Source: Bacteroidota bacterium
GTDB taxonomy: Bacteria > Bacteroidota > JABWAT01
Assembly (NCBI GenBank): GCA_023151185.1
Contig: JAKLJL010000001.1
Span: 1 to 64,000 of the forward strand
Reading direction: 5' to 3'
Length of the DNA: 64,000 bases
Position numbers and translations under genes: made by a program. The stretch's first letter is position 1; every line of letters begins with the position of its first letter. The notes beneath the pieces were generated by a model. The model saw only the letters and a list, made by a program, of their open reading frames with translations, had not been told where the DNA came from and searched no databases. This document shows, piece by piece, positions 1 to 64,000 of this stretch.

Positions 1-936
1 CGGATGACCCTGACCGATGCCAACAATAACGGAATTTTTGATAATTACTCCGTTGAGGTACTGCAGGCAGATGACTACTACCCCTTTGGTATGCGCATAA
101 CCCGCAAACTCACGTCTTCTGAAAATAACTACACCTACAATGGTAAGGAGCATGAAAACGATTTTGGGTTAAATTGGTATCATTACGGAGCAAGATATTA
201 CGATCCCGCCGTGGGCCGGTGGTGGGTTGTAGATCCGGCACGAGAATTCCAGTCTTCTTACTTGTTTTCTGCAAACAGCCCAATCGTCTGGTCTGATCCA
301 GATGGTAAAGAAACGATGAATAATGTTCAATATAATTATGCAATGGGGAATTTAGTGAGAATATTTCAAACCTTGCATATCTCAGACATGTATAATCAAG
401 GATATCAGGCAACTAGTCAAACTGATGGGGGGATTTACTTGAAAACCAATTTTGATATGAGACAGGTTTCCGCTTCGCCATTATATCAACAGTCCAGTTT
501 TTTGGATAATCTAATAGGCGGAGTTATGAGTATTGCAAAAAATTCTAATCAGTCCCCAAATGATATTAAATCGGATGTAACAATAAATCCGGTTAAAATT
601 TATCTTTACAAACAAAATACATTAGATTTCACAATAACTGGGTTTGATTACAAATATGAAAAATCTAACCCAAAACAAACGGAAGTAATTGTAACAATTC
701 TTATTTCCCGGTCCGATGGATCGTCTGGCAAATTAGGGACAATGACAATGAGCAAGGGGTATTTCGAAAAAGTATTTGACATAGAAAATCTAAAAAAGGC
801 AGGAGAACAAGCCAGGGAACAAGGGATGGAGGATGGGAGAAAGGGGCAACCAAATGAAAAAAGTCTTTATCAGTCGTTAACTAACTTCTTTAGCGATCTA
901 AAGAGCCTTTTTGGTGTAGGTAAGGAGAAAATGTAA
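1..936 (+). CDS. RHS repeat-associated core protein, C-terminal part (5' end outside window)
   Basis: The frame is open to the left edge, so this is the end of a larger protein. Residues about 20-100 carry the RHS-core signature: YYPFGM, YNGKEHENDFGLNWY, GARYYDPAVGRW, VDPA, then NSPIVWSDPDG. In RHS/YD-repeat proteins this core closes the shell, and everything after DPDG is a variable tail that is often a toxin released by self-cleavage. Here the tail is about 210 residues and I do not recognise its fold; it ends in a charged helical stretch. The DNA turns strongly AT-rich and CCGG-poor at the core/tail junction, as expected for a swapped tail. It overlaps the next small gene by one base. The RHS core is secure; toxin activity is inferred only from family behaviour. 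Confidence 0.85.
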   Translation, partial: RMTLTDANNNGIFDNYSVEVLQADDYYPFGMRITRKLTSSENNYTYNGKEHENDFGLNWYHYGARYYDPAVGRWWVVDPAREFQSSYLFSANSPIVWSDPDGKETMNNVQYNYAMGNLVRIFQTLHISDMYNQGYQATSQTDGGIYLKTNFDMRQVSASPLYQQSSFLDNLIGGVMSIAKNSNQSPNDIKSDVTINPVKIYLYKQNTLDFTITGFDYKYEKSNPKQTEVIVTILISRSDGSSGKLGTMTMSKGYFEKVFDIENLKKAGEQAREQGMEDGRKGQPNEKSLYQSLTNFFSDLKSLFGVGKEKM

Positions 937-1385
937 TGATAAATGTGGCAAGCTCGTTCTTTTATTTTTATTTAATAATATTTTCTGTATTTACTCTTAT
1001 TTACCTTGTTTTAATTAAAAAAAAATGGTTTACGAAATGGGTAAATAAAATAGCAATACTGTTTATTGTTTTGGCCTCCATTGATATTACCTTTTTTTGT
1101 ATTTCCTATCAAAATGCTACATCGATACTACATAGTGTTTTTAGAGAAAATATCTACCCAAGTGAAAGATTGGTTGGGATTGAACAAACAAAATATACAG
1201 TCGAACAATTTGGAAGAATAGATACATTTGTTGACTATCATGCTAGGTTTTTTATATTCAATAGAGGGGAAACGGAGGATGTAACAGATAATTATAATTG
1301 GTATGAACGATATTATTGTAAATACTTAATTATATTCAAGCAAACAAAAGGTAAATTTCGGGTTATTGAAATACCGCCCCCTTGA
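936..1385 (+). CDS. Small two-TM membrane protein, candidate immunity or partner of the RHS tail
   Basis: A 149-residue protein whose ATG shares its first base with the TAA of the RHS gene, so the two are likely translationally coupled. Residues about 6-27 and 36-58 are strongly hydrophobic and look like two membrane helices. The remaining 90 residues are polar, rich in Tyr, Phe and Arg, and would lie on one side of the membrane. The DNA is as AT-rich as the RHS tail and contains no CCGG, unlike the rest of the window, so tail and partner probably arrived together. I recognise no family. Position directly behind a polymorphic RHS tail is the usual place for an immunity gene, but nothing in the sequence proves that role. 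Confidence 0.6.
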   Translation: MINVASSFFYFYLIIFSVFTLIYLVLIKKKWFTKWVNKIAILFIVLASIDITFFCISYQNATSILHSVFRENIYPSERLVGIEQTKYTVEQFGRIDTFVDYHARFFIFNRGETEDVTDNYNWYERYYCKYLIIFKQTKGKFRVIEIPPP

Positions 1386-1424
1386 CTTAAACTGATTCTG
1401 ACCTATTACATGAGGAGATACTGT

Positions 1425-2111
1425 ATGAAAGTTTTGCAGATTTTGCTTTTTACCGGGTTTGTAGGGCTTTCCGGTTGCGGCAAGCAGATGGTGAAAGTGT
1501 TTAATGACTATCCGGGAAATTCGCCCGCACCGAAAAAGGTGGCCGTCTTGATTAATCCGTCGAAAATTGTCCTTCAGGGAGATATTGCCTCGGATGTCAC
1601 TGATGATCTTCCCATGACCAAGGGGCAGCCGGTTCAGTCAGTTTACCTGGAATTTTTAAAAAAGAAACTGGACGGCGAAATCAGGAAGAATTTTCCCGGT
1701 GCCGTTCCGGAGTTTCTCCCCTATGAAACCCATCAGGACCAGCTTGAATCCGTTAAAGTCCAGTACGGTAAAAACGACCCTGAAATGGACTACCGGGTAC
1801 CTGCATCCCCCGAAAAATTTGGGCAGGTTACCGATGCTCAGTTGGTTCTGATCATCAGCGGAGTTACGCTGAACCGCCGGTATGAAGTCATCAATACCGG
1901 TGTTTCAAAATCGACCAGCAATTTTCTGTCCTGCCAGTATGATTACTCGGTTTGGGACAATACAGCCGGGAAACTGGTGAGCACCGGAAGTCCGCTGATC
2001 GAAATCACTGTCTTTATGGCCATGACAACCAAAACCTGGGAATCCAATATTCAGGAGTTTATGGATTTTGTAGTTAAAAACCCGCCAATGGGTAAAAAAC
2101 AGCAAAAATAA
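1425..2111 (+). CDS. Predicted lipoprotein of unknown function
   Basis: The ATG at 1425 is chosen over an in-frame start at 1410 because GAGGAG sits 7 bases upstream and the protein then begins with a clean lipoprotein signal: MKVLQILLF, a hydrophobic stretch and the lipobox LSGC. The mature protein is about 210 residues, with a KVAVLINPSKI strand near its start and an Ile/Val-rich C-terminal half, suggesting a mixed alpha/beta periplasmic domain anchored by lipid. I recognise no family. Composition returns to the genome norm here, so it is probably not part of the RHS cassette. It ends just before a hairpin terminator and converges on ychF. Confidence 0.7.
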   Translation: MKVLQILLFTGFVGLSGCGKQMVKVFNDYPGNSPAPKKVAVLINPSKIVLQGDIASDVTDDLPMTKGQPVQSVYLEFLKKKLDGEIRKNFPGAVPEFLPYETHQDQLESVKVQYGKNDPEMDYRVPASPEKFGQVTDAQLVLIISGVTLNRRYEVINTGVSKSTSNFLSCQYDYSVWDNTAGKLVSTGSPLIEITVFMAMTTKTWESNIQEFMDFVVKNPPMGKKQQK

Positions 2112-2192
2112 CCGCCCGGAAACCGGCTCCCGGCATCTGAACAGACTTTCAGCCAGACTCCGGCGGGTAAGTGCAGGATGACTTTGACCAAC

Positions 2193-2226
2193 AAAAAACC
2201 CGGTAGTGTTTACCGGGTTTTTTTAT
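2193..2226. terminator. Bidirectional intrinsic terminator
   Basis: A perfect stem of AAAAACCCGGTA and TACCGGGTTTTT around a four-base loop, with an A-run on the left and a T-run on the right. It lies between the convergent lipoprotein and ychF genes and can serve both strands. Confidence 0.85.
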
Positions 2227-2252
2227 CTGCCAAAACGGGGTGTACTCACCGG

Positions 2253-3347
2253 TCAGACGTTGAACCGGAAGTGCATCACATCGCCATCCTGAACCACATA
2301 CTCTTTCCCTTCCACCCGAAGGAGTCCGGCTTCTTTAACGGCACCTTCCGATTTCAGCCGGACGATGTCGTCATATTTCATTACCTCAGCCCGGATGAAG
2401 CCTTTTTCAAAATCGGTATGGATCACCCCGGCAGCCTGTGGGGCCTTATCCCCTTTATGAATTGTCCAGGCCCTGACTTCAATTTTCCCGGCGGTGAAGT
2501 AGGTCATCAGACCCAGCATATCGAATCCGATTGTGATAATCTGATCCAGGCCTGATTTTTCAAGTCCGATTCCGGCCAGAAAATCCTTTCTTTCTTCCGG
2601 GGGAAGTTCGGCAATTTCGGCTTCAATGGCAGCAGAAATAGTTACGATCCGGGCGCCTTCTGCATCAGCAACCGCCTTCACCTGGCTAACGTATGGGTTC
2701 CCCGAGAGGATGTCCTTTTCGGCCACATTGGCCACATAAAGAACCGGTTTATCCGTCAGGAAAAAGCAATCAGCAAAGACTTCCTTCTGTTCGGGTGTTG
2801 CCGGAAACGTTCTAACCGGTTTTCCCTGCCCGAAATGGTCGTTCAGGGCCATCAGCAGGTCGGTATCTTCCTTAGCCTTTTTATCACCGGATTTCAATCC
2901 TCTTGATACCCGCTGGATTTTTTTATCGAGCGTATCCAGATCCTTGAAAATCAGTTCGGTTTCAATAACCTCAATATCCCGTTTCGGATTCACCGAGCCA
3001 TCGACATGGATGACATTGTCATCATCGAAGCACCGGACCACATGCAGAATCGCATCGCATTCGCGGATGTTGGAAAGAAACTGGTTCCCGAGTCCTTCAC
3101 CCTTCGAGGCCCCTTTGACGAGTCCGGCGATATCCACAAACTCGACAGCAGCCGGGATGACTTTATCCGTCCCGACAATTTCCTTCAGAACCCACAGCCG
3201 GTCATCCGGGACGTCTACCACCCCGACGTTGGGTTCGATGGTGCAGAAGGGGAAATTGGCTGCCTGTGCGCCGGCAGCGGTAATGGCGTTGAACAAGGTT
3301 GACTTGCCGACGTTTGGAAGGCCGACAATACCGATTTTAAGACCCAT
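2253..3347 (-). CDS. ychF: YchF/OLA1-family P-loop NTPase
   Basis: A 364-residue protein, the normal length for YchF (about 363). The P-loop GLPNVGKST is at residues 9-17, followed by the typical FPFCTIEPNVG switch region. NVAEKD takes the place of the GTPase NKxD motif, as in YchF, which prefers ATP. The last 85 residues form the TGS domain with the conserved ending EYVVQDGDVMHFRFNV. YchF binds ribosomes and is linked to translation control and oxidative stress. It is the last gene of a minus-strand run behind aguA and the TPM-domain gene, 36 bases after the latter. Start ATG follows MGLKIGIVG, the family's usual N-terminus. Confidence 0.97.
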   Translation of the reverse strand: MGLKIGIVGLPNVGKSTLFNAITAAGAQAANFPFCTIEPNVGVVDVPDDRLWVLKEIVGTDKVIPAAVEFVDIAGLVKGASKGEGLGNQFLSNIRECDAILHVVRCFDDDNVIHVDGSVNPKRDIEVIETELIFKDLDTLDKKIQRVSRGLKSGDKKAKEDTDLLMALNDHFGQGKPVRTFPATPEQKEVFADCFFLTDKPVLYVANVAEKDILSGNPYVSQVKAVADAEGARIVTISAAIEAEIAELPPEERKDFLAGIGLEKSGLDQIITIGFDMLGLMTYFTAGKIEVRAWTIHKGDKAPQAAGVIHTDFEKGFIRAEVMKYDDIVRLKSEGAVKEAGLLRVEGKEYVVQDGDVMHFRFNV

Positions 3348-3383
3348 TTGATTCCTTATTGATTAAAAACTCATTCCGGCAGA

Positions 3384-4034
3384 TCAGTTGCCGATTCTCA
3401 GTTCATTTCCGATTTCATTGGTATCATCATTCTGGATTGCCACTCCGGCAGATTCCAGAATGTCGCCGCATTTTGCAATAGCCGAGATAATTCCGTCTGC
3501 TGCTTTGCCGGTCCGGATTCCAGAAACGACAAGCGCCGCCACCTCATTCCAGGTTTCCGGCTTGACCTTCCGGTTGATTCCGGCATCCCCGATCACCAGA
3601 ACCCGGTGTTCCAGGTTTGAAATAAAGATGAGGATTCCGGTCCGGCTGCGGGTGGCAAAAACCTCTTCGGAAACAAAGGCTTCGGCAGCCCGGGCGGTTA
3701 CCCGGTCATTCATCGTGGCCTTGCCGGCAGCAAACCGGAGAACGGCGGGGATCCGGATGGCGATGAGGGAAAGAATCAGGACCGTTCCGGAAACCGCCAT
3801 CAGCGTTTCGAATATACCGAACGGGAAAAACCAGCCGGAGTATTCCATGATCAGTGCTGTAATCAGATTGCAAACCACCATCAGAATCCCGCAGAATTTC
3901 CAGAACGCATCGGGGTAGCCATCACTCGATTCCACGAAATAGGGGACAATTTCACCGGAAGTTTTTTTCTCGGCGGCAGCAACTGCTTCCTCAATTTTCT
4001 TCAGTTCCTGATCAGTAAACAAGGGTTTCGACAT
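3384..4034 (-). CDS. TPM-domain membrane protein
   Basis: The start at 4034 is preferred over an upstream in-frame start inside aguA because AGGAG lies 8 bases before it and the family's N-terminus (FTDQELKKIEEAVAAAEKKT) begins right there. The 216-residue protein then has SGEIVPYFVESS, the first strand of the TPM fold, two membrane helices (about residues 42-64 and 72-96), and a second TPM half with GILIFISNLEHRVLVIGDAGI and the final helix AADGIISAIAKCGDIL. TPM domains occur in thylakoid TLP18.3 and in bacterial YgcG-like proteins; their biochemical role is uncertain, with acid phosphatase activity reported for the plant protein. It follows aguA by 14 bases. Confidence 0.85.
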   Translation of the reverse strand: MSKPLFTDQELKKIEEAVAAAEKKTSGEIVPYFVESSDGYPDAFWKFCGILMVVCNLITALIMEYSGWFFPFGIFETLMAVSGTVLILSLIAIRIPAVLRFAAGKATMNDRVTARAAEAFVSEEVFATRSRTGILIFISNLEHRVLVIGDAGINRKVKPETWNEVAALVVSGIRTGKAADGIISAIAKCGDILESAGVAIQNDDTNEIGNELRIGN

Positions 4035-4048
4035 GGGTTTTTCTCCTG

Positions 4049-5089
4049 TTATTCCGGTTCCTGCTGGCTCAGACAATGAAAACTTCCCAGTCCCCAGATA
4101 ATGTCGACGGAATCCAGTCCGACCACCGGCCGGTCGCTGAAGACGGAGGATAAAATCTGAAGGGCCCGGTCGTCCTGACGGCACCGGTAAGTCGGGACAA
4201 TGACCGCCGAATTGGCGATGTAAAAATTGGCATAGGAAGCCGGCAGTCTCTGGTCCTCAAAGATAACCGGGTCGGGCATGGGAAGTTCGACAACCGTCAT
4301 CTGTTTCCCGCTTTCGAGCCTCATGCGGTTCAGTTCTTTTAAATTATCCTGCAGAATCGGGTAGTTTTCATCCTGGCGGTTTTCTTCAACGACGGTAACT
4401 ACGGTATCGGCAGAGACAAACCGGGTCAGGTCATCAATATGTCCGTCGGTATCATCGCCCACAATGCCGTCACCCAGCCAGAGAATATGGTCAACGGCGT
4501 AAAATTCCCGGAGAAAAGTTTCAATTTCACCCTGACTGAGGTGCGGATTCCGGTTTTCATTCAGCAGGCAGGCGGTGGTGGTGAGCAGGGTCCCTTTCCC
4601 GTTAAACTCGACAGAGCCGCCTTCCATTACAATTCCGGGTTTGAACACCGGATAGCCAAATTTCCGTCCGATCAATGTCGGGATGATGTCATCCAGATCA
4701 TAGGGTGGATATTTATCCCCCCAGGCATTGTAATCCCAATCCACAATGATTTTCGGTTCAGGAGCTGTTTTGCTGGTGAGAAAGGCCGGACCGTGATCGC
4801 GGCACCAGGCATCGTTGGTCGGGAAAGGATAAAATTCCACCTGGCTGAGATCGGTTCCGTTGGCTTTCAGGTACTGCAGCGCCTGAGCTTCCATTTTTTC
4901 GCCGGAAACATTCACCCGTACTTTTTCACCCGTTGCCAGAAGTTTGATGAAATCGGCATAAACCGGATAAATTGAGTCAATTTTTCCCGGCCAGGAAGCT
5001 TCCTTGTGCGGCCAGGACAACCAGGTTGCCGAATGCCGTTCCCATTCTGCAGGGAACCGGTACCCGAGAGATTTCGGAGATGTATTCAT
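4049..5089 (-). CDS. aguA: Agmatine deiminase
   Basis: A 346-residue member of the peptidylarginine-deiminase fold. Agmatine deiminase converts agmatine to N-carbamoylputrescine and ammonia. Visible family motifs are PAEWERHSATWLSWPH at the N-terminus, NDAWCRDHGP around residue 95, EGGSVEFNGKGTLLTT, GDDTDGHIDD in the middle, and the catalytic cysteine in GSFHCLSQQ only a few residues from the end. With aguB about 600 bases upstream on the same strand it completes the agmatine to putrescine route. The two genes are separated by a broken GxxExxY gene. The start has only a weak ribosome site (GGTGG). Confidence 0.95.
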   Translation of the reverse strand: MNTSPKSLGYRFPAEWERHSATWLSWPHKEASWPGKIDSIYPVYADFIKLLATGEKVRVNVSGEKMEAQALQYLKANGTDLSQVEFYPFPTNDAWCRDHGPAFLTSKTAPEPKIIVDWDYNAWGDKYPPYDLDDIIPTLIGRKFGYPVFKPGIVMEGGSVEFNGKGTLLTTTACLLNENRNPHLSQGEIETFLREFYAVDHILWLGDGIVGDDTDGHIDDLTRFVSADTVVTVVEENRQDENYPILQDNLKELNRMRLESGKQMTVVELPMPDPVIFEDQRLPASYANFYIANSAVIVPTYRCRQDDRALQILSSVFSDRPVVGLDSVDIIWGLGSFHCLSQQEPE

Positions 5090-5653
5090 AACTGTACCAC
5101 CAGGGCGATAAATATTGGGACAATGCTGTAATTTTTAAAGAGACACCAAAGGTGCAAAGGCGCCAAAAATTAGGACAATGCCTAAAATTTGAATAATCTA
5201 AAAAAGAAATCAAGGAACAAAACTTAGTACCGGTATAACAATCCAGCCCATTTACAAACCGTTTAATTCCATTTTTAATCAAGGGAACATTGAAATTGAC
5301 CAGCAATCCCAATTTTTTGTCAGCCAGTTTCAGGTATGAAATCAGTTGTGCATCAAAAACAAGTAAAAGGGTTTCAACCGCCTTTATTTCAATTATAATT
5401 TTATCTTCGACCAGTAAATCCAAATAAACTACTTTTTCAAGATCAACCGATTTGTATTTCAGCGGAACAGGAACCTGCCGGTTAAGTTTATGTCCACGTT
5501 GGTGCAGCTCAAGTTCCAGACACCTTTCGTAAATGGATTCAAGAAGTCCGGGTCCATGTTTTTATGGACTTCAAAGCAGGAATCCACAATGATTCTCGAA
5601 AGGTAGTTTATTTCATCCCTTTCTGCATCTTTCTTTGAATAGTACATGAACAT
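4977..5653 (-). pseudogene. Frameshifted GxxExxY protein (PD-(D/E)XK-like family)
   Basis: The first frame (from 5653) reads KDAERDEINYLSRIIVD, SCFEVHKNM and then DPDFL before running into unrelated residues and a stop. Shifting by one base near 5538-5545 restores FLESIYERCLELELHQRG, VPVPLKYKSVDLEKV and then LDLLVEDKIIIEIKAVE, LISYLKLADKKLGLLVNFN and GIKRFVNGL, which is the whole GxxExxY family pattern. A single missing G in what should be TTCTTGGAATCC explains the break. The family match ends near 5245, but the frame stays open to 4977, overlapping the start of aguA by 113 bases, so the original stop also seems lost. GCAAAGGCGCC-like sequence flanks it on both sides (about 5151-5164 and 5694-5702). 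Confidence 0.85.
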
Positions 5654-5715
5654 CCGATTTATGGTTGGTAATTAACCCTAAATCCAGATTCTTTGCGCCT
5701 CTGTGATCTCCCCGG

Positions 5716-6588
5716 TCAGTCGATGAACCGTTTGGTGATGGGGTCGTAAGAGTCAATCCGGCGATCCCGTAAAAACGGCCAGTGAACCCGGTACGAGTCT
5801 GTTTTGCTCAGATTCAGGGTTTCGACATGGAGTTCTTCCCGGTCATGGCTGGCTTTGAACAGGAGCCGGCCGAACGGATTTGAAATGAAAGATCCGCCCC
5901 AGAACTGCATGGCACCTTCTCTTCCCACCCGGTTAACCGAGACGACATGAAGTCCGTTGGCGACGGCATGACCCCGCTGAATGGTTTGCCAGGCCGTGTA
6001 CTGCTCGTCATTGGTCTCCTGGTCCTGACTTAACGCCCAGCCGATAGCAGTCGGGTAAACCAGAAGTTCGGCCCCCATCAGGGCGGTAATCCGGGCTGCT
6101 TCAGGATACCACTGATCCCAGCAGATCAGGACCCCGATTCTGGCAAAGCGGGTTTCAAAAACCCGGTATCCCAGATCGCCTGGTGTGAAATAAAACTTCT
6201 CATAATAAGCCGGGTCATCCGGAATGTGCATTTTCCTGTATTTTCCCAGATAACTTCCGTCAGCATCCAGAACGGCGGTGGTGTTGTGGTACAGACCTTC
6301 TGCCCGTTTCTCGAACAGGGAAGCGACAATAACAACGCCCAGTTCACCGGCCAGCTTTCCCAAAAGATCGGTAGATGGCCCGGGAATGGCTTCCGCCAGA
6401 GAAAAATTGTCATAGTCTTCAGTATCACAGAAGTACAGAGACCTGAACAGTTCCTGAAGCACCACAATCTGGGCGCCTGCTGCTGCAGCTTCTCTGATTT
6501 TCCGGATGGTTTTTTCCATGTTTTCTTCGGGATTCCCCGAGCAGGAAACCTGAATCAGCCCGACATTGACGAGTTTTTCTTTCGCCAC
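5716..6588 (-). CDS. aguB: N-carbamoylputrescine amidase
   Basis: A 290-residue nitrilase-superfamily enzyme that hydrolyses N-carbamoylputrescine to putrescine, CO2 and ammonia. The catalytic triad is visible: Glu46 (VLQELF), Lys119 (YRKMHIPDD) and Cys156 (LICWDQWYPEAAR). The CWDQWYPEAAR context is specific for the AguB branch. The start is a GTG with GGAAGG 6 bases upstream. A promoter-like TTTG-N18-TATCTTTG lies just upstream. It heads a minus-strand run that continues through the GxxExxY remnant to aguA. Polyamine synthesis from arginine is the likely role; no arginine decarboxylase is in the window. Confidence 0.96.
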   Translation of the reverse strand: MAKEKLVNVGLIQVSCSGNPEENMEKTIRKIREAAAAGAQIVVLQELFRSLYFCDTEDYDNFSLAEAIPGPSTDLLGKLAGELGVVIVASLFEKRAEGLYHNTTAVLDADGSYLGKYRKMHIPDDPAYYEKFYFTPGDLGYRVFETRFARIGVLICWDQWYPEAARITALMGAELLVYPTAIGWALSQDQETNDEQYTAWQTIQRGHAVANGLHVVSVNRVGREGAMQFWGGSFISNPFGRLLFKASHDREELHVETLNLSKTDSYRVHWPFLRDRRIDSYDPITKRFID

Positions 6589-6623
6589 AAAACACCTTCC
6601 TGATGGATGACTGTAAAAACCTG

Positions 6624-6653
6624 CAAAGATACGGAACCAGCAGGGGATTCAAA
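6624..6653 (-). promoter_or_regulatory. Bacteroidota-type promoter of aguB
   Basis: On the minus strand TTTG (6653-6650), an 18-base spacer and TATCTTTG (6631-6624) match the -33 TTTG and -7 TAnnTTTG elements used by the primary sigma factor of Bacteroidota. It is followed by CAGG and lies 35 bases before the GTG of aguB. Confidence 0.6.
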
Positions 6654-6732
6654 AACCGGTGGCTGTTCGGGAAACCCGAAAGGATGACCGGCTTTTAACC
6701 TGGCTTTAATAGAAAGCACTTTTAATTTTTTG

Positions 6733-6740
6733 TACCTTTG
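6733..6740 (+). promoter_or_regulatory. TAnnTTTG element before the 6.7 kb operon
   Basis: TACCTTTG, followed by GGCAGG, sits 21 bases before the ATG at 6762. It matches the Bacteroidota -7 element; no clear -33 TTTG is visible at the usual distance, so the assignment rests on the -7 match and position. Confidence 0.45.
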
Positions 6741-6761
6741 GGCAGGTTTACAGGAGGTCTT

Positions 6762-7226
6762 ATGACTGACATTTTTCTCCGGATCCGGTCCTGGCTGTCG
6801 GGGCTTTCATCCCGGAACCGGGTCAATTCCTATTTTTTGTGTGCCTGGCAGCTTGAGTATGAAAACAAGGCGCTTTTGGCCCGGCTGATGCCGCTTATCC
6901 GCTATCCGTTCCTGGCCGCCGCCGTTCAGGATCTGGCTGACCTCCAGACCACCGACTGCCGGCAGGCCGATCTGGAACTGGCGAGTGCCCAGTTGAATAA
7001 GCCGCCGGTGACAGAACCGGGTGGTCCGGAATACGGCGAAACGGATTACCATCAGAGAACCTGGCTTGTCAACCGGCTGCTCGAAAACTGCAAAACCCTG
7101 TCCTCTCTGTATCTGCATCTTTCCTACTCGGATACGATTGCCCAGCCCGTTCACTTTCAGAGGCTGAAATCTTCCAAAGACCTTCAGATTGACCGGATTC
7201 AGGATCTGGTGTTACGGCTGAACTGA
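6762..7226 (+). CDS. Unknown helical protein heading a nucleotide/thioesterase operon
   Basis: The ATG at 6762 has an ideal AGGAGG seven bases upstream, so the earlier in-frame start is not used. The 154-residue protein has no signal peptide or membrane helix. It appears mostly helical, with a motif-like ENKALLARLMPLIRYP and a later NRLLENCKTLSSLYLHLSYSD. I recognise no domain. The stop is one base before the thioesterase ATG, so it is almost certainly co-translated with that gene and the sfsA-pyrE run behind it. It is cytoplasmic by prediction. Confidence 0.7.
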   Translation: MTDIFLRIRSWLSGLSSRNRVNSYFLCAWQLEYENKALLARLMPLIRYPFLAAAVQDLADLQTTDCRQADLELASAQLNKPPVTEPGGPEYGETDYHQRTWLVNRLLENCKTLSSLYLHLSYSDTIAQPVHFQRLKSSKDLQIDRIQDLVLRLN

Positions 7227-7227
7227 T

Positions 7228-7680
7228 ATGGACGGACTTTTTTTCTATAACCGGGTGGTTCTTCCCGAAGCCATTGATGCGAACGGGCATGTCAATAATC
7301 TGGTCTATCTGAAATGGATGCAGGATCTTGCAACCGGCCATTCTTCTGACCGGGGATGGACGTTTAGCCGGTATCAGGAAACCCGGTGCACCTGGGTCAT
7401 CCGGTCTCATTCAATCGAGTACATCCGACCGTCGTTTGAGGGTGAAATGCTGATCCATGCCACCTGGATTCATGATTTTGGTGTTAACCAGTCGAAAAGA
7501 AAATACCTGTTCCTGAGAGACTCTGACCGGAAGGTTATTGCCCGTGCAGAAACTCTTTGGGTTTTCATTGATCTGAAAACCGGAAAACCTGCATCGATTC
7601 CGCCTGAATTCAAATCCGGTTTTACGCTGATTCCCGCTGATCAGGACGTTTTGCATTTCTTTATTTCCGGGCAGAAATGA
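7228..7680 (+). CDS. Hotdog-fold acyl-CoA thioesterase (YbgC/4HBT type)
   Basis: A 150-residue single hotdog domain. The 4-hydroxybenzoyl-CoA thioesterase active-site block is at residues 14-31: EAIDANGHVNN followed by YLKWMQD, with Asp17 as the expected catalytic residue. Later strands fit the fold: HSIEYIRPSFEGEMLIHAT and RAETLWVFIDLKTGKP. Such enzymes hydrolyse short or medium acyl-CoAs; the substrate cannot be read from the sequence. It lies one base behind the unknown gene and eight before sfsA. Confidence 0.85.
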   Translation: MDGLFFYNRVVLPEAIDANGHVNNLVYLKWMQDLATGHSSDRGWTFSRYQETRCTWVIRSHSIEYIRPSFEGEMLIHATWIHDFGVNQSKRKYLFLRDSDRKVIARAETLWVFIDLKTGKPASIPPEFKSGFTLIPADQDVLHFFISGQK

Positions 7681-7687
7681 GACTGTA

Positions 7688-8389
7688 ATGACCTTCCCGG
7701 CAACGCTGATAACCGGAACCCTGATCCGCAGGTACAAACGGTTTTTTGTGGATGTTCTGCTCGAAACGGGAGAAGAGGTTACGGCACACTGTGTCAATAC
7801 CGGATCCATGAAAACGGTTTTTGAACCCGGCAGAAAAGCTGCCCTGCTGCCGTCTGACAATCCGTCCCGGAAACTGGGATATACGCTGGAACTGATCCAC
7901 ACCGGAAGGTCCTGGTGCGGGGTAAACACGGCACGGCCCAATTTTCTGGTTGAAGAAGCCATCCGGAACGGGCAGATTCCCGGTCTGGCCGGCTATTCAG
8001 GTTTACGCCGGGAAGTGAAGTACGGGCTCAGCAGCCGGATTGATTTGAAACTGGAGGAACCGGGAAAGCCGGATGTGTTCGTTGAAGTCAAGAATACCAC
8101 CTGGTCTGAAGAACCGGGAGTGGCTGCCTTTCCGGATTCTGTCACGGACCGGGGACTGAAACATCTGGAAGAACTTACCGGAATAGTCCGGTTGGGAAAT
8201 AGATCGGTAATGTTTTATCTTGTCAACCGGGAAGACTGTTCCATCTGGCGGCCGGCAGATCATCTGGATCCGGCTTACGGAAAGGGCCTCAGAGAGGCCG
8301 TCCGGGCTGGTGTGGAAGTCATGGCATGGTCCTGCCGGGTCCTGACGACCGGTATTTTTCTTCATCAACCAGCAGAAATCAGATTATGA
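7688..8389 (+). CDS. sfsA: SfsA family protein (sugar fermentation stimulation)
   Basis: A 233-residue full-length SfsA. Family hallmarks seen are LIRRYKRFFVDV at the start, AHCVNTGSM, LGYTLELI, NTARPNFLVEEAI, RREVKYG and the nuclease-like core SRIDL, DVFVEVKNTTW, FPDSVTDRGLKHLEEL. SfsA was found as a regulator of maltose genes in E. coli and has a restriction-endonuclease-like core that binds nucleic acid; its cellular role is not settled. The stop overlaps the pyrE start by four bases (ATGA), so the two genes are translationally coupled. Confidence 0.95.
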   Translation: MTFPATLITGTLIRRYKRFFVDVLLETGEEVTAHCVNTGSMKTVFEPGRKAALLPSDNPSRKLGYTLELIHTGRSWCGVNTARPNFLVEEAIRNGQIPGLAGYSGLRREVKYGLSSRIDLKLEEPGKPDVFVEVKNTTWSEEPGVAAFPDSVTDRGLKHLEELTGIVRLGNRSVMFYLVNREDCSIWRPADHLDPAYGKGLREAVRAGVEVMAWSCRVLTTGIFLHQPAEIRL

Positions 8390-8967
8390 GTCCGCACGAT
8401 TCGTTTATTTCAGTTTTTAAATCAACCTCGGCCCTTCTCGACGGTCATTTCAGACTTACCAGCGGCAAGCATTCCAATCAGTACTTTCAGTGTGCCCGGG
8501 TTTTGCAGTACCCCGAACATGCCAGGGCGCTTTGCTCGGTCATTGCCGATCATTACCGCAATCAGGGAATTACTCTGGTGATTTCTCCGGCAATCGGCGG
8601 AATTGTTGTAGGTCAGGAAACCGGACGGCTGTTGAATGTGAGGACCATTTTTGCAGAACGGGATAATGGTGAAATGAAAATCCGGCGGGGATTCGAAATT
8701 TTCCCGGACGATAAAATCCTGATCTGTGAAGATGTTATCACCACCGGCGGATCAGTGAGGGAAGTCGCAGATCTGCTGACCGGGATGGGACACCAGGTAG
8801 CCGGGATTGCATCGATTGTGGACCGGTCGAACGGGAAGGCGGATTTTCCGGTTCCGTATTTTTCAATCCTCCGGCTGGATGTTACCGCCTGGGAACCCGA
8901 AAACTGCCCGCTGTGCAGTCAGGGAATTCCGGTTGTAAAACCCGGTTCAAGAGTTTTTCAGTCCTGA
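8386..8967 (+). CDS. pyrE: Orotate phosphoribosyltransferase
   Basis: The start at 8386 overlaps the sfsA stop in ATGA and gives 193 residues, normal for this enzyme; an in-frame start 60 bases upstream lies inside sfsA and is rejected. OPRT makes orotidine 5'-phosphate from orotate and PRPP. Visible motifs are GHFRLTSGKHSNQYFQCARV near the N-terminus, the flexible loop FAERDNGEMKIRRGF, and the PRPP-binding VLICEDVITTGGS. The Cys-rich end (ENCPLC) is common in the family. It sits in a run that also holds pyrimidine nucleoside phosphorylase. Confidence 0.96.
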   Translation: MSPHDSFISVFKSTSALLDGHFRLTSGKHSNQYFQCARVLQYPEHARALCSVIADHYRNQGITLVISPAIGGIVVGQETGRLLNVRTIFAERDNGEMKIRRGFEIFPDDKILICEDVITTGGSVREVADLLTGMGHQVAGIASIVDRSNGKADFPVPYFSILRLDVTAWEPENCPLCSQGIPVVKPGSRVFQS

Positions 8968-8984
8968 AGAAAGGATCCCGTTCT

Positions 8985-9662
8985 GTGCGGTTCTGGTGGA
9001 TGTTCACAGCCGGTTGCCTCTGCCTTGCCGGGCCGGGTCAGAGTCTGGCCCAGACTGCCGGCGACAGCCTGAGGATAAATGTTGAACGCCTGATGGGACG
9101 GCTGAAACCCGACTATCAGCATACCGGGTATAAAATCCGGTTTGATACAGCACTCGAAGTTCCCCTGAGCAGTGACATCCGGATCGGCAAAACAAAAATT
9201 CTTCCCGGTTTCGGGTTCAATCTGGGACTGGGATACGGGTTTACCGATTATCTGTCGTTTTATACCGGCTTCATTTCGCTGAGTCATACCAATGATGACA
9301 AACGGAATATCGGCAGCCGGCAGGTTGGTTTTGACGGATTTCATGCCGATGTACGGGTAAAAGTGAATCCGTACAGCAAACACCAGTTTTATCTCGAACC
9401 CGGAATCGGTTTTTATGAACTTGTGGATCAGAAATCGGACGGATTTACCGGACGGGGATATTCACTAACCGCCGGTTTCGACCGGTACCTGACCCGGGAA
9501 CTGAGTTTATCGGTGAGTCTGATGTACCGGCTTACCCGGTTTGATCTGCAGTTCAGGGGTGAAGACAAAACCACCCTGACCGAGAAGGTAAAAGCCGACA
9601 TGCTGCTGCTTTCTGCTACCTTTATTTATACTCTTAACAGTGAAAACCAGGGACTTTTTTAG
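8985..9662 (+). CDS. Outer-membrane beta-barrel protein
   Basis: I favour the GTG at 8985, with AAAGGA about 10 bases upstream, because it gives a short basic N-terminus and a signal peptide ending in SLAQ. The ATG at 9000 would cut into the signal, and the ATG at 8913 lies inside pyrE. The mature protein of about 200 residues has alternating amphipathic strands rich in aromatic residues (LGYGFTDYLSFYTGFISL, HQFYLEPGIGFYELVD, LSLSVSLMYRLTRFDLQF) and looks like an 8- to 10-stranded OmpA/OmpW-like barrel. No ligand can be deduced. The stop is directly adjacent to the next ATG. Confidence 0.75.
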   Translation: MRFWWMFTAGCLCLAGPGQSLAQTAGDSLRINVERLMGRLKPDYQHTGYKIRFDTALEVPLSSDIRIGKTKILPGFGFNLGLGYGFTDYLSFYTGFISLSHTNDDKRNIGSRQVGFDGFHADVRVKVNPYSKHQFYLEPGIGFYELVDQKSDGFTGRGYSLTAGFDRYLTRELSLSVSLMYRLTRFDLQFRGEDKTTLTEKVKADMLLLSATFIYTLNSENQGLF

Positions 9663-10997
9663 ATGAATCCTGTTGAACTTATCCTGAAAAAACGAAATAA
9701 GGGGACTTTGACTCCCCAGGAACTGAACTGGCTGATTACCGGTTACCGGGATGGTCTGGTCCGTGAATATCAGATGTCGGCATTTCTGATGGCGGTTTAC
9801 TTTAACGGAATGACCCGTGAAGAAACCCTGACCCTGACCCGGTGCATGATGGAATCCGGGGTGATCCTGGATCTGTCGGATATACCGGGATTTAAAGTGG
9901 ATAAACATTCGACCGGCGGTGTCGGGGATAAGGTTTCCCTGATTCTGGCTCCGATTGTTGCGGCAGCCGGAGTGCCGGTTCCCATGATCAGCGGCCGGGG
10001 ACTGGGACACACCGGCGGTACACTGGACAAACTGGAATCGATTCCCGGATTCAATACCGGTCTCAGTCTGGATACCTACCGGCGCCAGCTCAGAGAAACG
10101 GGTGCCGTCCTGATCGGTCAGACCAAGGACCTGGCCCCGGTTGACAAGGAAATGTATGGGTTACGGGATGTGACGGGAACGGTCGAATCTATTCCCCTCA
10201 TTTCGGGATCAATCATGTCGAAGAAACTCGCCGAAGGAATTGACGGTCTGGTTCTGGATGTCAAAACCGGAACCGGTGCGTTTATGAAAACGCTTGAAGA
10301 CTCCCGTGCTCTGGCTAACTCACTGGTGAGCATCGGGTTGGGGTTCGGCAAGGAAACGATTGCCTACATCACCAATATGAACGAACCGATCGGGTATGAA
10401 GTGGGGAACTGGCTCGAAGTCAGGGAATGTATCGACTGCATGAACGGTGCACCGGTTCCCGACCTGATGGACCTGACCCATCACCTGAGCGGAACCATGA
10501 TTTACCTGGGAAAAAAGGCCGGATCGGTTGAAGAAGGAATTGATCTGTCCCGCAAAATGATTGAATCCGGAAAGGCGATGGATAAGTGGCTCGAAATTGT
10601 TGCTGCCCAGGGTGGTGACATTTCGGTGATTAAAAATCCGGCCTCACGGGGTCAGGCACCGGTTCAGGTTCAGGTGAAAAGCTCCGGTTCCGGTTTTATC
10701 GGCGGATTTGATTCCCGTGAAATCGGGATGACCGGCATTCTCCTGAAAGCCGGACGGATGGCCAAGGATGATGTTATTTCACCGCTGACCGGAATTACCA
10801 TTCACAGGAAAACCGGTGAACCTGTTTCTCCCGGCGATGTCCTGTTCACGGTTCATGCCGATTCAGAAAAAACCGCATCAGAGGCGGTTGCACGGCTCAT
10901 TCAGACGGTGGAAATTGCCCCGGCCAAACCTGAAAAACTGCCGATGATTCTTGAAACCATCGACCGGAACACACTGAACTTCCCATCCAACCGGTAA
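9663..10997 (+). CDS. deoA: Thymidine/pyrimidine-nucleoside phosphorylase
   Basis: A 444-residue enzyme of the nucleoside phosphorylase family II, which also contains Pdp and AMP phosphorylase. It cleaves pyrimidine (deoxy)nucleosides with phosphate to the base and (deoxy)ribose 1-phosphate. Signatures: KHSTGGVGDKVSLILAP around residue 80, SGRGLGHTGGTLDKLESIPG, the TKDLAPVDKEMYGLRDVTGT block, SIMSKKLAEG and the C-terminal ISPLTGITIHRKTGEPVSPGD. Length and motifs fit the Gram-positive-like Pdp/DeoA class; which substrate is preferred cannot be fixed. It begins immediately after the upstream stop codon. Confidence 0.93.
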   Translation: MNPVELILKKRNKGTLTPQELNWLITGYRDGLVREYQMSAFLMAVYFNGMTREETLTLTRCMMESGVILDLSDIPGFKVDKHSTGGVGDKVSLILAPIVAAAGVPVPMISGRGLGHTGGTLDKLESIPGFNTGLSLDTYRRQLRETGAVLIGQTKDLAPVDKEMYGLRDVTGTVESIPLISGSIMSKKLAEGIDGLVLDVKTGTGAFMKTLEDSRALANSLVSIGLGFGKETIAYITNMNEPIGYEVGNWLEVRECIDCMNGAPVPDLMDLTHHLSGTMIYLGKKAGSVEEGIDLSRKMIESGKAMDKWLEIVAAQGGDISVIKNPASRGQAPVQVQVKSSGSGFIGGFDSREIGMTGILLKAGRMAKDDVISPLTGITIHRKTGEPVSPGDVLFTVHADSEKTASEAVARLIQTVEIAPAKPEKLPMILETIDRNTLNFPSNR

Positions 10998-11012
10998 ACC
11001 AGGAGGCTGAAA

Positions 11013-11465
11013 ATGAAAAAACTGCTGGTTTCAGGATTTTTGTTTCTTTTAGGAGTTACCGGGGTTCAGGCTCAGGCGAAACAGGTTCATGCTGGTTTTG
11101 TGCTGGGTTCACCAACCGGACTTACCGCCAAATACTGGTTGTCTGCAGATGAAGCTGTTGAAGGAACCGTGTCGTGGGATACCTCGAACCGGAAAAACCG
11201 GTTTCATATGAATCTGACCTGGCTGAAACACAAATTCAATTTCATTGATCTGGTCAATAATCCGCTGGCGTTTTATTATGGAGTTGGCGGGAAAGTCATT
11301 TCTTCGGATGAACTTTCAGGTGGAATCCGGGGTGCATTCGGCCTGGGGTATTACTTCAAAAGTCTGCCGTTGGATGTTTCACTTGAGATTTCACCGGTTT
11401 TTTACCTGATTCCGTCAAGCACCTTTTCCGCTGATCTGGGACTGGGGTTCAGGTACCATTTCTGA
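11013..11465 (+). CDS. Small outer-membrane or periplasmic beta protein
   Basis: A 150-residue secreted protein with a strong ribosome site (AGGAGG) and the signal peptide MKKLLVSGFLFLLGVTGVQAQ. The mature part of about 130 residues has short amphipathic strands (VHAGFVLGSPTGLTAKYWL, FHMNLTWLKHKFN, LAFYYGVGGKVI, GAFGLGYYF) and ends in GLGFRYHF, a terminal Phe typical of outer-membrane barrels. This length suggests a small six- to eight-strand barrel. It is the last gene of the operon; only three bases separate it from the convergent response regulator. Confidence 0.75.
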   Translation: MKKLLVSGFLFLLGVTGVQAQAKQVHAGFVLGSPTGLTAKYWLSADEAVEGTVSWDTSNRKNRFHMNLTWLKHKFNFIDLVNNPLAFYYGVGGKVISSDELSGGIRGAFGLGYYFKSLPLDVSLEISPVFYLIPSSTFSADLGLGFRYHF

Positions 11466-11468
11466 TCT

Positions 11469-12089
11469 TCAGGGAGTGTCATTTTCCTTTAGCAGCGATC
11501 CGTACAGCTTTTCAGTACAGGCCGGGCAGATTCCGTGGGTAAATGTGGCATGGGTATGGCTTTCGATGTAGGACTCTACCTGTTTCCAGTAGCCGTGATC
11601 ATCTTTGATTTTTTTGCACCCGGCGCAGATCGGCAGCAGTCCTGAAAGGGTGTGAACCCGGGAAATGGCGTCCTGAAGTTCTGCAATTTTCTTTCCGTGG
11701 TAACCGACCTCCTGTTTTAGCCGCAGTGCTGCTTTAACTCTGACCAGAAGTTCAAGAGGCTGAACCGGCTGGCTGATAAAATCAGTCACCCCGATTTCGA
11801 AGGATTCCTGCAGAACCCGGTCTTCCTTCAGTGCTGTGATCACCAGAATCTGGGTATCTTTCAGCGTTTCAGTTTCCCGGATGTACCGGCTGAGCTGAAG
11901 TCCGTCCATTTCGGGCATGTCCACGTCGGTTATAACCAGATCAAACGGATAGGATCCGGCATTGTTGAGCATCCTGACCGCCGCATTACCATCTGCTGCC
12001 TCAGAAATATCCAGAAACAGTTCTGCTTCCAGAATCGACCGGTAAACTTCCCGGTTCAGTGCAATATCGTCTGCAATCAGGACCCGCAT
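11469..12089 (-). CDS. Response regulator with C-terminal CxxC...CxxC module
   Basis: Residues 1-115 form a receiver domain: acidic pocket Asp7-Asp8, phospho-acceptor Asp55 in LVITDVDMPEMDG and Thr85 in ILVITALK. The usually invariant Lys is Gln107 in DFISQPVQP, which is odd. A short coiled linker (LRLKQEVGYHGKKIAELQDAI) leads to a C-terminal module reading LPICAGCKKIKDDHGYWKQ ... THGICPACTEKL, a likely zinc site seen at the ends of many sensor kinases and GGDEF proteins. There is no DNA-binding or enzymatic output domain, so it probably acts by protein contacts. No kinase is adjacent. It faces pdxJ across a 199-base divergent gap. Confidence 0.88.
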   Translation of the reverse strand: MRVLIADDIALNREVYRSILEAELFLDISEAADGNAAVRMLNNAGSYPFDLVITDVDMPEMDGLQLSRYIRETETLKDTQILVITALKEDRVLQESFEIGVTDFISQPVQPLELLVRVKAALRLKQEVGYHGKKIAELQDAISRVHTLSGLLPICAGCKKIKDDHGYWKQVESYIESHTHATFTHGICPACTEKLYGSLLKENDTP

Positions 12090-12288
12090 GATGTATCCGC
12101 CGGTAACGTTTTGGTTTTTCCCTCTGCAAGTTACATTAAACCTGAAAGAAAAACAGCCGTCACCTGTAAAACATTTTCAGGTGGCACGTGGTCAGGAAAT
12201 CCTGAATTTGCCCATTAAAGACCAGGAAAAGAACCTGAAACCCCTGTTTTATTTGATTTAATAGCCGGAAAACCGATATTTATCCATT

Positions 12289-13014
12289 ATGACCAAACTC
12301 TGTATCAACATCGATCATATCGCCACCCTTCGTGAAGCCCGGGCGGCAACCGAACCTGATCCGGTTCATTCGGTTCTGATTTGTGAAACTGCGGGTGCCT
12401 CCGGGATTGTCTGCCACCTGCGGGAAGACCGCCGTCACATCAATGACCGTGACCTGAGGATTCTCAGGGAAGTTATTTCAACCAAACTGGATCTTGAAAT
12501 GGCGGCGACAGAAGAAATGCGGGGAATTGCCCGTGAAATTCTTCCTGAACTGGTGACTCTGGTTCCCGAGAAACGACAGGAACTTACCACTGAAGGCGGC
12601 CTGGATCTGACCCGGGTCCATCCGCTTCTGTCCTCCTATATTCCTTCTCTTCAGGAAAAGGAAATTGAAGTCAGTCTGTTTATTGATCCGGATAAAAACC
12701 AGATTGAACTGGCGAAGGAACTGGGTGCTGACTTCATTGAAATTCATACCGGTGAGTATGCCAATGCCATCCGGGAGGCTGATGCCATCCGGGAACTGGA
12801 ACGGATCAGGACGGCGGCGGTCTATGCAGCCGAGATGGGACTGAAAGTCAATGCCGGTCACGGGTTGAATTATCACAATGTTCAGCCGGTGCTTCAGATC
12901 CGGGAAATCGGCGAAATGAGTATCGGGCATTCTATTATCAGCCGGGCCATTTTTTCCGGTCTGGACCAGGCCGTCAGAGATATGATGGCGATTTTCAGGG
13001 CAGAATCCCGGTGA
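12289..13014 (+). CDS. pdxJ: Pyridoxine 5'-phosphate synthase
   Basis: A 241-residue protein, the standard PdxJ length. PdxJ condenses 1-deoxy-xylulose 5-phosphate with 3-amino-2-oxopropyl phosphate to give pyridoxine 5'-phosphate. Family motifs: NIDHIATLREAR at the start, CHLREDRRHINDRD, NLEMA-like LDLEMAAT, LVPEKRQELTTEGG, EIHTGEYANA, GLKVNAGHGLNYHNV and EMSIGHSIISRAIF. This points to the DXP-dependent vitamin B6 route. Its stop overlaps the era start as GTGA. Confidence 0.97.
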   Translation: MTKLCINIDHIATLREARAATEPDPVHSVLICETAGASGIVCHLREDRRHINDRDLRILREVISTKLDLEMAATEEMRGIAREILPELVTLVPEKRQELTTEGGLDLTRVHPLLSSYIPSLQEKEIEVSLFIDPDKNQIELAKELGADFIEIHTGEYANAIREADAIRELERIRTAAVYAAEMGLKVNAGHGLNYHNVQPVLQIREIGEMSIGHSIISRAIFSGLDQAVRDMMAIFRAESR

Positions 13015-13907
13015 GTGAACCGTTCCGGTCGGGCTATGTAGCCATAGTCGGGGTGCCAAACGCCGGAAAATCGACCCTGATGAACAGTCTCATCGGCGAG
13101 AAACTGGCAATCGTATCCCCAAAGCCCCAGACAACCCGGAATAAAATTCTGGGAATTCTGACAACTGATCACCTGCAGGCTGTTTTTCTTGATACTCCCG
13201 GCTATCTGGATCCTGAATATCCGCTTCACCGGAAAATGATGGAATCGGCTAAGGGGGCCCTGAAGGAATCTGATCTGATCCTGGCGCTGACGGATATTTC
13301 CATCCCGGGTTTTGCCCCGATCCACCCCCTGCTTCTGTCACATCTCGAAGAAGTCCGGAAAAAACCGGTTGTGATTCTGCTGAACAAGACGGACCGTGTT
13401 TCTGACGACATTATTGCAAAGGCCGTGGTGTTTTATCAGGATCAGTTGCCTGCGGCCCGTGCTGTCCTGCCGGTTTCTGCCCGTGATTCGGTTAATCTGG
13501 ATTTGCTGCTGAGCCGGATCGGCGAGTTTCTTCCCGTTCATGAACCGTACTTCCCGCCGGATGATCTCAGTTCACACCCGGTCCGGTTTTTTATTGAAGA
13601 AATCATCCGGGAAAAAATCTTTTTCCAGTTCGACAAGGAAATTCCCTATTCGACTGCCGTTCAGGTCATTCAGTATCTGGAACAGCAGGACCGGGCCGAT
13701 AAAATTGAAGCTGAAATTATTGTGGAACGGTCCTCCCAGAAAGGTATTCTGATCGGGAAAAACGGGACCAAACTACGGGATCTTGGTCAGGCTGCCCGAA
13801 TGGATATTGAAAAACTGGTCGGGAAACAGGTATTCCTGAAACTCTTTGTCAAAGTCAGGGAAAAATGGCGGCGGGATGAAAACCAGCTTAAAAGTTTCGG
13901 ATACTGA
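13011..13907 (+). CDS. era: GTPase Era
   Basis: A 298-residue Era with the normal two-domain build. G1 is GVPNAGKST, the switch region has PKPQTTRNKILGI, G3 is DTPGY and G4 is LLNKTD. The C-terminal KH domain has ERSSQKGILIGKNGTKLRDLG and ends in the usual VREKWRRDENQLKSFGY. Era helps 16S rRNA maturation and 30S assembly. The start is a GTG that overlaps the pdxJ stop by four bases, so translation is coupled. Confidence 0.97.
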   Translation: MSEPFRSGYVAIVGVPNAGKSTLMNSLIGEKLAIVSPKPQTTRNKILGILTTDHLQAVFLDTPGYLDPEYPLHRKMMESAKGALKESDLILALTDISIPGFAPIHPLLLSHLEEVRKKPVVILLNKTDRVSDDIIAKAVVFYQDQLPAARAVLPVSARDSVNLDLLLSRIGEFLPVHEPYFPPDDLSSHPVRFFIEEIIREKIFFQFDKEIPYSTAVQVIQYLEQQDRADKIEAEIIVERSSQKGILIGKNGTKLRDLGQAARMDIEKLVGKQVFLKLFVKVREKWRRDENQLKSFGY

Positions 13908-13922
13908 GTTCAGCTTCTGACA

Positions 13923-14846
13923 ATGATCCTGGCCGGAATCCGTGATCTCCTGACTGATTTTATCCGGTTTATCCGGCAGACAACCGGTAAACGGGAATGG
14001 ATTGCCGCCGGTCTGGTTCTGATCCCGGTGGCGGGGAGTGAACTGACCGGACCTTCAATCAGTCACCTCCTGCGCCCGCTGGAGGGATGGGTGAAAACCG
14101 GAATCTGGTTCGGGTTACTGGCCGGGCCCTTTTTCCTTATTTACTCCCTGGCCGGTTACAGACTTCCTGCCCGGAAATGGAGTCTATTTCTTCTGGTTGC
14201 CTTTTTCTGTCTTGCAGGAACGGCTTCTCTGGAGCCGGTGAAGGCCTATCTTACTGTTTTTCCGGTTTCTGACCCCGGGCATCTGCTTCAGCTTAAATTA
14301 CTCATCAGCAGTTCGCTTCTTGCCGGTTATCTGGTGCCGCTGGCCTTTTTTGCTGTCGTATTCAGGAAAAAAAGACTGGATGAAACCGGCTTCCGGTTTT
14401 CTTTCCCGGACTGGAAAGTGGTTTCCCTGCTTTTTTTACTGATGGTTCCGCTGGTAGTTTCCTCCGTTTTCAGTCCGGGGTTTACGGCTTTCTACCCAAC
14501 GTGGCTGGCAGGTGATACCGGCGAAATTCCCCTTCACCGGATTCTGGCTCACGAAAGTCTTTACGGATTGAATTTTGTCGCAACCGAATGGTTTTTCAGA
14601 GGTCTGCTGGTGATCATTTTTCTGGACTCGGGTGCCGGAAAGTCCATTCTGCCGGTTACAGTTCTCTACACCCTCTGGCACCTTGGGAAACCCCCGGCTG
14701 AACTTATCACCTCGTTCGGCGGCGGATTGTTTCTTGGTTACCTGGCAGTCAGAACCGGATCCATTTCCGGCGGTGTGATGCTGCATCTCGGGGTGGCCTT
14801 TTTGCTGGAACTTGTGGCCTCTTTCTGGCGATTGCAGGCTTTCTGA
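13923..14846 (+). CDS. CPBP-family intramembrane protease-like protein
   Basis: A 307-residue protein with about eight hydrophobic segments. The last 100 residues match the CPBP (CAAX/Rce1-like) domain: ATEWFFRGLL, YTLWHLGKPP and GVMLHLGVAF correspond to motifs 1, 2 and 3. The two His motifs are intact. In motif 1 (EExxxR) the first Glu is replaced by Thr (TEWFFR), and that Glu is thought to activate the catalytic water, so activity is uncertain. Family members cleave prenylated or bacteriocin-like peptides or act in immunity; the substrate here is unknown. It starts 15 bases after era and probably shares its transcript. Confidence 0.8.
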   Translation: MILAGIRDLLTDFIRFIRQTTGKREWIAAGLVLIPVAGSELTGPSISHLLRPLEGWVKTGIWFGLLAGPFFLIYSLAGYRLPARKWSLFLLVAFFCLAGTASLEPVKAYLTVFPVSDPGHLLQLKLLISSSLLAGYLVPLAFFAVVFRKKRLDETGFRFSFPDWKVVSLLFLLMVPLVVSSVFSPGFTAFYPTWLAGDTGEIPLHRILAHESLYGLNFVATEWFFRGLLVIIFLDSGAGKSILPVTVLYTLWHLGKPPAELITSFGGGLFLGYLAVRTGSISGGVMLHLGVAFLLELVASFWRLQAF

Positions 14847-15004
14847 TTTCATTCCGGCTTGCCGGTTGGAGTGCGGGATGTGAGTTTTTTTCTCAGGATT
14901 CCGCGCCTGTGCCAGTGCGTGTCTGTGGTCACTTTCAGTTTGGTTCATTGCCCGATTTCCCGTAGTTTTAAAGCGTATCTTTCTTTTTGGCAGGATTCAG
15001 ACTC

Positions 15005-15874
15005 ATGATCCGGTTATTTACTTTTCACTTCCGATCCAATCCCGTCTGGTTGAACTGGATCTATGCCGTTTCAGCAGTTGGGGTGACCGCCTGGCTGGAT
15101 TATCTTTCCGGTCCCCGGATATTACTCTCCGTCTTTTATATCATTCCTGTTTCTTTTGCTTCCTGGTTTATTTCCAGAAAAGCAGGGTTCATCACAGCCG
15201 TTTTGTCTGAATCCGCCTGGCTGGTGACTGATTTGTTCCTTCGGCCCGAAACCGTTCCGGATGTCTATTTTCTCTGGAATGCAGCGGTTCGCCTGGCTGC
15301 CTTGTTCCTGGCTGCCTATGTTTTTTCGAGGCTTCAGGAAGCAATCAGGAGAGAACATGAACTGGCATTGGTCGATGGACTCACCGGTCTGACCAACAGC
15401 CGGGGATTCAGGGAGAGAGCCAATGTCGAAATTGACCGGATGACCCGGCTTGGAGAGGTTTTTACGATGGTTTACTTTGATCTGGACAATTTTAAAACTG
15501 TCAACGATACGCTTGGCCACCAACGTGGAGATGACTTGCTGAGGTCAGTTTCGGATATCCTGCAGTCCAATCTGAGAAAGGTGGATATTCCGGCCCGTCT
15601 GGGTGGTGATGAGTTTGCCATTCTGCTGACGGGGACCCGGGCAGATCAGGCCAAAACTGTCCTTCAGAAAATCAAAAGTCAGTTTGATCTTCTCATGAAG
15701 ACCAATAATTGGCCGGTAACGGTCAGTTTTGGTGCCGTCGGATTCGAAATACCACCCTATTCTGTGAATGAAATGATTACTCTGGCCGATCAGCTCATGT
15801 ACGAAGTGAAAAAATCCGGGAAAAACAATATCGCCATCAGGGTGATCAAGGATCGCCGGTCGCACGGGCACTGA
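15005..15874 (+). CDS. Membrane-bound diguanylate cyclase (GGDEF)
   Basis: The ATG at 15005 is preferred to an in-frame TTG 18 bases earlier; AGGA lies about 9 bases before it. The first 110 residues contain about four membrane helices, an unassigned sensor. A short linker leads to a full GGDEF domain: LVDGLTGLTNSRGF, FDLDNFKTVNDTLGHQRGDDLL, then RKVD at the inhibitory I-site exactly five residues before the active-site GGDEF, and ADQLMYEVKKSGKN at the end. Both active and feedback sites are intact, so it should make cyclic di-GMP from GTP. It has its own short upstream region (14847-15004). Confidence 0.94.
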   Translation: MIRLFTFHFRSNPVWLNWIYAVSAVGVTAWLDYLSGPRILLSVFYIIPVSFASWFISRKAGFITAVLSESAWLVTDLFLRPETVPDVYFLWNAAVRLAALFLAAYVFSRLQEAIRREHELALVDGLTGLTNSRGFRERANVEIDRMTRLGEVFTMVYFDLDNFKTVNDTLGHQRGDDLLRSVSDILQSNLRKVDIPARLGGDEFAILLTGTRADQAKTVLQKIKSQFDLLMKTNNWPVTVSFGAVGFEIPPYSVNEMITLADQLMYEVKKSGKNNIAIRVIKDRRSHGH

Positions 15875-15884
15875 AAATCTGGTT

Positions 15885-16145
15885 ATGGAGTCCCTATACC
15901 CTTTTTTAACTGTTCTGAATTTTGCCTCTGCCGTTCAGGGTGTGTTCTTAGCCTATCTGCTTTTTAACAGGAAGTCACACCGGAAGGAATCTCTGGTGCT
16001 GGGTGCACTGATGGTTGTCATGTCGGTGGCGATCCTGGGGGCCGTCCTGGGAATTTCTGGATATTACCGGATCTTCCCGCATTTTATAAGAGTTGGCGGC
16101 AGAGTACCCGGTTCTGATTCTGGCCGGCGGCCCGCAGCAGGTTAA
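15885..16145 (+). pseudogene. Remnant of a membrane-bound AraC-type regulator N-terminus
   Basis: The 86-codon frame begins ten bases after the diguanylate cyclase. It encodes SLYPFLTVLNFASAVQG, FLAYLLFNRKSHRKESLVLGALM and GISGYYRIFPHFIRVGG, which resembles, from memory, the first two or three helices of Bacteroidota AraC regulators with an N-terminal membrane domain. After RVGG the frame becomes Arg/Gly/Ser-rich, and the shifted frame briefly reads AEYPVLILAGGP, close to what such proteins have next. No further helices or HTH domain follow before 16263, so it is a degraded fragment. It could alternatively be a genuine short two-helix protein. Confidence 0.5.
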
Positions 16146-16262
16146 ACCGGATGCAGGGAGTTGGGCCGGGAACAGGTAATTCCGGTGTGACTCAGAAAAA
16201 AACGGCGTATAATCAACTTTCACCCAAAGGGTTCAGACGAAAAACAGGAAAGGATAACAACT

Positions 16263-16913
16263 ATGTTTATCGGGCATTTTGGTGCTGGTTTTGCAGCGAA
16301 AAAGATCAGTCCGCAGGTCAGTCTTGGGGTTTTATTTCTGGCTGCCCAGTTTATTGATCTTCTCTGGCCTCTGCTGGTTCTTGCCGGTGCCGAGCATTTC
16401 AGAATTGTACCCGGGCATACGGCCACCGTTCCCCTCGATTTTTATGATTATCCCTGGTCGCACAGTCTGGTGATGGTACTGGTCTGGGCCGCCGCAGCCG
16501 GCGGACTTTATTTTCTGTTCCGGAAAAACCGGAGCGGTGCCCTGGTGATATCCCTTCTGGTTCTCAGTCACTGGGTTCTTGATTTCCTGGTTCACATTCC
16601 GGATCTGCCGTTACTCCCGGGAAGTGATCTGAAAGCCGGTCTGGGTCTGTGGAATTCGCCCGCCGGTTCCCAACTGCTCGAGGCCGGTCTTTTTGCCGGT
16701 GGATTTTGGTTGTACCTGAAGGCAACGCAGCCCCGGAATAAAACCGGAACGTGGAGTCTGATCTCTCTTGCCGCCTTTCTCGCCGTTATCCAGGTGATGA
16801 ATATAACCTCCCCGCCGCCACCCGATGAACTGGCCGTTGCGGTAACAGGAAACCTGCAGTGGCTGTTTATTTTATGGGCCTTTTGGGTCGACCGGAACCG
16901 GAATCCGATTTAA
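16263..16913 (+). CDS. Multi-pass membrane protein, YdjM-like metal-dependent hydrolase
   Basis: A 216-residue protein with about six membrane helices and an AAGGA ribosome site. The conserved polar residues within helices are GHFGAGF at the N-terminus, AQFIDLLWP, YPWSHSL and SHWVLDFLVHIPDLPL. This pattern of His and Asp near membrane faces resembles the YdjM/LexA-regulated inner-membrane hydrolase family, which may bind a metal. Substrate and activity are unknown. It lies alone between the AraC remnant and the YiiX-type gene. Confidence 0.65.
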   Translation: MFIGHFGAGFAAKKISPQVSLGVLFLAAQFIDLLWPLLVLAGAEHFRIVPGHTATVPLDFYDYPWSHSLVMVLVWAAAAGGLYFLFRKNRSGALVISLLVLSHWVLDFLVHIPDLPLLPGSDLKAGLGLWNSPAGSQLLEAGLFAGGFWLYLKATQPRNKTGTWSLISLAAFLAVIQVMNITSPPPPDELAVAVTGNLQWLFILWAFWVDRNRNPI

Positions 16914-16989
16914 AACGGAACAGAATTGCCGTATCTTCATCCGGATTTTATTCATGCGGAAAGCCTGGTCTGCCGGGCGGTAAGGAGAT

Positions 16990-18453
16990 ATGAAGCTGCT
17001 GATTTTTTCATTGCTAGCTCTGGGAATTCTGTACCTGGTGCTTTTAATCCCGGATGGCGATGGCCCTGAACCGGTCAGAGCCGGTGCCAAACCCTTTGTC
17101 TGGAATCAGGATAAGATCTGGGAAAAACTCGAAGTCCGGTTTTTATCTGCCGGAATGGACTCTCCGTCCCGGATTGACTCTGAAATTGCATCCGGATTCA
17201 CCGGTCTTGAGGTTCTGATTTCCCGGATTGAATCAGAACGCCTCCTGCCGGCTGATCCGGTTTTTGATTCGCTTGAAACCGCCTTTTTTTCGCTTGCTCC
17301 CCTTATAGCCATCCGCCCGGATCAGCTTAACCGGTACCTTTCGGACTATACCCGGATCCGGAAATCGGTGAAAAATCAATCCAGAACCTGGGACCTTGCC
17401 AGTCCGGCTCCCCGCATTACCCTTTACCGGATATTTTACGGGATCCGGTCGGCCGTTGAAGAAGTTCTGCTTCAGTCTGACTCGCTTTCCTTTGCCCCCC
17501 GTTTTGAAGTCGAACCCTGCCCGTCCGTTTGTCCTGAAGGGCTGGTTGGCGGTGTTCCTGTGCGGTCTGGTGATCTTCTTGTGTCGCGGGGCGGATTTGA
17601 AGTTTCTGCCCTTATTTCCCGCGGGAATGATTTCCCCGGCGTATTCAGCCACGTTGCACTGGTTCATGTTGATCCGGAAACCAAAAAAGTATCCCTGATC
17701 GAAGCCCACATCGAAAAAGGCGTTGCAGTAACAGATGCAGACGGCTATATGCGGGATAAAAAACTCAGGTTCATTGTCCTGAGGCTACGCCCGGATCTGC
17801 CGGAAATGATCCGGAATCCATTGCTGCCCCACGAAGCGGCCGGTCATGCACTTGCAGATGCCGGAAACCGCCATATTCCCTATGATTTCCGGATGAATTT
17901 TTCGGATTCGGCAGCTTTATTCTGCTCGGAAGTAGGCTCTTATGCCTACCGGAAAACAGGGATCCACCTGTGGAAAGCTATTTCATCCATCTCTTCGCAG
18001 GGAATTGTAAACTGGCTGAATTCCTTCGGGGTCGAAAACTTTGTTACCCAGATGCCATCCGATCTGGAATATGACCCGCAACTGGTTCTGGTGACGGAGT
18101 GGCGGGATCCTGAAACGCTGCGGCAGGACCATGTGTACAATGCAGTAATGGATGTGCTGATCGAAAAAGCAGATTCCGGAGAGGAAATCTCATACAACCG
18201 GTGGCTGCTTCCGCCGGTCAGAGTATTCAAGGGCTATTGCTGGGTGATGAATCAGTTCGGACGGGTTGAACGGATTCCGGAAGGGATGAGTGCAACCCGT
18301 GCACTTAAAAATGAGTGGTTTGTAAGCCGGTTTCGGCACCTGAAGGAAAAAACGGAAGAAAAGGTAACCGGCTTCCGTCAGAAAAACGGGTATTTTCCGC
18401 CGATGTGGAAACTGATTGCCCTGGCCCGCGAAGCTGATTCTGACCGGGAGTAA
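16990..18453 (+). CDS. YiiX/YebB-type NlpC/P60-like cysteine hydrolase
   Basis: A 487-residue exported protein beginning with one hydrophobic helix (LLIFSLLALGILYLVLL). Residues about 195-330 form a YiiX-like permuted NlpC/P60 domain: GDLLVSRGG, VFSHVALVHVDPETKKVSLIEAHIEKGV, and IPYDFRMNFSDSAALFCSEVGSYAY. The expected catalytic pair is the His of FSHVALV and the Cys of FCSEV. It is much longer than stand-alone YiiX (about 200 residues), having about 180 residues before and 150 after the domain. Relatives hydrolyse amide or ester bonds in cell-wall or lipid-linked substrates; the substrate here is unknown. Confidence 0.8.
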   Translation: MKLLIFSLLALGILYLVLLIPDGDGPEPVRAGAKPFVWNQDKIWEKLEVRFLSAGMDSPSRIDSEIASGFTGLEVLISRIESERLLPADPVFDSLETAFFSLAPLIAIRPDQLNRYLSDYTRIRKSVKNQSRTWDLASPAPRITLYRIFYGIRSAVEEVLLQSDSLSFAPRFEVEPCPSVCPEGLVGGVPVRSGDLLVSRGGFEVSALISRGNDFPGVFSHVALVHVDPETKKVSLIEAHIEKGVAVTDADGYMRDKKLRFIVLRLRPDLPEMIRNPLLPHEAAGHALADAGNRHIPYDFRMNFSDSAALFCSEVGSYAYRKTGIHLWKAISSISSQGIVNWLNSFGVENFVTQMPSDLEYDPQLVLVTEWRDPETLRQDHVYNAVMDVLIEKADSGEEISYNRWLLPPVRVFKGYCWVMNQFGRVERIPEGMSATRALKNEWFVSRFRHLKEKTEEKVTGFRQKNGYFPPMWKLIALAREADSDRE

Positions 18454-18547
18454 GTCATAACCCTGAAAACCGCTTCCATTTTGTCCGGAAAATAGCTTAA
18501 CTTTGAAGTCCAATCCACTTTAAACCCAGACCTTTTCCGGAGGACAG

Positions 18548-20662
18548 ATGATCCGATTCCTTTCCTTAATTCTGGCAGGGCTCAGTATGCCGGCTTTGCT
18601 TTTTTCGCAATCAGTGACTTCCCCCGACGGGAACCTGAAACTGACCTTTTCGCTTGGCCAGGGCGGTGTGCCCCACTATTCCCTCAGCTTCCATGAAAAG
18701 CCGGTTTTACTGGCTTCCCGTTTGGGATTAACCACGCTGTCCAAACCAGGACTGGAGTCCGGATTCAATCTGCTTTCCGCAGAAAATTCAGAAAAGGATG
18801 AGACGTGGACTCCGGTTTGGGGAGAAGTCAGCTCCATCCGGAATCACTACCGGGAACTCGCCGTGACCTTAACCCAGCCCGGGGCTAAAAACCGGAACCT
18901 GACGATCCGCTTCCGGCTATTCAATGACGGACTCGGTTTCAGATATGAGTTTCCCCGTCAGCCGGAACTGAGTTATTTTAACGTTGTTTCCGAACTGACC
19001 GAATTTAACCTGACCGGCGACCATCTGGCCTGGTGGATGCCGGGTGATTACGATTCAAACGAATATCTTTATACTACCAGCCGTCTTTCAGAAATAAATG
19101 CTTTCGAGGTTTTTGCTTCGAAAGAGAAAGGCGAGAAAACCCAGGCCGGGGAATATGTAGTACAGACACCGCTGATGCTGAAGACCGACGGCGGACTTTA
19201 TCTGAACATTCATGAAGCAGCTCTGGTCGACTATCCGGCCATGAACCTGAATGTGGACCGGAAAAACCGGTCTCTGTCTGCCCATCTGGTTCCCGGTCCC
19301 GGCGGCGTTCAGGCTCATCTGCAAACCCCTGCCAAAACTCCCTGGCGCACCGTGATTCTGGCTGAAAAGGCAACCGGAATTCTGGATTCCAAACTGGTTC
19401 TGAATCTGAATGAACCGTCGGTCATCGGGGATGTTTCCTGGATTAAGCCCATGAAATACATCGGGATCTGGTGGGAAATGCACGTGGGGAAATCTTCCTG
19501 GAATTATTCGGATACCGGAAACCTGAAACTGGCCGAGACCGACTGGTCAAAACTGACGCCAAACGGCCGGCATGGTGCCACGACAGAACGGACGAAGTTT
19601 TATATTGATTTTGCCGCTGAACATCACATCCCGGCGGTACTCGTCGAAGGGTGGAATGTCGGTTGGGAAGACTGGTGGGGAAACTGGAAGGAAGAAGTTT
19701 TCGACTTTGTAACTCCCTATCCTGATTTTGATGTGGCCGGACTTCAGGCCTATGCTGCCTCGAAAGAGGTTAAGCTGATCATGCACCATGAAACCTCGGC
19801 CTCAGTGACGAATTATGAACGACGGTTCGACCGGGCTGCCGGTTTTATGAAACAGTACGGTTACGATGCGGTTAAAACCGGATACGTCGGCCGGATTATT
19901 CCCCGTGGTGAACATCATGACGGTCAATGGATGGTGAATCATTACGTACGGGTAGCCAGGGGCTTTGCCGACCGGAAAATCCTGCTCGATGCCCATGAAC
20001 CCGTCCGGCCGACAGGACTTCACCGAACCTATCCGAACTGGCTGGCCTGCGAAGCAGCCCGGGGAAATGAATTTAATGGCTGGAGCTACGGCAACACGCC
20101 TGAACATGAAACCATTCTTCCGTTCACCCGCCTTGTCGGCGGTCCGATGGATTATACCCCGGGAATCTTTCAGGTAAAAATGGATTACTACCAGCCAGGG
20201 AAAAAGGAAGCTGTTAAAACCACGCTGGTTAAACAGCTTGCCCTGTATGTAACCCTGTACTCCCCGTTTCAGATGGCAGCCGATCTGCCCGAAAACTACA
20301 ACCGGTTCCCCGATGCGTTCAAATTTATTGAACAGGTTGCCACCGATTGGGATGACACCCGGTATCTTGATGCAGAACCCGGTGATTTCATTCTTGCTGC
20401 ACGGAAGGAAAAAGGGACCGGGACCTGGTTCGCCGGAGCCATTACCGATGAGAATGCCCGGACTCTTACCCTGGATTTAAGCTTTTTAACCCCCGGGGAG
20501 CAGTATCAGGCAGAGCTTTATCTGGATGGAAAAGAAGCTTCATGGGATAAAAACCCCATGGTTTATGAGATTAAAAAACAAGTAGTTACCTCCGAAATGA
20601 AACTGACTCTGCCGCTGGCAGCCGGCGGCGGTGCTGCTCTTGTCCTGCGCCCGGCAAACTGA
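18548..20662 (+). CDS. Glycoside hydrolase family 97 (alpha-glucosidase/galactosidase)
   Basis: A 704-residue secreted enzyme of normal GH97 length with signal peptide MIRFLSLILAGLSMPALLFS. The N-terminal beta-sandwich begins SVTSPDGNLKLTFSL and contains RFRLFNDGLGFRYEFP. The catalytic barrel contains WWEMHVGKSSWNY, FAAEHHIPAVLVEGWNVGWEDWWG, HHETSASVTNYE, DAHEPVRPTGLHRTYPN and GGPMDYTPGIF. GH97 enzymes such as SusB cleave alpha-glucosides or alpha-galactosides in the periplasm. A TAACTTTG element lies at 18498-18505 before the gene. No SusC/SusD pair is nearby, so it is not part of a classical Sus locus. Confidence 0.93.
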   Translation: MIRFLSLILAGLSMPALLFSQSVTSPDGNLKLTFSLGQGGVPHYSLSFHEKPVLLASRLGLTTLSKPGLESGFNLLSAENSEKDETWTPVWGEVSSIRNHYRELAVTLTQPGAKNRNLTIRFRLFNDGLGFRYEFPRQPELSYFNVVSELTEFNLTGDHLAWWMPGDYDSNEYLYTTSRLSEINAFEVFASKEKGEKTQAGEYVVQTPLMLKTDGGLYLNIHEAALVDYPAMNLNVDRKNRSLSAHLVPGPGGVQAHLQTPAKTPWRTVILAEKATGILDSKLVLNLNEPSVIGDVSWIKPMKYIGIWWEMHVGKSSWNYSDTGNLKLAETDWSKLTPNGRHGATTERTKFYIDFAAEHHIPAVLVEGWNVGWEDWWGNWKEEVFDFVTPYPDFDVAGLQAYAASKEVKLIMHHETSASVTNYERRFDRAAGFMKQYGYDAVKTGYVGRIIPRGEHHDGQWMVNHYVRVARGFADRKILLDAHEPVRPTGLHRTYPNWLACEAARGNEFNGWSYGNTPEHETILPFTRLVGGPMDYTPGIFQVKMDYYQPGKKEAVKTTLVKQLALYVTLYSPFQMAADLPENYNRFPDAFKFIEQVATDWDDTRYLDAEPGDFILAARKEKGTGTWFAGAITDENARTLTLDLSFLTPGEQYQAELYLDGKEASWDKNPMVYEIKKQVVTSEMKLTLPLAAGGGAALVLRPAN

Positions 20663-20773
20663 CCCGGTCTCTGGATTCTGACCCATTTCTGCTTATCTTG
20701 CCGGTGAAGCCTGCTGTTGTGCCTCACCGGCACCTCCTGCATCTTCCTTTTATTCACCAATTTCCGGCGGATT

Positions 20774-21877
20774 ATGAACCACCTCTCAGTCAAATTTTCA
20801 AACGAAACAAACTCAGAATTTTTCCAGACGCTCCGGGCCCGCGTTAACACGTATTTCGAAACCCGGGGAATTAAAAAACAGGCAACCGGTGGCATGATGT
20901 TTAAAACCGTTTTTATGATCGCCCTGTATTTTATTCCCTATCTGCTGATGATGACCGGGGTTGTTGAATCGGCCTGGCTGATTATGACCATGTTTATTCT
21001 GATGAGTTTTGGTATGGCGGGTATCGGGATGGGGGTCATGCATGATGCCAATCACGGGTCGTATTCCCGGTACCACTGGCTGAATACAATTCTGGGCAAT
21101 ATGCTCAGTCTGCTGGGTGGCAGTACCCTGACCTGGAAAATCCAGCATAACATGCTGCATCACTCCTACACCAATATTGATGGTCTGGATGATGATATTG
21201 ATATCGGCGGGATGATCCGGTGTTCACCCGGGCAGAAACGCCGGTGGTTTCATCGCCTCCAGTTCGGGTACGCCTGGTTTTTGTATATGTTTGTGACTTT
21301 AAACTGGTTTTTCTGGAAGGATTACCCTCAGTTGCTCAAATACAGGGAAATGGGACTGGTGAAAAACAAAGAACAGGGTGTTTTCCAGTTGTTCGGCAAG
21401 CTGATTATTTCTAAGGTGATCTATGCTGTCCTTTTTCTGATTCTGCCAATAGCCGTTTTACCGGTTTCCTGGTGGGTAACGCTGATCTTTTTCCTGGTCA
21501 TGCATTTTATTGCCGGATTTATTCTTGGAAGTATTTTCCAGGCTGCACATGTCGTTCCTGAATCGGAATTTGGAAATCCGGATGGAAATGGCCGGGTTGA
21601 AGATTCCTGGGCCGTGCACCAATTAAAAAACACGTCCAATTTTGCAACCGGCAATCCGGTTGTGACCTGGCTGATCGGCGGATTGAATTTCCAGACAGAA
21701 CATCACCTGTTCCCGAATATCTGCCACGTTCATTACAAAAATCTTTCTGTTATTGTGAAACAGACAACCCGGGAGTTTGGAATTCCCTACCACACAGAGC
21801 CCTCCTTTTTCAGGGCCATGTGGAAACACGGGGTTATGCTGTATTTATTGGGAAAGAAGGATGCGCTGACGGCCTGA
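20774..21877 (+). CDS. Membrane fatty-acid desaturase
   Basis: The ATG at 20774 gives 367 residues; an earlier in-frame start adds only a low-complexity tail and is rejected. The three desaturase histidine boxes are present: HDANHG (His90, His94), HNMLHH (His125, His129, His130) and QTEHHLFP near residue 310. There are four main membrane helices. The spacing and the QxxHH third box are those of acyl-lipid/linoleoyl-CoA type front-end desaturases rather than stearoyl-CoA Delta-9 enzymes. It introduces a double bond into membrane acyl chains with a di-iron centre. The regiochemistry cannot be told. A strong terminator follows. Confidence 0.9.
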   Translation: MNHLSVKFSNETNSEFFQTLRARVNTYFETRGIKKQATGGMMFKTVFMIALYFIPYLLMMTGVVESAWLIMTMFILMSFGMAGIGMGVMHDANHGSYSRYHWLNTILGNMLSLLGGSTLTWKIQHNMLHHSYTNIDGLDDDIDIGGMIRCSPGQKRRWFHRLQFGYAWFLYMFVTLNWFFWKDYPQLLKYREMGLVKNKEQGVFQLFGKLIISKVIYAVLFLILPIAVLPVSWWVTLIFFLVMHFIAGFILGSIFQAAHVVPESEFGNPDGNGRVEDSWAVHQLKNTSNFATGNPVVTWLIGGLNFQTEHHLFPNICHVHYKNLSVIVKQTTREFGIPYHTEPSFFRAMWKHGVMLYLLGKKDALTA

Positions 21878-21919
21878 TTTCAGGGCTGGACTAACCGGGT
21901 AGCCAAACGGTTCTGATGA

Positions 21920-21961
21920 CCCCATTGCCAGAGAGTTTTCTTCCGGCAATGGGGTTTTTTG
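21920..21961 (+). terminator. Intrinsic terminator of the desaturase gene
   Basis: A perfect ten-base stem CCCCATTGCC/GGCAATGGGG around a 15-base loop is followed by TTTTTTG. It lies 43 bases after the desaturase stop. Confidence 0.9.
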
Positions 21962-22046
21962 TTTCCTGTTACAGTGAGTGACCTGACTCCGGTTCTGTTT
22001 TTTTGATTTTTGCTAACCAGCCACGGCCATTGTCACAAAATTTGGG

Positions 22047-22115
22047 GTCAGAAGTCAGAAGTCAGAAAACAGAAGACAGAAGACAGAAGTCAGAAGACAG
22101 GAGACAGGAGACAAC
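22047..22115 (+). repeat. Degenerate heptamer tandem repeat (GTCAGAA/GACAGAA)
   Basis: About nine copies of a seven-base unit alternate between GTCAGAA, GACAGAA and, at the end, GACAGGA. The gene-free stretch 21878-22297 holds the desaturase terminator, this repeat and a small inverted repeat at 22170-22185; otherwise I see nothing in it. Confidence 0.85.
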
Positions 22116-22169
22116 CAAACCACCCCCGGTCCCGAAAGCGTTCGGTATGAAGAAGGGGAGTTTTAAAAT

Positions 22170-22185
22170 ACCTGTAAGTACAGGT
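22170..22185. other. Short perfect inverted repeat
   Basis: ACCTGTA-AG-TACAGGT, with seven-base arms, lies in the gap downstream of the radical SAM gene. It has no T-run, so it is not an obvious terminator. The core CTGTA...TACAG also occurs just upstream of the same gene at 23389. Confidence 0.4.
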
Positions 22186-22297
22186 AAACTATGACAATAA
22201 ATGCCGAATTCCCTCCGTTGCGACGGTAGTCATCCGGCAGCCGCCGGGATAGAAAAACCAAAATCACACCGGAGAAAATCCCGGCCGGAAGTCCCGG

Positions 22298-23383
22298 TTA
22301 AAACAACGTTAACTGTCCCGGCCGGTACCGGTCAAAGGCCTCCAGATTGAAGGCCGGCAGGGTGTTTTCGGGAAGAAAACTCTGTCTTGCTGCTCTGAAC
22401 TGCTGGCGGATGAGATCTGCCCAGACTCCGTCTCCCCGCATTCTCCTTCCAAACCGGGAATCACTCAGCTTCCCGTCATGAAGCGACCGGATTCGTCCCA
22501 GAACTTTTTCTGCCCGGTCAGGGAAAGTTTTTCCGAGCCAGTCGGTAAATAAGTCACCCAGATGTCCGTTCAGTCTTACCACCTGATAGGTAATGTCACC
22601 TGCGCCCGCATCGGCTGACCGCCTGACCAACTCCCTGAGTTCCGTATCATTGATCCCGGGAATGATTGGTGCCGCCAGAACCCGGACCGGAATCCCGTTC
22701 CGGCTCAGAACTTCAATTGTTTTGAGCATTCTCGCCGCTGAGGAAGTACGGGGCTCAAGAACCCGTTTCAGTCCTTCGTCCAGAGTTGTCAGGGATAAGT
22801 TCACATGAACCAGATTTTCTCCGGCCAGTTGCAGAAGCAGATCCAGATCGCGCAGAATCAGACTGTTTTTCGTAATGATACCAACCGGGTGATGAAACTT
22901 AACAAACACTTCCAGACACCGTCGGGTTATTTTCAGCCTGGCTTCGGCAGGCTGGTAGCAATCCGTATTTCCTGACAGAACAACCGGACTTGCCTTCCAG
23001 CTTTTGGCAGAGAATGCTTCTTCAAGGAGTCTGGGGGCCTGCGGCTTCACGAGGATAGTGGTTTCAAATTCAAGTCCGGCACCGCCATCCCAATATTCAT
23101 GCGAGTTTCGGGCGTAACAATAAATGCATCCGTGCTCACACCCCTGATACGGATTCATACTCCAGTCCAGCGGCAGATCAGGGCTTTCCATTTTATTCAG
23201 AATGGTTTTGGGATGGACTTCAACCAGACGGGTTGCGGTATCCGGAAACAGCAGGTTTTCCTGGTCTTCCTGCAGAGCCAGGTGTGAGGGATCAGGTTCG
23301 GTCTGCCTGGAACTGAACCGGTTCGGAATCCGGATCTGGGCTCCCCGGCCCTTTAACCGAAGTTGGGTAAATTTGTTTTTCAT
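22298..23383 (-). CDS. PA0069/Rv2578c-family radical SAM protein
   Basis: The start MKNKFTQLRLKGRGAQ at 23383 is typical of the family; an upstream in-frame TTG would add 18 hydrophobic residues and is rejected. The 361-residue protein has KGRGAQIRIPNRF, then the cluster motif PYQGCEHGCIYCYAR, i.e. CxxxCxxC for a [4Fe-4S] centre, and TDCYQP, a family marker. SAM-binding elements VGIITKNSLILRDLDLL and VLAAPIIPGINDTE follow. It is distantly related to spore photoproduct lyase. The reaction is unknown; family members are soluble cytoplasmic proteins. A CTGT-N8-ACAG inverted repeat lies directly before the start. Confidence 0.88.
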   Translation of the reverse strand: MKNKFTQLRLKGRGAQIRIPNRFSSRQTEPDPSHLALQEDQENLLFPDTATRLVEVHPKTILNKMESPDLPLDWSMNPYQGCEHGCIYCYARNSHEYWDGGAGLEFETTILVKPQAPRLLEEAFSAKSWKASPVVLSGNTDCYQPAEARLKITRRCLEVFVKFHHPVGIITKNSLILRDLDLLLQLAGENLVHVNLSLTTLDEGLKRVLEPRTSSAARMLKTIEVLSRNGIPVRVLAAPIIPGINDTELRELVRRSADAGAGDITYQVVRLNGHLGDLFTDWLGKTFPDRAEKVLGRIRSLHDGKLSDSRFGRRMRGDGVWADLIRQQFRAARQSFLPENTLPAFNLEAFDRYRPGQLTLF

Positions 23384-23388
23384 AAAAG

Positions 23389-23404
23389 CTGTAAATAAAT
23401 ACAG
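23389..23404. promoter_or_regulatory. CTGT-N8-ACAG inverted repeat (SOS-box-like)
   Basis: CTGTAAATAAATACAG fits the enterobacterial LexA pattern CTGT-N8-ACAG exactly. It is five bases from the radical SAM start and 100 bases before the divergent methyltransferase. Whether LexA of this lineage recognises that pattern is not known to me, and it could be chance. Confidence 0.3.
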
Positions 23405-23503
23405 TATATTTATCAAACCGGAAGAAGTCAAGTTCAAAGAGAACCTGCATTTGGATTCTGGTCCGGAATTGGTAATTTTGATGCCGGAAATCCGGGAAAA
23501 AAC

Positions 23504-24355
23504 ATGGTTGCGAGTCTGTACAATTGGGGGATCAGGGTCCTGAATCCGGTTTTGCTGGGCTTTCAGAGCAGGAAACTGAGAGTACTTCAGCAGACCGGCG
23601 GGATTCCGCTGCAGATTGGTGGTGCACTTTCAGTCTGGCTCAGCAGAACCGGGGCAGAGGTGCTTTCAACCGATCTGGAACGAATCAGGCAACACAGAAA
23701 CTACCTGATTTCGAAAAAACCGGTTTCCGGCTCTCTTCAACCCGGTTCCGGTGACCAAACCACAGCACTTTTACCAGTAAGACCGGGAGGATCCCAACCG
23801 GAAAAAACACTCCGGGCAGAATTCCTGACCGAATTCCGGACCATGATGATTTACCAGATGATCAGGGAACTGAAACCCGGATCCGTTCTTGAAGTTGGAA
23901 ACACTACCGGGCTCCCGGCGGCCGTTATGGCCTCTGCCCTGAAAAAGAACAATTCCGGCAAACTGGTCACCCTGGCCGACAATCCGGAACTGGCGGACTT
24001 TGCCTCTTCAAATCTGAGAACGCTGCATTTTGAGTCTGTTCAGGTCGCCTGCGGTTCTTTTTCGGAGGAACTGCCCCAGATCCTGAAACACCTTAAACCG
24101 GTTCACCTCGCCTGGATTCACCGCCTGAACGATGAAGCAGAATTCAGAGCCTGCTTTGATCAGATCTTTCACTCGGCAGAACCGGGTGCTGTCCTGATTC
24201 TGGACTGTTTTCCCGGTCCGTCCGGAAAAGGTCCGGTCTGGGAGTCCATCCGGTACCACCCCGGAATCACCTTTTCGGTAAAACTCGGTCCGGTTGGTCT
24301 GCTGGTAACGGGTAAAAGCTCTGCCCCGCTTCACCTGGATTTCGTTCTGTTCTGA
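23504..24355 (+). CDS. Class I SAM-dependent methyltransferase
   Basis: A 283-residue protein whose second half has the Rossmann-type SAM fold: SVLEVGNTTGLPAAVMASAL is motif I, KLVTLADNPELADFA is the strand and acidic region of motif II, and HLAWIHRLNDEAEFRACFDQIFHSAEPGAVLILDCFPG covers motifs IV-V. The layout resembles O-methyltransferases such as the class I family 3 type. The first 110 residues are a less conserved N-terminal region that could bind substrate. No substrate can be deduced, and the neighbours give no pathway. The ATG is supported by a weak upstream GGGAAA. Confidence 0.75.
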   Translation: MVASLYNWGIRVLNPVLLGFQSRKLRVLQQTGGIPLQIGGALSVWLSRTGAEVLSTDLERIRQHRNYLISKKPVSGSLQPGSGDQTTALLPVRPGGSQPEKTLRAEFLTEFRTMMIYQMIRELKPGSVLEVGNTTGLPAAVMASALKKNNSGKLVTLADNPELADFASSNLRTLHFESVQVACGSFSEELPQILKHLKPVHLAWIHRLNDEAEFRACFDQIFHSAEPGAVLILDCFPGPSGKGPVWESIRYHPGITFSVKLGPVGLLVTGKSSAPLHLDFVLF

Positions 24356-24448
24356 CCCTTTCTTCTAATTGATCTCTAATAGATGTATATGGACTTAATA
24401 GTACCTGAATGGGTATCTTGCAGGCACTTAATGTAGCAATAAAAGTCC

Positions 24449-25033
24449 ATGAAAAACTTTTTTCTAGCTCTGATTCCCCCGCCCCAATGGCGCCCGGTTG
24501 TTCTGGTTCTTCTGGCCGGAGCAGTGGGTATTGGGTCTTATTCACTTTATATATCAAATGCGTTGGCTTACCTGTCGGATGATCCGAAAGCCTGTGTAAA
24601 CTGCCACATCATGGCACCTCAGTACGCCACGTGGCAAAACGGAAGCCATGCCCGGGTTGCAGTCTGCACAGACTGTCACGTGCCGCATGATAATATCTTC
24701 AGGAAATATTATTTCAAAGCCCAGGATGGTCTTCGCCATGCCTCGATGTTTACTTTAAGGATGGAACCCCAGGTCATTCACGTCAAGGAAGCCGGAGCCG
24801 GTGTGATCCAGGAAAACTGCATCCGGTGCCATCAGACTCTGCTGAACGACACCTTTCACATCACACCTGAAAAACAGGAGAGAAGCTGCTGGTCCTGCCA
24901 CCGGGAAACTCCGCACGGACGGGTGAACAGTTTGTCATCGGTTCCCAATGCCCGTGTTCCGGTTTTTAATTCACCGGTTTCCCCGGCCGTCAGGCAGATC
25001 CTTGCCACCCAACAAGATTCTACACTAAACTAA
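24449..25033 (+). CDS. nrfH: Cytochrome c nitrite reductase small subunit NrfH
   Basis: A 194-residue quinol dehydrogenase of the NapC/NirT family. An N-terminal membrane helix (VVLVLLAGAVGIGSYSLYI) is followed by four haem sites: CVNCH near residue 49, CTDCH near 73, CIRCH near 124 and CWSCH near 147. NrfH passes electrons from menaquinol in the cytoplasmic membrane to NrfA. The gene is ten bases before nrfA. No system I or II cytochrome-maturation genes are in the window. Confidence 0.96.
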   Translation: MKNFFLALIPPPQWRPVVLVLLAGAVGIGSYSLYISNALAYLSDDPKACVNCHIMAPQYATWQNGSHARVAVCTDCHVPHDNIFRKYYFKAQDGLRHASMFTLRMEPQVIHVKEAGAGVIQENCIRCHQTLLNDTFHITPEKQERSCWSCHRETPHGRVNSLSSVPNARVPVFNSPVSPAVRQILATQQDSTLN

Positions 25034-25043
25034 CGGATACCGT

Positions 25044-26534
25044 ATGAAACGACTGATCGACGTCATTCAGCAAAAACCCTGGCTTGGCTGGGTTCTCTTT
25101 CTGGGAACCGTTGCCGCCGTTTTTGTTCTTGCCATTTTCGCATCAACCATTGTTGAACGGCGGACTGAGGCCAAATTTGCCTACCAGCCGGTAAAGCCGA
25201 TCCCGGCCGGCGAACCCCGAAATGAAGTTTGGGGAGAGAGTTTCCCCAGGGAATATGAAACCTTCTCGAAAACTGCCGATACCACCTTTAAAAGCCTGTT
25301 CGGCGGATCGGCCCATCTGGACTACCTCGAAGACTCTCCGGCTCTGGTGGTTATGTGGGCCGGATATCCGTTCTCGCGGGATTACAAACAGGCCCGGGGT
25401 CATGCCTATGCCATTGAAGATATCCGCACAACGATCCGGACAACTGCTCCGCTTCCGGCAACCTGCTGGACCTGTAAAAGTCCGGATGTACCCCGGGTCA
25501 TGGCAATGAAAGGAATTGCAGAGTTTTATAAAGGAAAATGGAAAGAAACCGGTGAAGATTTTGTAAACGCCATTGGCTGTCAGGATTGCCACGATCCGGC
25601 AACCATGAACCTGCAGATTACCCGCCCGGCACTGGTCGAGGCCTTTGAGAAAATGGGAAAAGACATCAGCAAGGCGTCCCATCAGGATATGAGATCGCTG
25701 GTCTGTGCCCAGTGCCATGTTGAATATTACTTTAAAGGTGATGGTAAATACCTGACTTTCCCCTGGGAGAAGGGAACCGGTGTTGAGGCTATGGAAGCTT
25801 ATTATGATTCCATTGAATTCAAGGATTGGGAGCATGCCCTCAGCAAGGCGCCCATGCTGAAAGCCCAGCATCCCGACTGGGAATTATTTCAGGAAGGGAT
25901 TCACGCCCAGCGGGGAGTTTCCTGTGCAGATTGCCACATGCCGTACAAATCTGAAGGCGGTGTCAAGTTTACGGATCACCACATCCAGTCACCGCTGAAC
26001 AATGTGGCCAATTCCTGCCAGGTCTGTCACAGGGAAAGTGAATCGACCCTGGTTCAAAACGTAAACGACCGGCAACTGAAAATTAAAGAACTGAGGGGAA
26101 TTACCGAAAAACTTCTGGCAACCGTTCACATCGAAGCCAGGGCTGCCTGGGATGCCGGTGCTACGGCTGAGGAAATGAAACCTGCCCTGAAACTGATCCG
26201 TCATGCCCAATGGCGGTGGGATTATATGGCAGCTTCAAACGGACTTGGATTCCATGCACCACAGGAGTCGGCAAGAATTCTGGGAACGGCCATTGATAAA
26301 GCCCATGAGGCCAGGCTGACTATTTACCGGATTCTGTCCAAACATGGAAAAAATGATCTGGTTGCGCTGCCCGACCTGTCAACAAAAGCAAAGGCACAGG
26401 CCTTTATCGGGCTTGATATGAAAAAACTGACCGGTGAAAAGGAAGAATTCCTGAAAACCGTGGTCCCCGAATGGGATAAAAAAGCCAAAGAACGGGAAGC
26501 CGCCTACCCGAAAGCAACCGGCTCTGGAAACTGA
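25044..26534 (+). CDS. nrfA: Ammonia-forming cytochrome c nitrite reductase NrfA
   Basis: A 496-residue pentahaem enzyme that reduces nitrite to ammonium with six electrons. The catalytic haem site is the special CWTCK (about residue 140) with a lysine ligand, followed by CQDCH, CAQCH, CADCH and CQVCH (about 178, 220, 293 and 324). FTDHHIQSPL holds a distal haem ligand and RHAQWRWDYMAASNGLGFHAP is the conserved active-site region. The N-terminal hydrophobic segment acts as signal or anchor. With NrfH it forms the periplasmic NrfHA complex. Together with the porin behind it, it forms one transcription unit closed at 27.86 kb. Confidence 0.98.
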   Translation: MKRLIDVIQQKPWLGWVLFLGTVAAVFVLAIFASTIVERRTEAKFAYQPVKPIPAGEPRNEVWGESFPREYETFSKTADTTFKSLFGGSAHLDYLEDSPALVVMWAGYPFSRDYKQARGHAYAIEDIRTTIRTTAPLPATCWTCKSPDVPRVMAMKGIAEFYKGKWKETGEDFVNAIGCQDCHDPATMNLQITRPALVEAFEKMGKDISKASHQDMRSLVCAQCHVEYYFKGDGKYLTFPWEKGTGVEAMEAYYDSIEFKDWEHALSKAPMLKAQHPDWELFQEGIHAQRGVSCADCHMPYKSEGGVKFTDHHIQSPLNNVANSCQVCHRESESTLVQNVNDRQLKIKELRGITEKLLATVHIEARAAWDAGATAEEMKPALKLIRHAQWRWDYMAASNGLGFHAPQESARILGTAIDKAHEARLTIYRILSKHGKNDLVALPDLSTKAKAQAFIGLDMKKLTGEKEEFLKTVVPEWDKKAKEREAAYPKATGSGN

Positions 26535-26591
26535 GATCAGCCAACAACCGGAATCCACCAAACGATTACACTATGATTTAAGGACACACCC

Positions 26592-27806
26592 ATGAAAACT
26601 GCTCTCACCTTTTTGATTCTGACCCTTGCAGCAGGACTTCTTTCTGCCCAGGAAACGGCACCGGTTAAATTCACCGGCTCAGTGCAGCTCCGTTCAGAAG
26701 CCGATGCACGTGATTTTAACAATGCAACGGCACTGAACACCTTTACCACGATGAGAACCCGTCTGGCAGCCGAAAAAACGGTTGGGGAATTCGGGAAAGT
26801 GGTTTTCGAACTGCAGGATTCCAGAACGTTCGGCGCAACTTCGGCCTCTACGGTCAGCAACGATAAAAATATTGATGCCCATCAGGCTTACATTCTGGTA
26901 CCGCTTGCCGGAGAAAGCATGCAGCTTCAGGCCGGCCGCTTCGAAATGGTTTACGGGAACGAACGGTTTTTTGGTGCTTTGGGATGGAGCCCGGTTGCCC
27001 GGTCTTTCGACGGATTCCGGCTCAGAATGAATGGTGACATCAAAGCTGATGTTTTTGCACTGAACCTGAGAGAGGTCCAGTACGGGACAGCCGCCTATAG
27101 CTATGCCAAAGATACCGGAAGTGATCTTTTCGGCGGTTGGGCAACCTGGGTTCAGGACCAGCACCAGATCGATGCCTTTTCCTGGTATGAAGAATCCCGG
27201 CCGGCAGCAGGCAAAAAGCTGTTCCGGTCAACAACGGGGTTCACTTATGGCCTTAAAGAAGAAAACTTTTTACTGGGTGCAGAGGCCGCCTACCAGCTCG
27301 GATCTGTAAGCGGCGTTGACCTTTCTGCCTGGATGGCAGCATTTTCGGTGACATTACCCGATGTGTTTGGTGATAAATCAGCCTTCAGTGCCGGTGCTGA
27401 TCTGCTTTCGGGAACAAAAGCCGGTTCTTCCGAACTGACTACTTTTTCAGTTCCGTACGGAACCACTCATAAGTTCTACGGATTCATGGATTATCACTAT
27501 GTTTCATTTGCCACCCAGGGCGGACTGCAGGATTATTTCCTGAAACTGAAGGCAGAAACCGGCATTTCTGACGTTTCTGCTGCCTGTGATCTCCATTTCT
27601 TCAACAGTTTTGAAGAAAATCCGGCCGGAAACACCATTTACGGTCAGGAAATTGACCTGACACTGGTCAAACCCATCACCCAGGGCATCAAGGCAACCTG
27701 GGGAACTTCAGTTTACCTTCCCGGCGACGTGATGAAAGAATCGGTATATCCGAATAACGAAGATCCGGCGTTCTGGACTTACCTTCAGTTCAATGTCATG
27801 TTCTGA
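26592..27806 (+). CDS. Outer-membrane porin (alginate-export-like)
   Basis: A 404-residue protein with signal peptide MKTALTFLILTLAAGLLSA. The mature chain has regular alternating strands and a central block resembling Alginate_exp/porin families: RTRLAAEKTVGEFGKVVFELQDSR, NIDAHQAYILV, LQAGRFEMVYGNERFFGALGWSPVARSFDG and a C-terminal Phe (YLQFNVMF) for barrel insertion. It lies 57 bases after nrfA and before the terminator, so it is co-transcribed with nrfHA. A role as nitrite/nitrate-permeable porin is an inference from that context only. Confidence 0.8.
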   Translation: MKTALTFLILTLAAGLLSAQETAPVKFTGSVQLRSEADARDFNNATALNTFTTMRTRLAAEKTVGEFGKVVFELQDSRTFGATSASTVSNDKNIDAHQAYILVPLAGESMQLQAGRFEMVYGNERFFGALGWSPVARSFDGFRLRMNGDIKADVFALNLREVQYGTAAYSYAKDTGSDLFGGWATWVQDQHQIDAFSWYEESRPAAGKKLFRSTTGFTYGLKEENFLLGAEAAYQLGSVSGVDLSAWMAAFSVTLPDVFGDKSAFSAGADLLSGTKAGSSELTTFSVPYGTTHKFYGFMDYHYVSFATQGGLQDYFLKLKAETGISDVSAACDLHFFNSFEENPAGNTIYGQEIDLTLVKPITQGIKATWGTSVYLPGDVMKESVYPNNEDPAFWTYLQFNVMF

Positions 27807-27830
27807 TGTGTACTGCCGGTCACAACTTAC

Positions 27831-27860
27831 GGGGGCTTCCTGAAAAGGGCCCCCTTTTTT
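27831..27860 (+). terminator. Intrinsic terminator closing the nrfHA-porin unit
   Basis: GGGGGC and GCCCCC form a stem around an 11- to 13-base loop, followed by TTTTTTG, 24 bases after the porin stop. Confidence 0.85.
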
Positions 27861-28002
27861 GTTTTCAGGGTATTGTTTTTTCTTAACAAAGAACCCAAAT
27901 TCGGGTAGTGACTTGAATTTAACTCCTGAAAACATAATTTTGACAGGATTATTCATCCTTCTCCGGAGAAAATCCGGAAATCCTTTGACCGGAAAAACCG
28001 CC

Positions 28003-28581
28003 ATGATCAGAAAACAGCACATACTTTTTCTTACCGGTGCCCTGATTCTTGTTTCGCTGATCTGGATCCCGGTCTGGCATTTTGCCCTGGGTCTGTCGAG
28101 TGAGGCAGAAAATCCCATGACCTTCCAGTTAAAAGCTTACACGCTCACTATCGAAAATGAAGCCTCTTCAACCGTTTTTTCCTTTGACGGATTAAAGCCT
28201 TCGATCTGGTACCTGAATACATTTGGTCTTTTGATCTATTTCGGCTGTCTGCTTATTTCCTTTCTTCATTTCAATTCGAAAGGGAACCGCCAGGAATTGC
28301 TGGTTCAGCGGAGGTGGGGATACCTGTCTCTGGCCGGCGGCGCAATGGTTTTCCTGTTCCTCTTTCTTCAGATCCACCAGATTTTACGGCAGATGAATGT
28401 GGTTCTCGGCGCATCAGCCCAGTATGTGGGCCGGACGGCAAACGGAGATCTCTTTCTGGATTCCCTTCCCGATACTCTTGGCCTGTCTCTGACCGGCGTC
28501 AGTCTTCTGCTGAATCTGGCGGCCATCTGGTTTATCCAGAGTGACCTCAGAAAAATTGCTTCAAGCTCCAGACTCCGGTAA
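28003..28581 (+). CDS. DUF4293-like four-helix membrane protein
   Basis: The ATG at 28003 gives a 192-residue protein starting MIRKQHILFLTGALILVSLIW. Four membrane helices are visible at the N-terminus, about residues 70-90, 104-124 and 160-180. A soluble loop of about 40 residues separates helices one and two. This layout and the N-terminal helix resemble the Bacteroidota DUF4293 family, whose function is unknown. An earlier in-frame start adds 48 residues that overlap the region after the terminator and is not credible. The stop is three bases before the alanine dehydrogenase ATG. Confidence 0.65.
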   Translation: MIRKQHILFLTGALILVSLIWIPVWHFALGLSSEAENPMTFQLKAYTLTIENEASSTVFSFDGLKPSIWYLNTFGLLIYFGCLLISFLHFNSKGNRQELLVQRRWGYLSLAGGAMVFLFLFLQIHQILRQMNVVLGASAQYVGRTANGDLFLDSLPDTLGLSLTGVSLLLNLAAIWFIQSDLRKIASSSRLR

Positions 28582-28584
28582 CTC

Positions 28585-29805
28585 ATGCTTTACCAGGATC
28601 TCCTGAATATTCAGGAAGAAGTTTCCCTCGATCCAAAAGAAAAACGCATCCCGTCTGAGTCAGCAGGAAATGAACTGGCAATCGGAATCCCGAAAGAACG
28701 GTCTCAGGAAGAAAAACGGGTGAGCCTGATTCCCAGTGCCATCCGGACCCTTATCCAGAAAGGTCATAAGGTTTTTGTCGAACGGGGTGCCGGTCTGGAA
28801 AGCCATTACCCCGATGAAGATTACACCTCGAACGGCGCCTTTATTGTTTACAGTCAGGAAGAACTGTACAATAAATCGGGTCTCATCGTTAAAATACTGC
28901 CGCCAACCGAAGAGGAATGTGTACTGATGAAGGAAAAGCAGGTTCTGATTTCTGCCCTGAATCTGGGAACCCTTCGGAAGTCCTTTTTTAAACATCTTAC
29001 AGAAAAGAAAGTGACCGGAATCGGGTTCGAGTATATCGAAACTCTGGCCGGGGATAAACCGGTGGTCAAAGTTCTGAGTGAGATTGCCGGGATGATGAGC
29101 ATTCAGATTGCTTCGAGATACCTGGAGTCTGACAAGCGCGGCCGGGGAATTCTTCTGGGCTCCATTGCGGGGGTTCCGCCGGCGACGGTGGTTATTCTCG
29201 GGGCCGGAACGGTAGGGGAATCTGCTGCCAGAACGGCACTCGGCACCGGTGCTCAGGTCATGATTCTCGATAAAGATATCACCAAACTGCGGCAGGTTGA
29301 GCACAATCTGAACCGCCAGGTTGTGACAGCCGTTTCGAACCAGTATTACCTGAATAAAGCCGTCCGGTTTGCCGATGTTCTGATCGGGGCAATTTCATCC
29401 CGCGGTGAGAGAATTCCCTGGATTGTTACCGAAGAAATGGTCAAATCGATGAAGCCCGGGTCGGTAATCATTGATATTTCGATCGATCAGGGCGGATGTG
29501 TGGAAACCAGCCGGCCGACCACACCTTCGAATCCGGTTTTTATGCGCCACGGCGTTACTCATTACTGTGTTCCGAATATCAATTCACTGGTCTCCCGAAC
29601 CAGCTCAAATGCCCTGACCAACACCCTTCTGCCATTGATTCTGGAACTGGGCGAATTTCCTGATATCCATTCTGCCCTCTGGAAAAACCTGCCGCTTAGA
29701 AATGGAGCTTACCTGTACAAAGGCTACACCACCAAAAAACCGCTGATGGACCTTTACGACATCCCGTTCCAGGAAATTGAACTGTTACTTGCCGGCGGGA
29801 TCTGA
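28585..29805 (+). CDS. ald: Alanine dehydrogenase (Bacteroidota type)
   Basis: A 406-residue NAD-dependent dehydrogenase. After an extra 30-residue N-terminal segment, which is usual in Bacteroidota, comes LAIGIPKERSQEEKRVSLIP, typical of alanine dehydrogenase and transhydrogenase alpha. The NAD fold has VVILGAGTVGESAARTALGTGAQV followed by LDKD, and the C-terminal part has IDISIDQGGCVETSRPTTPSNPVF. It interconverts alanine with pyruvate and ammonium. That the ammonium-forming nrf unit lies just upstream is suggestive but not proof of a link. The 3' end overlaps the convergent LTA-synthase-like gene by 21 bases. Confidence 0.92.
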   Translation: MLYQDLLNIQEEVSLDPKEKRIPSESAGNELAIGIPKERSQEEKRVSLIPSAIRTLIQKGHKVFVERGAGLESHYPDEDYTSNGAFIVYSQEELYNKSGLIVKILPPTEEECVLMKEKQVLISALNLGTLRKSFFKHLTEKKVTGIGFEYIETLAGDKPVVKVLSEIAGMMSIQIASRYLESDKRGRGILLGSIAGVPPATVVILGAGTVGESAARTALGTGAQVMILDKDITKLRQVEHNLNRQVVTAVSNQYYLNKAVRFADVLIGAISSRGERIPWIVTEEMVKSMKPGSVIIDISIDQGGCVETSRPTTPSNPVFMRHGVTHYCVPNINSLVSRTSSNALTNTLLPLILELGEFPDIHSALWKNLPLRNGAYLYKGYTTKKPLMDLYDIPFQEIELLLAGGI

Positions 29806-31716
29806 ACTTTCCCGCTGATTCCACTCGATCCGGTCAAAATACCGGTATAAAGCCTGCAGATACGCCTTTCCTTCCCGTAATCTGGCTGCCTTTTCCGGAT
29901 AGTCCGGATTTGATTCCTGAATGATTTTTTCGGATATAAAATCGTAACTGACCTGATAGTCCGGCCGGATCCATCCAAATCCGTCATTAATATTATAGAA
30001 GGCAAAGTTGTTTCGGCTGGGATTCATCAGATCATTGCTCCAGACAAAATCATCTGACCTGAGGCGAAGCTGATTGAGCAGGGTAGCCGCCAGATCAGCC
30101 TGAGAACAGATTTCCTGTATCCGTTTTCCTTTCCATTCAGCCCGAAGAGCCGGTCCCGTCAGGATCAGGGGGATGTGGAACCGCTCGGGAATGTGCTGTT
30201 CAGTCCGGTTGAGCGGGAACCGGTGGCCGTGATCAGCCGCCAGAATAAAAACCGTGCTGTCATACCAGGCTTCCTGCCGGATGCGGGAGAAAAACTGCCG
30301 GATGCTGTTGTCTGAGTACCAGACCGAGTTTTTAAACCGGTCGGCGGTTGTCGTTTCCGGAAACGGTGGTTTGATGGGGGTTTCGAAGGGTTCATGACTG
30401 CTCAGGGTAAACAAAACCGAGAAAAACGGGCGGGGAATGGTGGTCAACTCATCGGCCATCCTGTTCAGAACAACATGGTCGAAGGCGCCCCATTTTGAAT
30501 TCTGATCTTCCTTCCGGAACTGATCCTTGTCAACAATCCGGGTAAACCCTGATTTCAGCAGGAAGGCATTCATATTGTCGAACCGGGAATCACCGCCATA
30601 AAAAAACCAGGAGGTGTACCCCGCCTCACCCAGGCGTTCACTCACCGTCGGAACTTTCTCAAACTTAGTGGGGAATTTGATTATGGCGCCATCCGGGATG
30701 GATGGGAATCCGGTCAGAAGGCAGGAAATTCCGTAAGCCGACCGTTTTCCGTTGGCATAAAACCGGTCATAAAGCAGTCCGGAAGTGATCAGGGAATCTA
30801 TCCCCGGCGTGTAACCCTGGATTCCGCCGAGAGCCGGGATCATATCCGCCGTCCAGCTTTCAAGTATAATCAGGACCACATTCGGCCGGCTGACGGTAAA
30901 GAGTGACGGAAGGGAATCCGGTTGTGCCCGGCGGATCAGACTGTCTGCAGTGGCTCTGGCTTCTGCCCGGGGAAACCAGCCGATTTCCTTTTTTGAACTT
31001 TCGTTCCGGCTGCTGAGGTCGTAGGCGACATTCCAGGTCGTATTCAAAGCTGCATGATTGGCAAAGGGTGTTTCAGAAAAGTAAACAAATCCGGGATTCA
31101 TCGGGGTAAGTCCCCACCCGCCGCGGATCATCAGAAAGGTGAAACCGAACAGAAGCAGGTAAACCGGGATGCTCAGCCAGGCCGACAGTTTTCCCCATCC
31201 CGAAAACCTGTCGGGCTGAAAAAAGGCTCTGAAGGAAATCCGCCAGAAAAAGACTCCGGTGGCGATTCCGATTGCCAGAAGAGTAAAAACAGGCGAGGCC
31301 AATGCTGAAGCCCAGGCTTCAGCCGGATACCGGCAGTAATAGACCACCTCGGCGTTCAGCTTAACCCCCCAGGCCTGGTAGACCTCAAAATCGGCGGCAA
31401 CACAGGTCCATATAACAGTCTGTGCAATGAAATAGTGAACATGCAGCCAATAACGGAAGGTCCTGAACGGTGCCCATTCCCGGTAAAGACCCAGAAGAAG
31501 AACCGGGAATATCAGGTACCCGGCTGCTGAAAGATCCATCAGAAATCCGTAAGTAAAAGTCCCGGCCCATTCCTGAAGGGTTAGTCCGGCAGATTTTTCC
31601 CAATGCCAGGCCATAAACATCAGCCGGGCAGTAAAAAATACGGTCAGAAGATATCCGAGGTGGATGAGATAAAACCGGAAGTGGGCAAATCCGGAAAGCA
31701 TCGGCTTCAGAGACAT
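29785..31716 (-). CDS. LTA-synthase-like membrane sulfatase
   Basis: A 643-residue protein with five predicted membrane helices in the first 200 residues and an extracytoplasmic sulfatase-fold domain. The domain begins NVVLIILESWTADMIPALGG with the metal-coordinating Glu and nucleophilic Thr (about residues 283-286), then FYANGKRSAYGISCLLTGFPSIP, SWFFYGGDSRFDNM, PFFSVLFTLSSHEPF and the metal-binding ADHGHRFP. The family contains lipoteichoic acid synthase, OpgB and phosphoethanolamine/phosphoglycerol transferases. In a Gram-negative cell it more likely moves phosphoglycerol or phosphoethanolamine onto an envelope glycan than makes LTA. The substrate is not readable. Confidence 0.9.
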   Translation of the reverse strand: MSLKPMLSGFAHFRFYLIHLGYLLTVFFTARLMFMAWHWEKSAGLTLQEWAGTFTYGFLMDLSAAGYLIFPVLLLGLYREWAPFRTFRYWLHVHYFIAQTVIWTCVAADFEVYQAWGVKLNAEVVYYCRYPAEAWASALASPVFTLLAIGIATGVFFWRISFRAFFQPDRFSGWGKLSAWLSIPVYLLLFGFTFLMIRGGWGLTPMNPGFVYFSETPFANHAALNTTWNVAYDLSSRNESSKKEIGWFPRAEARATADSLIRRAQPDSLPSLFTVSRPNVVLIILESWTADMIPALGGIQGYTPGIDSLITSGLLYDRFYANGKRSAYGISCLLTGFPSIPDGAIIKFPTKFEKVPTVSERLGEAGYTSWFFYGGDSRFDNMNAFLLKSGFTRIVDKDQFRKEDQNSKWGAFDHVVLNRMADELTTIPRPFFSVLFTLSSHEPFETPIKPPFPETTTADRFKNSVWYSDNSIRQFFSRIRQEAWYDSTVFILAADHGHRFPLNRTEQHIPERFHIPLILTGPALRAEWKGKRIQEICSQADLAATLLNQLRLRSDDFVWSNDLMNPSRNNFAFYNINDGFGWIRPDYQVSYDFISEKIIQESNPDYPEKAARLREGKAYLQALYRYFDRIEWNQRESSDPAGK

Positions 31717-31744
31717 GATGTCGGTTTCCTGTCAGAATGTGTCG

Positions 31745-31752
31745 TAACTTTG
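31745..31752 (+). promoter_or_regulatory. TAnnTTTG element before the M23 peptidase gene
   Basis: TAACTTTG followed by CAG lies 47 bases before the ATG at 31799, in the divergent gap with the sulfatase gene. It matches the -7 consensus; the -33 region is not clear. Confidence 0.45.
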
Positions 31753-31798
31753 CAGTTTTATTCAATTTAATGAAAATTCTGCCGGGAAAAAACAGATT

Positions 31799-33031
31799 AT
31801 GGCCCTGAATGCACACCGGTTTTCGGTTACCCTGATTTCCTTTCTTTTTCTGATTCTTGCCGGGATGATGCTCTTTTTCTGGCTGATCCGGCCGGTTTAC
31901 CGCACCTTCCACCCGGTGCCGCCGGCAGCCGATTCTTTGGCCGGACTCCGGTTTGCAGAAGGTACCATGCCCCGCGGCGGTACGTTTTCTTCCTTGCTGC
32001 TGACCCGGCGGGTGCCTCTTGCCCTGACCGAAAACCTGACGGCTGCCTTTTCGGGCGTGTTTGATCTAAGAAAATGCCGGGAAGGTGACCGGTTTCATCT
32101 TGTTTTTACCCGCAGGGATACGGCTCTGATCCGGTTTGAGTATATCCGGTCGGTGACCGAACAGTACCGGATTTTTCAGATCAATGGCACACTGAAAGCC
32201 GAAAAGGTCCCGGTCCGGATGGATACTGCCCGGGTGGTCATTTCAGGTATCCTGAAAACCTCGCTGTATCAGGCCGTGACCGATCAGGGAGAAGATCCTG
32301 AACTTATCGAAAAAGCAGCCGATATGTTTGCCTGGAGTATCGATTTTTATGTAGATCCGCGTGAAAATGACCGGTTCTGGATTGTAGCCGATAAACTGAC
32401 GGTCAATGGAACGCCAGCCGGGTATGGTGAAATTCAGGCTGCCCGGTATTCGGGCGAAGTCGGGTCGTTTACGGTCATCCGGTTTACTGATTCGGATGGC
32501 AAATCCGACTTTTTTGATGAACAGGGCAGGTCGATCAGTTCGGCCTTTCTGAAATCGCCGTTAAAGTTTACCCGGATTTCCAGCCGGTTCGGAATGCGGC
32601 GTCACCCGATTCTTCGCACCACCCGGATGCATCAGGGAATTGACTATACAGCCCCAACCGGAACGCCGGTCTGGGCCATCGGTCCCGGTAAAATAGTATC
32701 CTCCGGCTGGATGGGCGGATATGGAAAAACCGTTGAAATCAGACATCCGAACGGGATGAAGAGCCGGTACGGACATTTATCCCGCATCGAACCGGGCCTC
32801 GGGCCGGGAAAACAGGTTAAGGCGAAAGAAATTATCGGGGCTGTGGGGTCAACCGGACTTTCAACCGGCCCGCATCTTCATTTTGAGCTGATTCAGAACG
32901 GCCGGCAGGTCAATCCGGCGCAGGCCAAATTCCGGTCTGCAGAAAAACCGGTATATGTTAAAAACCGGGCTGCCTTTGACTCTCTGATGGCCCGCTGGAA
33001 ACTGGATCTGGACCGGAAAGAACGGCCTTGA
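31799..33031 (+). CDS. M23/LytM-type peptidoglycan endopeptidase
   Basis: A 410-residue envelope protein with one N-terminal membrane helix (VTLISFLFLILAGMMLFFWLI). Residues 50-250 form a LysM/Csd3-like N-terminal region, with RGGTFSSLLLTRRV and the REGDRFHLVFTRR strand. The C-terminal domain is a complete M23 peptidase: SSRFGMRRHPILR, the zinc ligands in MHQGIDY (His about 278, Asp 282), GYGKTVEIRHPNGMKSRYGHLS and HLHFE. All zinc ligands are intact, so it should cleave peptide cross-links in peptidoglycan. The overall build matches the ShyA/MepM class. Confidence 0.9.
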   Translation: MALNAHRFSVTLISFLFLILAGMMLFFWLIRPVYRTFHPVPPAADSLAGLRFAEGTMPRGGTFSSLLLTRRVPLALTENLTAAFSGVFDLRKCREGDRFHLVFTRRDTALIRFEYIRSVTEQYRIFQINGTLKAEKVPVRMDTARVVISGILKTSLYQAVTDQGEDPELIEKAADMFAWSIDFYVDPRENDRFWIVADKLTVNGTPAGYGEIQAARYSGEVGSFTVIRFTDSDGKSDFFDEQGRSISSAFLKSPLKFTRISSRFGMRRHPILRTTRMHQGIDYTAPTGTPVWAIGPGKIVSSGWMGGYGKTVEIRHPNGMKSRYGHLSRIEPGLGPGKQVKAKEIIGAVGSTGLSTGPHLHFELIQNGRQVNPAQAKFRSAEKPVYVKNRAAFDSLMARWKLDLDRKERP

Positions 33032-33124
33032 TTCCATCTGTCACCTGCTGAATTTCTTTTTAAAGGGGGTTGATTCAGACCTTAATTCCGGTTAATTTTA
33101 TCAGGAAAATTTCCCGGAGTTGTT

Positions 33125-35149
33125 ATGAAGAATAACCTCATGCTTACGTTGGTTCTTTTGGCACTGTTTATTTCGGACTCCGGTGTCTTATTTGCCCAGG
33201 CGCCTGATTCAGTAAAACTCAAATTTGTAGTCAATACTGCTTTCGTTGGTGATACCCTTTCTGCCGGTTCCTCTGTATCCATTCGGGGTGCTGCTTTAGG
33301 CGGCGACTGGTCACTGGATAAGGGAATCAAGTTCACCAGCATCGGGGGTGACTACTGGTCTGCCGAGAAAACCGTTCCAACCGGAAAGTCCGGCGGTGGG
33401 TTCAAAATCGTGACCCAAACTGCCAGCGGTACAGGCTGGGACCGTCATACCATCGGTGAGTTTGAAGTTAAAAATGATACGACTCTAACCTATCATACAA
33501 CCGGTCTGAAAGAAACCTATACCGATCCGTTTACCGGCGCAGAAATCACCCGTGGTGATGACTGGAATCCGCTCGAAATCGCAAAAAATGGCAACGCTGA
33601 TGTTTATGCAGTTCACTTCCGGGTGAATATGCAGATAGAAAAAATTAGTCGCGGATTTAATCCTGAAACCCAAAAAGTGACCGTCCGCGGTAGCTTCAAT
33701 GGCTGGTCTGCTGCTGATACCTTGAAACCGGAAACCCGCCATGATGATCTGTGCTGTGGTCTCGGAACCTATGAAGCAGAGAACTTCTACAGCAAAACCA
33801 TCCTGATCCCGAAAGCTTCTGCCGGCGGACAGGCTTACAAGTTCGTCTACAGTGATGCGGTTTCAACGACCTGGGAAGAAACTATTGGTGGAAACAGAAC
33901 CTTCACTCTGTCTGGTGACACCACCCTGTACTGGAAATGTTTTAACAATGATTGTGGATATGGCTGCCTTTATCCGGCTCGTTGGTTTGAAGTCAGATTT
34001 GAAGCCAATATGGCCAAGGCGATCAATACGAACGGGTTTAATCCGCAAAGCGATACTCTGATTGCTGTGGCTGGATTTCTTGGAACTGCTGCCAAACCTG
34101 TTGAGTTTGAACTTCACCCTTCTTCAGGAACGGTTTATACGGGGGCCGATTCTGTTTTTTCTCATTTTAACAATACTGTTTTTTACAAATATTTTAAAAA
34201 GAGCGGATCAATCCGGATTGAAGAATCCTTTTTGGATTTTTATAATGATCAACCACAAATAAATGCTCCCCTTTACCGCAAAATTGAAATGCCTTCGGGG
34301 GGAACCTCAGTATCTGTCTGGGATAATGATAAATCTGATGACTCCCCTCACCGGCAACCATTGTTCAGGTCTTCTGTCCCGATGGCAGATTCTACACAGG
34401 TGATTCTTCATGTTGATCTTCGTCCGGTCTTTTTCTTCGTTAAGCAGTTAGGGGATTCTCTGAGTTATTCCCCTCCAATTAGCAACAATTATCTCACCGA
34501 AAAAAACATTGATTTACAGCGACTATTTTGTGCTTCCCCCACCTTTTGCTGGATGTGTATGGGTCCCTGGGCACCGCCTGAAATGAATGATAATGGACTT
34601 GATGGCGATAAAATTGCCGGAGATTCTGTTTATTCTCTAACCATGAAAGTAAAAAAAGGGGAACTATCCTCAGTTGAGTATCAGCTGGCTTTTGGGTGGA
34701 GCCCTAATGAATCCAGCTTTTTATATACTCGGTTTCATAATCTGGAGCAAATACCAGTGAATGAATTTTCATGTCAATTTGGTGAGATTGAACCTGACCG
34801 TTACCGGAATGATAAAGGTTTTTGGGATTTTAATTCTAAAAAGGGAGTGGTGACTTCAGTAAAGGACATCCCGGGTTCAGAAATTCCAAAAAAAGTAAAA
34901 GTCTCTGCGTTTCCCAACCCGTTCAATCCGGCAACTCTGATTTCCTGCACAGTTCCTATTTCCGGGAGGTTAATCCTGAAGGTGTATGATCTTCAGGGAC
35001 GGCAGGTGGCCGTTCTGCTCGATGAAGTCCGGCCGGCCGGGGTTCATCAGGTTCCGTTCCGTGCAGAAGGCCTTTCCAGCGGAGTGTATCTCGTCAGGAT
35101 GCAGGCCGGGAACCGGCAGGAGTCTTTAAAGGTCATGTTGGTGAAATGA
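33125..35149 (+). CDS. Secreted multidomain protein with T9SS type A sorting domain
   Basis: A 674-residue secreted protein with signal peptide ending LFAQ. Residues about 28-275 are two beta-sandwich modules; the second contains FNPETQKVTVRGSFNGWSAADTLKP, the signature of starch-binding (CBM20/CBM48-like) folds. A homologous third part follows (FEANMAKAINTNGFNPQSDTLIAV), then a linker and the sorting domain from about residue 590, with FPNPFNPATL, LKVYDLQGRQV and SSGVYLVRMQAG, ending in VMLVK. No catalytic domain is evident; surface display or carbohydrate binding is likely. It is homologous to the last 660 residues of the next gene. Confidence 0.85.
   Translation: MKNNLMLTLVLLALFISDSGVLFAQAPDSVKLKFVVNTAFVGDTLSAGSSVSIRGAALGGDWSLDKGIKFTSIGGDYWSAEKTVPTGKSGGGFKIVTQTASGTGWDRHTIGEFEVKNDTTLTYHTTGLKETYTDPFTGAEITRGDDWNPLEIAKNGNADVYAVHFRVNMQIEKISRGFNPETQKVTVRGSFNGWSAADTLKPETRHDDLCCGLGTYEAENFYSKTILIPKASAGGQAYKFVYSDAVSTTWEETIGGNRTFTLSGDTTLYWKCFNNDCGYGCLYPARWFEVRFEANMAKAINTNGFNPQSDTLIAVAGFLGTAAKPVEFELHPSSGTVYTGADSVFSHFNNTVFYKYFKKSGSIRIEESFLDFYNDQPQINAPLYRKIEMPSGGTSVSVWDNDKSDDSPHRQPLFRSSVPMADSTQVILHVDLRPVFFFVKQLGDSLSYSPPISNNYLTEKNIDLQRLFCASPTFCWMCMGPWAPPEMNDNGLDGDKIAGDSVYSLTMKVKKGELSSVEYQLAFGWSPNESSFLYTRFHNLEQIPVNEFSCQFGEIEPDRYRNDKGFWDFNSKKGVVTSVKDIPGSEIPKKVKVSAFPNPFNPATLISCTVPISGRLILKVYDLQGRQVAVLLDEVRPAGVHQVPFRAEGLSSGVYLVRMQAGNRQESLKVMLVK
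33217..33940 (+). repeat. Near-identical coding module, copy 1
   Basis: This stretch matches 36713-37438 at roughly 90% of bases by eye. Within 33490-33630 there are only a handful of mismatches. The match stops sharply after GACACCACCCTGTACTGGAA, beyond which the two genes are only distantly similar. Confidence 0.85.
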
Positions 35150-35168
35150 GTTAAAACCAGGAGTTCTT

Positions 35169-38100
35169 ATGAAACAGTGTGTTGGACTTTTAATTTTTCT
35201 TCTGGTTGCCGCCGGTGCATTTGCCGGAAACAATCAGAAAGCAGTAGCCAGACTGGATAAAGGGGAAACCACCGACGTGGTGTCAACCAGTATCCGGGCT
35301 AAGGTGAATGAATCCGTTCTGATCGGTAACTCAGCCAATGCGTATGCCTGGCAGGCTGCAGGAACCAACCAGATTTTCTATGATGCAGCCAGTGGCACGA
35401 TTGCGGTAATCAAACGCCGCGGAACGCTGGATACTGCAATTCCGTCCGGCTCCGGCCGTATTGTTGTCCATCTGTCGACCGACCAGGGAGCTACCTGGGG
35501 TGCCGGTTTGCAAATCAATGGTGAACTTGCCCCAGAGGTATTTGGCCGTCACCCGAACGTTGCGATCCTGCCTAGCGGTGAACTGATCAGCCAATGGGCT
35601 GAACTGTATCCAATGGGAGCTGGCTTTCAGGCGATCGGAATTGCCGCCCACAAACTGTCGGATGGCAGTGTTGTAACTGCCCCGTGGATTGATGAAGAAA
35701 TCATCGAAGAAGTTGACGATATCGCCGGAAATGATTCCATTCCTTACGGTGTACCGGATGAAATCTTTGTTGATGAGAAGAACAACACCTTCTACTTTGG
35801 CGGCGGAGCCGACAATGCCGTAACCAACTCGATCTACCTGTGGAAATCGAGCGACAAGGGTGCCACCAAGCAACTGGTGAAACTGTGGAAAGATGCCGAA
35901 TATGGCGGATTCAGCGCCGGAGTTAACCCGACTCACGGAGATTTCGTTGGTGACAACGGGAACTATATTGCATCTGTTAAACCGGATTCAGCCTGGGCTG
36001 TAAATAATGGATTTGATTACTCCATGTACTATCCGTATGTCGTCCGTTTCAAGAACGGTGCGATTGTAGAAGAAGGCTGGGTGGATGTGGATGACGTTTT
36101 TGCGTCAGCCGATATCGACAGCTGGACCTATGAGTGGGATATGGTAACCGATATCAAGGGTAACTGGCACATGTTCATTCAGGGTTACAAGGATGCCGGT
36201 ACAACTGCTGAAAACCTGGCCATCTATGAAGTGTTTTCCAACACCCCGGGCCTTTCAGACATCAGCATTAAGAAAGTTGCTGACATCAGTTTACTTTCGC
36301 TGGATTACGGTTCGGATGCCTTAACAACTCTTGCTGATATCCACGTATCCCGGGATACCGAAGGGAAGTATGTATTTGTGAAATATCTGGACTGGGATCC
36401 GCTTGATGCCCCTGAAACCTCGACCGAAGGGTTTGTAACCGGCCGTGCGATTTCCAGCGACAGCTATGCCGAACCCATTGCCATCCATGACAATGATGCT
36501 GCTGTTCAGATGTTCACCCAGGCTGCCAACCTTGCAACCGCCAAGGGAGACGGAGATGCTGCCGGAACCAAGAAATTCCAGCTTCACACCTCCTGGGTTG
36601 AGTATGGTATTGCTGGAGGCGTTCCTGCCGGAACCGCTGCTGCCAATGTCTACTATGTTGGACCAACCCTCGATGTCGCTGAATATACCGGTGGTGTAGT
36701 TCCTACTGAAGCCAAACTCGGATTTGTGATCAACACCGCTTTCGTTGGTGACACTCTTACCGCTGGTTCTTCTGTTTCCATCCGGGGTGCTGCTTTTGGC
36801 GGCGACTGGTCACTGGATAAGGGAATCAAGTTCACCAACATCGGTGGTGACTACTGGTATGCCGAGAAAACCGTTCCAACCGGAAAGTCCGGCGGTGGGT
36901 TCAAAATCGTAACTTCAACTGCCAGCGGTACCGGCTGGGACCGTCACATGGTTGGTGAATTTGATGTCACCGGCGACGATGTTTACGGCTTCTATACTAC
37001 CGGTCTGAAAGAAACCTATACCGATCCGTTTACCGGCGCAGAAATCACCCGTGGTGATGATTGGGATCCGCTTGAAATCGCAAAGAATGGCAACGCTGAT
37101 GTTTATGCAGTTCACTTCCGGGTGAATATGCAGCAAGCAGATGTCAACGGCGGATTTAATCCTGAAACCCAAAAAGTGACCGTTCGCGGTAGCTTCAATG
37201 GCTGGTCTGCTGCTGATACCCTGAAACCGGAAACCCGCCATGATGACATGTGCTGCGGTCTCGGAACCTATGAAGCAGAGAACTTCTACAGCAAAACCAT
37301 CCTGATCCCGAAAGCTTCTGCCGGCGGACAGGCTTACAAGTTCGTTTACAGTGATGCTGCTACCACAACCTGGGAAGAAAAAACCGGTGGTAACAGAACC
37401 TTCACTCTGTCTGATGACACCACCCTGTACTGGAAATGGTTTGACAATGACACATTAACCACAGGTCCGCAAGGTGCTGTTCCATTTGAAGTTTCCTTCA
37501 AGGTTAACATGGCAAAAGCCATCAATACCAACGGATTCGACAAATCAACCGATACCCTGATTGCCCGGATTGGGTTCCTGGGAACAGGCGAAAAAACAGT
37601 TGATGCAAAACTTTCTGCTCCGCTTCTGGGAACAACCTTTACCGGTAAAACTGGTGTTGACTCCTTAAAGGCAGCTAAAGGTTCAACGGTTCTGTATCAA
37701 TACTACAAGAAAAATGCAGCCGGTGAATTTGAAGAATTCTACTTTGATAACTTCAATACCCTGCCGCAATCTGCTGCTCCTAAATTCAGAAAAGTTCTTG
37801 CTCCTGAAACAGGCAGCACGATTTCTACCGAAGACTTAGTCAATGACAACGTATCCACCCACCGTCAGCCTTTCTTCAAGAACACGGCAAAAGTTGGTGT
37901 TGCGACTACTTTGACACTTGAAGTTAATCTTCTTCCTGCACACCTGGTTACAACTGCTCTGGGCGGTTCACTGAATGATATTCAGGGCGGTTCTCTGGTT
38001 GTTGATGCCAATAACATCCGGTCACTGGATCTGTATGTTAACGGTCCTGCTACCGGTAGCTGGGGTCCATGGAATGCACTCGGTCTTGGTGATACCCGCA

Positions 38101-38663
38101 AGATGACCTACAACGGCGGCGGACAGTGGTCGATCAATATTGACTATACTGCCGATGCTATCATCAGCCAGGAATTCAAACTCGGTATCGGCGGTGCTGA
38201 TAACGAAGCCGGCTTTGGTAACAACCACATGGCTAACCTGTTCCCGACTGCAACCAACAATACCAAGGTTCAGTTTGGTGATATCCAGCCTTCACGGTAC
38301 AAAGTAGATGATAACAACTACTGGAACTTTACTGAAGAACAAGGATATAAAAACGGTCAGGTTATTGATCTTACCATTGGTGTTGAAACTGAGAAAGTTG
38401 CCAAGTTTGATCTTCTCCAAAACTATCCGAACCCATTCAACCCATCTACAATGATTCCGTTCACTGTAGCTGCTGCCGGTAAAGTAGACTTCAAAGTTTA
38501 CAATATCATGGGTCAGGAAGTTTCTGCCTTCAGCTTTACTGCTACCGCAGCCGGTCGTCATGAAGTTAGTTTCAAAGCCGATAATCTGGCTTCCGGAACT
38601 TACCTCGTGAAAATGACTGCTGGTTCCAGCACGAAGACCATTAAAATGGTATTCATGAAGTAA
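35169..38663 (+). CDS. Large secreted protein: BNR-like N-terminus, CBM-like modules, T9SS sorting domain
   Basis: A 1164-residue secreted protein with signal peptide MKQCVGLLIFLLVAAGAFA. Residues 40-510 contain BNR-like repeats such as VHLSTDQGATWG and LWKSSDKGAT, which suggests a sialidase-like beta-propeller, but I do not see the catalytic set of a sialidase. Residues about 515-760 are the module shared with the upstream gene, including VTVRGSFNGWSAADTLKP. A further two domains follow, then a type A sorting domain: LLQNYPNPFNPSTMIPF, VDFKVYNIMGQEV and GTYLVKMTAG, ending IKMVFMK. Codons are less CCGG-rich than in neighbours. It lies 20 bases after its paralogue; a strong terminator follows. 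Confidence 0.85.
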   Translation: MKQCVGLLIFLLVAAGAFAGNNQKAVARLDKGETTDVVSTSIRAKVNESVLIGNSANAYAWQAAGTNQIFYDAASGTIAVIKRRGTLDTAIPSGSGRIVVHLSTDQGATWGAGLQINGELAPEVFGRHPNVAILPSGELISQWAELYPMGAGFQAIGIAAHKLSDGSVVTAPWIDEEIIEEVDDIAGNDSIPYGVPDEIFVDEKNNTFYFGGGADNAVTNSIYLWKSSDKGATKQLVKLWKDAEYGGFSAGVNPTHGDFVGDNGNYIASVKPDSAWAVNNGFDYSMYYPYVVRFKNGAIVEEGWVDVDDVFASADIDSWTYEWDMVTDIKGNWHMFIQGYKDAGTTAENLAIYEVFSNTPGLSDISIKKVADISLLSLDYGSDALTTLADIHVSRDTEGKYVFVKYLDWDPLDAPETSTEGFVTGRAISSDSYAEPIAIHDNDAAVQMFTQAANLATAKGDGDAAGTKKFQLHTSWVEYGIAGGVPAGTAAANVYYVGPTLDVAEYTGGVVPTEAKLGFVINTAFVGDTLTAGSSVSIRGAAFGGDWSLDKGIKFTNIGGDYWYAEKTVPTGKSGGGFKIVTSTASGTGWDRHMVGEFDVTGDDVYGFYTTGLKETYTDPFTGAEITRGDDWDPLEIAKNGNADVYAVHFRVNMQQADVNGGFNPETQKVTVRGSFNGWSAADTLKPETRHDDMCCGLGTYEAENFYSKTILIPKASAGGQAYKFVYSDAATTTWEEKTGGNRTFTLSDDTTLYWKWFDNDTLTTGPQGAVPFEVSFKVNMAKAINTNGFDKSTDTLIARIGFLGTGEKTVDAKLSAPLLGTTFTGKTGVDSLKAAKGSTVLYQYYKKNAAGEFEEFYFDNFNTLPQSAAPKFRKVLAPETGSTISTEDLVNDNVSTHRQPFFKNTAKVGVATTLTLEVNLLPAHLVTTALGGSLNDIQGGSLVVDANNIRSLDLYVNGPATGSWGPWNALGLGDTRKMTYNGGGQWSINIDYTADAIISQEFKLGIGGADNEAGFGNNHMANLFPTATNNTKVQFGDIQPSRYKVDDNNYWNFTEEQGYKNGQVIDLTIGVETEKVAKFDLLQNYPNPFNPSTMIPFTVAAAGKVDFKVYNIMGQEVSAFSFTATAAGRHEVSFKADNLASGTYLVKMTAGSSTKTIKMVFMK
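36713..37438 (+). repeat. Near-identical coding module, copy 2
   Basis: Second copy of the module at 33217-33940, in frame with it. It encodes the same two beta-sandwich domains in the middle of the larger protein. Confidence 0.85.
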
Positions 38664-38690
38664 TCAGCTTCCCAGGAATTATCCTGCAAA

Positions 38691-38719
38691 GGGCTGGTGG
38701 TTAACACCAGCCCTTTTTT
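38691..38719 (+). terminator. Strong intrinsic terminator of the T9SS gene pair
   Basis: GGGCTGGTG and CACCAGCCC form a perfect nine-base stem with a five-base loop, followed by at least eight T. It lies 28 bases after the stop of the large secreted protein. Confidence 0.93.
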
Positions 38720-38766
38720 TTTGCACAAAAGAATCCCGTATCTTCAGGCTTTTTGCTCAGGACTGA

Positions 38767-39645
38767 ATGAAGCAACCCCGTTTAAAAGATCTGATTTCCC
38801 AGCTTCCGCTGAAATTAAAAGCTGCCCGGGTAGTTGAAGGATTTATTGCGGGAATCCATTCCTCTCCTTTCAGGGGATTTTCTGCTGAATTTGAACAGCA
38901 CCGGTCGTATCAGCCGGGCGATGATCTGCGGTATTTTGACTGGAAAGTCTGGGCCAGGACCGAGAAACGGGTAATCCGGCAGTATTCCGAGGAAACCAAC
39001 CTGAAATGCACTTTTGTTGTTGACTGTTCAGCCAGTATGAACTGGCCGGGTGACCCTGCTTCAAAGTGGGAGTATGCGAAAGTTCTTACGGCTTCTCTGG
39101 TTCATCTGCTGATCCGCCAGCGGGATGCAACCGGATTGATCCTGGTTTCGGATACAGTTCAGGATTTCAGACAGCCAAAAAGTTTCTCCTGGTACGAAAA
39201 TGACCTGTTTACTCTTCTTGAAACCACTCAGCCGGCCCGTGAAACCCGGTTTGATGCCGGACTTGCACTTGCAGCCCAAACCCAGCAGTCCAGGGGACTT
39301 GTAATTCTGGTTTCGGACTTTTTGCAGCCTGTTGGGGATCTGCTTCCCGCACTTCGGTTATTATCCTCCGGGCGGCAGGATATTCTGGCCGTTCAGGTAC
39401 TGGATCCCCGGGAACAAATTCTTCCTGAACTCCAGGATGTACTTCTTCAGGATCTGGAATCCGGAATAAAAATGGAAACCCATTTTCAGCAGGTTAAGCC
39501 TGATTATCAGCGGGCATTTACTGCCTGGCAGCTTGAACTGAAAGCCCTGTTTGCGGATACCGGTATTCAATTTTTGCGCGTTTCCACAGATGAACCCGTT
39601 GCGGTTGCCCTGATGGAAATTTTAAACCAGCGGCGGCGGAAGTAA
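38767..39645 (+). CDS. DUF58 (VWA-like) protein
   Basis: A 292-residue soluble protein. The DUF58 signature is clear: HSSPFRGFSAEFEQHRSYQPGDDLRYFDWKVWART, then KRVIRQYSEETNLKCTFVVDCSASMNW, where DCSASM is the start of a von Willebrand A metal site (DxSxS). Such proteins usually pair with a MoxR ATPase and Bat proteins for envelope or stress functions. None of those is adjacent: birA follows five bases later. Its specific role is not determined. Confidence 0.9.
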   Translation: MKQPRLKDLISQLPLKLKAARVVEGFIAGIHSSPFRGFSAEFEQHRSYQPGDDLRYFDWKVWARTEKRVIRQYSEETNLKCTFVVDCSASMNWPGDPASKWEYAKVLTASLVHLLIRQRDATGLILVSDTVQDFRQPKSFSWYENDLFTLLETTQPARETRFDAGLALAAQTQQSRGLVILVSDFLQPVGDLLPALRLLSSGRQDILAVQVLDPREQILPELQDVLLQDLESGIKMETHFQQVKPDYQRAFTAWQLELKALFADTGIQFLRVSTDEPVAVALMEILNQRRRK

Positions 39646-39649
39646 CGTT

Positions 39650-40432
39650 ATGAGGTACTCTGCTGCTTTCAATCTGGAGCTCTTTCAGCAGCTTAACCGA
39701 TCGGAATATGGCAGACGGCTGGGTGTGTTTGATTCACTGGATTCAACCAATGATTTTTTGAAAAAAAAGGAAGATCTGACCTCCGGTGAAGTTGTTCTTG
39801 CAGAAACCCAGACAGCCGGGAAAGGCCGTTCAGGGCGGGCCTGGTCGGATGAAAAGGGACATAATCTGTTGTTCAGTCTGGGACTGGTTACCGACACAGC
39901 CACCAGGTTTGTTCCGCTGGCTCCGCTTTTAAGTGCAGCAGCAATCCGGGATGCACTTTCCTATTATTGTCCGGAAATAAAAATAAAGTGGCCCAATGAT
40001 CTTCTGATCTCGGGAAGAAAAACGGCCGGCATCCTGACAGAAGCTAAAACTTCGGGGACTCATTTAACGTTGATTATCGGGATTGGCATCAATGTCAATC
40101 AAACCCGGTTTCCAGGCCTTGAGGACATCAACCCAAACAGTCTTGCCCTTGCAACCGGTAAACCAGTTCAGCGGGAAGAAGTGCTTGCCCGGGTATTGGG
40201 TGAATTGCAGGCTGTTTTTTCAAAGGCAAGATGGAATCCGGATCCGGTGATGGCCCGGTACAGGCAGCATTGTGTCACAGTTGCTCAGCGCATCCGGTTT
40301 GAGTGGAATGGTGAAACCCATGAGGGTGTTGCTGAAGACATTGCACCTGACGGACGGCTGCGAATCCGGACAGAAGCAGGAATTCTGGAATTTAACGGAA
40401 GTGAAATTAATCACATCAGGACGGCAGAATGA
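39650..40432 (+). CDS. birA: Biotin-[acetyl-CoA-carboxylase] ligase
   Basis: A 260-residue class I biotin protein ligase without the N-terminal DNA-binding domain. It activates biotin with ATP and attaches it to the carboxyl carrier protein. Visible motifs are FDSLDSTNDFLKKK, ETQTAGKGRSGRAWS (biotinyl-AMP loop GKGRSGR), IKWPNDLLISGRKTAGILTE and IGIGINVNQTRF. The C-terminal SH3-like part has EGVAEDIAPDGRLRI. It overlaps coaX by four bases in ATGA, a common pairing of birA and coaX. Confidence 0.95.
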   Translation: MRYSAAFNLELFQQLNRSEYGRRLGVFDSLDSTNDFLKKKEDLTSGEVVLAETQTAGKGRSGRAWSDEKGHNLLFSLGLVTDTATRFVPLAPLLSAAAIRDALSYYCPEIKIKWPNDLLISGRKTAGILTEAKTSGTHLTLIIGIGINVNQTRFPGLEDINPNSLALATGKPVQREEVLARVLGELQAVFSKARWNPDPVMARYRQHCVTVAQRIRFEWNGETHEGVAEDIAPDGRLRIRTEAGILEFNGSEINHIRTAE

Positions 40433-41205
40433 GTTACTTACTTGCAGTTGATATCGGGAATACGAACACCGTCATCGGGGTCATGCAGGATGGCCGGGTT
40501 CTGAAAAGCTGGCGGGTAACCACAGGCAATCTTCAGACAGAAGATGAACTCGGCATGTTGCTGCTTTCCTTTCTGGAACGTGGTGGTTATTCTCTGAATG
40601 CCATCAAATCGGTCGGGATCTGTTCAGTGGTCCCGGATGTAACGGCTATTTATCAAAAAATTTCGACCAGGTACTTTGGGAAGGAGCCGTTTTCAATCGG
40701 TCCGCATCTCGATATGGGAATTCATATCAGATACAAGGACCCCATGGCTGTTGGTGCAGACCGGCTGGCTAATGTTCTGGCAGCATTTCTGGCTTATGGC
40801 GGTCCGGGAATTGTGATCGATTTTGGAACCGCCACTACTTTTGATGTGTACTCTGCAGACTGTGACTACCTGGGAGGGGTTATCGCACCAGGTATTGAAA
40901 CCAGTGCCATGGCCCTTCACCGCCGGGCGGCCAAACTTCCCAGAATTGAACTGACCCTTCCTGAAACGGTCATTGCCAAAACCACCACTGAAAGTATGCA
41001 GAACGGAATTCTTCTCGGAACGCTGGCAGCAACCGAGGGGATTATCAAAAAAATCGAGAATGAGCTTGGAGAAAAAGCAGTTTTAACCCTTACCGGGGGT
41101 TTTGGCCAGTTCATCCAGGACCATTCTTCCCTTCATTTCAACCTGCGGCCTGATCTTGTTCTTGAGGGAATCTGGGCTGCAGGGCTTAAATCCAGACTTT
41201 TTTAA
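40429..41205 (+). CDS. coaX: Type III pantothenate kinase
   Basis: A 258-residue CoaX that phosphorylates pantothenate, the first step of coenzyme A synthesis. Motifs of the ASKHA fold are [11 protein letters not shown] with the catalytic Asp at residue 7, [46 protein letters not shown] and LTGGFGQF. The length is normal. Its start overlaps the end of birA. Confidence 0.97.
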
Positions 41206-41213
41206 GGACGACT

Positions 41214-41555
41214 ATGAGTCTTGATCCAGCCTGCCCGGTTTGCCGGTCAGAAAACACATATGATGACGGCATGATGCTGATTTGTCCCGATTGCGGGCAT
41301 GAATGGAAGGAAACACCTGGAGCCAAACAACCTGCAGAGGAAAGCGGGATCCGGGATGCCTTTGGGACTCTGCTCCAGACGGGAGATTCCGTAACTGTGA
41401 TCAAAGATCTGAAGGTCAAGGGCAGTTCCTCGGTGCTAAAGGTTGGGACCCGGGTAAAAAATATCCGGATAACCGAAGGAGATCACCCGATTGACTGTAA
41501 AATCGACGGTTTTGGGGCTATGCAGCTAAAAGCTGAAGTTGTAAAAAAGTCCTGA
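41214..41555 (+). CDS. yjdM: YjdM/PhnA-family zinc-ribbon protein
   Basis: A 113-residue protein of normal family length. The N-terminal zinc ribbon is [25 protein letters not shown], with CxxC...CxxC, and the C-terminal SH3-like domain reads [29 protein letters not shown] and [20 protein letters not shown]. The name PhnA dates from its location near the E. coli phosphonate genes; it is not a phosphonoacetate hydrolase. Function is unknown. It lies eight bases after coaX. Confidence 0.93.
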
Positions 41556-41561
41556 AACTAA

Positions 41562-42209
41562 TTACTCAACCCACTCCCATCCGGTAAAGTCGCCCGTGGT
41601 CCTGTCAAACAAGCGGGAAATATCAAGTTCTCCTGTCAGATGGACGGTCGGAATACCGGCATCCCGGGCTCCACGGACATTATTCGGGTTATCATCGATA
41701 AAAATGACCTCGTCCGGTTTCAGGTTCTGGTCCCGCAGGACATACTCATAAATCCCGACATCCGGTTTTCTGAGGTGGATTTCGTAAGAGTAGTACATTT
41801 TGGTGAACAGGTCCGACAAATCCTGAAGTCCGAATGTTTCCTGGACATACCGGTTGAAAAACCGGATATGAATGGCGTTGGTATTGCTTAGTAAAAAAGT
41901 CGGGTATCGTGTTTTTGCCTTTTTCAGGACCTCAATCCGGTGCGGCGGAAGGTCTTTGATCATCATGTTCCAGGCGTGATCGAATTCTTCATCGGAAACG
42001 GTGTGGTTGAATTTCTCGCGAATTCCATCCCGAAATGCGTCATCCGGGATCAACCCCATCTCATACCGGTCAAACAGGTCCATCTGGGCGTGAAACGAAA
42101 AATGATCATGGAACTGATCAAACCCATACTCCTGAAAGGTTCGCACCGTATGATCATAGTCGATATTGACGATCACACCACCCAGATCAAAAATAACGGC
42201 TTTTAACAT
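41562..42209 (-). CDS. HAD-superfamily phosphatase (YihX-like)
   Basis: A 215-residue HAD IA protein. Motif I is FDLGGVIVNID, motif II is FLLSNTN, Lys is in LRKPDVGIYEYVL and motif IV is VIFIDDNPNNVRGARDAGI. The second motif I Asp is replaced by Gly, which is normal in the YihX (alpha-D-glucose-1-phosphate phosphatase) group. It is cytoplasmic and the substrate is unresolved. It converges on yjdM and has its own promoter-like sequence on the minus strand at 42232-42262. Confidence 0.9.
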   Translation of the reverse strand: MLKAVIFDLGGVIVNIDYDHTVRTFQEYGFDQFHDHFSFHAQMDLFDRYEMGLIPDDAFRDGIREKFNHTVSDEEFDHAWNMMIKDLPPHRIEVLKKAKTRYPTFLLSNTNAIHIRFFNRYVQETFGLQDLSDLFTKMYYSYEIHLRKPDVGIYEYVLRDQNLKPDEVIFIDDNPNNVRGARDAGIPTVHLTGELDISRLFDRTTGDFTGWEWVE

Positions 42210-42231
42210 AGAACCCCTGAAAAGTGAACTG

Positions 42232-42262
42232 CAAAACTAAAACGGGAAGTCCGAAGAACCAA
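42232..42262 (-). promoter_or_regulatory. Bacteroidota-type promoter of the HAD gene
   Basis: On the minus strand TTG (42262-42260), a 20-base spacer and TAGTTTTG (42239-42232) followed by CAG. This fits TTG-N17-23-TAnnTTTG and sits 23 bases before the start at 42209. Confidence 0.55.
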
Positions 42263-42356
42263 CCGGAGTGACCGGGTACCAGCGGGGATATGGTCAGCCG
42301 GGTTGAGTTTTTTTCCGGCCGGGAGTAACTTGGGAAATAACAGATACTGAAAAACT

Positions 42357-43619
42357 ATGATCCGGTCCCTGATTCTGCTGCTTTCCCTGATTTTCATCAC
42401 CTCCTGTTCCTGGTTTGAACCCAAAGTCACCGTGGTTTTTACCCATAATACCAACGGATTTCTTGAAGATTGCGGTTGTTCCGGGCATAAATGGGGCGGA
42501 TTGCACCGCCGTGCTGCTGTCTTTTCGACGGTGGCAGAAAATGATCCGGAGGCTTTTTACCTTGATGCGGGGGATGTCATCTCGACCTATTACCGGTTTC
42601 CGCTGAAGGACCAGTATGTGGCCGAAATAATGAAACGGCTGAGGTACGATGCCATCGGGTTTGGAGATCAGGAACTGATCAACGGGATCCGGTTTTACGA
42701 TACCTGGATTAAAAACCTGCCAATGGTCAGCAGCAACCTAGTCGGCATGGGGGAAAGCGGCAAAGTGCTGAAAAAAAGGGGAGTTCGTGCGGCTGTCATC
42801 AGTCTCGTTAACCCAGAATTTCTCCTGAACTTACCGGATTCACTCCACCCGTTTCTGGATTTGATCCCGCCAAAAATTGTCCTCCGGCAACTGATTTCCA
42901 ATTTTCAGAAGGAGGAAATCAGGAACATCATTCTGCTTTCGCAACTGGGACTTGATAAAGACAAAGAACTGGCGGAAGAATTTCCGGAACTGAGTCTGAT
43001 TATCTCGGGTCATGATCAGGATCCCCGGGATTCCCTCTGGGTTGTGAACGGAACTCCGATTGTTCAGGCCGGTCCGGACGGGGAACGGGTCGGGTTGATG
43101 GAAGGAAAATTTCTGGAAGGGAAATTTGTCATCAGCACCTTCCGGCGCCTGCTTTTAGATTCAACTGTTCTGGCTGACTCCCTGATCTATGCCAAAATCA
43201 GGCGGTACCATGCTGAAACCGATTCCAGTTTCCGTCATGTTGAAACCAAAATTCTGCCTGACAATCCATCTAAAACTGAGTGCGCCTCCTGCCATCAGGA
43301 TATTTTTGACCGGTGGATGAAAACGCCTCATGCCCACGCCTGGGAAACTCTGGTTCAGGCCGGGGTTCAGAACGATCCGGACTGCCAGTCCTGCCATTCA
43401 ACCAATTATGGAGCACTTGAAGGCTTCAGAGCCACGAATTTTACGATGAAATGGGCCAATGTTAATTGTCAGCAATGCCATACAGCTCACGTTCCGCCGG
43501 GAGCAAAAAAATGTGCCGTAACCGGAAGTCAAAACAAGGAGGCGGATTGTGCTGTCTGCCATACCCGGCACCGAAGTCCTGAATTTGATTATTCAACCTG
43601 GTTAATGAAGGTTCACTGA
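42357..43619 (+). CDS. Lipoprotein fusing a metallophosphatase-like domain to a tetrahaem cytochrome
   Basis: A 420-residue lipoprotein; the signal ends ITSCSW with the lipobox Cys at residue 17. Residues 20-280 resemble the metallophosphoesterase/5'-nucleotidase fold: VVFTHNTNGFLEDCGC, FYLDAGDVIS, AIGFGDQELI (where GNHE is expected) and IISGHDQDP (the GHxH region). Residues 300-415 carry four CxxCH haem sites at about 308, 342, 371 and 397 in a cytochrome c-554-like arrangement with HAHAW between them. It probably faces the periplasm or surface. Electron transfer coupled to hydrolase or binding activity is inferred. Several metal ligands of the phosphatase domain look altered, so it may be a binding rather than catalytic domain. 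Confidence 0.85.
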   Translation: MIRSLILLLSLIFITSCSWFEPKVTVVFTHNTNGFLEDCGCSGHKWGGLHRRAAVFSTVAENDPEAFYLDAGDVISTYYRFPLKDQYVAEIMKRLRYDAIGFGDQELINGIRFYDTWIKNLPMVSSNLVGMGESGKVLKKRGVRAAVISLVNPEFLLNLPDSLHPFLDLIPPKIVLRQLISNFQKEEIRNIILLSQLGLDKDKELAEEFPELSLIISGHDQDPRDSLWVVNGTPIVQAGPDGERVGLMEGKFLEGKFVISTFRRLLLDSTVLADSLIYAKIRRYHAETDSSFRHVETKILPDNPSKTECASCHQDIFDRWMKTPHAHAWETLVQAGVQNDPDCQSCHSTNYGALEGFRATNFTMKWANVNCQQCHTAHVPPGAKKCAVTGSQNKEADCAVCHTRHRSPEFDYSTWLMKVH

Positions 43620-43625
43620 GGAATT

Positions 43626-44654
43626 ATGATACAAACTGCGATAAAGAAAGTCGTCGAAGGTCACCACCTGAGCCGGAATGAAGCCTACCAGGTGATGAAT
43701 GATATCATGGAAGGAAAGGCATTGCCAACCCAGATTGCAGGTTACCTGATTGCCCTGAGGATGAAAGGGGAAGTGGTTGATGAAATTGTGGGGTCTGCCG
43801 GGGCGATGCGGGATTTTGCCACAGTTGTCAAGCCAGTGACCGGCGGGTTATGTGACACCTGCGGTACAGGCGGTGATGCATCGGGAACTTTCAATATTTC
43901 GACTGCGGCGGCCTTTGCAGCAGCAGCAGCCGGGGTAAAGGTGGCCAAACACGGGAACCGGGCTGTTTCTAGTCAGTCGGGCAGTGCAGATGTCCTTCAG
44001 GCTCTTGGGGTAACTATTACTCTTTCGGCTGAGCAAATGGCCCAAAGTATTGACCAGACCGGGATCGGATTCCTGTTTGCACAAACTTTGCACCCAGCCA
44101 TGAAAAATGCCATCGGGCCCCGCCGTGAACTCGGTGTACGAACCATTTTCAATATGCTGGGACCATTGACCAACCCGGCAAGAGCCCGGCGTCAGGTGAT
44201 CGGCGTTTTCCATCCCGGATTAACCGAACTTTTTGCCGAAGTGCTCAGGGAAATGGGATCTGAGCATGTTCTGGTTGTTCATGGCCTTGGCGGATATGAT
44301 GAGTTTTCTGTTACAGGTCCAACTCAGGTTACCGAATTGAAAAACGGAGAAATCAGAACCTACCGTGTGAATCCGGTTGAATTCGGCCTCAAGGAATACA
44401 ATCACGACGATCTGCTCGGTGGAACCCCTGAGCACAATGCCAGAATTATCACGTCCGTCTTTACCGGTCAGGAGACCGGTGCTCCACTGGCCGTTATCGC
44501 CCTGAATGCCGGTGCGGCTATATATGTAAGCGGGTTGGCCGGCAGTATTTTTGAAGGTGTTGATCTGGCCCTGGCAGCCATTTCGGATGGCAGGGCTTAT
44601 AAAAAGGTTCAGGACCTTGCTGCCTTTACCAACCAGTTTGAACCCCGTGCCTGA
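43626..44654 (+). CDS. trpD: Anthranilate phosphoribosyltransferase
   Basis: A 342-residue TrpD that transfers phosphoribose to anthranilate in tryptophan synthesis. Motifs are the DTCGTGGDASGTFNISTAAAF loop that binds PRPP, VAKHGNRAVSSQSGSADVLQALGV, TIFNMLGPLTNPA and VVHGLGGYDEFS. Only six bases separate it from the cytochrome lipoprotein, yet no other tryptophan gene is near, so it is an orphan here. Assignment to trpD rather than to a thymidine-phosphorylase relative rests on the glycine-rich DTCGTGGD motif. Confidence 0.96.
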   Translation: MIQTAIKKVVEGHHLSRNEAYQVMNDIMEGKALPTQIAGYLIALRMKGEVVDEIVGSAGAMRDFATVVKPVTGGLCDTCGTGGDASGTFNISTAAAFAAAAAGVKVAKHGNRAVSSQSGSADVLQALGVTITLSAEQMAQSIDQTGIGFLFAQTLHPAMKNAIGPRRELGVRTIFNMLGPLTNPARARRQVIGVFHPGLTELFAEVLREMGSEHVLVVHGLGGYDEFSVTGPTQVTELKNGEIRTYRVNPVEFGLKEYNHDDLLGGTPEHNARIITSVFTGQETGAPLAVIALNAGAAIYVSGLAGSIFEGVDLALAAISDGRAYKKVQDLAAFTNQFEPRA

Positions 44655-44690
44655 TCCGTCATAAAAACGGCTAGTCTTTGGGCTGGAAAG

Positions 44691-44709
44691 CCGGACCTGG
44701 GAGGTCCGG
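44691..44709. other. Perfect hairpin after trpD
   Basis: CCGGACCT-GGG-AGGTCCGG, with eight-base arms. No T-run follows, so termination would have to be assisted; it may also be a regulatory hairpin ahead of the next gene. Confidence 0.45.
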
Positions 44710-44777
44710 GAACCGGAAAACTGTTACCATTCGGTTAAATCAACCGGAAACCGGCTCTACACCGGACGTGAATTGTT

Positions 44778-44785
44778 TACCTTTG
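44778..44785 (+). promoter_or_regulatory. TAnnTTTG element before the 44.8 kb glycosidase gene
   Basis: TACCTTTG followed by CAGGC, 29 bases before the GTG at 44814. It matches the -7 consensus; the -33 region is unclear. Confidence 0.5.
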
Positions 44786-44813
44786 CAGGCATGATAAAAA
44801 AAGGATCTGACCC

Positions 44814-47123
44814 GTGCTGCCTCTTTCCACCCTGATCCAAATGGCCAAATGGTTTGCTCCCGGTTTAAAACTGGATCAATCCGGCCCATTCCTTGAACTT
44901 GCAGCCAGGTACGGTCAGCCGGCAGAAAATGCGATGCCGGTAGAACTTCTCAGTTTGGGACTGAAGATGTTTTCGAGGGGATTGTATACTTCTCTGGTTA
45001 CCCAAACCCGCACCGACTGGAAATGGCCGTACTGGCATACCCGCCAATCAGACCCCGATGACCCGGCTTTTCAACCGGTTGCGCATCTGATTATCACCCA
45101 AAACCGGGTTTTCAGAAACTGGGTTCTGACCGGACTCCCCGATCATCCAAACAGGGTGGCAGTGGATCCGGCAATGATGATAACTGCCCAGAAGGACGGA
45201 TGTTCCTTCGAATTCTGGATTCAGGACAGCCAAAATCCGGATTCTCTGTTTTCAGGCAGGGAGACTGATGGCATCTCAATTCCCAACCGGTTCCCGCTTA
45301 TCCGGAAACAGAAGGAATGGAAACCCGGGATTTTCATCCGGCAAAACGTTTTCGTCAGTACGATTTCAGGAATTGATTTCGGGTTCGCCCGCCTGAAACT
45401 GAAAAATACCGGAAACCAATCTGTTCAGTTTAAAATCTGGATTTCCATCAGACCCTACAATCCGGAAGGTATTGCGCCGGTTCACCAGATCAGGTACGAT
45501 CCGGCTGTTCAGACCTGGTTTTCCGGGGAAGACCCGGTTCTGAAATCCAGACAACGTCCTGACCTTACCCTAACCGGCAACGGTGAAACGGGGGATGTCT
45601 GGAATGCAGGAAAAACCAGGAAAGTACAGACCAGTGAAACCTGCCCTGCGGGACTGGTAACGGCAGCTTCCGTTTTTTCGGTCACGCTTGCCCCGGGAAC
45701 AACCGAAAATCTGGATTTTACCTTTCCGGTCAACAGGGAAGAAGGGTTGAAGCTGATTGACTGGGCAGACCCGGATTTATTTTCCTATTCCCGGGCAAAA
45801 AACCGGTTTTATTACCGGTGGAATAAAAAGTGGGACGGGAAACTTTCCATCAGTCTTCCGGATCAGAACCTGACTCACCTGACGCAGTTCTGTATTACCG
45901 GTCAGTCTCTGTTTTGCCAGGGCACTTCCTTAACACCGGGATTCCTGATATATGATGATTTCTGGTTCCGTGATGCGGCCTTCCTTGGGCACGTCCTGCT
46001 GAAATCGGGCCAGACTGAAACAGTTAAATTAATTTTGAGGGAATTTCCGAAACGGCAGACTTCTGACGGGTATTTTAAAAGCCAGGAAGGTGAATGGGAT
46101 TCAAACGGACAGGTCCTCTGGCTGGCAGAACTCTACTGGCTTTACACCCGGGACGAGAACCTGATTCATGAGTTATTTCCGTCACTGGTTCAGGCTGGCC
46201 GGTGGATTCAGAAGAAACGGTCAGGGAATCAGAATCCGGAAGTCAAAGGACTGCTTCCGGCCGGGTTCAGTGCTGAACACTTTGGTGCCAATGACTATTA
46301 TTTCTGGGATAATTTCTGGGCACTTGCCGGCCTGGAGTCTCTCACCCGGCTTGCATCCGTTCTGAACTACCGGAATACTCAGGGCTGGGCTGAACCTGAA
46401 GCCCTTAAATACCGGCAACGGTTGGCAGAAGTTGTCTTAAAATCCGCAAAAAAACATAATGGCATTCTTCCTGCCTCACCACTGAGGGCCGTAGATGCTG
46501 GTGCGGTTGGCAACCCGGTCACTGTTTATCCGCTTCAGCTTTCAGGGTTTACCGAATCTGGATTTCAGACTGCAGATCACCTGCTTAAAACCTACTCGAC
46601 AGGTGGCTTGTTTTACCACCCGGTTGCGCATACCGGTATTAATATTTACCTGACACTGCATTTGCTGCACTGCCGGATTTACAAACGGGACCCTTCAGTT
46701 TGGCGGGATCTGAACCTTATCGCCGGAAAATCGTTTCCGCCGGGAACCTGGCCCGAAGCTTTGCACCCGGGCTTTGGTGGCGGGGTGATGGGTGAAGGGC
46801 ATCACGGTTGGGCAAATGCTGAATGGGTTTCTGCTGTGCGGGACACTCTGGTCTGCGAGTGGGAAAATGACCTGTGGCTGACTCCCTGTTTTGATCCGGA
46901 ATGGATGAAAAAACCGGGAGACCTTTCTGTCCAGCAAACCCTGACCCGGTACGGAAGCATCAGTTTTACTCTGTCATGGACAGCCTCTGACTGGATTCTG
47001 GAGTGGAAAACAGATTTCCATTCCCGTCCGGAGCATCTGATCTGGTGGATTCCGGATACCGGCGGGGAAGAACATTTAGTTCCTGCTGCCGGCAGAATCC
47101 GGCGGCCGGTTCAGACACGCTGA
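44814..47123 (+). CDS. Six-hairpin (alpha/alpha) glycosidase-like protein, cytoplasmic
   Basis: A 769-residue protein starting at a GTG, with AAGGA ten bases upstream. There is no signal peptide. The first 290 residues are a beta-rich domain resembling the N-terminal sandwich of GH15/GH63/GH78-like enzymes. From about residue 375 the (alpha/alpha)6 barrel contains IYDDFWFRDAAFLGHVLL, TSDGYFKSQEGEWDSNGQVLWLAELYWLYT, NDYYFWDNFWALAGLE and MGEGHHGWANAEWV. WFRDA and EGEWDSNGQ are the type of positions that carry acid/base residues. The substrate is not clear. Its stop directly adjoins that of the convergent transglycosylase gene. Confidence 0.7.
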   Translation: MLPLSTLIQMAKWFAPGLKLDQSGPFLELAARYGQPAENAMPVELLSLGLKMFSRGLYTSLVTQTRTDWKWPYWHTRQSDPDDPAFQPVAHLIITQNRVFRNWVLTGLPDHPNRVAVDPAMMITAQKDGCSFEFWIQDSQNPDSLFSGRETDGISIPNRFPLIRKQKEWKPGIFIRQNVFVSTISGIDFGFARLKLKNTGNQSVQFKIWISIRPYNPEGIAPVHQIRYDPAVQTWFSGEDPVLKSRQRPDLTLTGNGETGDVWNAGKTRKVQTSETCPAGLVTAASVFSVTLAPGTTENLDFTFPVNREEGLKLIDWADPDLFSYSRAKNRFYYRWNKKWDGKLSISLPDQNLTHLTQFCITGQSLFCQGTSLTPGFLIYDDFWFRDAAFLGHVLLKSGQTETVKLILREFPKRQTSDGYFKSQEGEWDSNGQVLWLAELYWLYTRDENLIHELFPSLVQAGRWIQKKRSGNQNPEVKGLLPAGFSAEHFGANDYYFWDNFWALAGLESLTRLASVLNYRNTQGWAEPEALKYRQRLAEVVLKSAKKHNGILPASPLRAVDAGAVGNPVTVYPLQLSGFTESGFQTADHLLKTYSTGGLFYHPVAHTGINIYLTLHLLHCRIYKRDPSVWRDLNLIAGKSFPPGTWPEALHPGFGGGVMGEGHHGWANAEWVSAVRDTLVCEWENDLWLTPCFDPEWMKKPGDLSVQQTLTRYGSISFTLSWTASDWILEWKTDFHSRPEHLIWWIPDTGGEEHLVPAAGRIRRPVQTR

Positions 47124-49058
47124 TCAGTCATTTTCCTCTTCCTCTGCAGACGGGTTCTGAAGAGTGGAATCCTGAACCTGTGGCGTCAGATATGATTTGG
47201 CGGCACCGGTCATTTTTAGCAGGTTCCAGGTCAGCCCGGCAGCAGTTCCATCGGGGATGTGCTGATAAGCCTCCATCTTTTTTGCCACGAAGGTCATGGT
47301 TTCTATGAGGGAAGGTTTTAAGCTTTCTCCGTCGAACCGGCGGTAGAACCGTTTTGGGGATGGAATCAGGGCAGCCAGAAACAGGCTTTCTTCCAAAGTG
47401 AGTTGTGACGGTTTCTTTTTAAAATAAAACCCTGCAGCCTCGCCGATACCGTAAACATTGGGTCCCCACTCAATCATATTAAAATAAATTTCAAGCATCC
47501 GTTCTTTGGAAACCGGACGGTTGTTTTCGAGAAGCCAGGTAATCATCAGTTCCTGAAACTTCCTTGCAAGGGTTTTTTTCCGGTTCAGGTAGACGTTTTT
47601 TACGAATTGCATGGAAATGGTGGAGGCTCCCCGGCGAAATTTCCGGGTTTTGATATTTTCGATAAGTGCTCCCTGCATGGCCTCTTCATTAAACCCGCGG
47701 TGAAACAGAAATGAACCGTCTTCGCTGGTCAGGACCGCCCGAACGAGAAAATTGGGTATTACCTCAAACCGGGTAAACTCCGGATTTGCCGGTCCGATCA
47801 GGACTTCCCGTTTGATTTCGAGCCCATCGTAGACAGGCTGGTAGAAAACAGAATCCAGTTTTCCGAATGAAACGCCGGGTGATACCAGTGAAAATTTATC
47901 TTTCACCACTTCGCCTGACAGTTTAAGGCTGTCAATCCGGTTAAAATCACAGGAGAACGTCAGTTTATATCCCAAACGTCCTTTCCAGGACATTCCGTTC
48001 AGCGGACCCAGAAAAGTGGCAGGCAATGACCGGGTTACAACTCCGGATTCAACCGGCGGAACCGATACTTGTGTTGTTACTTCCGGGAAGGCATCGGTTT
48101 CGAGATAAGTCAGGGAATCTTCAATTGAAAACTGATTGAGTTTCAACCGGGTAAAAACCGTCACCCGTGGATCCGGCTCTGAGAAAACCAACGAGGAGTT
48201 ACCGGCAAGCGAATCGAATAAAACAGGTCCGTCTGCAAGACCGCTGGTCTGAATTTCGAACTTTTTGTAACGGCCTTTCAGTAAAAAGTGCCGGTCATCC
48301 GACTTTGAAACAGTAAAGGAGCCTGTATCTGAAGCCAGGGAAAGCGGGCTTTGGGGGGAAACCGGGAAGGTTAGCCTGAACGGGCGGGGATACCAGAATA
48401 ACAGGGAGTCAGAAGACAGCCGGCCGGCGAGAGTCAGGGACCCAACCGGGCCGCTGAGATGGAAGTCTAATTTTTCTGAGCCGGAAGTCAGGTTCAATGA
48501 GTCGATCACCAGGGAGTCTGCTCCCAGCTTCACTGAAAGAGACAGCCGTGAAACGGAGACGTCCGGCAGGTTCCCGTTCAGCATCCGGTTCAGAGTCCAC
48601 TCCAGTTGCCGGACTCCTTTCGGGAAACTGACCACGGTTGTATCGGGATTTTCTTCGGCAATTTTGGCGGCCTTCCGGCTGAAGTTCCAGAATCCGTTTT
48701 CGTTCTGGTAAAGATGAACCTGGGCTGAATCCAGAACCAGGACTGACGGAATCCGGCTTCCGGAAAAAATCTGCCACGGACTCACTGCTACTTCGAGATG
48801 CCGGGCCGTAAATAACGGCTGATGCAGGGTATCATTGCCGGACAGGAACAGATTGTCCATCCGGATGGTCAGCCAGGAAACCTCGAGATTGTCCACCCGG
48901 ATTTTCCCGTTCCATTTGCCTTCGAGCCGGGTCAATTCTTTTTTAATGAGATATTCGGCTGCCGGATTCCAGGAAATCAACAAAATTATCAGTCCGGCCC
49001 CAAGGACAAATCCGGTTATAACGAGTATTTTTTTAAATCCGGGCATGGTTTTCCTCAT
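47124..49058 (-). CDS. AsmA-like/GT51 peptidoglycan transglycosylase fusion
   Basis: A 644-residue protein with one N-terminal membrane helix. Residues 40-400 are strand-rich and begin RLEGKWNGKIRVDNLEVSWLTIRMDNLFLSG, the pattern of AsmA/DUF748-like envelope proteins. Residues 440-600 form a GT51 glycosyltransferase domain: EDGSFLFHRGF with the catalytic Glu, RRGASTISMQFVKNVYLNRKKTLARKFQE, and EIYFNMIEWGPNVYGIGEAA. GT51 polymerises lipid II into glycan strands. There is no transpeptidase domain, so it resembles MtgA joined to a large periplasmic partner. Two in-frame starts (49058 and 49046) are both plausible. Confidence 0.88.
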   Translation of the reverse strand: MRKTMPGFKKILVITGFVLGAGLIILLISWNPAAEYLIKKELTRLEGKWNGKIRVDNLEVSWLTIRMDNLFLSGNDTLHQPLFTARHLEVAVSPWQIFSGSRIPSVLVLDSAQVHLYQNENGFWNFSRKAAKIAEENPDTTVVSFPKGVRQLEWTLNRMLNGNLPDVSVSRLSLSVKLGADSLVIDSLNLTSGSEKLDFHLSGPVGSLTLAGRLSSDSLLFWYPRPFRLTFPVSPQSPLSLASDTGSFTVSKSDDRHFLLKGRYKKFEIQTSGLADGPVLFDSLAGNSSLVFSEPDPRVTVFTRLKLNQFSIEDSLTYLETDAFPEVTTQVSVPPVESGVVTRSLPATFLGPLNGMSWKGRLGYKLTFSCDFNRIDSLKLSGEVVKDKFSLVSPGVSFGKLDSVFYQPVYDGLEIKREVLIGPANPEFTRFEVIPNFLVRAVLTSEDGSFLFHRGFNEEAMQGALIENIKTRKFRRGASTISMQFVKNVYLNRKKTLARKFQELMITWLLENNRPVSKERMLEIYFNMIEWGPNVYGIGEAAGFYFKKKPSQLTLEESLFLAALIPSPKRFYRRFDGESLKPSLIETMTFVAKKMEAYQHIPDGTAAGLTWNLLKMTGAAKSYLTPQVQDSTLQNPSAEEEEND

Positions 49059-49078
49059 TCCGCTTCAGGTTGCTTCCG

Positions 49079-49086
49079 CAAAAATA
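49079..49086 (-). promoter_or_regulatory. TAnnTTTG element before the AsmA/GT51 gene
   Basis: On the minus strand TATTTTTG followed by CGG lies 21 bases before the start at 49058. It matches the -7 consensus; the -33 element is not evident. Confidence 0.4.
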
Positions 49087-49219
49087 CGGATTTAATTCTA
49101 TTCCCGGTGGCTTCGGTGAAACTGAATCCCCGGACCGGATGTTCTGGCAAGTATGGCCTATCAGAGACTGATTTGCCTTTTTCATAAACCTGTTTTATCA
49201 CCTTTTTATCGATTTAACC

Positions 49220-49822
49220 ATGACTTCAGAATTTTGGAATGACCGGTTCGGCGGGGCCGGGTTTCTTTACGGAAGCGAACCCAACGAATTTTTAAAACAG
49301 GAATCAGGACGGTTTTTGCCTGGCGGCCGGATTTTAAGTCTGGGGGAAGGTGAAGGCCGGAATGCGGTTTTTCTTGGCGGATGTGGCTATAAAGTTACCG
49401 CCTCTGACAGTTCAACCGGCGGTTTTCTGAAACTGCGGGGACTTGCTGCAGAAAAAAAGGTAACGGTTCAGGAACGCCTCGAGGATGTGGTGACCGGTAA
49501 TTGGGACACGGAAAGCTGGGATGGAATCGTGAACATTTTCTGCCACATTCCCTCTGCAGCCAGAAGGGAAATTCACCGGAAGATAAAAAAGTCCCTGCTT
49601 CCCGGTGGTTTGTATGTGACCGAGCAGTTTTCGAAAGATCAGCTTTCCTTTCCGTCGGGCGGGCCGAAGGATCCTGATTATCTCTGTGAAAAAGAGGAGT
49701 TCGATCAGGACTTCCGTCAGGATTTTGACATCCTGGTGCTGGAAAAAAGAGTAATTTACCTGGATGAGGGATTTCACAAAGGGGATGGATCGGTTATCCG
49801 GTTTATTGGCCAAAAACGGTGA
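49220..49822 (+). CDS. TehB-like class I SAM methyltransferase
   Basis: A 200-residue cytoplasmic methyltransferase. It opens with FWNDRFGGAGFLYGSEPNEFL, typical of TehB/thiopurine-type enzymes, then motif I RILSLGEGEGRNAVFLG, motif II KVTASDSSTGGFLK and motif IV WDGIVNIFCHIPSAARREIHRKI followed by SLLPGGLYVTEQFS. Such enzymes often methylate small thiols or metalloids, including tellurite; the substrate here is unknown. The stop overlaps the next gene's GTG by four bases, so the two may act together. Confidence 0.85.
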   Translation: MTSEFWNDRFGGAGFLYGSEPNEFLKQESGRFLPGGRILSLGEGEGRNAVFLGGCGYKVTASDSSTGGFLKLRGLAAEKKVTVQERLEDVVTGNWDTESWDGIVNIFCHIPSAARREIHRKIKKSLLPGGLYVTEQFSKDQLSFPSGGPKDPDYLCEKEEFDQDFRQDFDILVLEKRVIYLDEGFHKGDGSVIRFIGQKR

Positions 49823-50553
49823 GCCGGCCGGTAATACTTTTGGGATATGGATTTGCCGGCGAGGCAATTCTGCCGGTTCTGACTGCTGCAGGTTTAAAGG
49901 TTTCTGTGACCAGCCGCAAACCGGAACAGCTTTCCCTTCAAAATACACCGTTTTTTGCCTTTGACTTTCACAAACCGGAAACGTGGGAAAATCTACCTGC
50001 CGGGTCCGACCTGATCTGGACTTTTCCGGCGGATAGACCAACCCACCTGATCCAATTTCTGGACTGGTGCCACAGTCAGGACCTGACGTGCCGGGTGGTT
50101 CTGGGTACAACATCGGCGTTCCTCAGTGATGCCGGACCGGTTGATGAAAACTCCCCCCTGAAACCGGAAGATCCCCGTGTTGTCTGTGAACGCCTGCTGA
50201 TGGATTCCGGTGCAATCTGGCTTCTGTGTTCCGGTTTATGGGGAGGTGCCCGCCATCCGGCTGACTGGCTCAGGAGAGGGTTGATCCAAAACGGAAATAA
50301 ACTGCTGAATCTGATCCATCGTGAAGATGTCGCAGCAGTGGTTCTTCATGTCCTTCAGTCCGGAATACGACGGGATCTGTATTGTCTGTCTGACGGGAAT
50401 TCTTATCTGTGGAAGGAGTTGCTGATCCGGTTCAGGGAATCCGGATTTCCAGTTCCAGAAACTCTTCCTGACGGCCCGGATTCCGGAAAATGGATTCTGA
50501 ACAACCGGATTCGCCAGATGATGGGAGCCGGATTTTCTTTCCGGACTTTATAA
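49819..50553 (+). CDS. YeeZ-like NAD(P)-binding epimerase-family protein
   Basis: A 244-residue protein starting at GTG in a GTGA overlap with the methyltransferase. The N-terminal Rossmann motif is VILLGYGFAGEAILPVL, and the rest keeps the shape of an extended SDR: SDLIWTFPADRP, RVVLGTTSAFLSDAGPVDENSPLKPEDPRV and LLCSGLWGGARHP and LINLIHREDVAA-like (LLNLIHREDVAAVVLHVL). The usual catalytic YxxxK is not seen, as in YeeZ relatives. Function is unresolved. Confidence 0.75.
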   Translation: MSRPVILLGYGFAGEAILPVLTAAGLKVSVTSRKPEQLSLQNTPFFAFDFHKPETWENLPAGSDLIWTFPADRPTHLIQFLDWCHSQDLTCRVVLGTTSAFLSDAGPVDENSPLKPEDPRVVCERLLMDSGAIWLLCSGLWGGARHPADWLRRGLIQNGNKLLNLIHREDVAAVVLHVLQSGIRRDLYCLSDGNSYLWKELLIRFRESGFPVPETLPDGPDSGKWILNNRIRQMMGAGFSFRTL

Positions 50554-50609
50554 CTGCATCCGGATTATTCTGACTACATCACTCGGAGGATTCCACCACC
50601 AGACCGGAG

Positions 50610-53204
50610 CTAATTGCCAACCGGTTCACAGTTCCAGCCGGTCAGATGAACAGAAACCCGGCTTTTAAAGGATCCTGTCCTGCAGGTGATCTGCCGGCTT
50701 TCACCGGGCAGCAGAGAGAAATAATTATCCTCCCAGAAAACCGGAATAACCGGTTCCCCGGTTTCATTCAGGGCTTCAAGTGACAGGAAAAATGCCGGGA
50801 CCGTGCTCTGATTTTTTAAGGTGACGATCTGAATTCCGGATTCTTTCCGGTTAACGGTCATTTCAACCCGGGCCGGTTCCAGAGAATTCAACGACCTGTA
50901 ATCTGAATAGGACAGGATCGGGGTGTGATACCAGGAGGATTTCTCCCAGTCATGGAGATCTGGATTAACCGGAATCACCGTCTGATTAACAGAAGCAACT
51001 GTACCATCCGGGCGGGTAAGTCTGGTGACCAGTAACGCCGGCTCGTTTTGTTCAGGAACCGTCATCAGCCTGACGGGAAGCCGGTAGCCGGTTTCTGCGT
51101 GAAGTGAGTTTTTCAGCAGGACCCTGCCGGTGAAAGAAACCAGAGTTATTTCCGCCGCAAGCTTTCCGGTTCCCGACAGATCAGAACAAACCAGTACAAC
51201 TTCCCGGTTTTTGTAAGTGTAGACCGCCTGAACCGGCTTTAACGCCGATTTGGCAGCAAAATAGGATGGGGCCGGCAGCCCGTCATAATCCAGAAGCTGC
51301 CAGTAAAAGGAAGGCCATGCTGAATTCAGCATCCACTGAATCAACCCGGTTGTTTTCGGTTCACCGGCCCGGAAGGCTTCGAACATAGGCTTTGTAATTT
51401 CCCAGGAGAGGAACTGGGATTTTTTCAGATAGTCTTCAAATCCGGCAGGTTTCCCGAACCGGCCTTCCAATGCTGAATTAAACAGTCCGAAATCTTTAAA
51501 CACGTCCGACGGGTTGCAATGAAACAGCCAGACAGAATCCTGCGGCCACCGGTGACCAGCGGGAATCATATTCCTGACTGACCAGGCAGAGGGCATCTGG
51601 ATACCGGGTCCGGTTTCAGTATTGAACCCAAACGCACCGCCTCTGAGAGAATCTTCGAACCAGTAATTGGGTCCGACAAACTGATACGGTCCCCGCATTT
51701 TAACTCCCGAAGGTCCTGAAAGCTGGCTGACTCCGCCGCCGGCCGAGATGAGATACGGCCTGTTGTCACGGGTTTTCAGAAACTCCCGGTACTTCTGCTC
51801 CAGTTCGGGAACCGGAATTTTGTCGCTTCCGGCCATCCAGACAAAAATGGAGGGATGTTGACGCAGCCAAAGGACCTGATCTTCAAAAGACCGGGCAATC
51901 AGATCCACATCCTCAGGTGAAGTAATTCCGCCAAATTCGTCGGTGCAGGCTTTTCCCAGATAAGATTCCCATTCCCACTGGCAACTCCACCCGGCCATCA
52001 GTAAAATTCCATGACGGTCACACAGATCATAAAGATTCCGGCTGGTTCCCCAAAATCCTTCCAGCCGGATGGTATTCAGATTCATATCTTTGGCAGCCAG
52101 AACCTGCCGTTCATTCGATTCGGGCGTATCTCTCAGAAATAAATCATCCACCCAGCCGCCACCCAGGATCAAGACCGGCTTTCCGTTCAGTTTAAATCCT
52201 TTATGGCCTTCGGGAGTCAGATAGGTTTCGACGGACCGGATTCCGAAAGTCAGTGAGTCTGAATCAGATACTCTACCCGGGGTTTCAAAGGAAACGGTCG
52301 CCGAATACAATTCCGGTTGCCCAAGCCCGTTGCACCACCAAAGTCTCGGGTTTTTCACCCGGAAAGCTGAAATCCGGGCTGAATCAAGCTGAAGCCGTCT
52401 GACTTCATGCGGCATGAGCCGGACCGGCAGTGAAAAAGATCCGGTTTCAAGAGAACCCGTCAGGGTTCCGTCAACCGGTTGTCCGGATTTGTTTTCAAGT
52501 GTAACCTCCAGAATCAGATTCGAAACGGTGGGATTTTCAGGTGAATAAGCCGGAAGAATGGCCGTGTTTTTCATCCTGACCGGTCCTGAAAAGGTCAGAT
52601 AAACCGGGCGCCACACTCCCATATTCTGATCTGGCGGAACCGGATTCCAGTCCACAAAGCCGATGGTGGGTTCTCCCGGCTGTGGTTTAAACACCTCGAC
52701 AGCAAGATGGTTTTCTCCCGGCACAAGTAAAGCAGTAACGTCAAACTCAAATTGCCGGTATGCCCCGTAAATGGAATCAGCCCGTCCCAGACAGGTTCCG
52801 TTCAGCCAGATTGAAGCCCGGTAATTAATTCCGTCGAAATGGAGAAAAGCAGTTTTCCCTTTAGCGGTTTCCGGAATCCGGAAGGAGGTTTTATACCACC
52901 AGGAACAAGTGAACTGTGCACGGTCAACCTGTTTCAGATGATTTGAACTCAGAAGATCAGCGGGGTAAACTCCTGCCTGGAGCAGAATGGCCATAGGAGT
53001 AGACGGTACGGTTGCCGGGTACCAGCCGGGTTCTGAAAATCCGGCCCGGGATAGAGACAAACCGGTTCCTGCTGTTTTTGAAGATGGCATAACCTGCCAA
53101 TTTTTTTCGAGAAGAAGGCGGTTTTTTTCTGGAGAAGGTGATGATTCGCTTGCCAGATGGTTAACGGTTAAAAAAAGGGGGATGAGAAAAAGGCTGGATT
53201 TCAT
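50610..53204 (-). CDS. GH2 exo-beta-D-glucosaminidase/mannosidase-like enzyme
   Basis: An 864-residue protein with signal peptide FLIPLFLTVNHLASES. The GH2 sugar-binding domain contains FLHFDGINYRASIWLNG, and the block FVDWNPVPPDQNMGVWRPVYL is typical of exo-beta-D-glucosaminidases such as CsxA. The barrel has NTIRLEGFWG, LMAGWSCQWEWE, FVWMAGSDKIP (acid/base region) and GFNTETGPGIQMPS (nucleophile Glu region). It would remove glucosamine or a related sugar from chito-oligosaccharides. It sits 17 bases behind the SIS gene, opposite a sugar permease gene, which supports an amino-sugar role. Mannosidase activity is the alternative. Confidence 0.85.
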   Translation of the reverse strand: MKSSLFLIPLFLTVNHLASESSPSPEKNRLLLEKNWQVMPSSKTAGTGLSLSRAGFSEPGWYPATVPSTPMAILLQAGVYPADLLSSNHLKQVDRAQFTCSWWYKTSFRIPETAKGKTAFLHFDGINYRASIWLNGTCLGRADSIYGAYRQFEFDVTALLVPGENHLAVEVFKPQPGEPTIGFVDWNPVPPDQNMGVWRPVYLTFSGPVRMKNTAILPAYSPENPTVSNLILEVTLENKSGQPVDGTLTGSLETGSFSLPVRLMPHEVRRLQLDSARISAFRVKNPRLWWCNGLGQPELYSATVSFETPGRVSDSDSLTFGIRSVETYLTPEGHKGFKLNGKPVLILGGGWVDDLFLRDTPESNERQVLAAKDMNLNTIRLEGFWGTSRNLYDLCDRHGILLMAGWSCQWEWESYLGKACTDEFGGITSPEDVDLIARSFEDQVLWLRQHPSIFVWMAGSDKIPVPELEQKYREFLKTRDNRPYLISAGGGVSQLSGPSGVKMRGPYQFVGPNYWFEDSLRGGAFGFNTETGPGIQMPSAWSVRNMIPAGHRWPQDSVWLFHCNPSDVFKDFGLFNSALEGRFGKPAGFEDYLKKSQFLSWEITKPMFEAFRAGEPKTTGLIQWMLNSAWPSFYWQLLDYDGLPAPSYFAAKSALKPVQAVYTYKNREVVLVCSDLSGTGKLAAEITLVSFTGRVLLKNSLHAETGYRLPVRLMTVPEQNEPALLVTRLTRPDGTVASVNQTVIPVNPDLHDWEKSSWYHTPILSYSDYRSLNSLEPARVEMTVNRKESGIQIVTLKNQSTVPAFFLSLEALNETGEPVIPVFWEDNYFSLLPGESRQITCRTGSFKSRVSVHLTGWNCEPVGN

Positions 53205-53221
53205 GGCAGCACCGGTTAGTG

Positions 53222-54235
53222 TCAGATTGGGTTGAATTCGATTTCGTTGCCGATTTTCCGGACCCGTTCAGGTTTGTCAATATTGACTCCGGCGCCAATT
53301 CCGGCTTCTGCAAGCAGATTCCATCCGGCGGCCAACTGAATATAAGTCTGGTACAAAAAGGGCACTTCGGGGACCGGGAAAGTTAAAAACGGCTGCGGCT
53401 GACTTGAGACTGCAATAACAGGTACCCCGATGGCCTGGCTGTAATGCGTGATAATACCGGCAGCATCAGCAGATGGAACGTCCATCAGGATAACCGCATC
53501 ACGTGGGGTTATTACTTCTTCAATGCCATGTAGCAGGTAAGTTCCGGGCAGGTAATCCGACTTTTTATGGCAGATTTCATTGGTTTTCAGCCTGAGTTCT
53601 TCTGAAACCCCTGTATTGAATCCCGAAAAATAAAGGTGATCAGCTTCTGCAAGAATTTTTCTGATTTCAGGAGAAAGTGGTGTTGCAAGTACTGTCTTGA
53701 AGAAATCGGCTAGCTGGTTCAGGTCGAAAGGGTATCCAGCCAGATCTGCCAGAACCAGATCATAAGTCAGGGCCTGGGCTACTACACTTTTGGTTGCCGG
53801 GATCGAGGTTTCTTCAGCACCCCCGATGACCAGAATCTGGTCGGAAACATCCGCAAGTGGAGTTCCCGGATGAAATGTCAGGCCCAGTTTTGTGCAGTCG
53901 GTTTTATTACTGAACAGTCTGATCAGTTCCTTTGTTCTCCCCGAATTCGAAGCCCCGATGAGGACAGATCCTGTGAGTGGATACTGAAGCAGTTGGGTGG
54001 CGCCTTCGGTGAAGATGGGAACCGGAAAGGCTGAGCTGATGGCATGATGAATCAGATTATTGGCCGGGAAAATCCGGCTGCTGCCTTCGCCGGTGACGAA
54101 AATGCGGGAAGTCTCCCGGATGCGGCCAAGCCAGGGTTTATGGCGGGTGGTGTTAAAACTCCGGATCATCGGGATGGTTTCAAACATATCCCGGATCAGG
54201 TTGTAATTCAGATAGGGAGCTTGGTCAGGTTTCAT
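53222..54235 (-). CDS. Double-SIS domain sugar isomerase/deaminase
   Basis: A 337-residue protein with two SIS domains. The first has IFVTGEGSSRIFPANNLIHHA and VLIGASNSGRTKELI (phosphosugar-binding SGRT-type loop), then EETSIPATKSVVAQALTYDL. The second has DHLYFSGFNTGVSEELRLKTNEICHK and GIEEVITPRDAVILMD. The arrangement matches GlmS isomerase-half, AgaS and archaeal-type GlmD glucosamine-6-phosphate deaminase. Lying in an operon with a GH2 exo-glucosaminidase-like gene, it could convert glucosamine 6-phosphate to fructose 6-phosphate. No sugar kinase or NagA is adjacent. Confidence 0.85.
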   Translation of the reverse strand: MKPDQAPYLNYNLIRDMFETIPMIRSFNTTRHKPWLGRIRETSRIFVTGEGSSRIFPANNLIHHAISSAFPVPIFTEGATQLLQYPLTGSVLIGASNSGRTKELIRLFSNKTDCTKLGLTFHPGTPLADVSDQILVIGGAEETSIPATKSVVAQALTYDLVLADLAGYPFDLNQLADFFKTVLATPLSPEIRKILAEADHLYFSGFNTGVSEELRLKTNEICHKKSDYLPGTYLLHGIEEVITPRDAVILMDVPSADAAGIITHYSQAIGVPVIAVSSQPQPFLTFPVPEVPFLYQTYIQLAAGWNLLAEAGIGAGVNIDKPERVRKIGNEIEFNPI

Positions 54236-54409
54236 AGGAATTCCGGATAAAAAGGATAAAACTGCGGTAGCAGCATCCCGAATTTAACCCGTTGAAACTG
54301 AAGATGAAACCCTGGACCGGGAAAAATTCATGAAAACTGCATGCTGATTTTTAAACCGGAAAATCGGATATTCAGTCCTGCAAAATGTCCAATTAATCCG
54401 GGAATCTTT

Positions 54410-55657
54410 ATGAACCGCCGTCCGTACCTTGTTGTCCTGATCCTGATCATCTTTTTTGTGATCTCCTTTCTAACCAACATCCTCGGGCCCATTATCCCCG
54501 ATCTCATTTCAGGGTTTAATCTGAGTCTCGGGCTTGCCGGATTTATTCCGTTTTCCTTTTTTATTGCTTACGGGGTGATGTCGGTTCCGGCCGGTCTTCT
54601 CATTGACCGGTTTTCCGAAAAACCGGTTATCCTCCTTTCCTTCGGGCTGGCCTTTGCCGGTGCGATGCTGTTTGCTCTTTTCCCGGTATTCTCTGTTGCC
54701 CTGATCTCACTTTTCCTGATTGGGATCGGTATGGCAATGCTTCAGGTGGCTATAAACCCGTTGCTGAGGGAAGCCGGCGGAGAGGCAGAGTTTGCGTTCA
54801 ATTCAGTTCTTGCACAGGTTTTCTTTGGCGGGGCATCCTATCTGAGCCCCTGGCTGTACAGCTACCTCGTCCGGACTGTTCATTCGGGGGAATCGAATTG
54901 GGTGCTGGATTTTCTGAACCGGGTGGTTCCCCATGGGTTAAACTGGATTTCACTTTATTGGGTTTTTGCGTTTACCTCGCTGGTAATGATTGCAATCATC
55001 AGCCGGGTACCGATCAGGAAAGTAAAACTTGAAGACAATGAGAAAATTGAATCCGGAAAGGTCATTTTCCGGCTGCTTAAAAATAAAACAATTCAGCTCT
55101 ACTTTGCCGGAATATTTGCATATGTGGGCACAGAGCAGGGAATTGCCAACTGGATTTCCAAATTTCTGCAGACCTACCACGGTCTGAATCCAGAAACCGC
55201 AGGAGCCTCTGCCGTCTCGGGGTTCTGGGGATTGCTGACAGTCGGATGTTTGCTCGGACTGCTGCTTTTAAAAGTGGCAGACAGCCGGAAGGTTCTGATC
55301 GGATTTTCCCTCTTTGCCCTGATTTCTCTGACAACTGCACTGATTGGCCCTGCCGGTTGGGCTGTTATTGCCTTTCCTGCCTGCGGATTCTTTCTTTCAG
55401 TGATGTGGTCCGTTATTTTTTCCCTTGCCCTGAACTCCCTGCCGGATCATCATGGAACCTTTTCGGGAATTCTGTGTACCGCCATTATCGGGGGTGCGGT
55501 TGTCCCTCTGCTGATCGGACTGATTGGTGACCTGATCGGGCTACGGTATGGGATGATGGTCCTGTATCTGACTCTGGGCTACATTTTCAGTATTGGGTTC
55601 TGGGCCCGCCCGCTGATCACCAACTCAACCGTTTTGGGTGGTGAAAAGGAAGGGTGA
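54410..55657 (+). CDS. FHS-type MFS sugar permease
   Basis: The ATG at 54410 gives 415 residues starting MNRRPYLVVLILIIFF; the earlier in-frame start would add a hydrophilic stretch of 23 residues. Twelve membrane helices are visible. The pattern VISFLTNILGPIIPDLISGFNLSL and GLLIDRF resembles the fucose/GlcNAc/glucose proton symporter (FHS) group common in Bacteroidota. It diverges from the SIS-GH2 operon, so amino-sugar import is a reasonable inference. The inner-membrane location and the MFS fold are secure; the sugar is not. Confidence 0.85.
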   Translation: MNRRPYLVVLILIIFFVISFLTNILGPIIPDLISGFNLSLGLAGFIPFSFFIAYGVMSVPAGLLIDRFSEKPVILLSFGLAFAGAMLFALFPVFSVALISLFLIGIGMAMLQVAINPLLREAGGEAEFAFNSVLAQVFFGGASYLSPWLYSYLVRTVHSGESNWVLDFLNRVVPHGLNWISLYWVFAFTSLVMIAIISRVPIRKVKLEDNEKIESGKVIFRLLKNKTIQLYFAGIFAYVGTEQGIANWISKFLQTYHGLNPETAGASAVSGFWGLLTVGCLLGLLLLKVADSRKVLIGFSLFALISLTTALIGPAGWAVIAFPACGFFLSVMWSVIFSLALNSLPDHHGTFSGILCTAIIGGAVVPLLIGLIGDLIGLRYGMMVLYLTLGYIFSIGFWARPLITNSTVLGGEKEG

Positions 55658-55878
55658 AAGTGGTTCCTTTTTTCGTAGTATGGCACCCCTGCCAACTTCC
55701 AAAAAGCAGGGAAGGGAGGTTTTAGTCCCAAGGATGAATAGAGAGTGGCATCCGTTTTGATACTATTAATTTAGTTTTAATGGAGCCGGTCTCGTTCTGG
55801 TTAGGATTCATTTTGATTTAATCTCCAGATTGGGTATACTTAATAAACATCCTGTATTGTAACCGAATTGGAGATCCT

Positions 55879-58455
55879 ATGCGCTATAGCTTAACTATTT
55901 TAATGCTTTTTACCCTTGTTTCAACGGCACTGCCGCAATCCGGGCAGGAATTCAAAAAATCGGGAATTCTTTCAAACGGCCGGATTTCAACTGTTTTTAC
56001 CAATAGCGGTGTTCTAGGGCAACCCGGTTCAAAGGGCCCAAGATTTGCCTGGGGTCATCCGAATAACGGATACATTGGGGATTTATCTTTTATTGTATCT
56101 GGAACTGCGAGGATGCAAAAAACCACTGATTTTTCGAGCAATCAAATCAAGAATCTTATCAGCCAAAATAAGGATTCCGTTTTTCATTTTGCAACCATTT
56201 GTGATGTTTCAAGACCTGCAAAAGCACAGGAATTCGATCCCTCAGGAAATCCATGGGGATTCCAGCCAAAAGCAGGATTTGCAAACCCGGATCAGCCATC
56301 ACCGGCCATTTCGGATTTTCCAACTACCTGGCCTTCTGGCTGGACTGATTTTCCCTGGTACAACTCTGCATTCAAAGAAAATTTTATTGAAACCCAGTTT
56401 CTCTTATCTGATGAAACCGATCTTGAATTTAACCTGCCGCCATTTAATTATAAACCTTCAGGCTCAAACCCAGATCTTACTGGTCTTGGCCTTGAAGTCA
56501 AAACCCATTATTTATTGCCAAAAGCAGATGATAGTCAGGTTGGACCGCTGAAGAATGTGATGTATCTGGTTCATGAGGTGAAAAATATCTCTGACTATGA
56601 AATGAATAATTTCGCATTTTCCTGGATTTTTGGTGGGTATATTGGGATTTCCGGTTCCGATGATTTTCCAGGAGAATATGATGATGATGCACTTGCTTTC
56701 GATGAGGCAACCGGAATATATTATTCCTGGGATTTTCCTCAGGATAATTCCAGAAATCCAAATTGGGTTGGAACGGATGTTGGATTTACTGGGATGAAAT
56801 TGATTGGGTCGCCGGATAGTAATGGTTGGACTTATAAATCCCGTTTTGTTCCAGCTAATGAAATTGACCTAAAATCAGATGAATCTTTGTTTAATCAAGT
56901 CAGAACTAACAAAACGATGCCTAGCCCACTCTTTGGTGATGATGGTGACGGACTTATGACTTCCGGAGAAATTTCATTGAAACCAGGTGAAACTGTTAGT
57001 TATTTAACGGTGGTTGGTTTTGGAAATAACAAAACTGATCTTTTTAGAAATTTACAAAATTCTGAGTTAGGGTGGAATTCATCCTTCAATGAAAAGGGAG
57101 AATTTGTTTCTATTCTTTTACCTGATTCTCTCTTTAATAAATCCAATCAAACTATTGGACTGAATTTTAAATTAGATCCTGTTGCAGATTACCAGTTATC
57201 GGTTGAATCACAAGGGGGATTTATCTTAAAAACGCAGCAAATTGATCTGAACTTGCAAGAATCCACTTCTTTCGACTTTTCTGAACTTCCGGAAGGAGAA
57301 TACATTATTAAGTTGAGACCTGTAACTGGTGACGGTCCTTCAGATCAGGTTGGGGTTTATATACATAATTCATGGGTTTCTTATCAGCAGGAATCCTGGA
57401 ATTCTCTTACAAACTCAATTTCAGTTACTGCAAATCCAGAGATAATTTCAAATACTGATCACTATCAATTTAAAATGCAATGGATTGGTACAGAAAAAGG
57501 TGCAAAACCCGGGATGGTAAAAGTTGATTGGGAAGATCAGACAGGTAATACACTTCAAAGAAATATCCCATATGTTCAATTCGATAACTCAATTGTGTCA
57601 TTTGGAATTGATGGATATTCGGTCAAAATAGATGATCTTATTTTGGCCGATAAATTAATTGACTCCATGTTAAAAGTTTATCCAGATTCAGCAATAATTA
57701 AAACAAGACAGTTCAATATCACAAGACATTCTCCGACAACTTTAACTGTTTATGGGGATTCACTTCTTTCTTTCAGTATAAGAAAAGGAACCGACAACTC
57801 AATACCTTGGGCTTTTGGTGGAGCAAAAGCAAGTACAACTCAATTTACTGTTGTTGATCCGAAAACGGGTAGAAAAATCCCCTTTATTTTTTCGGAAAAT
57901 ATAAAAGATGGTAAACTAGGTGTTTCGGAACAGTTGATTCTTCTGTATGAACAATCAGAAGATGTTGTCCAAATCGCTGATACCTTACGAGGGATTGAAG
58001 GGACAAAATACCGGTTTGCAAACTCAATAGAAATTGATGGAAAAACTGGACTTTATGGTGCTGTTGAGTTTTTTGGTACAGTTGATTCTGCCTATGCCGA
58101 TTTCTACCGTGTTCCCCGTGGCCCGGTAATCATCCCGGTTTCGGGTTCCACAATTCTATCAACCAAAAATGAAACTCCAACTTCTTTTCAAATCGGGAAT
58201 CCTTATCCAAATCCGTTCAATCCGTCGGTTTCAATTCAGATTTCGGTGTTGAACCAATCGTTACCTGTTGAACTGAAAGTATTTAATGTTCTTGGTCAGC
58301 TGATTTCAAGTCAGTCATTACTTCCATCCGGAAATTCGGTCATGACCTGGAACGGGAAAAGTCAGAGCGGAAATTCAGTCCCTTCCGGCACGTATTTCCT
58401 GGAGTTTAAACAGGGAACTAATCATGCGGTAAGAAAAGCTGTTTTGATTAAATAA
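55879..58455 (+). CDS. Large secreted protein with T9SS type A sorting domain
   Basis: An 858-residue protein with signal peptide ending STALPQ. The body is strand-rich, with ISTVFTNSGVLGQPGSKGPRFAWGHPNNGYIGD near the N-terminus and GDDGDGLMTSGEISLKPGET in the middle. I recognise no catalytic domain. The sorting domain begins near residue 770 with IGNPYPNPFNPSVSIQISV, LKVFNVLGQLIS and the FlgD-like GKSQSGNSVPSGTYFLEFKQG, ending KAVLIK. The DNA from 56.9 to 58.0 kb is AT-rich and CCGG-poor, unlike neighbouring genes. It lies behind a 220-base gap with no neighbour in its transcript. Confidence 0.85.
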   Translation: MRYSLTILMLFTLVSTALPQSGQEFKKSGILSNGRISTVFTNSGVLGQPGSKGPRFAWGHPNNGYIGDLSFIVSGTARMQKTTDFSSNQIKNLISQNKDSVFHFATICDVSRPAKAQEFDPSGNPWGFQPKAGFANPDQPSPAISDFPTTWPSGWTDFPWYNSAFKENFIETQFLLSDETDLEFNLPPFNYKPSGSNPDLTGLGLEVKTHYLLPKADDSQVGPLKNVMYLVHEVKNISDYEMNNFAFSWIFGGYIGISGSDDFPGEYDDDALAFDEATGIYYSWDFPQDNSRNPNWVGTDVGFTGMKLIGSPDSNGWTYKSRFVPANEIDLKSDESLFNQVRTNKTMPSPLFGDDGDGLMTSGEISLKPGETVSYLTVVGFGNNKTDLFRNLQNSELGWNSSFNEKGEFVSILLPDSLFNKSNQTIGLNFKLDPVADYQLSVESQGGFILKTQQIDLNLQESTSFDFSELPEGEYIIKLRPVTGDGPSDQVGVYIHNSWVSYQQESWNSLTNSISVTANPEIISNTDHYQFKMQWIGTEKGAKPGMVKVDWEDQTGNTLQRNIPYVQFDNSIVSFGIDGYSVKIDDLILADKLIDSMLKVYPDSAIIKTRQFNITRHSPTTLTVYGDSLLSFSIRKGTDNSIPWAFGGAKASTTQFTVVDPKTGRKIPFIFSENIKDGKLGVSEQLILLYEQSEDVVQIADTLRGIEGTKYRFANSIEIDGKTGLYGAVEFFGTVDSAYADFYRVPRGPVIIPVSGSTILSTKNETPTSFQIGNPYPNPFNPSVSIQISVLNQSLPVELKVFNVLGQLISSQSLLPSGNSVMTWNGKSQSGNSVPSGTYFLEFKQGTNHAVRKAVLIK

Positions 58456-58474
58456 CAATTCTACCGCTGATGCG

Positions 58475-58535
58475 CTCCCAAGCAACTTCGTTGCGCGGGT
58501 CTAAGGAAAGAACGCAGAGCGGTGGGAGTTTTTTT
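58475..58535 (+). terminator. Complex hairpin terminator of the T9SS gene
   Basis: CTCCCA (58475) and TGGGAG (58523) can pair, and a T-run of seven follows. Between them lies a small hairpin, GCAAC-ttc-GTTGC. ACCGCT at 58463 and AGCGGT at 58518 could form a competing stem. Confidence 0.6.
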
Positions 58536-58540
58536 AATTT

Positions 58541-58590
58541 GAATTTCGTAGAGACGTCCCACTGGGGCGTCTCTGAATTTTATGAAATTC
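58541..58590. repeat. Palindromic element with AGAGACGtCCC stem
   Basis: AGAGACGTCCC (58550-58560) pairs with GGGGCGTCTCT (58564-58574) around a three-base loop with one wobble pair. GAATTTC and GAAATTC flank it as an outer inverted repeat. This is the shape of dispersed intergenic palindromes. The 687-base gap 58456-59142 contains this, the next elements and the blaI promoter but no credible gene. Confidence 0.7.
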
Positions 58591-58600
58591 GATTTTTGTA

Positions 58601-58626
58601 GGGGCGACCGGCTGGTCGCCCTTTTT
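58601..58626 (+). repeat. GGGCGACC/GGTCGCCC hairpin with T-run
   Basis: GGGCGACC (58602-58609) and GGTCGCCC (58614-58621) form a perfect eight-base stem with a four-base loop, followed by TTTTT. It could be a second terminator or a mobile palindrome. Confidence 0.7.
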
Positions 58627-58679
58627 GTTGAAATTAGGAGTCATTCGTAAAAATCCGGCCGTTTTATCCTTCGATACAA

Positions 58680-58698
58680 TTTTTTGCAAAGCAAAAAA
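58680..58698. repeat. TTTTTTGC/GCAAAAAA inverted repeat
   Basis: Eight-base arms around AAA, embedded in the phrase TTCGATACAAT...CACTCAGGATGACA. A third small hairpin, CCGTC...GACGG, lies at 58779-58798. Confidence 0.55.
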
Positions 58699-59082
58699 TC
58701 ACTCAGGATGACAATTTAGAAGGACAATTCAATTTGCCTTTTTGGGTTAAAACCCATATCTGTTAAGATGTAAAGTTTCCGTCAGCTAAAGCAGACGGCA
58801 ATAAATTATTTGCCATTTACCATCCCGAAAGTGTTTCCAAGCTTCGCCGGATCCGCGGTTCGTAAATGAACCTTGGACGGGATCTTCGCTTCGCTCGATT
58901 TACCCTTTCGCCATAGGCATTTTCCCTTTTCTGTTTATTCTGTTACTTCTTTTAACCCGTGTCATGAAATGATTTGGGTGGGGTTAAAAATCTCCCGTGT
59001 TTTTTTGTATTTATCAGCCTTTCTCGTACCCTGTATAACGTACCCCGTTTCCCCTCTTTTCAAAAAAATAATTCACCTTCTC

Positions 59083-59113
59083 TTGACAACCTACTAATAT
59101 AGTAGTATTATTG
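59083..59113 (+). promoter_or_regulatory. blaI promoter with dyad operator in the spacer
   Basis: TTGACA (59083-59088) and TATTAT (59106-59111) are 17 bases apart; the same bases also read TTG-N20-TATTATTG, close to the Bacteroidota pattern. The spacer contains CTACTA-ATA-TAGTAG (59091-59105), a dyad like BlaI/MecI operators. Binding there would block RNA polymerase, so BlaI most likely represses its own operon. The promoter lies 30 bases before the blaI ATG. Confidence 0.75.
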
Positions 59114-59142
59114 TTATAGTTGCTGATTTGCCAGAGGTTAGT

Positions 59143-59520
59143 ATGAAGCAGAAGCGGTCCGTCTCCGGTTTGGGAGAAACTGAAATGGAAATTATGAATC
59201 ACCTGTGGGATCTCGGATCCGGAACGGTGGCTGATGTTCATTCCCGGATAAACGGGTACCGGAAGGTTGCCTACACCACCATCATGACAGTTTTAAAGAA
59301 ACTGGCTGATAAAAATATGCTCCGTATTGAAAAAGAAGGGCTGACTTACCGGTACTTTCCGGTCCGGTCAGAAGCCGAAGTAAAAAGTGAACTTGCTGAC
59401 TCCTTCGTCTCGAGTGTTTTCCAGAATTCACCGGTTCAACTGGTGCAAACGCTGGTGAAAAAAGAAAAATTAACTGAATCCGAAATTGAAGAAATTAAAA
59501 AACTGATTGAGAATCTCTGA
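59143..59520 (+). CDS. blaI: BlaI/MecI/CopY-family repressor
   Basis: The ATG at 59143 is chosen over an in-frame TTG at 59128, giving 125 residues, normal for the family. The winged helix contains LGETEMEIMNHLWDLGSGTVADVHS and YTTIMTVLKKLADKNMLRIEKEGLTYRYFPV. The C-terminal half provides the dimerisation region and ends EEIKKLIENL. It represses its own operon through the dyad at 59091-59105. Its stop overlaps the M56 gene by one base, so repressor and sensor are translated together. No beta-lactamase is near, so the signal is something else. Confidence 0.93.
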   Translation: MKQKRSVSGLGETEMEIMNHLWDLGSGTVADVHSRINGYRKVAYTTIMTVLKKLADKNMLRIEKEGLTYRYFPVRSEAEVKSELADSFVSSVFQNSPVQLVQTLVKKEKLTESEIEEIKKLIENL

Positions 59521-61535
59521 TGAACGGATTCCAACTTATAGACCCGGGTCTTTCATTATTTGAAAACCTGTTTTTACCCACACTTGCCTGGTCAGTCGTT
59601 GTTGGGTTCGTTTTTCTTTTCATTCATTTTTTATTCACGGAAAACCCCGGATTCCAGACGCAGATCCGCATTTTACTGCTCTGGACGTTACCTGCAGCCA
59701 TTTTTATCAATTTTATTCTGAACACGCAGTTTGTTCAGTCAAAACCCGATTTTATTGTTATTCCCGACAACATTTTAATATTAAATACTGATACTATAGA
59801 ACCCGTTCCGGCAGAAATCGCTGAAGCATCTCCGGATATTTACGAACAAATCAAGGCACTCACCGGATGGATATCCGGACTGACTATTCTGATTGGATTC
59901 TCCTATTTCACCGGATATTTATTGCTCTTTCACCGTTTGGCGAGATACCATCAGTACCTGATTTTAATCCCCGAAAATGAAGTCATTAAACTGATTTTGC
60001 TTGAAAATGATTTAATTTCCAAAGTCACGGTTTATCAATCAAACGGATTTGTGACTCCGTTTACCTTTGGGTTTTCACATCCCAAAATTATAATCCCCGA
60101 AAAATATTGTTCAGATCCTGTTCAGTTTCAGTTGATTCTCCGTCATGAGGTTTCTCACATCCGGAATCACGATTACCTGAAACAAATGGGAGAACAAGCG
60201 CTCAAGTTTCTTTTCTTCTGGAATCCGCTTCTGCATCTGTTAACCCGGCAAATCAGCAACTACCGGGAAATGGCGTGCGACGAACAGGTTCTGTCTGTCT
60301 GCCCTGACTGGAAAAAGGAGTATGCAACCCTGCTGCTCACTCACCTTTTAGAACCGGCAGCCTCAACCGGAGTGGCGGCAGCTATGTCTCACTCAACTGA
60401 GAATCTAAAGGAAAGGATATCCAAAATGAAAACGTATCAGACAATAAAGGAAAATAAAATCGCCACCGGAGTTCTGGCAGGCGTTATAACCGCTTTTTCA
60501 GTCACTTTCATCCTGCTGATTTCAAATGCCAAATTGGAGGCAGTGGAAGCCGGAAACTCACAGTCGGCAGTCGCATCAAAACCGGATTCGCTGAACCGTG
60601 ATTACCCCGAATTGGTAGGGGGACTTGATGCTTTGGCCGGCATACAAAAGAAAATCACTTATCCGGAATTTGCCTCCAGAAAGGGGATCCAGGGAATGGT
60701 GGTGTTGTCACTGAAGGTATCTGAAAAAGGAGAAATTGAGGATATTTCGGTGGCAAAATCAACGGGATCAGCCTCTCTGGATGCACAGGCTGTTGTTGCA
60801 GCGCAGGAGTTAAGGTTCAAACCGGCACTTAAGGACGGGAAAGCGGTAACGGCTTCTGTACAGCTTCCGGTTCAGTTTAAACTTGATTCAGGAAAAAAGC
60901 AGGAAGATCCGTTGGAGACTGACGGACCGGCGATTGAAGGCGGTATGAGTGCTTTGCTGAAAAATCTGGTTTACCCGGAAGAAGCTTTTAAAAAAGGAAT
61001 TGAAGGAACAGTTCTTGTTGGAGTGTATATTTCAGAAACCGGCGACCCGATGAATACCGAAATAGAAAAATCGGTTCATCCTTTGTTGGACAGGGCGGCA
61101 CAGGATGCGGTTTTTAAAGTAAAATTTATCCCCGGCAGAGAAGATGGAAAACCAGTTTCCCAGAAAGTGACCATTCCGTTTAAATTTAAAATTCCTGATA
61201 ATCCGAAATCAGGTAATTATGATGGAAATTTACCCGAGATGGGGCACATTGAAATTGAAGGTGGTTTCCCTGAATTGTACCGAAATCTGGTTTATCCGCC
61301 TTCAGCTAAGGCAAAAGGGATTCAGGGCAAAGCCATTGTGGAGGTTTCATATTCAGAGTCGGGTGAGATTTTATCTGTTTCAATAAAAGCCTCTTCCGGA
61401 AATACCGAACTGGATCAGGCGGCCATTGAAGCGGTTAAAAAAACAAAATTGAAAATTACACCGGATCCGGACGGAAAAACTCATTCCGGCAGATATGGTT
61501 TTCCTGTTGAATTTAAATTGACGTTGAATCACTAA
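59520..61535 (+). CDS. BlaR1-type M56 metallopeptidase with three TonB C-terminal domains
   Basis: A 671-residue membrane protein. Four membrane helices (about residues 18-40, 48-66, 113-137 and 313-337) surround an M56 peptidase with HEVSH at residues 209-213 and the downstream ligand region REMACDEQ. Beyond the last helix there is no penicillin-binding domain; instead three TonB C-terminal domains follow, beginning at VGGLDAL (about 363), EGGMSAL (about 475) and EGGFPEL (about 580), each with a GIxG core and a conserved YP. M56 proteins cleave the BlaI partner when a signal is sensed. Here the sensor is presumably the TonB-like repeat. Confidence 0.92.
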   Translation: MNGFQLIDPGLSLFENLFLPTLAWSVVVGFVFLFIHFLFTENPGFQTQIRILLLWTLPAAIFINFILNTQFVQSKPDFIVIPDNILILNTDTIEPVPAEIAEASPDIYEQIKALTGWISGLTILIGFSYFTGYLLLFHRLARYHQYLILIPENEVIKLILLENDLISKVTVYQSNGFVTPFTFGFSHPKIIIPEKYCSDPVQFQLILRHEVSHIRNHDYLKQMGEQALKFLFFWNPLLHLLTRQISNYREMACDEQVLSVCPDWKKEYATLLLTHLLEPAASTGVAAAMSHSTENLKERISKMKTYQTIKENKIATGVLAGVITAFSVTFILLISNAKLEAVEAGNSQSAVASKPDSLNRDYPELVGGLDALAGIQKKITYPEFASRKGIQGMVVLSLKVSEKGEIEDISVAKSTGSASLDAQAVVAAQELRFKPALKDGKAVTASVQLPVQFKLDSGKKQEDPLETDGPAIEGGMSALLKNLVYPEEAFKKGIEGTVLVGVYISETGDPMNTEIEKSVHPLLDRAAQDAVFKVKFIPGREDGKPVSQKVTIPFKFKIPDNPKSGNYDGNLPEMGHIEIEGGFPELYRNLVYPPSAKAKGIQGKAIVEVSYSESGEILSVSIKASSGNTELDQAAIEAVKKTKLKITPDPDGKTHSGRYGFPVEFKLTLNH

Positions 61536-61556
61536 GCAGAAAGCAAGGAAATTAAA

Positions 61557-61952
61557 ATGTTGCATCCTATTCTATCACTTCTTACAACCCTGTTTTTATC
61601 TTTTATCTGGGTTCCTCTCCAAACAGGATTACCATCTGAAGGTAAGGTAAATGTACTGACAGTTACCTCGACCGATTCTTTAAATAAAAATATTCCGTTC
61701 ACCTATGTTTATTCAATGGGAAATAAAAAAGGTGTTCAGTCCATTACAACGACTGAACAGGTAACACCATTTCGGTTTGATATTGCAGATACTTTTTTTA
61801 CCGCATTGATCCAGGATAAGTCATTAGCGGGGCGGATAGAAGTTAAAATTTTAACCTACAGAGATGGAAAGAATACCAGCGTAACAAAGTGCAACTTTCC
61901 TCTTAATGTTATCCAGATTTCAGCCGAAGAAATCAAAGTCTCCGGAAACTGA
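61557..61952 (+). CDS. Small secreted protein after the M56 gene, unknown
   Basis: A 131-residue protein with signal peptide MLHPILSLLTTLFLSFIWVPLQ. The mature chain of about 110 residues looks like a small all-beta domain: KVNVLTVTSTDSL, IPFTYVYSMGNKKGVQSITT and GRIEVKILTYRDGKNTSVT. I recognise no family. It is 21 bases after the M56-TonB gene and likely belongs to the same BlaI-controlled operon. It may be periplasmic and could interact with the TonB-like domains; that is inference. Confidence 0.65.
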   Translation: MLHPILSLLTTLFLSFIWVPLQTGLPSEGKVNVLTVTSTDSLNKNIPFTYVYSMGNKKGVQSITTTEQVTPFRFDIADTFFTALIQDKSLAGRIEVKILTYRDGKNTSVTKCNFPLNVIQISAEEIKVSGN

Positions 61953-61983
61953 TTTCTTGATGGGTAAGCTGCACCTTTCTTTT

Positions 61984-62745
61984 TCACCAGGGAAAAACGA
62001 CTGGTTTTTCCTCGGTTTCACCAATTGACGACAGGAAAATGGATTCCAGGTCGGACTTCTGCTGAAGTCCGACCAGTTCCTGCCGGATCGCAGCAAAATC
62101 ACCGGACAGCACCATCTCGCCTTTATGGATAATCGCCAGGTCGTCGATGATTTCTTCGAGATGGGAAAGTACGTGGCTTGAAATAAAAACCGTTCCCCCG
62201 GCTACAGAGAACTCTTTTAAAATCCGTTTCATCATTTTTGAGGATGACGGATCAACTGATTCAAAAGGTTCATCGAGAACAAGTAAATCAGGTTTATGGA
62301 TCAGCGCACAGAGAAAACCGAGTTTCTTTTTCATTCCGGTTGAGAAATCGGCCACCAGCCGGGAACCGAGTTCCAGATCGAGCAGGTTTGCCAGGGGCCA
62401 GGCCCGCCGTTCAGCTTCTTCTTTTGAAAGCCCATAAATTTTCCCAAAGTAAACCAGATTTTCGAGACCGGTCATCAGGTCATAAACTGCGGGGTCAGCG
62501 TATAAAACACCGATCCGTTTCATCAGGGCCGGGTCGCCGTCTGAGACTCTGCTTCCAAAAAGTGAAATAACTCCTGAAGTCGGATCACTTAGCCGGGTAA
62601 GCAGATTAATGGTGGTCGTCTTCCCTGCCCCGTTTGGTCCCAGAAACCCAAAAATCCGGCCTTCGTTCACCGACAGGGACAGGGAGGTGATGGCTTTAAA
62701 AGGACCGAAAGCTTTTATAATACTTTCAAAGCGGATAATCTCCAT
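61984..62745 (-). CDS. ABC transporter ATP-binding protein
   Basis: A 253-residue ABC ATPase. Walker A is GPNGAGKTT, the signature is FSTGMKKKLGFL and Walker B with the catalytic Glu is LLVLDEPFESVDP. VFISSHVLSHLEE holds the switch His. The sequence type is the CcmA/ABC-2 exporter class. Its start shares one base with the stop of the upstream permease gene, so the two form one transporter. The substrate is unknown. Confidence 0.95.
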   Translation of the reverse strand: MEIIRFESIIKAFGPFKAITSLSLSVNEGRIFGFLGPNGAGKTTTINLLTRLSDPTSGVISLFGSRVSDGDPALMKRIGVLYADPAVYDLMTGLENLVYFGKIYGLSKEEAERRAWPLANLLDLELGSRLVADFSTGMKKKLGFLCALIHKPDLLVLDEPFESVDPSSSKMMKRILKEFSVAGGTVFISSHVLSHLEEIIDDLAIIHKGEMVLSGDFAAIRQELVGLQQKSDLESIFLSSIGETEEKPVVFPW

Positions 62746-64000
62746 CAGGCTTCCTCTTTCAGTAAGTGAACCATTTTTTCTTTACGGCTTTCCCAGATCC
62801 GGGCAATCAGATCCGGACTGAAGCTGCTTAAAACAAGTATAAAAAGTGAGCCGGTCAGGATAATGACTGGAGCATCGGGTGAGGCTGATAGCCACCCTGC
62901 GATCAATTCAGTGCCAACCATGGCGATCATGACGCCTGCCATAATAATGATGGCCAGGAGAAACCGCTGGGAGGAAGGGCCCCGTATCCCCCCTTTAACC
63001 GGCATCCGGATGATCAGCCACCCGTTCAGAATCAGAAGACAATCCATATAAATAAAGCTCAGGGCAAGTGAAAACCCTGTTTTCGCCAGCCAGATGGTGA
63101 AAAACCGTGAGGAAAAAAGCCGCAGGCCGTCGTACCCGGCAAGAATGATCAGGTAGAAAAGGAGACTGACCGTAATTGCTGTTTTCAATTGCCGGATGAG
63201 GTCACGGGTTTGGTTTCTTATCGTGAGATGAGGCCAGGCAAACGTGCCCAGTACACCCAGAGCATAGAACCAAAAGGTTGTTCCGATCACCAGCCAAAGC
63301 ATTTTTCCATCAGGAACGAAAAGATCAGCAGCCGGGTCTTCAGAAAACCGTACACTTCCCGTAAGGAATCCCATAAACGGGCCGATCAGGATCAGTATTC
63401 CAAAGGTTGGGTGACGCCGGACAGCAGCCCACCACGGATTTAAAATCAGCCGTAATTTTCCGGATTGAGTCTGATCAGGATCTGAAACCGTTTCCTCTGA
63501 CCGTTCCATCCAGAGAAATAACCGGTTGTCCGCCCAAAGGCCCGCCACTGCAATGACAAGGAGAATCAGGCTGCCGGTCAGATGAGGAGAAACCAGATTT
63601 TCTGCTGCAAGTCCGCTGATCCAGTACCGGTTGAGACTTTCAATTACTGAACTGCCGGCTTCGCTGCGGGAAATCTGAAGGAACAAAAAGTACAGCAGGA
63701 AAAAAACCAGAATGGAGGCCTGTCTGAAAAACCATTTCTGCTGTTTCAACCGGAACATGAGGGCAGAGACGAGCCGGATGAGAATCATCAGAAAGAGGAT
63801 CCAGATCAGAATCTGCGGCAGTGCAGCCGGATACTCTGAAGTCCGGAACCAGGATAACCCGAAAATCAGCAGGAAGAGGGAAATGATCAGGGTTTGAGGC
63901 TGAAGAATCCGGTCAATCCAGTCCAGAAGGTACAGGTCGGCGTCACTGACGGGGAGAAATCGGAACCTGCCCAGTCCGGTTTTTCCTATTTTGGCTGACC
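62745..64000 (-). CDS. ABC-type exporter permease, N-terminus beyond the window
   Basis: The frame runs open from the stop at 62745 to the right edge at 64000: the residues before the first apparent Met at 63788 read, in frame, LYLLDWIDRILQP and TLIISLFLLIFGLSWF with no stop. So the real start lies outside and this is a partial gene of at least 417 codons. It has about 10 hydrophobic segments. The last helices are followed by a short basic C-terminus (WESRKEKMVHLLKEEA). Paired with the ATPase, it is the membrane half of an ABC exporter. No substrate clue. Confidence 0.85.
   Translation of the reverse strand, partial: SAKIGKTGLGRFRFLPVSDADLYLLDWIDRILQPQTLIISLFLLIFGLSWFRTSEYPAALPQILIWILFLMILIRLVSALMFRLKQQKWFFRQASILVFFLLYFLFLQISRSEAGSSVIESLNRYWISGLAAENLVSPHLTGSLILLVIAVAGLWADNRLFLWMERSEETVSDPDQTQSGKLRLILNPWWAAVRRHPTFGILILIGPFMGFLTGSVRFSEDPAADLFVPDGKMLWLVIGTTFWFYALGVLGTFAWPHLTIRNQTRDLIRQLKTAITVSLLFYLIILAGYDGLRLFSSRFFTIWLAKTGFSLALSFIYMDCLLILNGWLIIRMPVKGGIRGPSSQRFLLAIIIMAGVMIAMVGTELIAGWLSASPDAPVIILTGSLFILVLSSFSPDLIARIWESRKEKMVHLLKEEA

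Follow-up and report, generated by a model that had tools for sequence, protein, structure and literature searches.

The stretch of DNA analysed here, referred to as the window, comprises the first 64,000 nucleotides of contig JAKLJL010000001.1 from a Bacteroidota bacterium (assembly GCA_023151185.1). It carries a gene which codes for a metallophosphatase-like domain and a tetrahaem cytochrome in one chain, closely followed by trpD. This raises the question of what such a domain does beside four haems, and whether the neighbouring gene has any part in it.

A predicted lipoprotein of two domains

The gene runs from an ATG start to a TGA stop codon (Table 1). Its product begins with a signal peptide and a lipobox, followed by a domain of about 270 residues and a 120-residue stretch with four CxxCH motifs. 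Two genomes of the same genus carry orthologues (76% and 74% identity), as does one genome of the same family (57%), and the putative lipid-anchor residue C17 is invariant across the four proteins. Since orthologues are present in three further genomes and other phyla show the same layout, a one-off fusion caused by an assembly error is ruled out. Comparison of two genus relatives indicates strong purifying selection (dN 0.021, dS 0.52). Haem-attachment genes of the CcmF/CcsA type (PF01578) were found in the genome itself.

Table 1. Features of the fusion gene and of the adjacent trpD gene (positions in the window)
Feature	Position	Strand	Basis or remark
Whole gene: UshA-like CxC domain plus tetrahaem cytochrome, predicted lipoprotein	42357..43619	+	420 aa
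Signal peptide and lipobox FITS-C17; lipid-anchor Cys17 at 42405-42407	42357..42407	+	Sequence I-T-S-C
5'-nucleotidase/SoxB-fold domain, residues 20-292	42414..43232	+	AlphaFold and VIA-align
Signature VFTHNTNGFLEDCGCSGHKWGGLHRR, residues 27-52; loop holding NDxH and metal site in true nucleotidases	42435..42512	+	24/26 identical to 57% relative
C39-G-C41, proposed redox centre	42471..42479	+	TGA/selenocysteine at 41 in 61/119 relatives
D70 in LDAGD, a retained ligand that formerly bridged the metals	42564..42566	+	D in 56/58 CxC and 59/61 CxU relatives
GDQE (103-106) replacing GNHE, catalytic His lost	42663..42674	+	Alignment of relatives
Q196 replacing SHLG His; His in 57% relative	42942..42944	+	Orthologue alignment
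H219-D-Q221, counterpart of GHxH	43011..43019	+	Alignment
c554-type tetrahaem domain, residues 305-420	43269..43616	+	PF13435, 43.5 bits; profile match to 1bvb
Haem motif 1, CASCH	43281..43295	+	48/48 aligned relatives
Haem motif 2, CQSCH	43383..43397	+	48/48 aligned relatives
Haem motif 3, CQQCH	43467..43481	+	48/48 aligned relatives
Haem motif 4, CAVCH	43548..43562	+	48/48 aligned relatives
trpD, anthranilate phosphoribosyltransferase	43626..44654	+	TIGR01245, 420.8 bits (cut-off 199)

An AlphaFold model built from 27 sequences has pLDDT values mostly above 90 for residues 20-290. When compared by VIA-align, model residues 22-290 superpose on the 5'-nucleotidase of T. thermophilus (2z1a) with Z 31.9 and rmsd 2.2 over 267 residues, and the domain fits SoxB (2wdc) with Z 30.5 and rmsd 2.2 over 263 residues. 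These model-based fits do not discriminate a nucleotidase from a SoxB origin. The relationship is also detected by phmmer, which matches the N-terminal half to solved 5'-nucleotidases (E 6e-10). A Pfam search of the fusion protein matched the cytochrome half alone; it found no match to the C-terminal substrate-binding domain of nucleotidases, the place of which is occupied by the tetrahaem domain.

The C-terminal half matches Pfam family Cytochrome_C554 well above its cut-off of 20.8 bits, with all four CxxCH motifs present, and a 13-sequence profile of this half finds the solved cytochrome c554 1bvb (E 1.4e-17). H325, a likely distal haem ligand, is kept in all 48 aligned relatives. Modelled alone, the haem half gave an AlphaFold structure whose confidence (pLDDT 59) was too low for placing the haems and for which the top Foldseek row was again a cytochrome c554 (1ft6), at a non-significant E of 1.7. 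Similarity to the solved structures that bear the name multiheme cytochrome c selenoprotein (MccSep, 9wt8) is confined to a short haem stretch (E 7e-4); our literature search found no paper on MccSep 9wt8. The window domain differs from cytochrome c554 in that it spans only about 120 residues and is fused to another domain, and no ammonia-oxidation context was seen. The genome contains no second match to PF13435. A role in respiration on extracellular acceptors or in nitrogen chemistry had been suggested for the protein; nothing was found for either, with PF13435 being searched among the cytochrome families.

A sequence-only reading of the locus had described a lipid-anchored chain which combines a phosphoesterase-fold domain with a four-CxxCH cytochrome c-554-like domain. 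The invariant lipobox cysteine, the structural fit together with the phmmer matches, and the Pfam and 1bvb matches bear this out part by part, and the presence of a metallophosphatase-like domain and a tetrahaem cytochrome in one chain is confirmed.

Metal ligands are replaced and a cysteine pair is conserved

All homologous domains of the fetched loci were aligned in window numbering, which resulted in 226 distinct rows, identical rows being counted once. The loci are the best-scoring ones of each search and are not a random sample. The rows were classified as canonical (GNHE, 74 rows), CxC (58 rows, including two Desantisbacteria loci, L083 and L092, whose motif is really CxxC) or CxU (61 rows, with TGA at position 41); 33 unclassified rows were counted apart.

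In the canonical rows which reach the NDxH motif, the metal-1 ligands are nearly invariant, with D at position 31 in 30/30 and H at position 33 in 29/30. The window protein has N31 and N33 instead, and its catalytic His is replaced by Q105. Such replacements prevail among the 58 CxC rows: at position 31, 27 rows have N, 16 have S and 8 have D; at position 33, 43 rows have N and one has H; and 43 rows have Q at position 105. The CxU rows have D at 31 in 24/61 and H at 33 in 7/61. The altered GDQE motif, noticed at the outset as a deviation from GNHE, is thus present and typical of the whole class.

The most conserved feature of the domain, the CxC motif at residues 39-41, was absent from the initial description. 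C39 and C41 stand six and eight residues past position 33. In an alignment of 27 diverse relatives, only four columns are invariant: C39, C41, G72 and Y97. CGCSGH was considered as a fifth haem motif and rejected; it is not CxxCH, and its His is missing in most relatives.

Codon 41 is TGT, and thus codes for cysteine, in the window, while an in-frame TGA is found at this position in about half of the distinct CxC/CxU domains (see Table 1). We accept selenocysteine as the reading of this codon since published surveys list, among their selenoprotein families, a UshA-like CxU family (PMC2398784, PMC9312934, PMC13188914); TGA at position 41 thus probably encodes selenocysteine in these relatives. 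Where it deals with this family, the 2008 ocean survey presents UshA-like as an exception among families with cysteine redox motifs (PMC2398784). Cys and Sec have replaced each other at least 10 times on a quick tree of 122 rows, which comprises 110 CxC/CxU rows and 12 of 55 canonical rows after dereplication at 85% and coverage filtering.

Several variants were encountered. Stand-alone, haem-less CGU forms of about 385 residues are frequent among the loci of the Marinimicrobia search (L133-L162), where 29 of the 30 fetched loci have TGA at 41; the neighbours of these forms are varied. The two Desantisbacteria loci have CPTC in place of CxC, which is closer to the CxxU of family NF049981. A TlpA-fused UshA-like protein (L091, 5518-6900) has lost the Cys pair (EPSYSH), its TlpA domain retaining CDSC. 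In an Eisenbacteria genome (L082 of G303, 1764-7344), three or more UshA-like genes with tetrahaem domains lie in tandem, two with CGC and one with CGU.

A divergent member of a catalogued family

The NCBIfam profile NF041198 (UshA-like (seleno)protein, UshA_like_PCGU) describes proteins with the same domain order and CxC/CxU motif. It matches the window gene twice, with profile positions 6-269 on the first half and 402-519 on the cytochrome half; the latter, tetrahaem part matches at G000:C11:43254-43595 with E 6.8e-21. The two-domain layout has therefore already been catalogued, as the profile covers both halves. Because the window protein scores 195 bits (E 2e-57) and does not reach the cut-off of 275, we consider it a divergent relative. 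L115, found when the phylum of a Latescibacterota genome was searched, combines CxU with four haems and passes the cut-off with 289 bits. Of 39 genomes searched in the phylum to which an Eisenbacteria genome belongs, 13 have matches above the cut-off. What is already known, then, is the two-domain family NF041198 and its Sec form; the window copy is a divergent, all-Cys relative with a linkage to trpD. The sequence-only reading was to be refuted if homologues showed both parts to be one known cytochrome family without a phosphatase fold. This applies by half: a catalogued family does lie close to the protein, yet its N-terminal domain truly has the phosphatase fold.

Two other UshA-like entries, neither of which is assigned a function in its description, share the fold name and the Cys/Sec pair. 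One is the selenoprotein listed in the ocean survey (COG0737, CxU; PMC2398784), from which the window protein differs, as far as that entry describes it, in being all-Cys and haem-fused. The other is UshA-like family 2, as listed with its CxxU motif (NF049981; PMC13188914), whose cut-off of 140 bits the window protein, with 31 bits, does not reach. In our literature search, no paper was recognised as dealing with the fusion to haems, with a link to TlpA or with how the UshA-like family works.

Thioredoxin-like neighbours in relatives

Genes or domains of the TlpA type occur within 1500 bases on the same strand for 15 of the 58 CxC rows (two haem-bearing L082 rows share a single TlpA match), for 2/74 canonical rows and for 1/33 unclassified rows. 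They are nearly absent beside the Sec forms (2/61). The difference between CxC and canonical rows has a Fisher p of 1e-4 in a test which ignores the kinship of the rows. Since the TlpA-linked rows share ancestry, plain counts make the association look stronger than it is; on the tree, the TlpA label changes 8 times. Nine of the 15 TlpA-linked CxC rows were flagged as being in the same reading frame. According to NCBIfam and Pfam, a ResA-like/AhpC-TSA domain is fused ahead of the CxC domain in L223, and NCBIfam classifies the adjoining TlpA-like gene of L074 as ResA-like. CxxC is kept in all 16 TlpA stretches inspected.

Rhodanese and MauE/DoxX genes adjoin 7 of the 119 CxC/CxU relatives and none of the 74 canonical controls. 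In L164 and L166, from the Calditrichota search, genes for rhodanese, MauE, a CxC domain with tetrahaem cytochrome, and TlpA lie side by side, in that order in L164. DUF1573 adjoins nine CxC rows. None of these genes, whether for TlpA, MauE, rhodanese or DUF1573, adjoins the window copy or the copies of the three close relatives, which have trpD as their neighbour.

The pairing with trpD

The trpD gene starts only 6 bases past the stop codon of the fusion gene. Its product is regarded as an ordinary TrpD since it is the only match in the genome above the TIGR01245 cut-off. The gene order is kept in the two genus relatives. In the family relative, a small gene is inserted between the CxC gene and trpD (L062, 8650-9051), which presumably codes for a PIN/VapC-like toxin.

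The pairing is real and its conservation extends beyond this lineage. In seven Calditrichota loci (L086, L087, L088, L089, L168, L171, L172), a haem-less CxC gene directly precedes trpD, and in L086 the gene after trpD is IGPS-like (trpC). In nine Chlorobi-type loci (L006, L030, L031, L033-L036, L039, L047), the CxC gene directly precedes hisI, which in several of them is followed by a UbiE-like methyltransferase gene. In the quick tree, the window row groups with the Chlorobi and Calditrichota rows in a single clade (SH-aLRT 97). Script-flagged gene fusions to trpD (L050, L087) proved to be artefacts of TGA read-through. The trpD pairing, left unexplained in the sequence-only reading, would most simply stem from an old co-transcription of functionally unconnected genes.

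Three other genes in the window were noted as well. The gene at 44814-47123, downstream of trpD and conserved in three relatives, codes for a 769-residue protein with no Pfam match at E 1. It is followed by a gene (47124-49058) which codes for a transglycosylase domain at the chain end and a first half with weak resemblance to DUF748/AsmA. A 1164-residue secreted protein is encoded at 35169-38663; its tail has what we take to be a sorting pattern like that of type IX secretion.

Proposed function and competing explanations

The loss of hydrolytic residues argues for a role away from phosphate chemistry. Redox chemistry is indicated because Cys and Sec replace each other at one position, the pair is invariant, thioredoxin fusions occur in relatives and haems are present. 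The redox role foreseen in the sequence-only reading thereby gains support. We thus consider it more likely that the fusion protein is an electron-handling device than that it is a phosphatase. Our preferred reading, to which we assign a probability of roughly 60%, is a hydrolase scaffold with a CxC redox centre wired to the haems, which couples two-electron thiol transfer to one-electron haem transfer. It counts against this reading that the window copy has no TlpA, MauE or rhodanese neighbour, that TlpA hardly occurs beside the Sec forms, that many CxC relatives still keep part of one metal site, and that the ocean survey treats UshA-like as an exception.

In the proposed mechanism, a periplasmic or surface lipoprotein would employ a scaffold of the 5'-nucleotidase/SoxB type in which metal chemistry has largely been given up. 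The two-cysteine centre C39-x-C41 would sit just past the former metal ligands, and the c554-type tetrahaem domain would have taken the chain position of the nucleotidase substrate-binding domain. A thiol or disulfide partner would exchange two electrons with the CxC pair; among the relatives, this partner is most likely a thioredoxin of the TlpA/ResA type, and perhaps also sulfane sulfur delivered by rhodanese. The haems would take up or supply the electrons of the CxC pair singly. Electrons could flow either way, from thiol oxidation into the haem chain or from the haem chain to disulfide reduction. That the pair is redox-active is suggested by the Sec/Cys exchange and the TlpA association; that it would face a haem, and which partner it would have, are further parts of the proposal. 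A known enzyme that works in a comparable way is ferredoxin-thioredoxin reductase, an iron-sulfur enzyme of unrelated fold which couples a one-electron centre to two-electron thiol/disulfide chemistry. A CxU form of that enzyme is included among the listed selenoprotein families (PMC13188914).

Two rivals carry most weight, a rebuilt site for a single metal and an enzyme for sulfur compounds. According to the former, C39 and/or C41 (or Sec) would bind one metal ion together with D70, D104 and H219, and this metal, instead of a disulfide, would exchange electrons with the haems or handle a small molecule. The window protein retains D70, D104, H219 and Q221. D70 is kept in 115/119 CxC and CxU relatives. 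Of the 58 CxC rows, 53 have D or E at position 104, 36 have H at 196 and 39 have H at 219. Q221 was dropped as a sign of metal loss because UshA itself has GHxQ at this position. Because one metal site is thus only partly lost in many CxC relatives, and Sec is a metal ligand in some enzymes, this explanation has to be taken seriously. However, position 196 is Q in three of the four orthologues, including the window copy. Chlorobi CxC forms (LLRALD, without GHxQ) and stand-alone Sec forms lack most of the metal ligands and yet keep CxC/U; in haem-less Sec forms, H is found at 196 in 4/32 and at 219 in 5/32. Moreover, thioredoxin partners suit a dithiol better. We therefore regard a rebuilt metal site as unlikely, though it is the strongest competitor.

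Slightly less probable still is an enzyme for sulfur compounds, in which the CxC pair would bear a persulfide or thiosulfonate in a SoxB-like manner, and oxidation or reduction of the sulfur held there (thiosulfate, sulfite or polysulfide) would fall to the haems. In SoxB, the substrate hangs on a protein cysteine. Both the window protein (E 1.5e-11) and its relative L074 (E 1.5e-28) are similar to the SoxB profile, the model fits SoxB nearly as closely as the nucleotidases, and the rhodanese and MauE/DoxX neighbours are found among relatives and not among the controls. Nevertheless, the window protein reaches just 43.3 bits with TIGR04486, far below the SoxB cut-off of 550, its own gene has no adjoining rhodanese or MauE gene, and TlpA is found as a partner more often.

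The original proposal for this locus placed a redox wire next to a phosphate- or nucleotide-binding site. Taken further, the protein would be a phosphatase or nucleotidase whose metals are altered and whose activity the haems sense or drive. Its catalytic-domain fold is indeed shared with UshA and CD73 (Z about 30 to 32), and the four metal-site residues named above remain. However, neither metal-1 ligand is retained, the catalytic His has given way to Q, Pfam does not detect the C-terminal nucleotidase domain, and related groups have shed further metal ligands while retaining C-x-C/U. Judged by these residues, phosphatase or nucleotide action by the fusion protein is unlikely, and we give this proposal very little credence. 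Least credible is an inert spacer or docking module beside haems which alone matter: catalytic residues are indeed lost, but residues 27-52 are far better conserved than the domain as a whole (167/269 identical to the 57% relative over residues 22-290), C39 and C41 are invariant, and the domain occurs without haems in 69/119 relatives (37 CxC, 32 CxU).

Implications for the family

The thiol-haem coupling proposed for the window protein may extend further. A UshA/SoxB fold would then have been turned into a thiol(selenol)-haem transducer in several phyla, in Cys and Sec versions, working with TlpA-type thioredoxins and, in some lineages, with MauE and rhodanese. This generalisation is tentative, and we consider it possible rather than probable. 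Anchored by lipid in the envelope, such a transducer would turn two-electron dithiol/disulfide exchange into a one-electron current through its tetrahaem wire. It would resemble the Dsb electron relays, with haems as the carriers.

A catalogued (seleno)protein family without functional assignment thereby gains a concrete, testable role. The window form is all-Cys, can therefore be made without selenocysteine machinery, and is thus a convenient member for testing. If the proposal is true, an annotation as UshA or 5'-nucleotidase is misleading for many genomes, and bacteria would wire extracytoplasmic thiol chemistry straight to multihaem cytochromes via a repurposed phosphatase fold.

Follow-up and report, generated by a model that had tools for sequence, protein, structure and literature searches.

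A BlaI repressor paired with an M56 peptidase that carries three tandem TonB C-terminal domains in a Bacteroidota bacterium

The DNA analyzed here (the window: 64,000 nucleotides, positions 1 to 64,000 of contig JAKLJL010000001.1, assembly GCA_023151185.1, from a Bacteroidota bacterium) carries at 59083-61535 a promoter whose spacer contains a BlaI-type dyad, a BlaI gene (blaI) and an M56 metallopeptidase gene (m56) whose 671-aa product (59520-61535) contains three TonB C-terminal (TonB_C) domains (Table 1). The stop of blaI and the start of m56 share one base (TGATG at 59520), and the adjacency of the two genes with a dyad operator at the promoter is that of BlaI/M56 antirepressor pairs in general. 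The conserved start of blaI is ATG 59143 rather than TTG 59128. Pfam profiles for Penicillinase_R (PF03965), Peptidase_M56 (PF05569) and three TonB_C domains (PF03544, E = 1.3e-58) each scored above cut-off, and NCBIfam agreed on the families, although most of its scores fell short of its equivalog cut-offs. These matches bear out the original prediction of a BlaI and M56 peptidase pair with TonB_C domains at the position of the penicillin sensor.

Table 1. Positions of the features at the locus (window coordinates)
Feature	Position	Strand	Basis or remark
Promoter TTGACA-N17-TATTAT	59083..59111	+	11/12 consensus positions matched; begins at 59083, first base of the finding
Mosaic tract	59086..60530 (end approximate)	+	About 94% nucleotide identity to G001/G002; much more diverged flanks
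BlaI-type operator CTACTAATATAGTAG	59091..59105	+	Within the 17-bp -35/-10 spacer; family-type dyad (predicted)
BlaI/MecI-family repressor, 125 aa	59143..59520	+	PF03965 E 3.9e-31; aligns with MecI 1sd6 and BlaI 1sd4
M56 protease core: N-terminal TM helices, zinc site HEVSH (aa 209-213) and E250	59520..60494	+	PF05569 E 2.3e-29; invariant residues; Foldseek to BlaR1 8exp
TM4, aa 313-334, ends ...FILLISNAK	60456..60521	+	Without lipobox Cys, unlike most relatives
TonB_C repeat 1	60651..60884	+	Conserved across family
TonB_C repeat 2	60963..61193	+	74% identical to G002 repeat 3
TonB_C repeat 3	61284..61520	+	Congeners without close counterpart
131-aa orphan ORF, N-terminal hydrophobic segment/helix	61557..61952	+	Possibly third gene of transcript; not conserved

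The peptidase, encoded by the only M56 gene in genome G000, has zinc-site residues (H209, E210, H213 and E250) that are invariant in a 34-sequence alignment. An AlphaFold2 model of the whole protein (mean pLDDT 82) combines a BlaR1-like protease, matched by Foldseek to 8exp (E = 1e-6), with three TonB-type folds, and a sequence-profile search of the PDB returned the same two families as Foldseek, BlaR1 and TonB C-terminal domains. With BlaR1-BlaI and MecR1-MecI of S. aureus (8exp, 1sd4, 1sd6), the locus shares a BlaI-type repressor and an M56 membrane zinc protease with HExxH, whose TM4 leads to an extracytoplasmic C-terminal domain; it differs in that a TonB_C array replaces the class-D-like penicillin sensor and that the Asn-Phe pair cleaved in MecI aligns with Thr-Leu in the window BlaI. 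Nor is the position of BlaR1 F284 conserved. At the MecI cut site, where MecI reads LVLNFVE, the surveyed BlaI proteins strongly conserve LVQTLVK. The presence of the M56 and BlaI families would suit an ordinary beta-lactam response; we judge this reading very improbable, given that Pfam and NCBIfam detect no penicillin-binding sensor domain in the M56 protein and that no beta-lactamase or PBP2a gene was found among the genes tested in 42-64 kb of the window. By the tests made, the window system is BlaR1-BlaI-like in layout and does not appear to be a beta-lactam sensor.

Each of the three repeats is modeled as beta-beta-alpha-beta at a pLDDT of about 90-95, and their Foldseek matches are TonB C-terminal domains (5lw8, 6i97 and 1xx3), with BtuB:TonB (2gsk) and FhuA:TonB (2grx) also among them; the TonB fold proposed for the repeats, for which structure prediction had been named as the check, is thus confirmed. 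The repeats share this fold with the C-terminal domain of the TonB energy transducer (2gsk, 6i97), from which the window protein otherwise differs: it has the protease core in place of an N-terminal TonB anchor, it lacks a proline-rich spacer, its TonB_C domains come in tandem, and there is no adjacent ExbB/ExbD (none among the genes tested in 42-64 kb, as originally noted). In a tree of the repeats, the repeat 1 sequences of the whole family group in a supported clade, and window repeat 2 pairs with repeat 3 of congener G002 (support 86/92, below the star threshold). Beta-strand addition is how TonB C-terminal domains engage their partners, and through it the array could, as a DegS-like detector, catch the exposed beta strands of outer-membrane proteins that have misfolded or stalled; no chaperone or protease gene is linked to the locus, and we consider such a detector quite improbable.

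Genome G000 holds 3 BlaI-family matches and 11 TonB_C matches, 3 of the latter in the M56 gene, and TonB_C is used there outside classical TonB. Two of its proteins (L007 and L010, on C20 and C11) start with a hydrophobic segment, carry a CarboxypepD_reg domain and end in TonB_C, and the N-terminal sequences of three others (L008, L012 and L013) resemble these two.

The 13-bp operator core TACTANNNTAGTA is conserved at the same promoter position in G001, G002 and G003. In an exact-pattern scan, it occurs once in the 3.74-Mb genome G000, once each in G001 and G003 and twice in G002, with one copy at the blaI promoter in every case, against 10-17 matches per genome for a reversed control pattern in the same four genomes; the extra G002 copy lies inside an ORF. 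A looser scan that allowed 3 mismatches gave 15 strand matches, below its own control. A wider regulon defined by the exact dyad was accordingly rejected, the four genomes containing none outside the blaI promoter save the in-ORF site, and the wider stress regulon that had been suggested, with a dyad search as its check, is so far unsupported. Because the exact dyad is rare and because no further co-directional gene follows m56 in G001 and G002 (an antisense ABC ATPase comes next), the clearest BlaI target, as judged by the exact dyad, appears to be its own operon.

This bears on the reading first offered for the locus, in which the array senses envelope or nutrient state by reading whether TonB-dependent transporters are free or loaded, and a distant regulon is turned on once BlaI is cleaved. 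The confirmed fold of the repeats speaks for it, as do the 19 TBDT plug domains in genome G000 and a BlaI-family gene adjoining an M56 gene in P. gingivalis that is lower in excess hemin (log2 -1.74; PMC10470040), a likeness at the level of the BlaI and M56 families. However, in three of the four genomes the operon's own promoter is the sole site of the exact dyad, and a post-TM4 linker of only about 40 aa that is not rich in proline makes it uncertain whether the array reaches the outer membrane; we regard a transporter sensor as unlikely.

The ORF at 61557-61952 exists as reported, with a Shine-Dalgarno-like AAGGAA upstream and coding-like codon use, and it may be co-transcribed with blaI-m56. 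Its product had been proposed as a small secreted ligand or inhibitor, an idea that is unsupported because the protein is an orphan: it has no family match in Pfam or NCBIfam, no homologue at the locus in congeners G001 and G002 and only marginal matches in 99 related genomes (best E = 0.002). A single-sequence structure model of it is poor (pLDDT 46). A secreted partner was thus rejected as a conserved component, and this protein should not be built into the mechanism.

Comparison with the two congeners reveals that the operator, BlaI and the protease core are about 94% identical to theirs, versus 64-81% for neighboring genes over 40 kb with short repeats set apart. Past TM4, DNA identity drops to roughly 48-60%, with a partly conserved patch inside TonB_C repeat 1. 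An ultra-conserved core maintained by selection alone is disfavored because 4-fold degenerate sites, too, are far more identical to the congeners in BlaI and the core (81-87%) than in the linker and first TonB_C domain (45-51%) or in the neighboring ABC ATPase (45-47%). The window species and its congeners have the same gene order in this region, so the simplest reading would be that either the operator-BlaI-core tract was exchanged within the genus or the array was replaced, the break lying just past TM4. The array would then be a fast-changing sensor within a mosaic, and the number of TonB_C domains is 2, 3 or 4 within one genus.

Short repeats also occur in the window. In the intergenic stretch 58457-59007, which adjoins the operator, pieces of 50-120 bp match dozens of sites in G001 and G002 at 80-96% identity and appear to belong to a dispersed repeat family of the genus, and the window at 22039-22113 and 38399-38530 contains short pieces that recur many times in congener genomes.

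Beyond the genus, we surveyed Bacteroidota M56 loci with profiles built in-house (80 fetched regions plus the window). BlaI lies directly upstream in 79 of the 83 M56 genes, and at least one TonB_C, usually a single copy, is present at 41 of the 83 loci, fractions that are not population rates, as the sample was picked by M56 score. At least two copies occur in only 6 of those 41, four of them from the window family (2, 3, 4 and 2 copies), and Pfam scans of three relatives agree with the survey's domain calls. Pairing of BlaI with an M56-TonB_C protein is therefore widespread in the phylum, a breadth that the original prediction missed when it suggested searching for M56-3xTonB_C neighborhoods: the pairing is common, but three copies are unusual. 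Tandem TonB_C copies are a variable local feature. These Bacteroidota proteins (PF05569 plus PF03544) share with the window protein an M56 core, TM4, TonB_C and an upstream BlaI, whereas the window protein has three tandem TonB_C domains, no lipobox Cys after TM4 and a short linker. We found no paper on M56-TonB_C among those searched, and the window system is a variant, with tandem repeats, of a kind that is widespread and, it seems, unstudied.

Other details vary among these loci. Among M56-TonB_C proteins of other families, L126 has a CarboxypepD_reg domain following TonB_C, and L147 has a tail that looks similar by eye. Genes of ~284 aa and ~60 aa recur downstream of many M56-TonB_C loci of family f16; as they are missing at the window locus, these recurrences were taken as lineage synteny, and a shared downstream gene across M56-TonB_C loci was rejected.

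TM4 ends in an [AGS]-C lipobox in 42 of the 53 TonB_C-bearing M56 proteins, spread over nine families; the families are not independent samples, with 25 of the 42 proteins belonging to f16. Every carrier of the Cys has A, S or G before it, and the residues after it are S/T in 41/42 and then D/E in 41/42. Among the remaining TM helices of these proteins, 2 of 146 fit the pattern, as do 12 of 74 M56 proteins without detected TonB_C. Examples at the TM4 end include L126, L168, L170, L187, L198 and L208, and some divergent M56 proteins also have a lipobox-like Cys (LILGCEPASN, LLPGCDSTTT). With K/R and a hydrophobic stretch before the [AGS]-C, the TM4 end looks like a Bacteroidota lipoprotein signal, which suggests that the TonB_C part might be released as a lipoprotein in relatives. 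The Cys is absent from the window protein, from G001-G003 of its family and from families f10, f29, f41 and f43. That most relatives carry a lipobox there likewise escaped the original prediction.

A tentative picture for the phylum, which we hold possible rather than probable, is that M56-TonB_C proteins are split products: TM4 would act as an internal lipoprotein signal, LspA would free the TonB_C part in lipoprotein form, with the BlaI/M56 half controlling its own supply. The window lineage would have lost the lipobox and would instead expand and swap TonB_C domains in tandem, attached to a core that undergoes recombination between species. More doubtful is a version that takes in the window protein as well. 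Here TM4 would serve as an internal signal peptide, and the TonB_C part would be cut off to act as a separate periplasmic effector whose supply the protease half sets; the cutting enzyme would be LspA in most relatives, with a lipoprotein as product, and in the window perhaps signal peptidase I, acting after SNA. The lipobox counts speak for this version, as do the non-classical TonB_C proteins of G000 that carry CarboxypepD_reg; against it, the Cys is missing from the window protein and the rest of its family, and the SNA site is weak evidence.

Weighing these alternatives, we lean, with about even confidence, toward blaI-m56 as a BlaI/M56 antirepressor pair that acts as a closed, self-adjusting loop. 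From its position and family, a BlaI dimer bound to the one dyad between -35 and -10 would block blaI-m56 transcription. The M56 protein would be a membrane zinc protease that faces the cytoplasm and is linked by TM4 to three TonB-type domains arrayed in the periplasm. Once the array is engaged there, most plausibly through beta-strand addition of a TonB-box-like peptide or another envelope peptide, TM4 would change, whereupon the protease would cut BlaI in its C-terminal LVQTLVK region and derepress the operon. Because the dyad occurs only here and the congener operon encodes nothing else, the main product adjusted would be the M56-TonB_C protein itself, and the array would probably be sensor and output at once. 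The array would also be exchangeable, core and array having different histories and copy number drifting from 2 to 4 within one genus. Several observations tell against the loop: the Asn-Phe pair and the BlaR1 F284 position are not conserved; in relatives, a lipobox would part the array from the protease, which fits badly with signaling through TM4; and the third ORF of the window could be an alternative output.

To our knowledge, nearly all that is known of BlaI/M56 pairs concerns beta-lactam sensing. The single-site operator would make the proposed loop easy to test, and nature supplies ready-made variants with 2, 3 and 4 TonB_C domains. The lipobox of relatives predicts a processing step that has apparently never been looked for in M56 proteins. 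More broadly, a phylum-wide TonB-type branch of these pairs, which the papers searched apparently do not describe, would add another proteolytic link from the periplasm to transcription.
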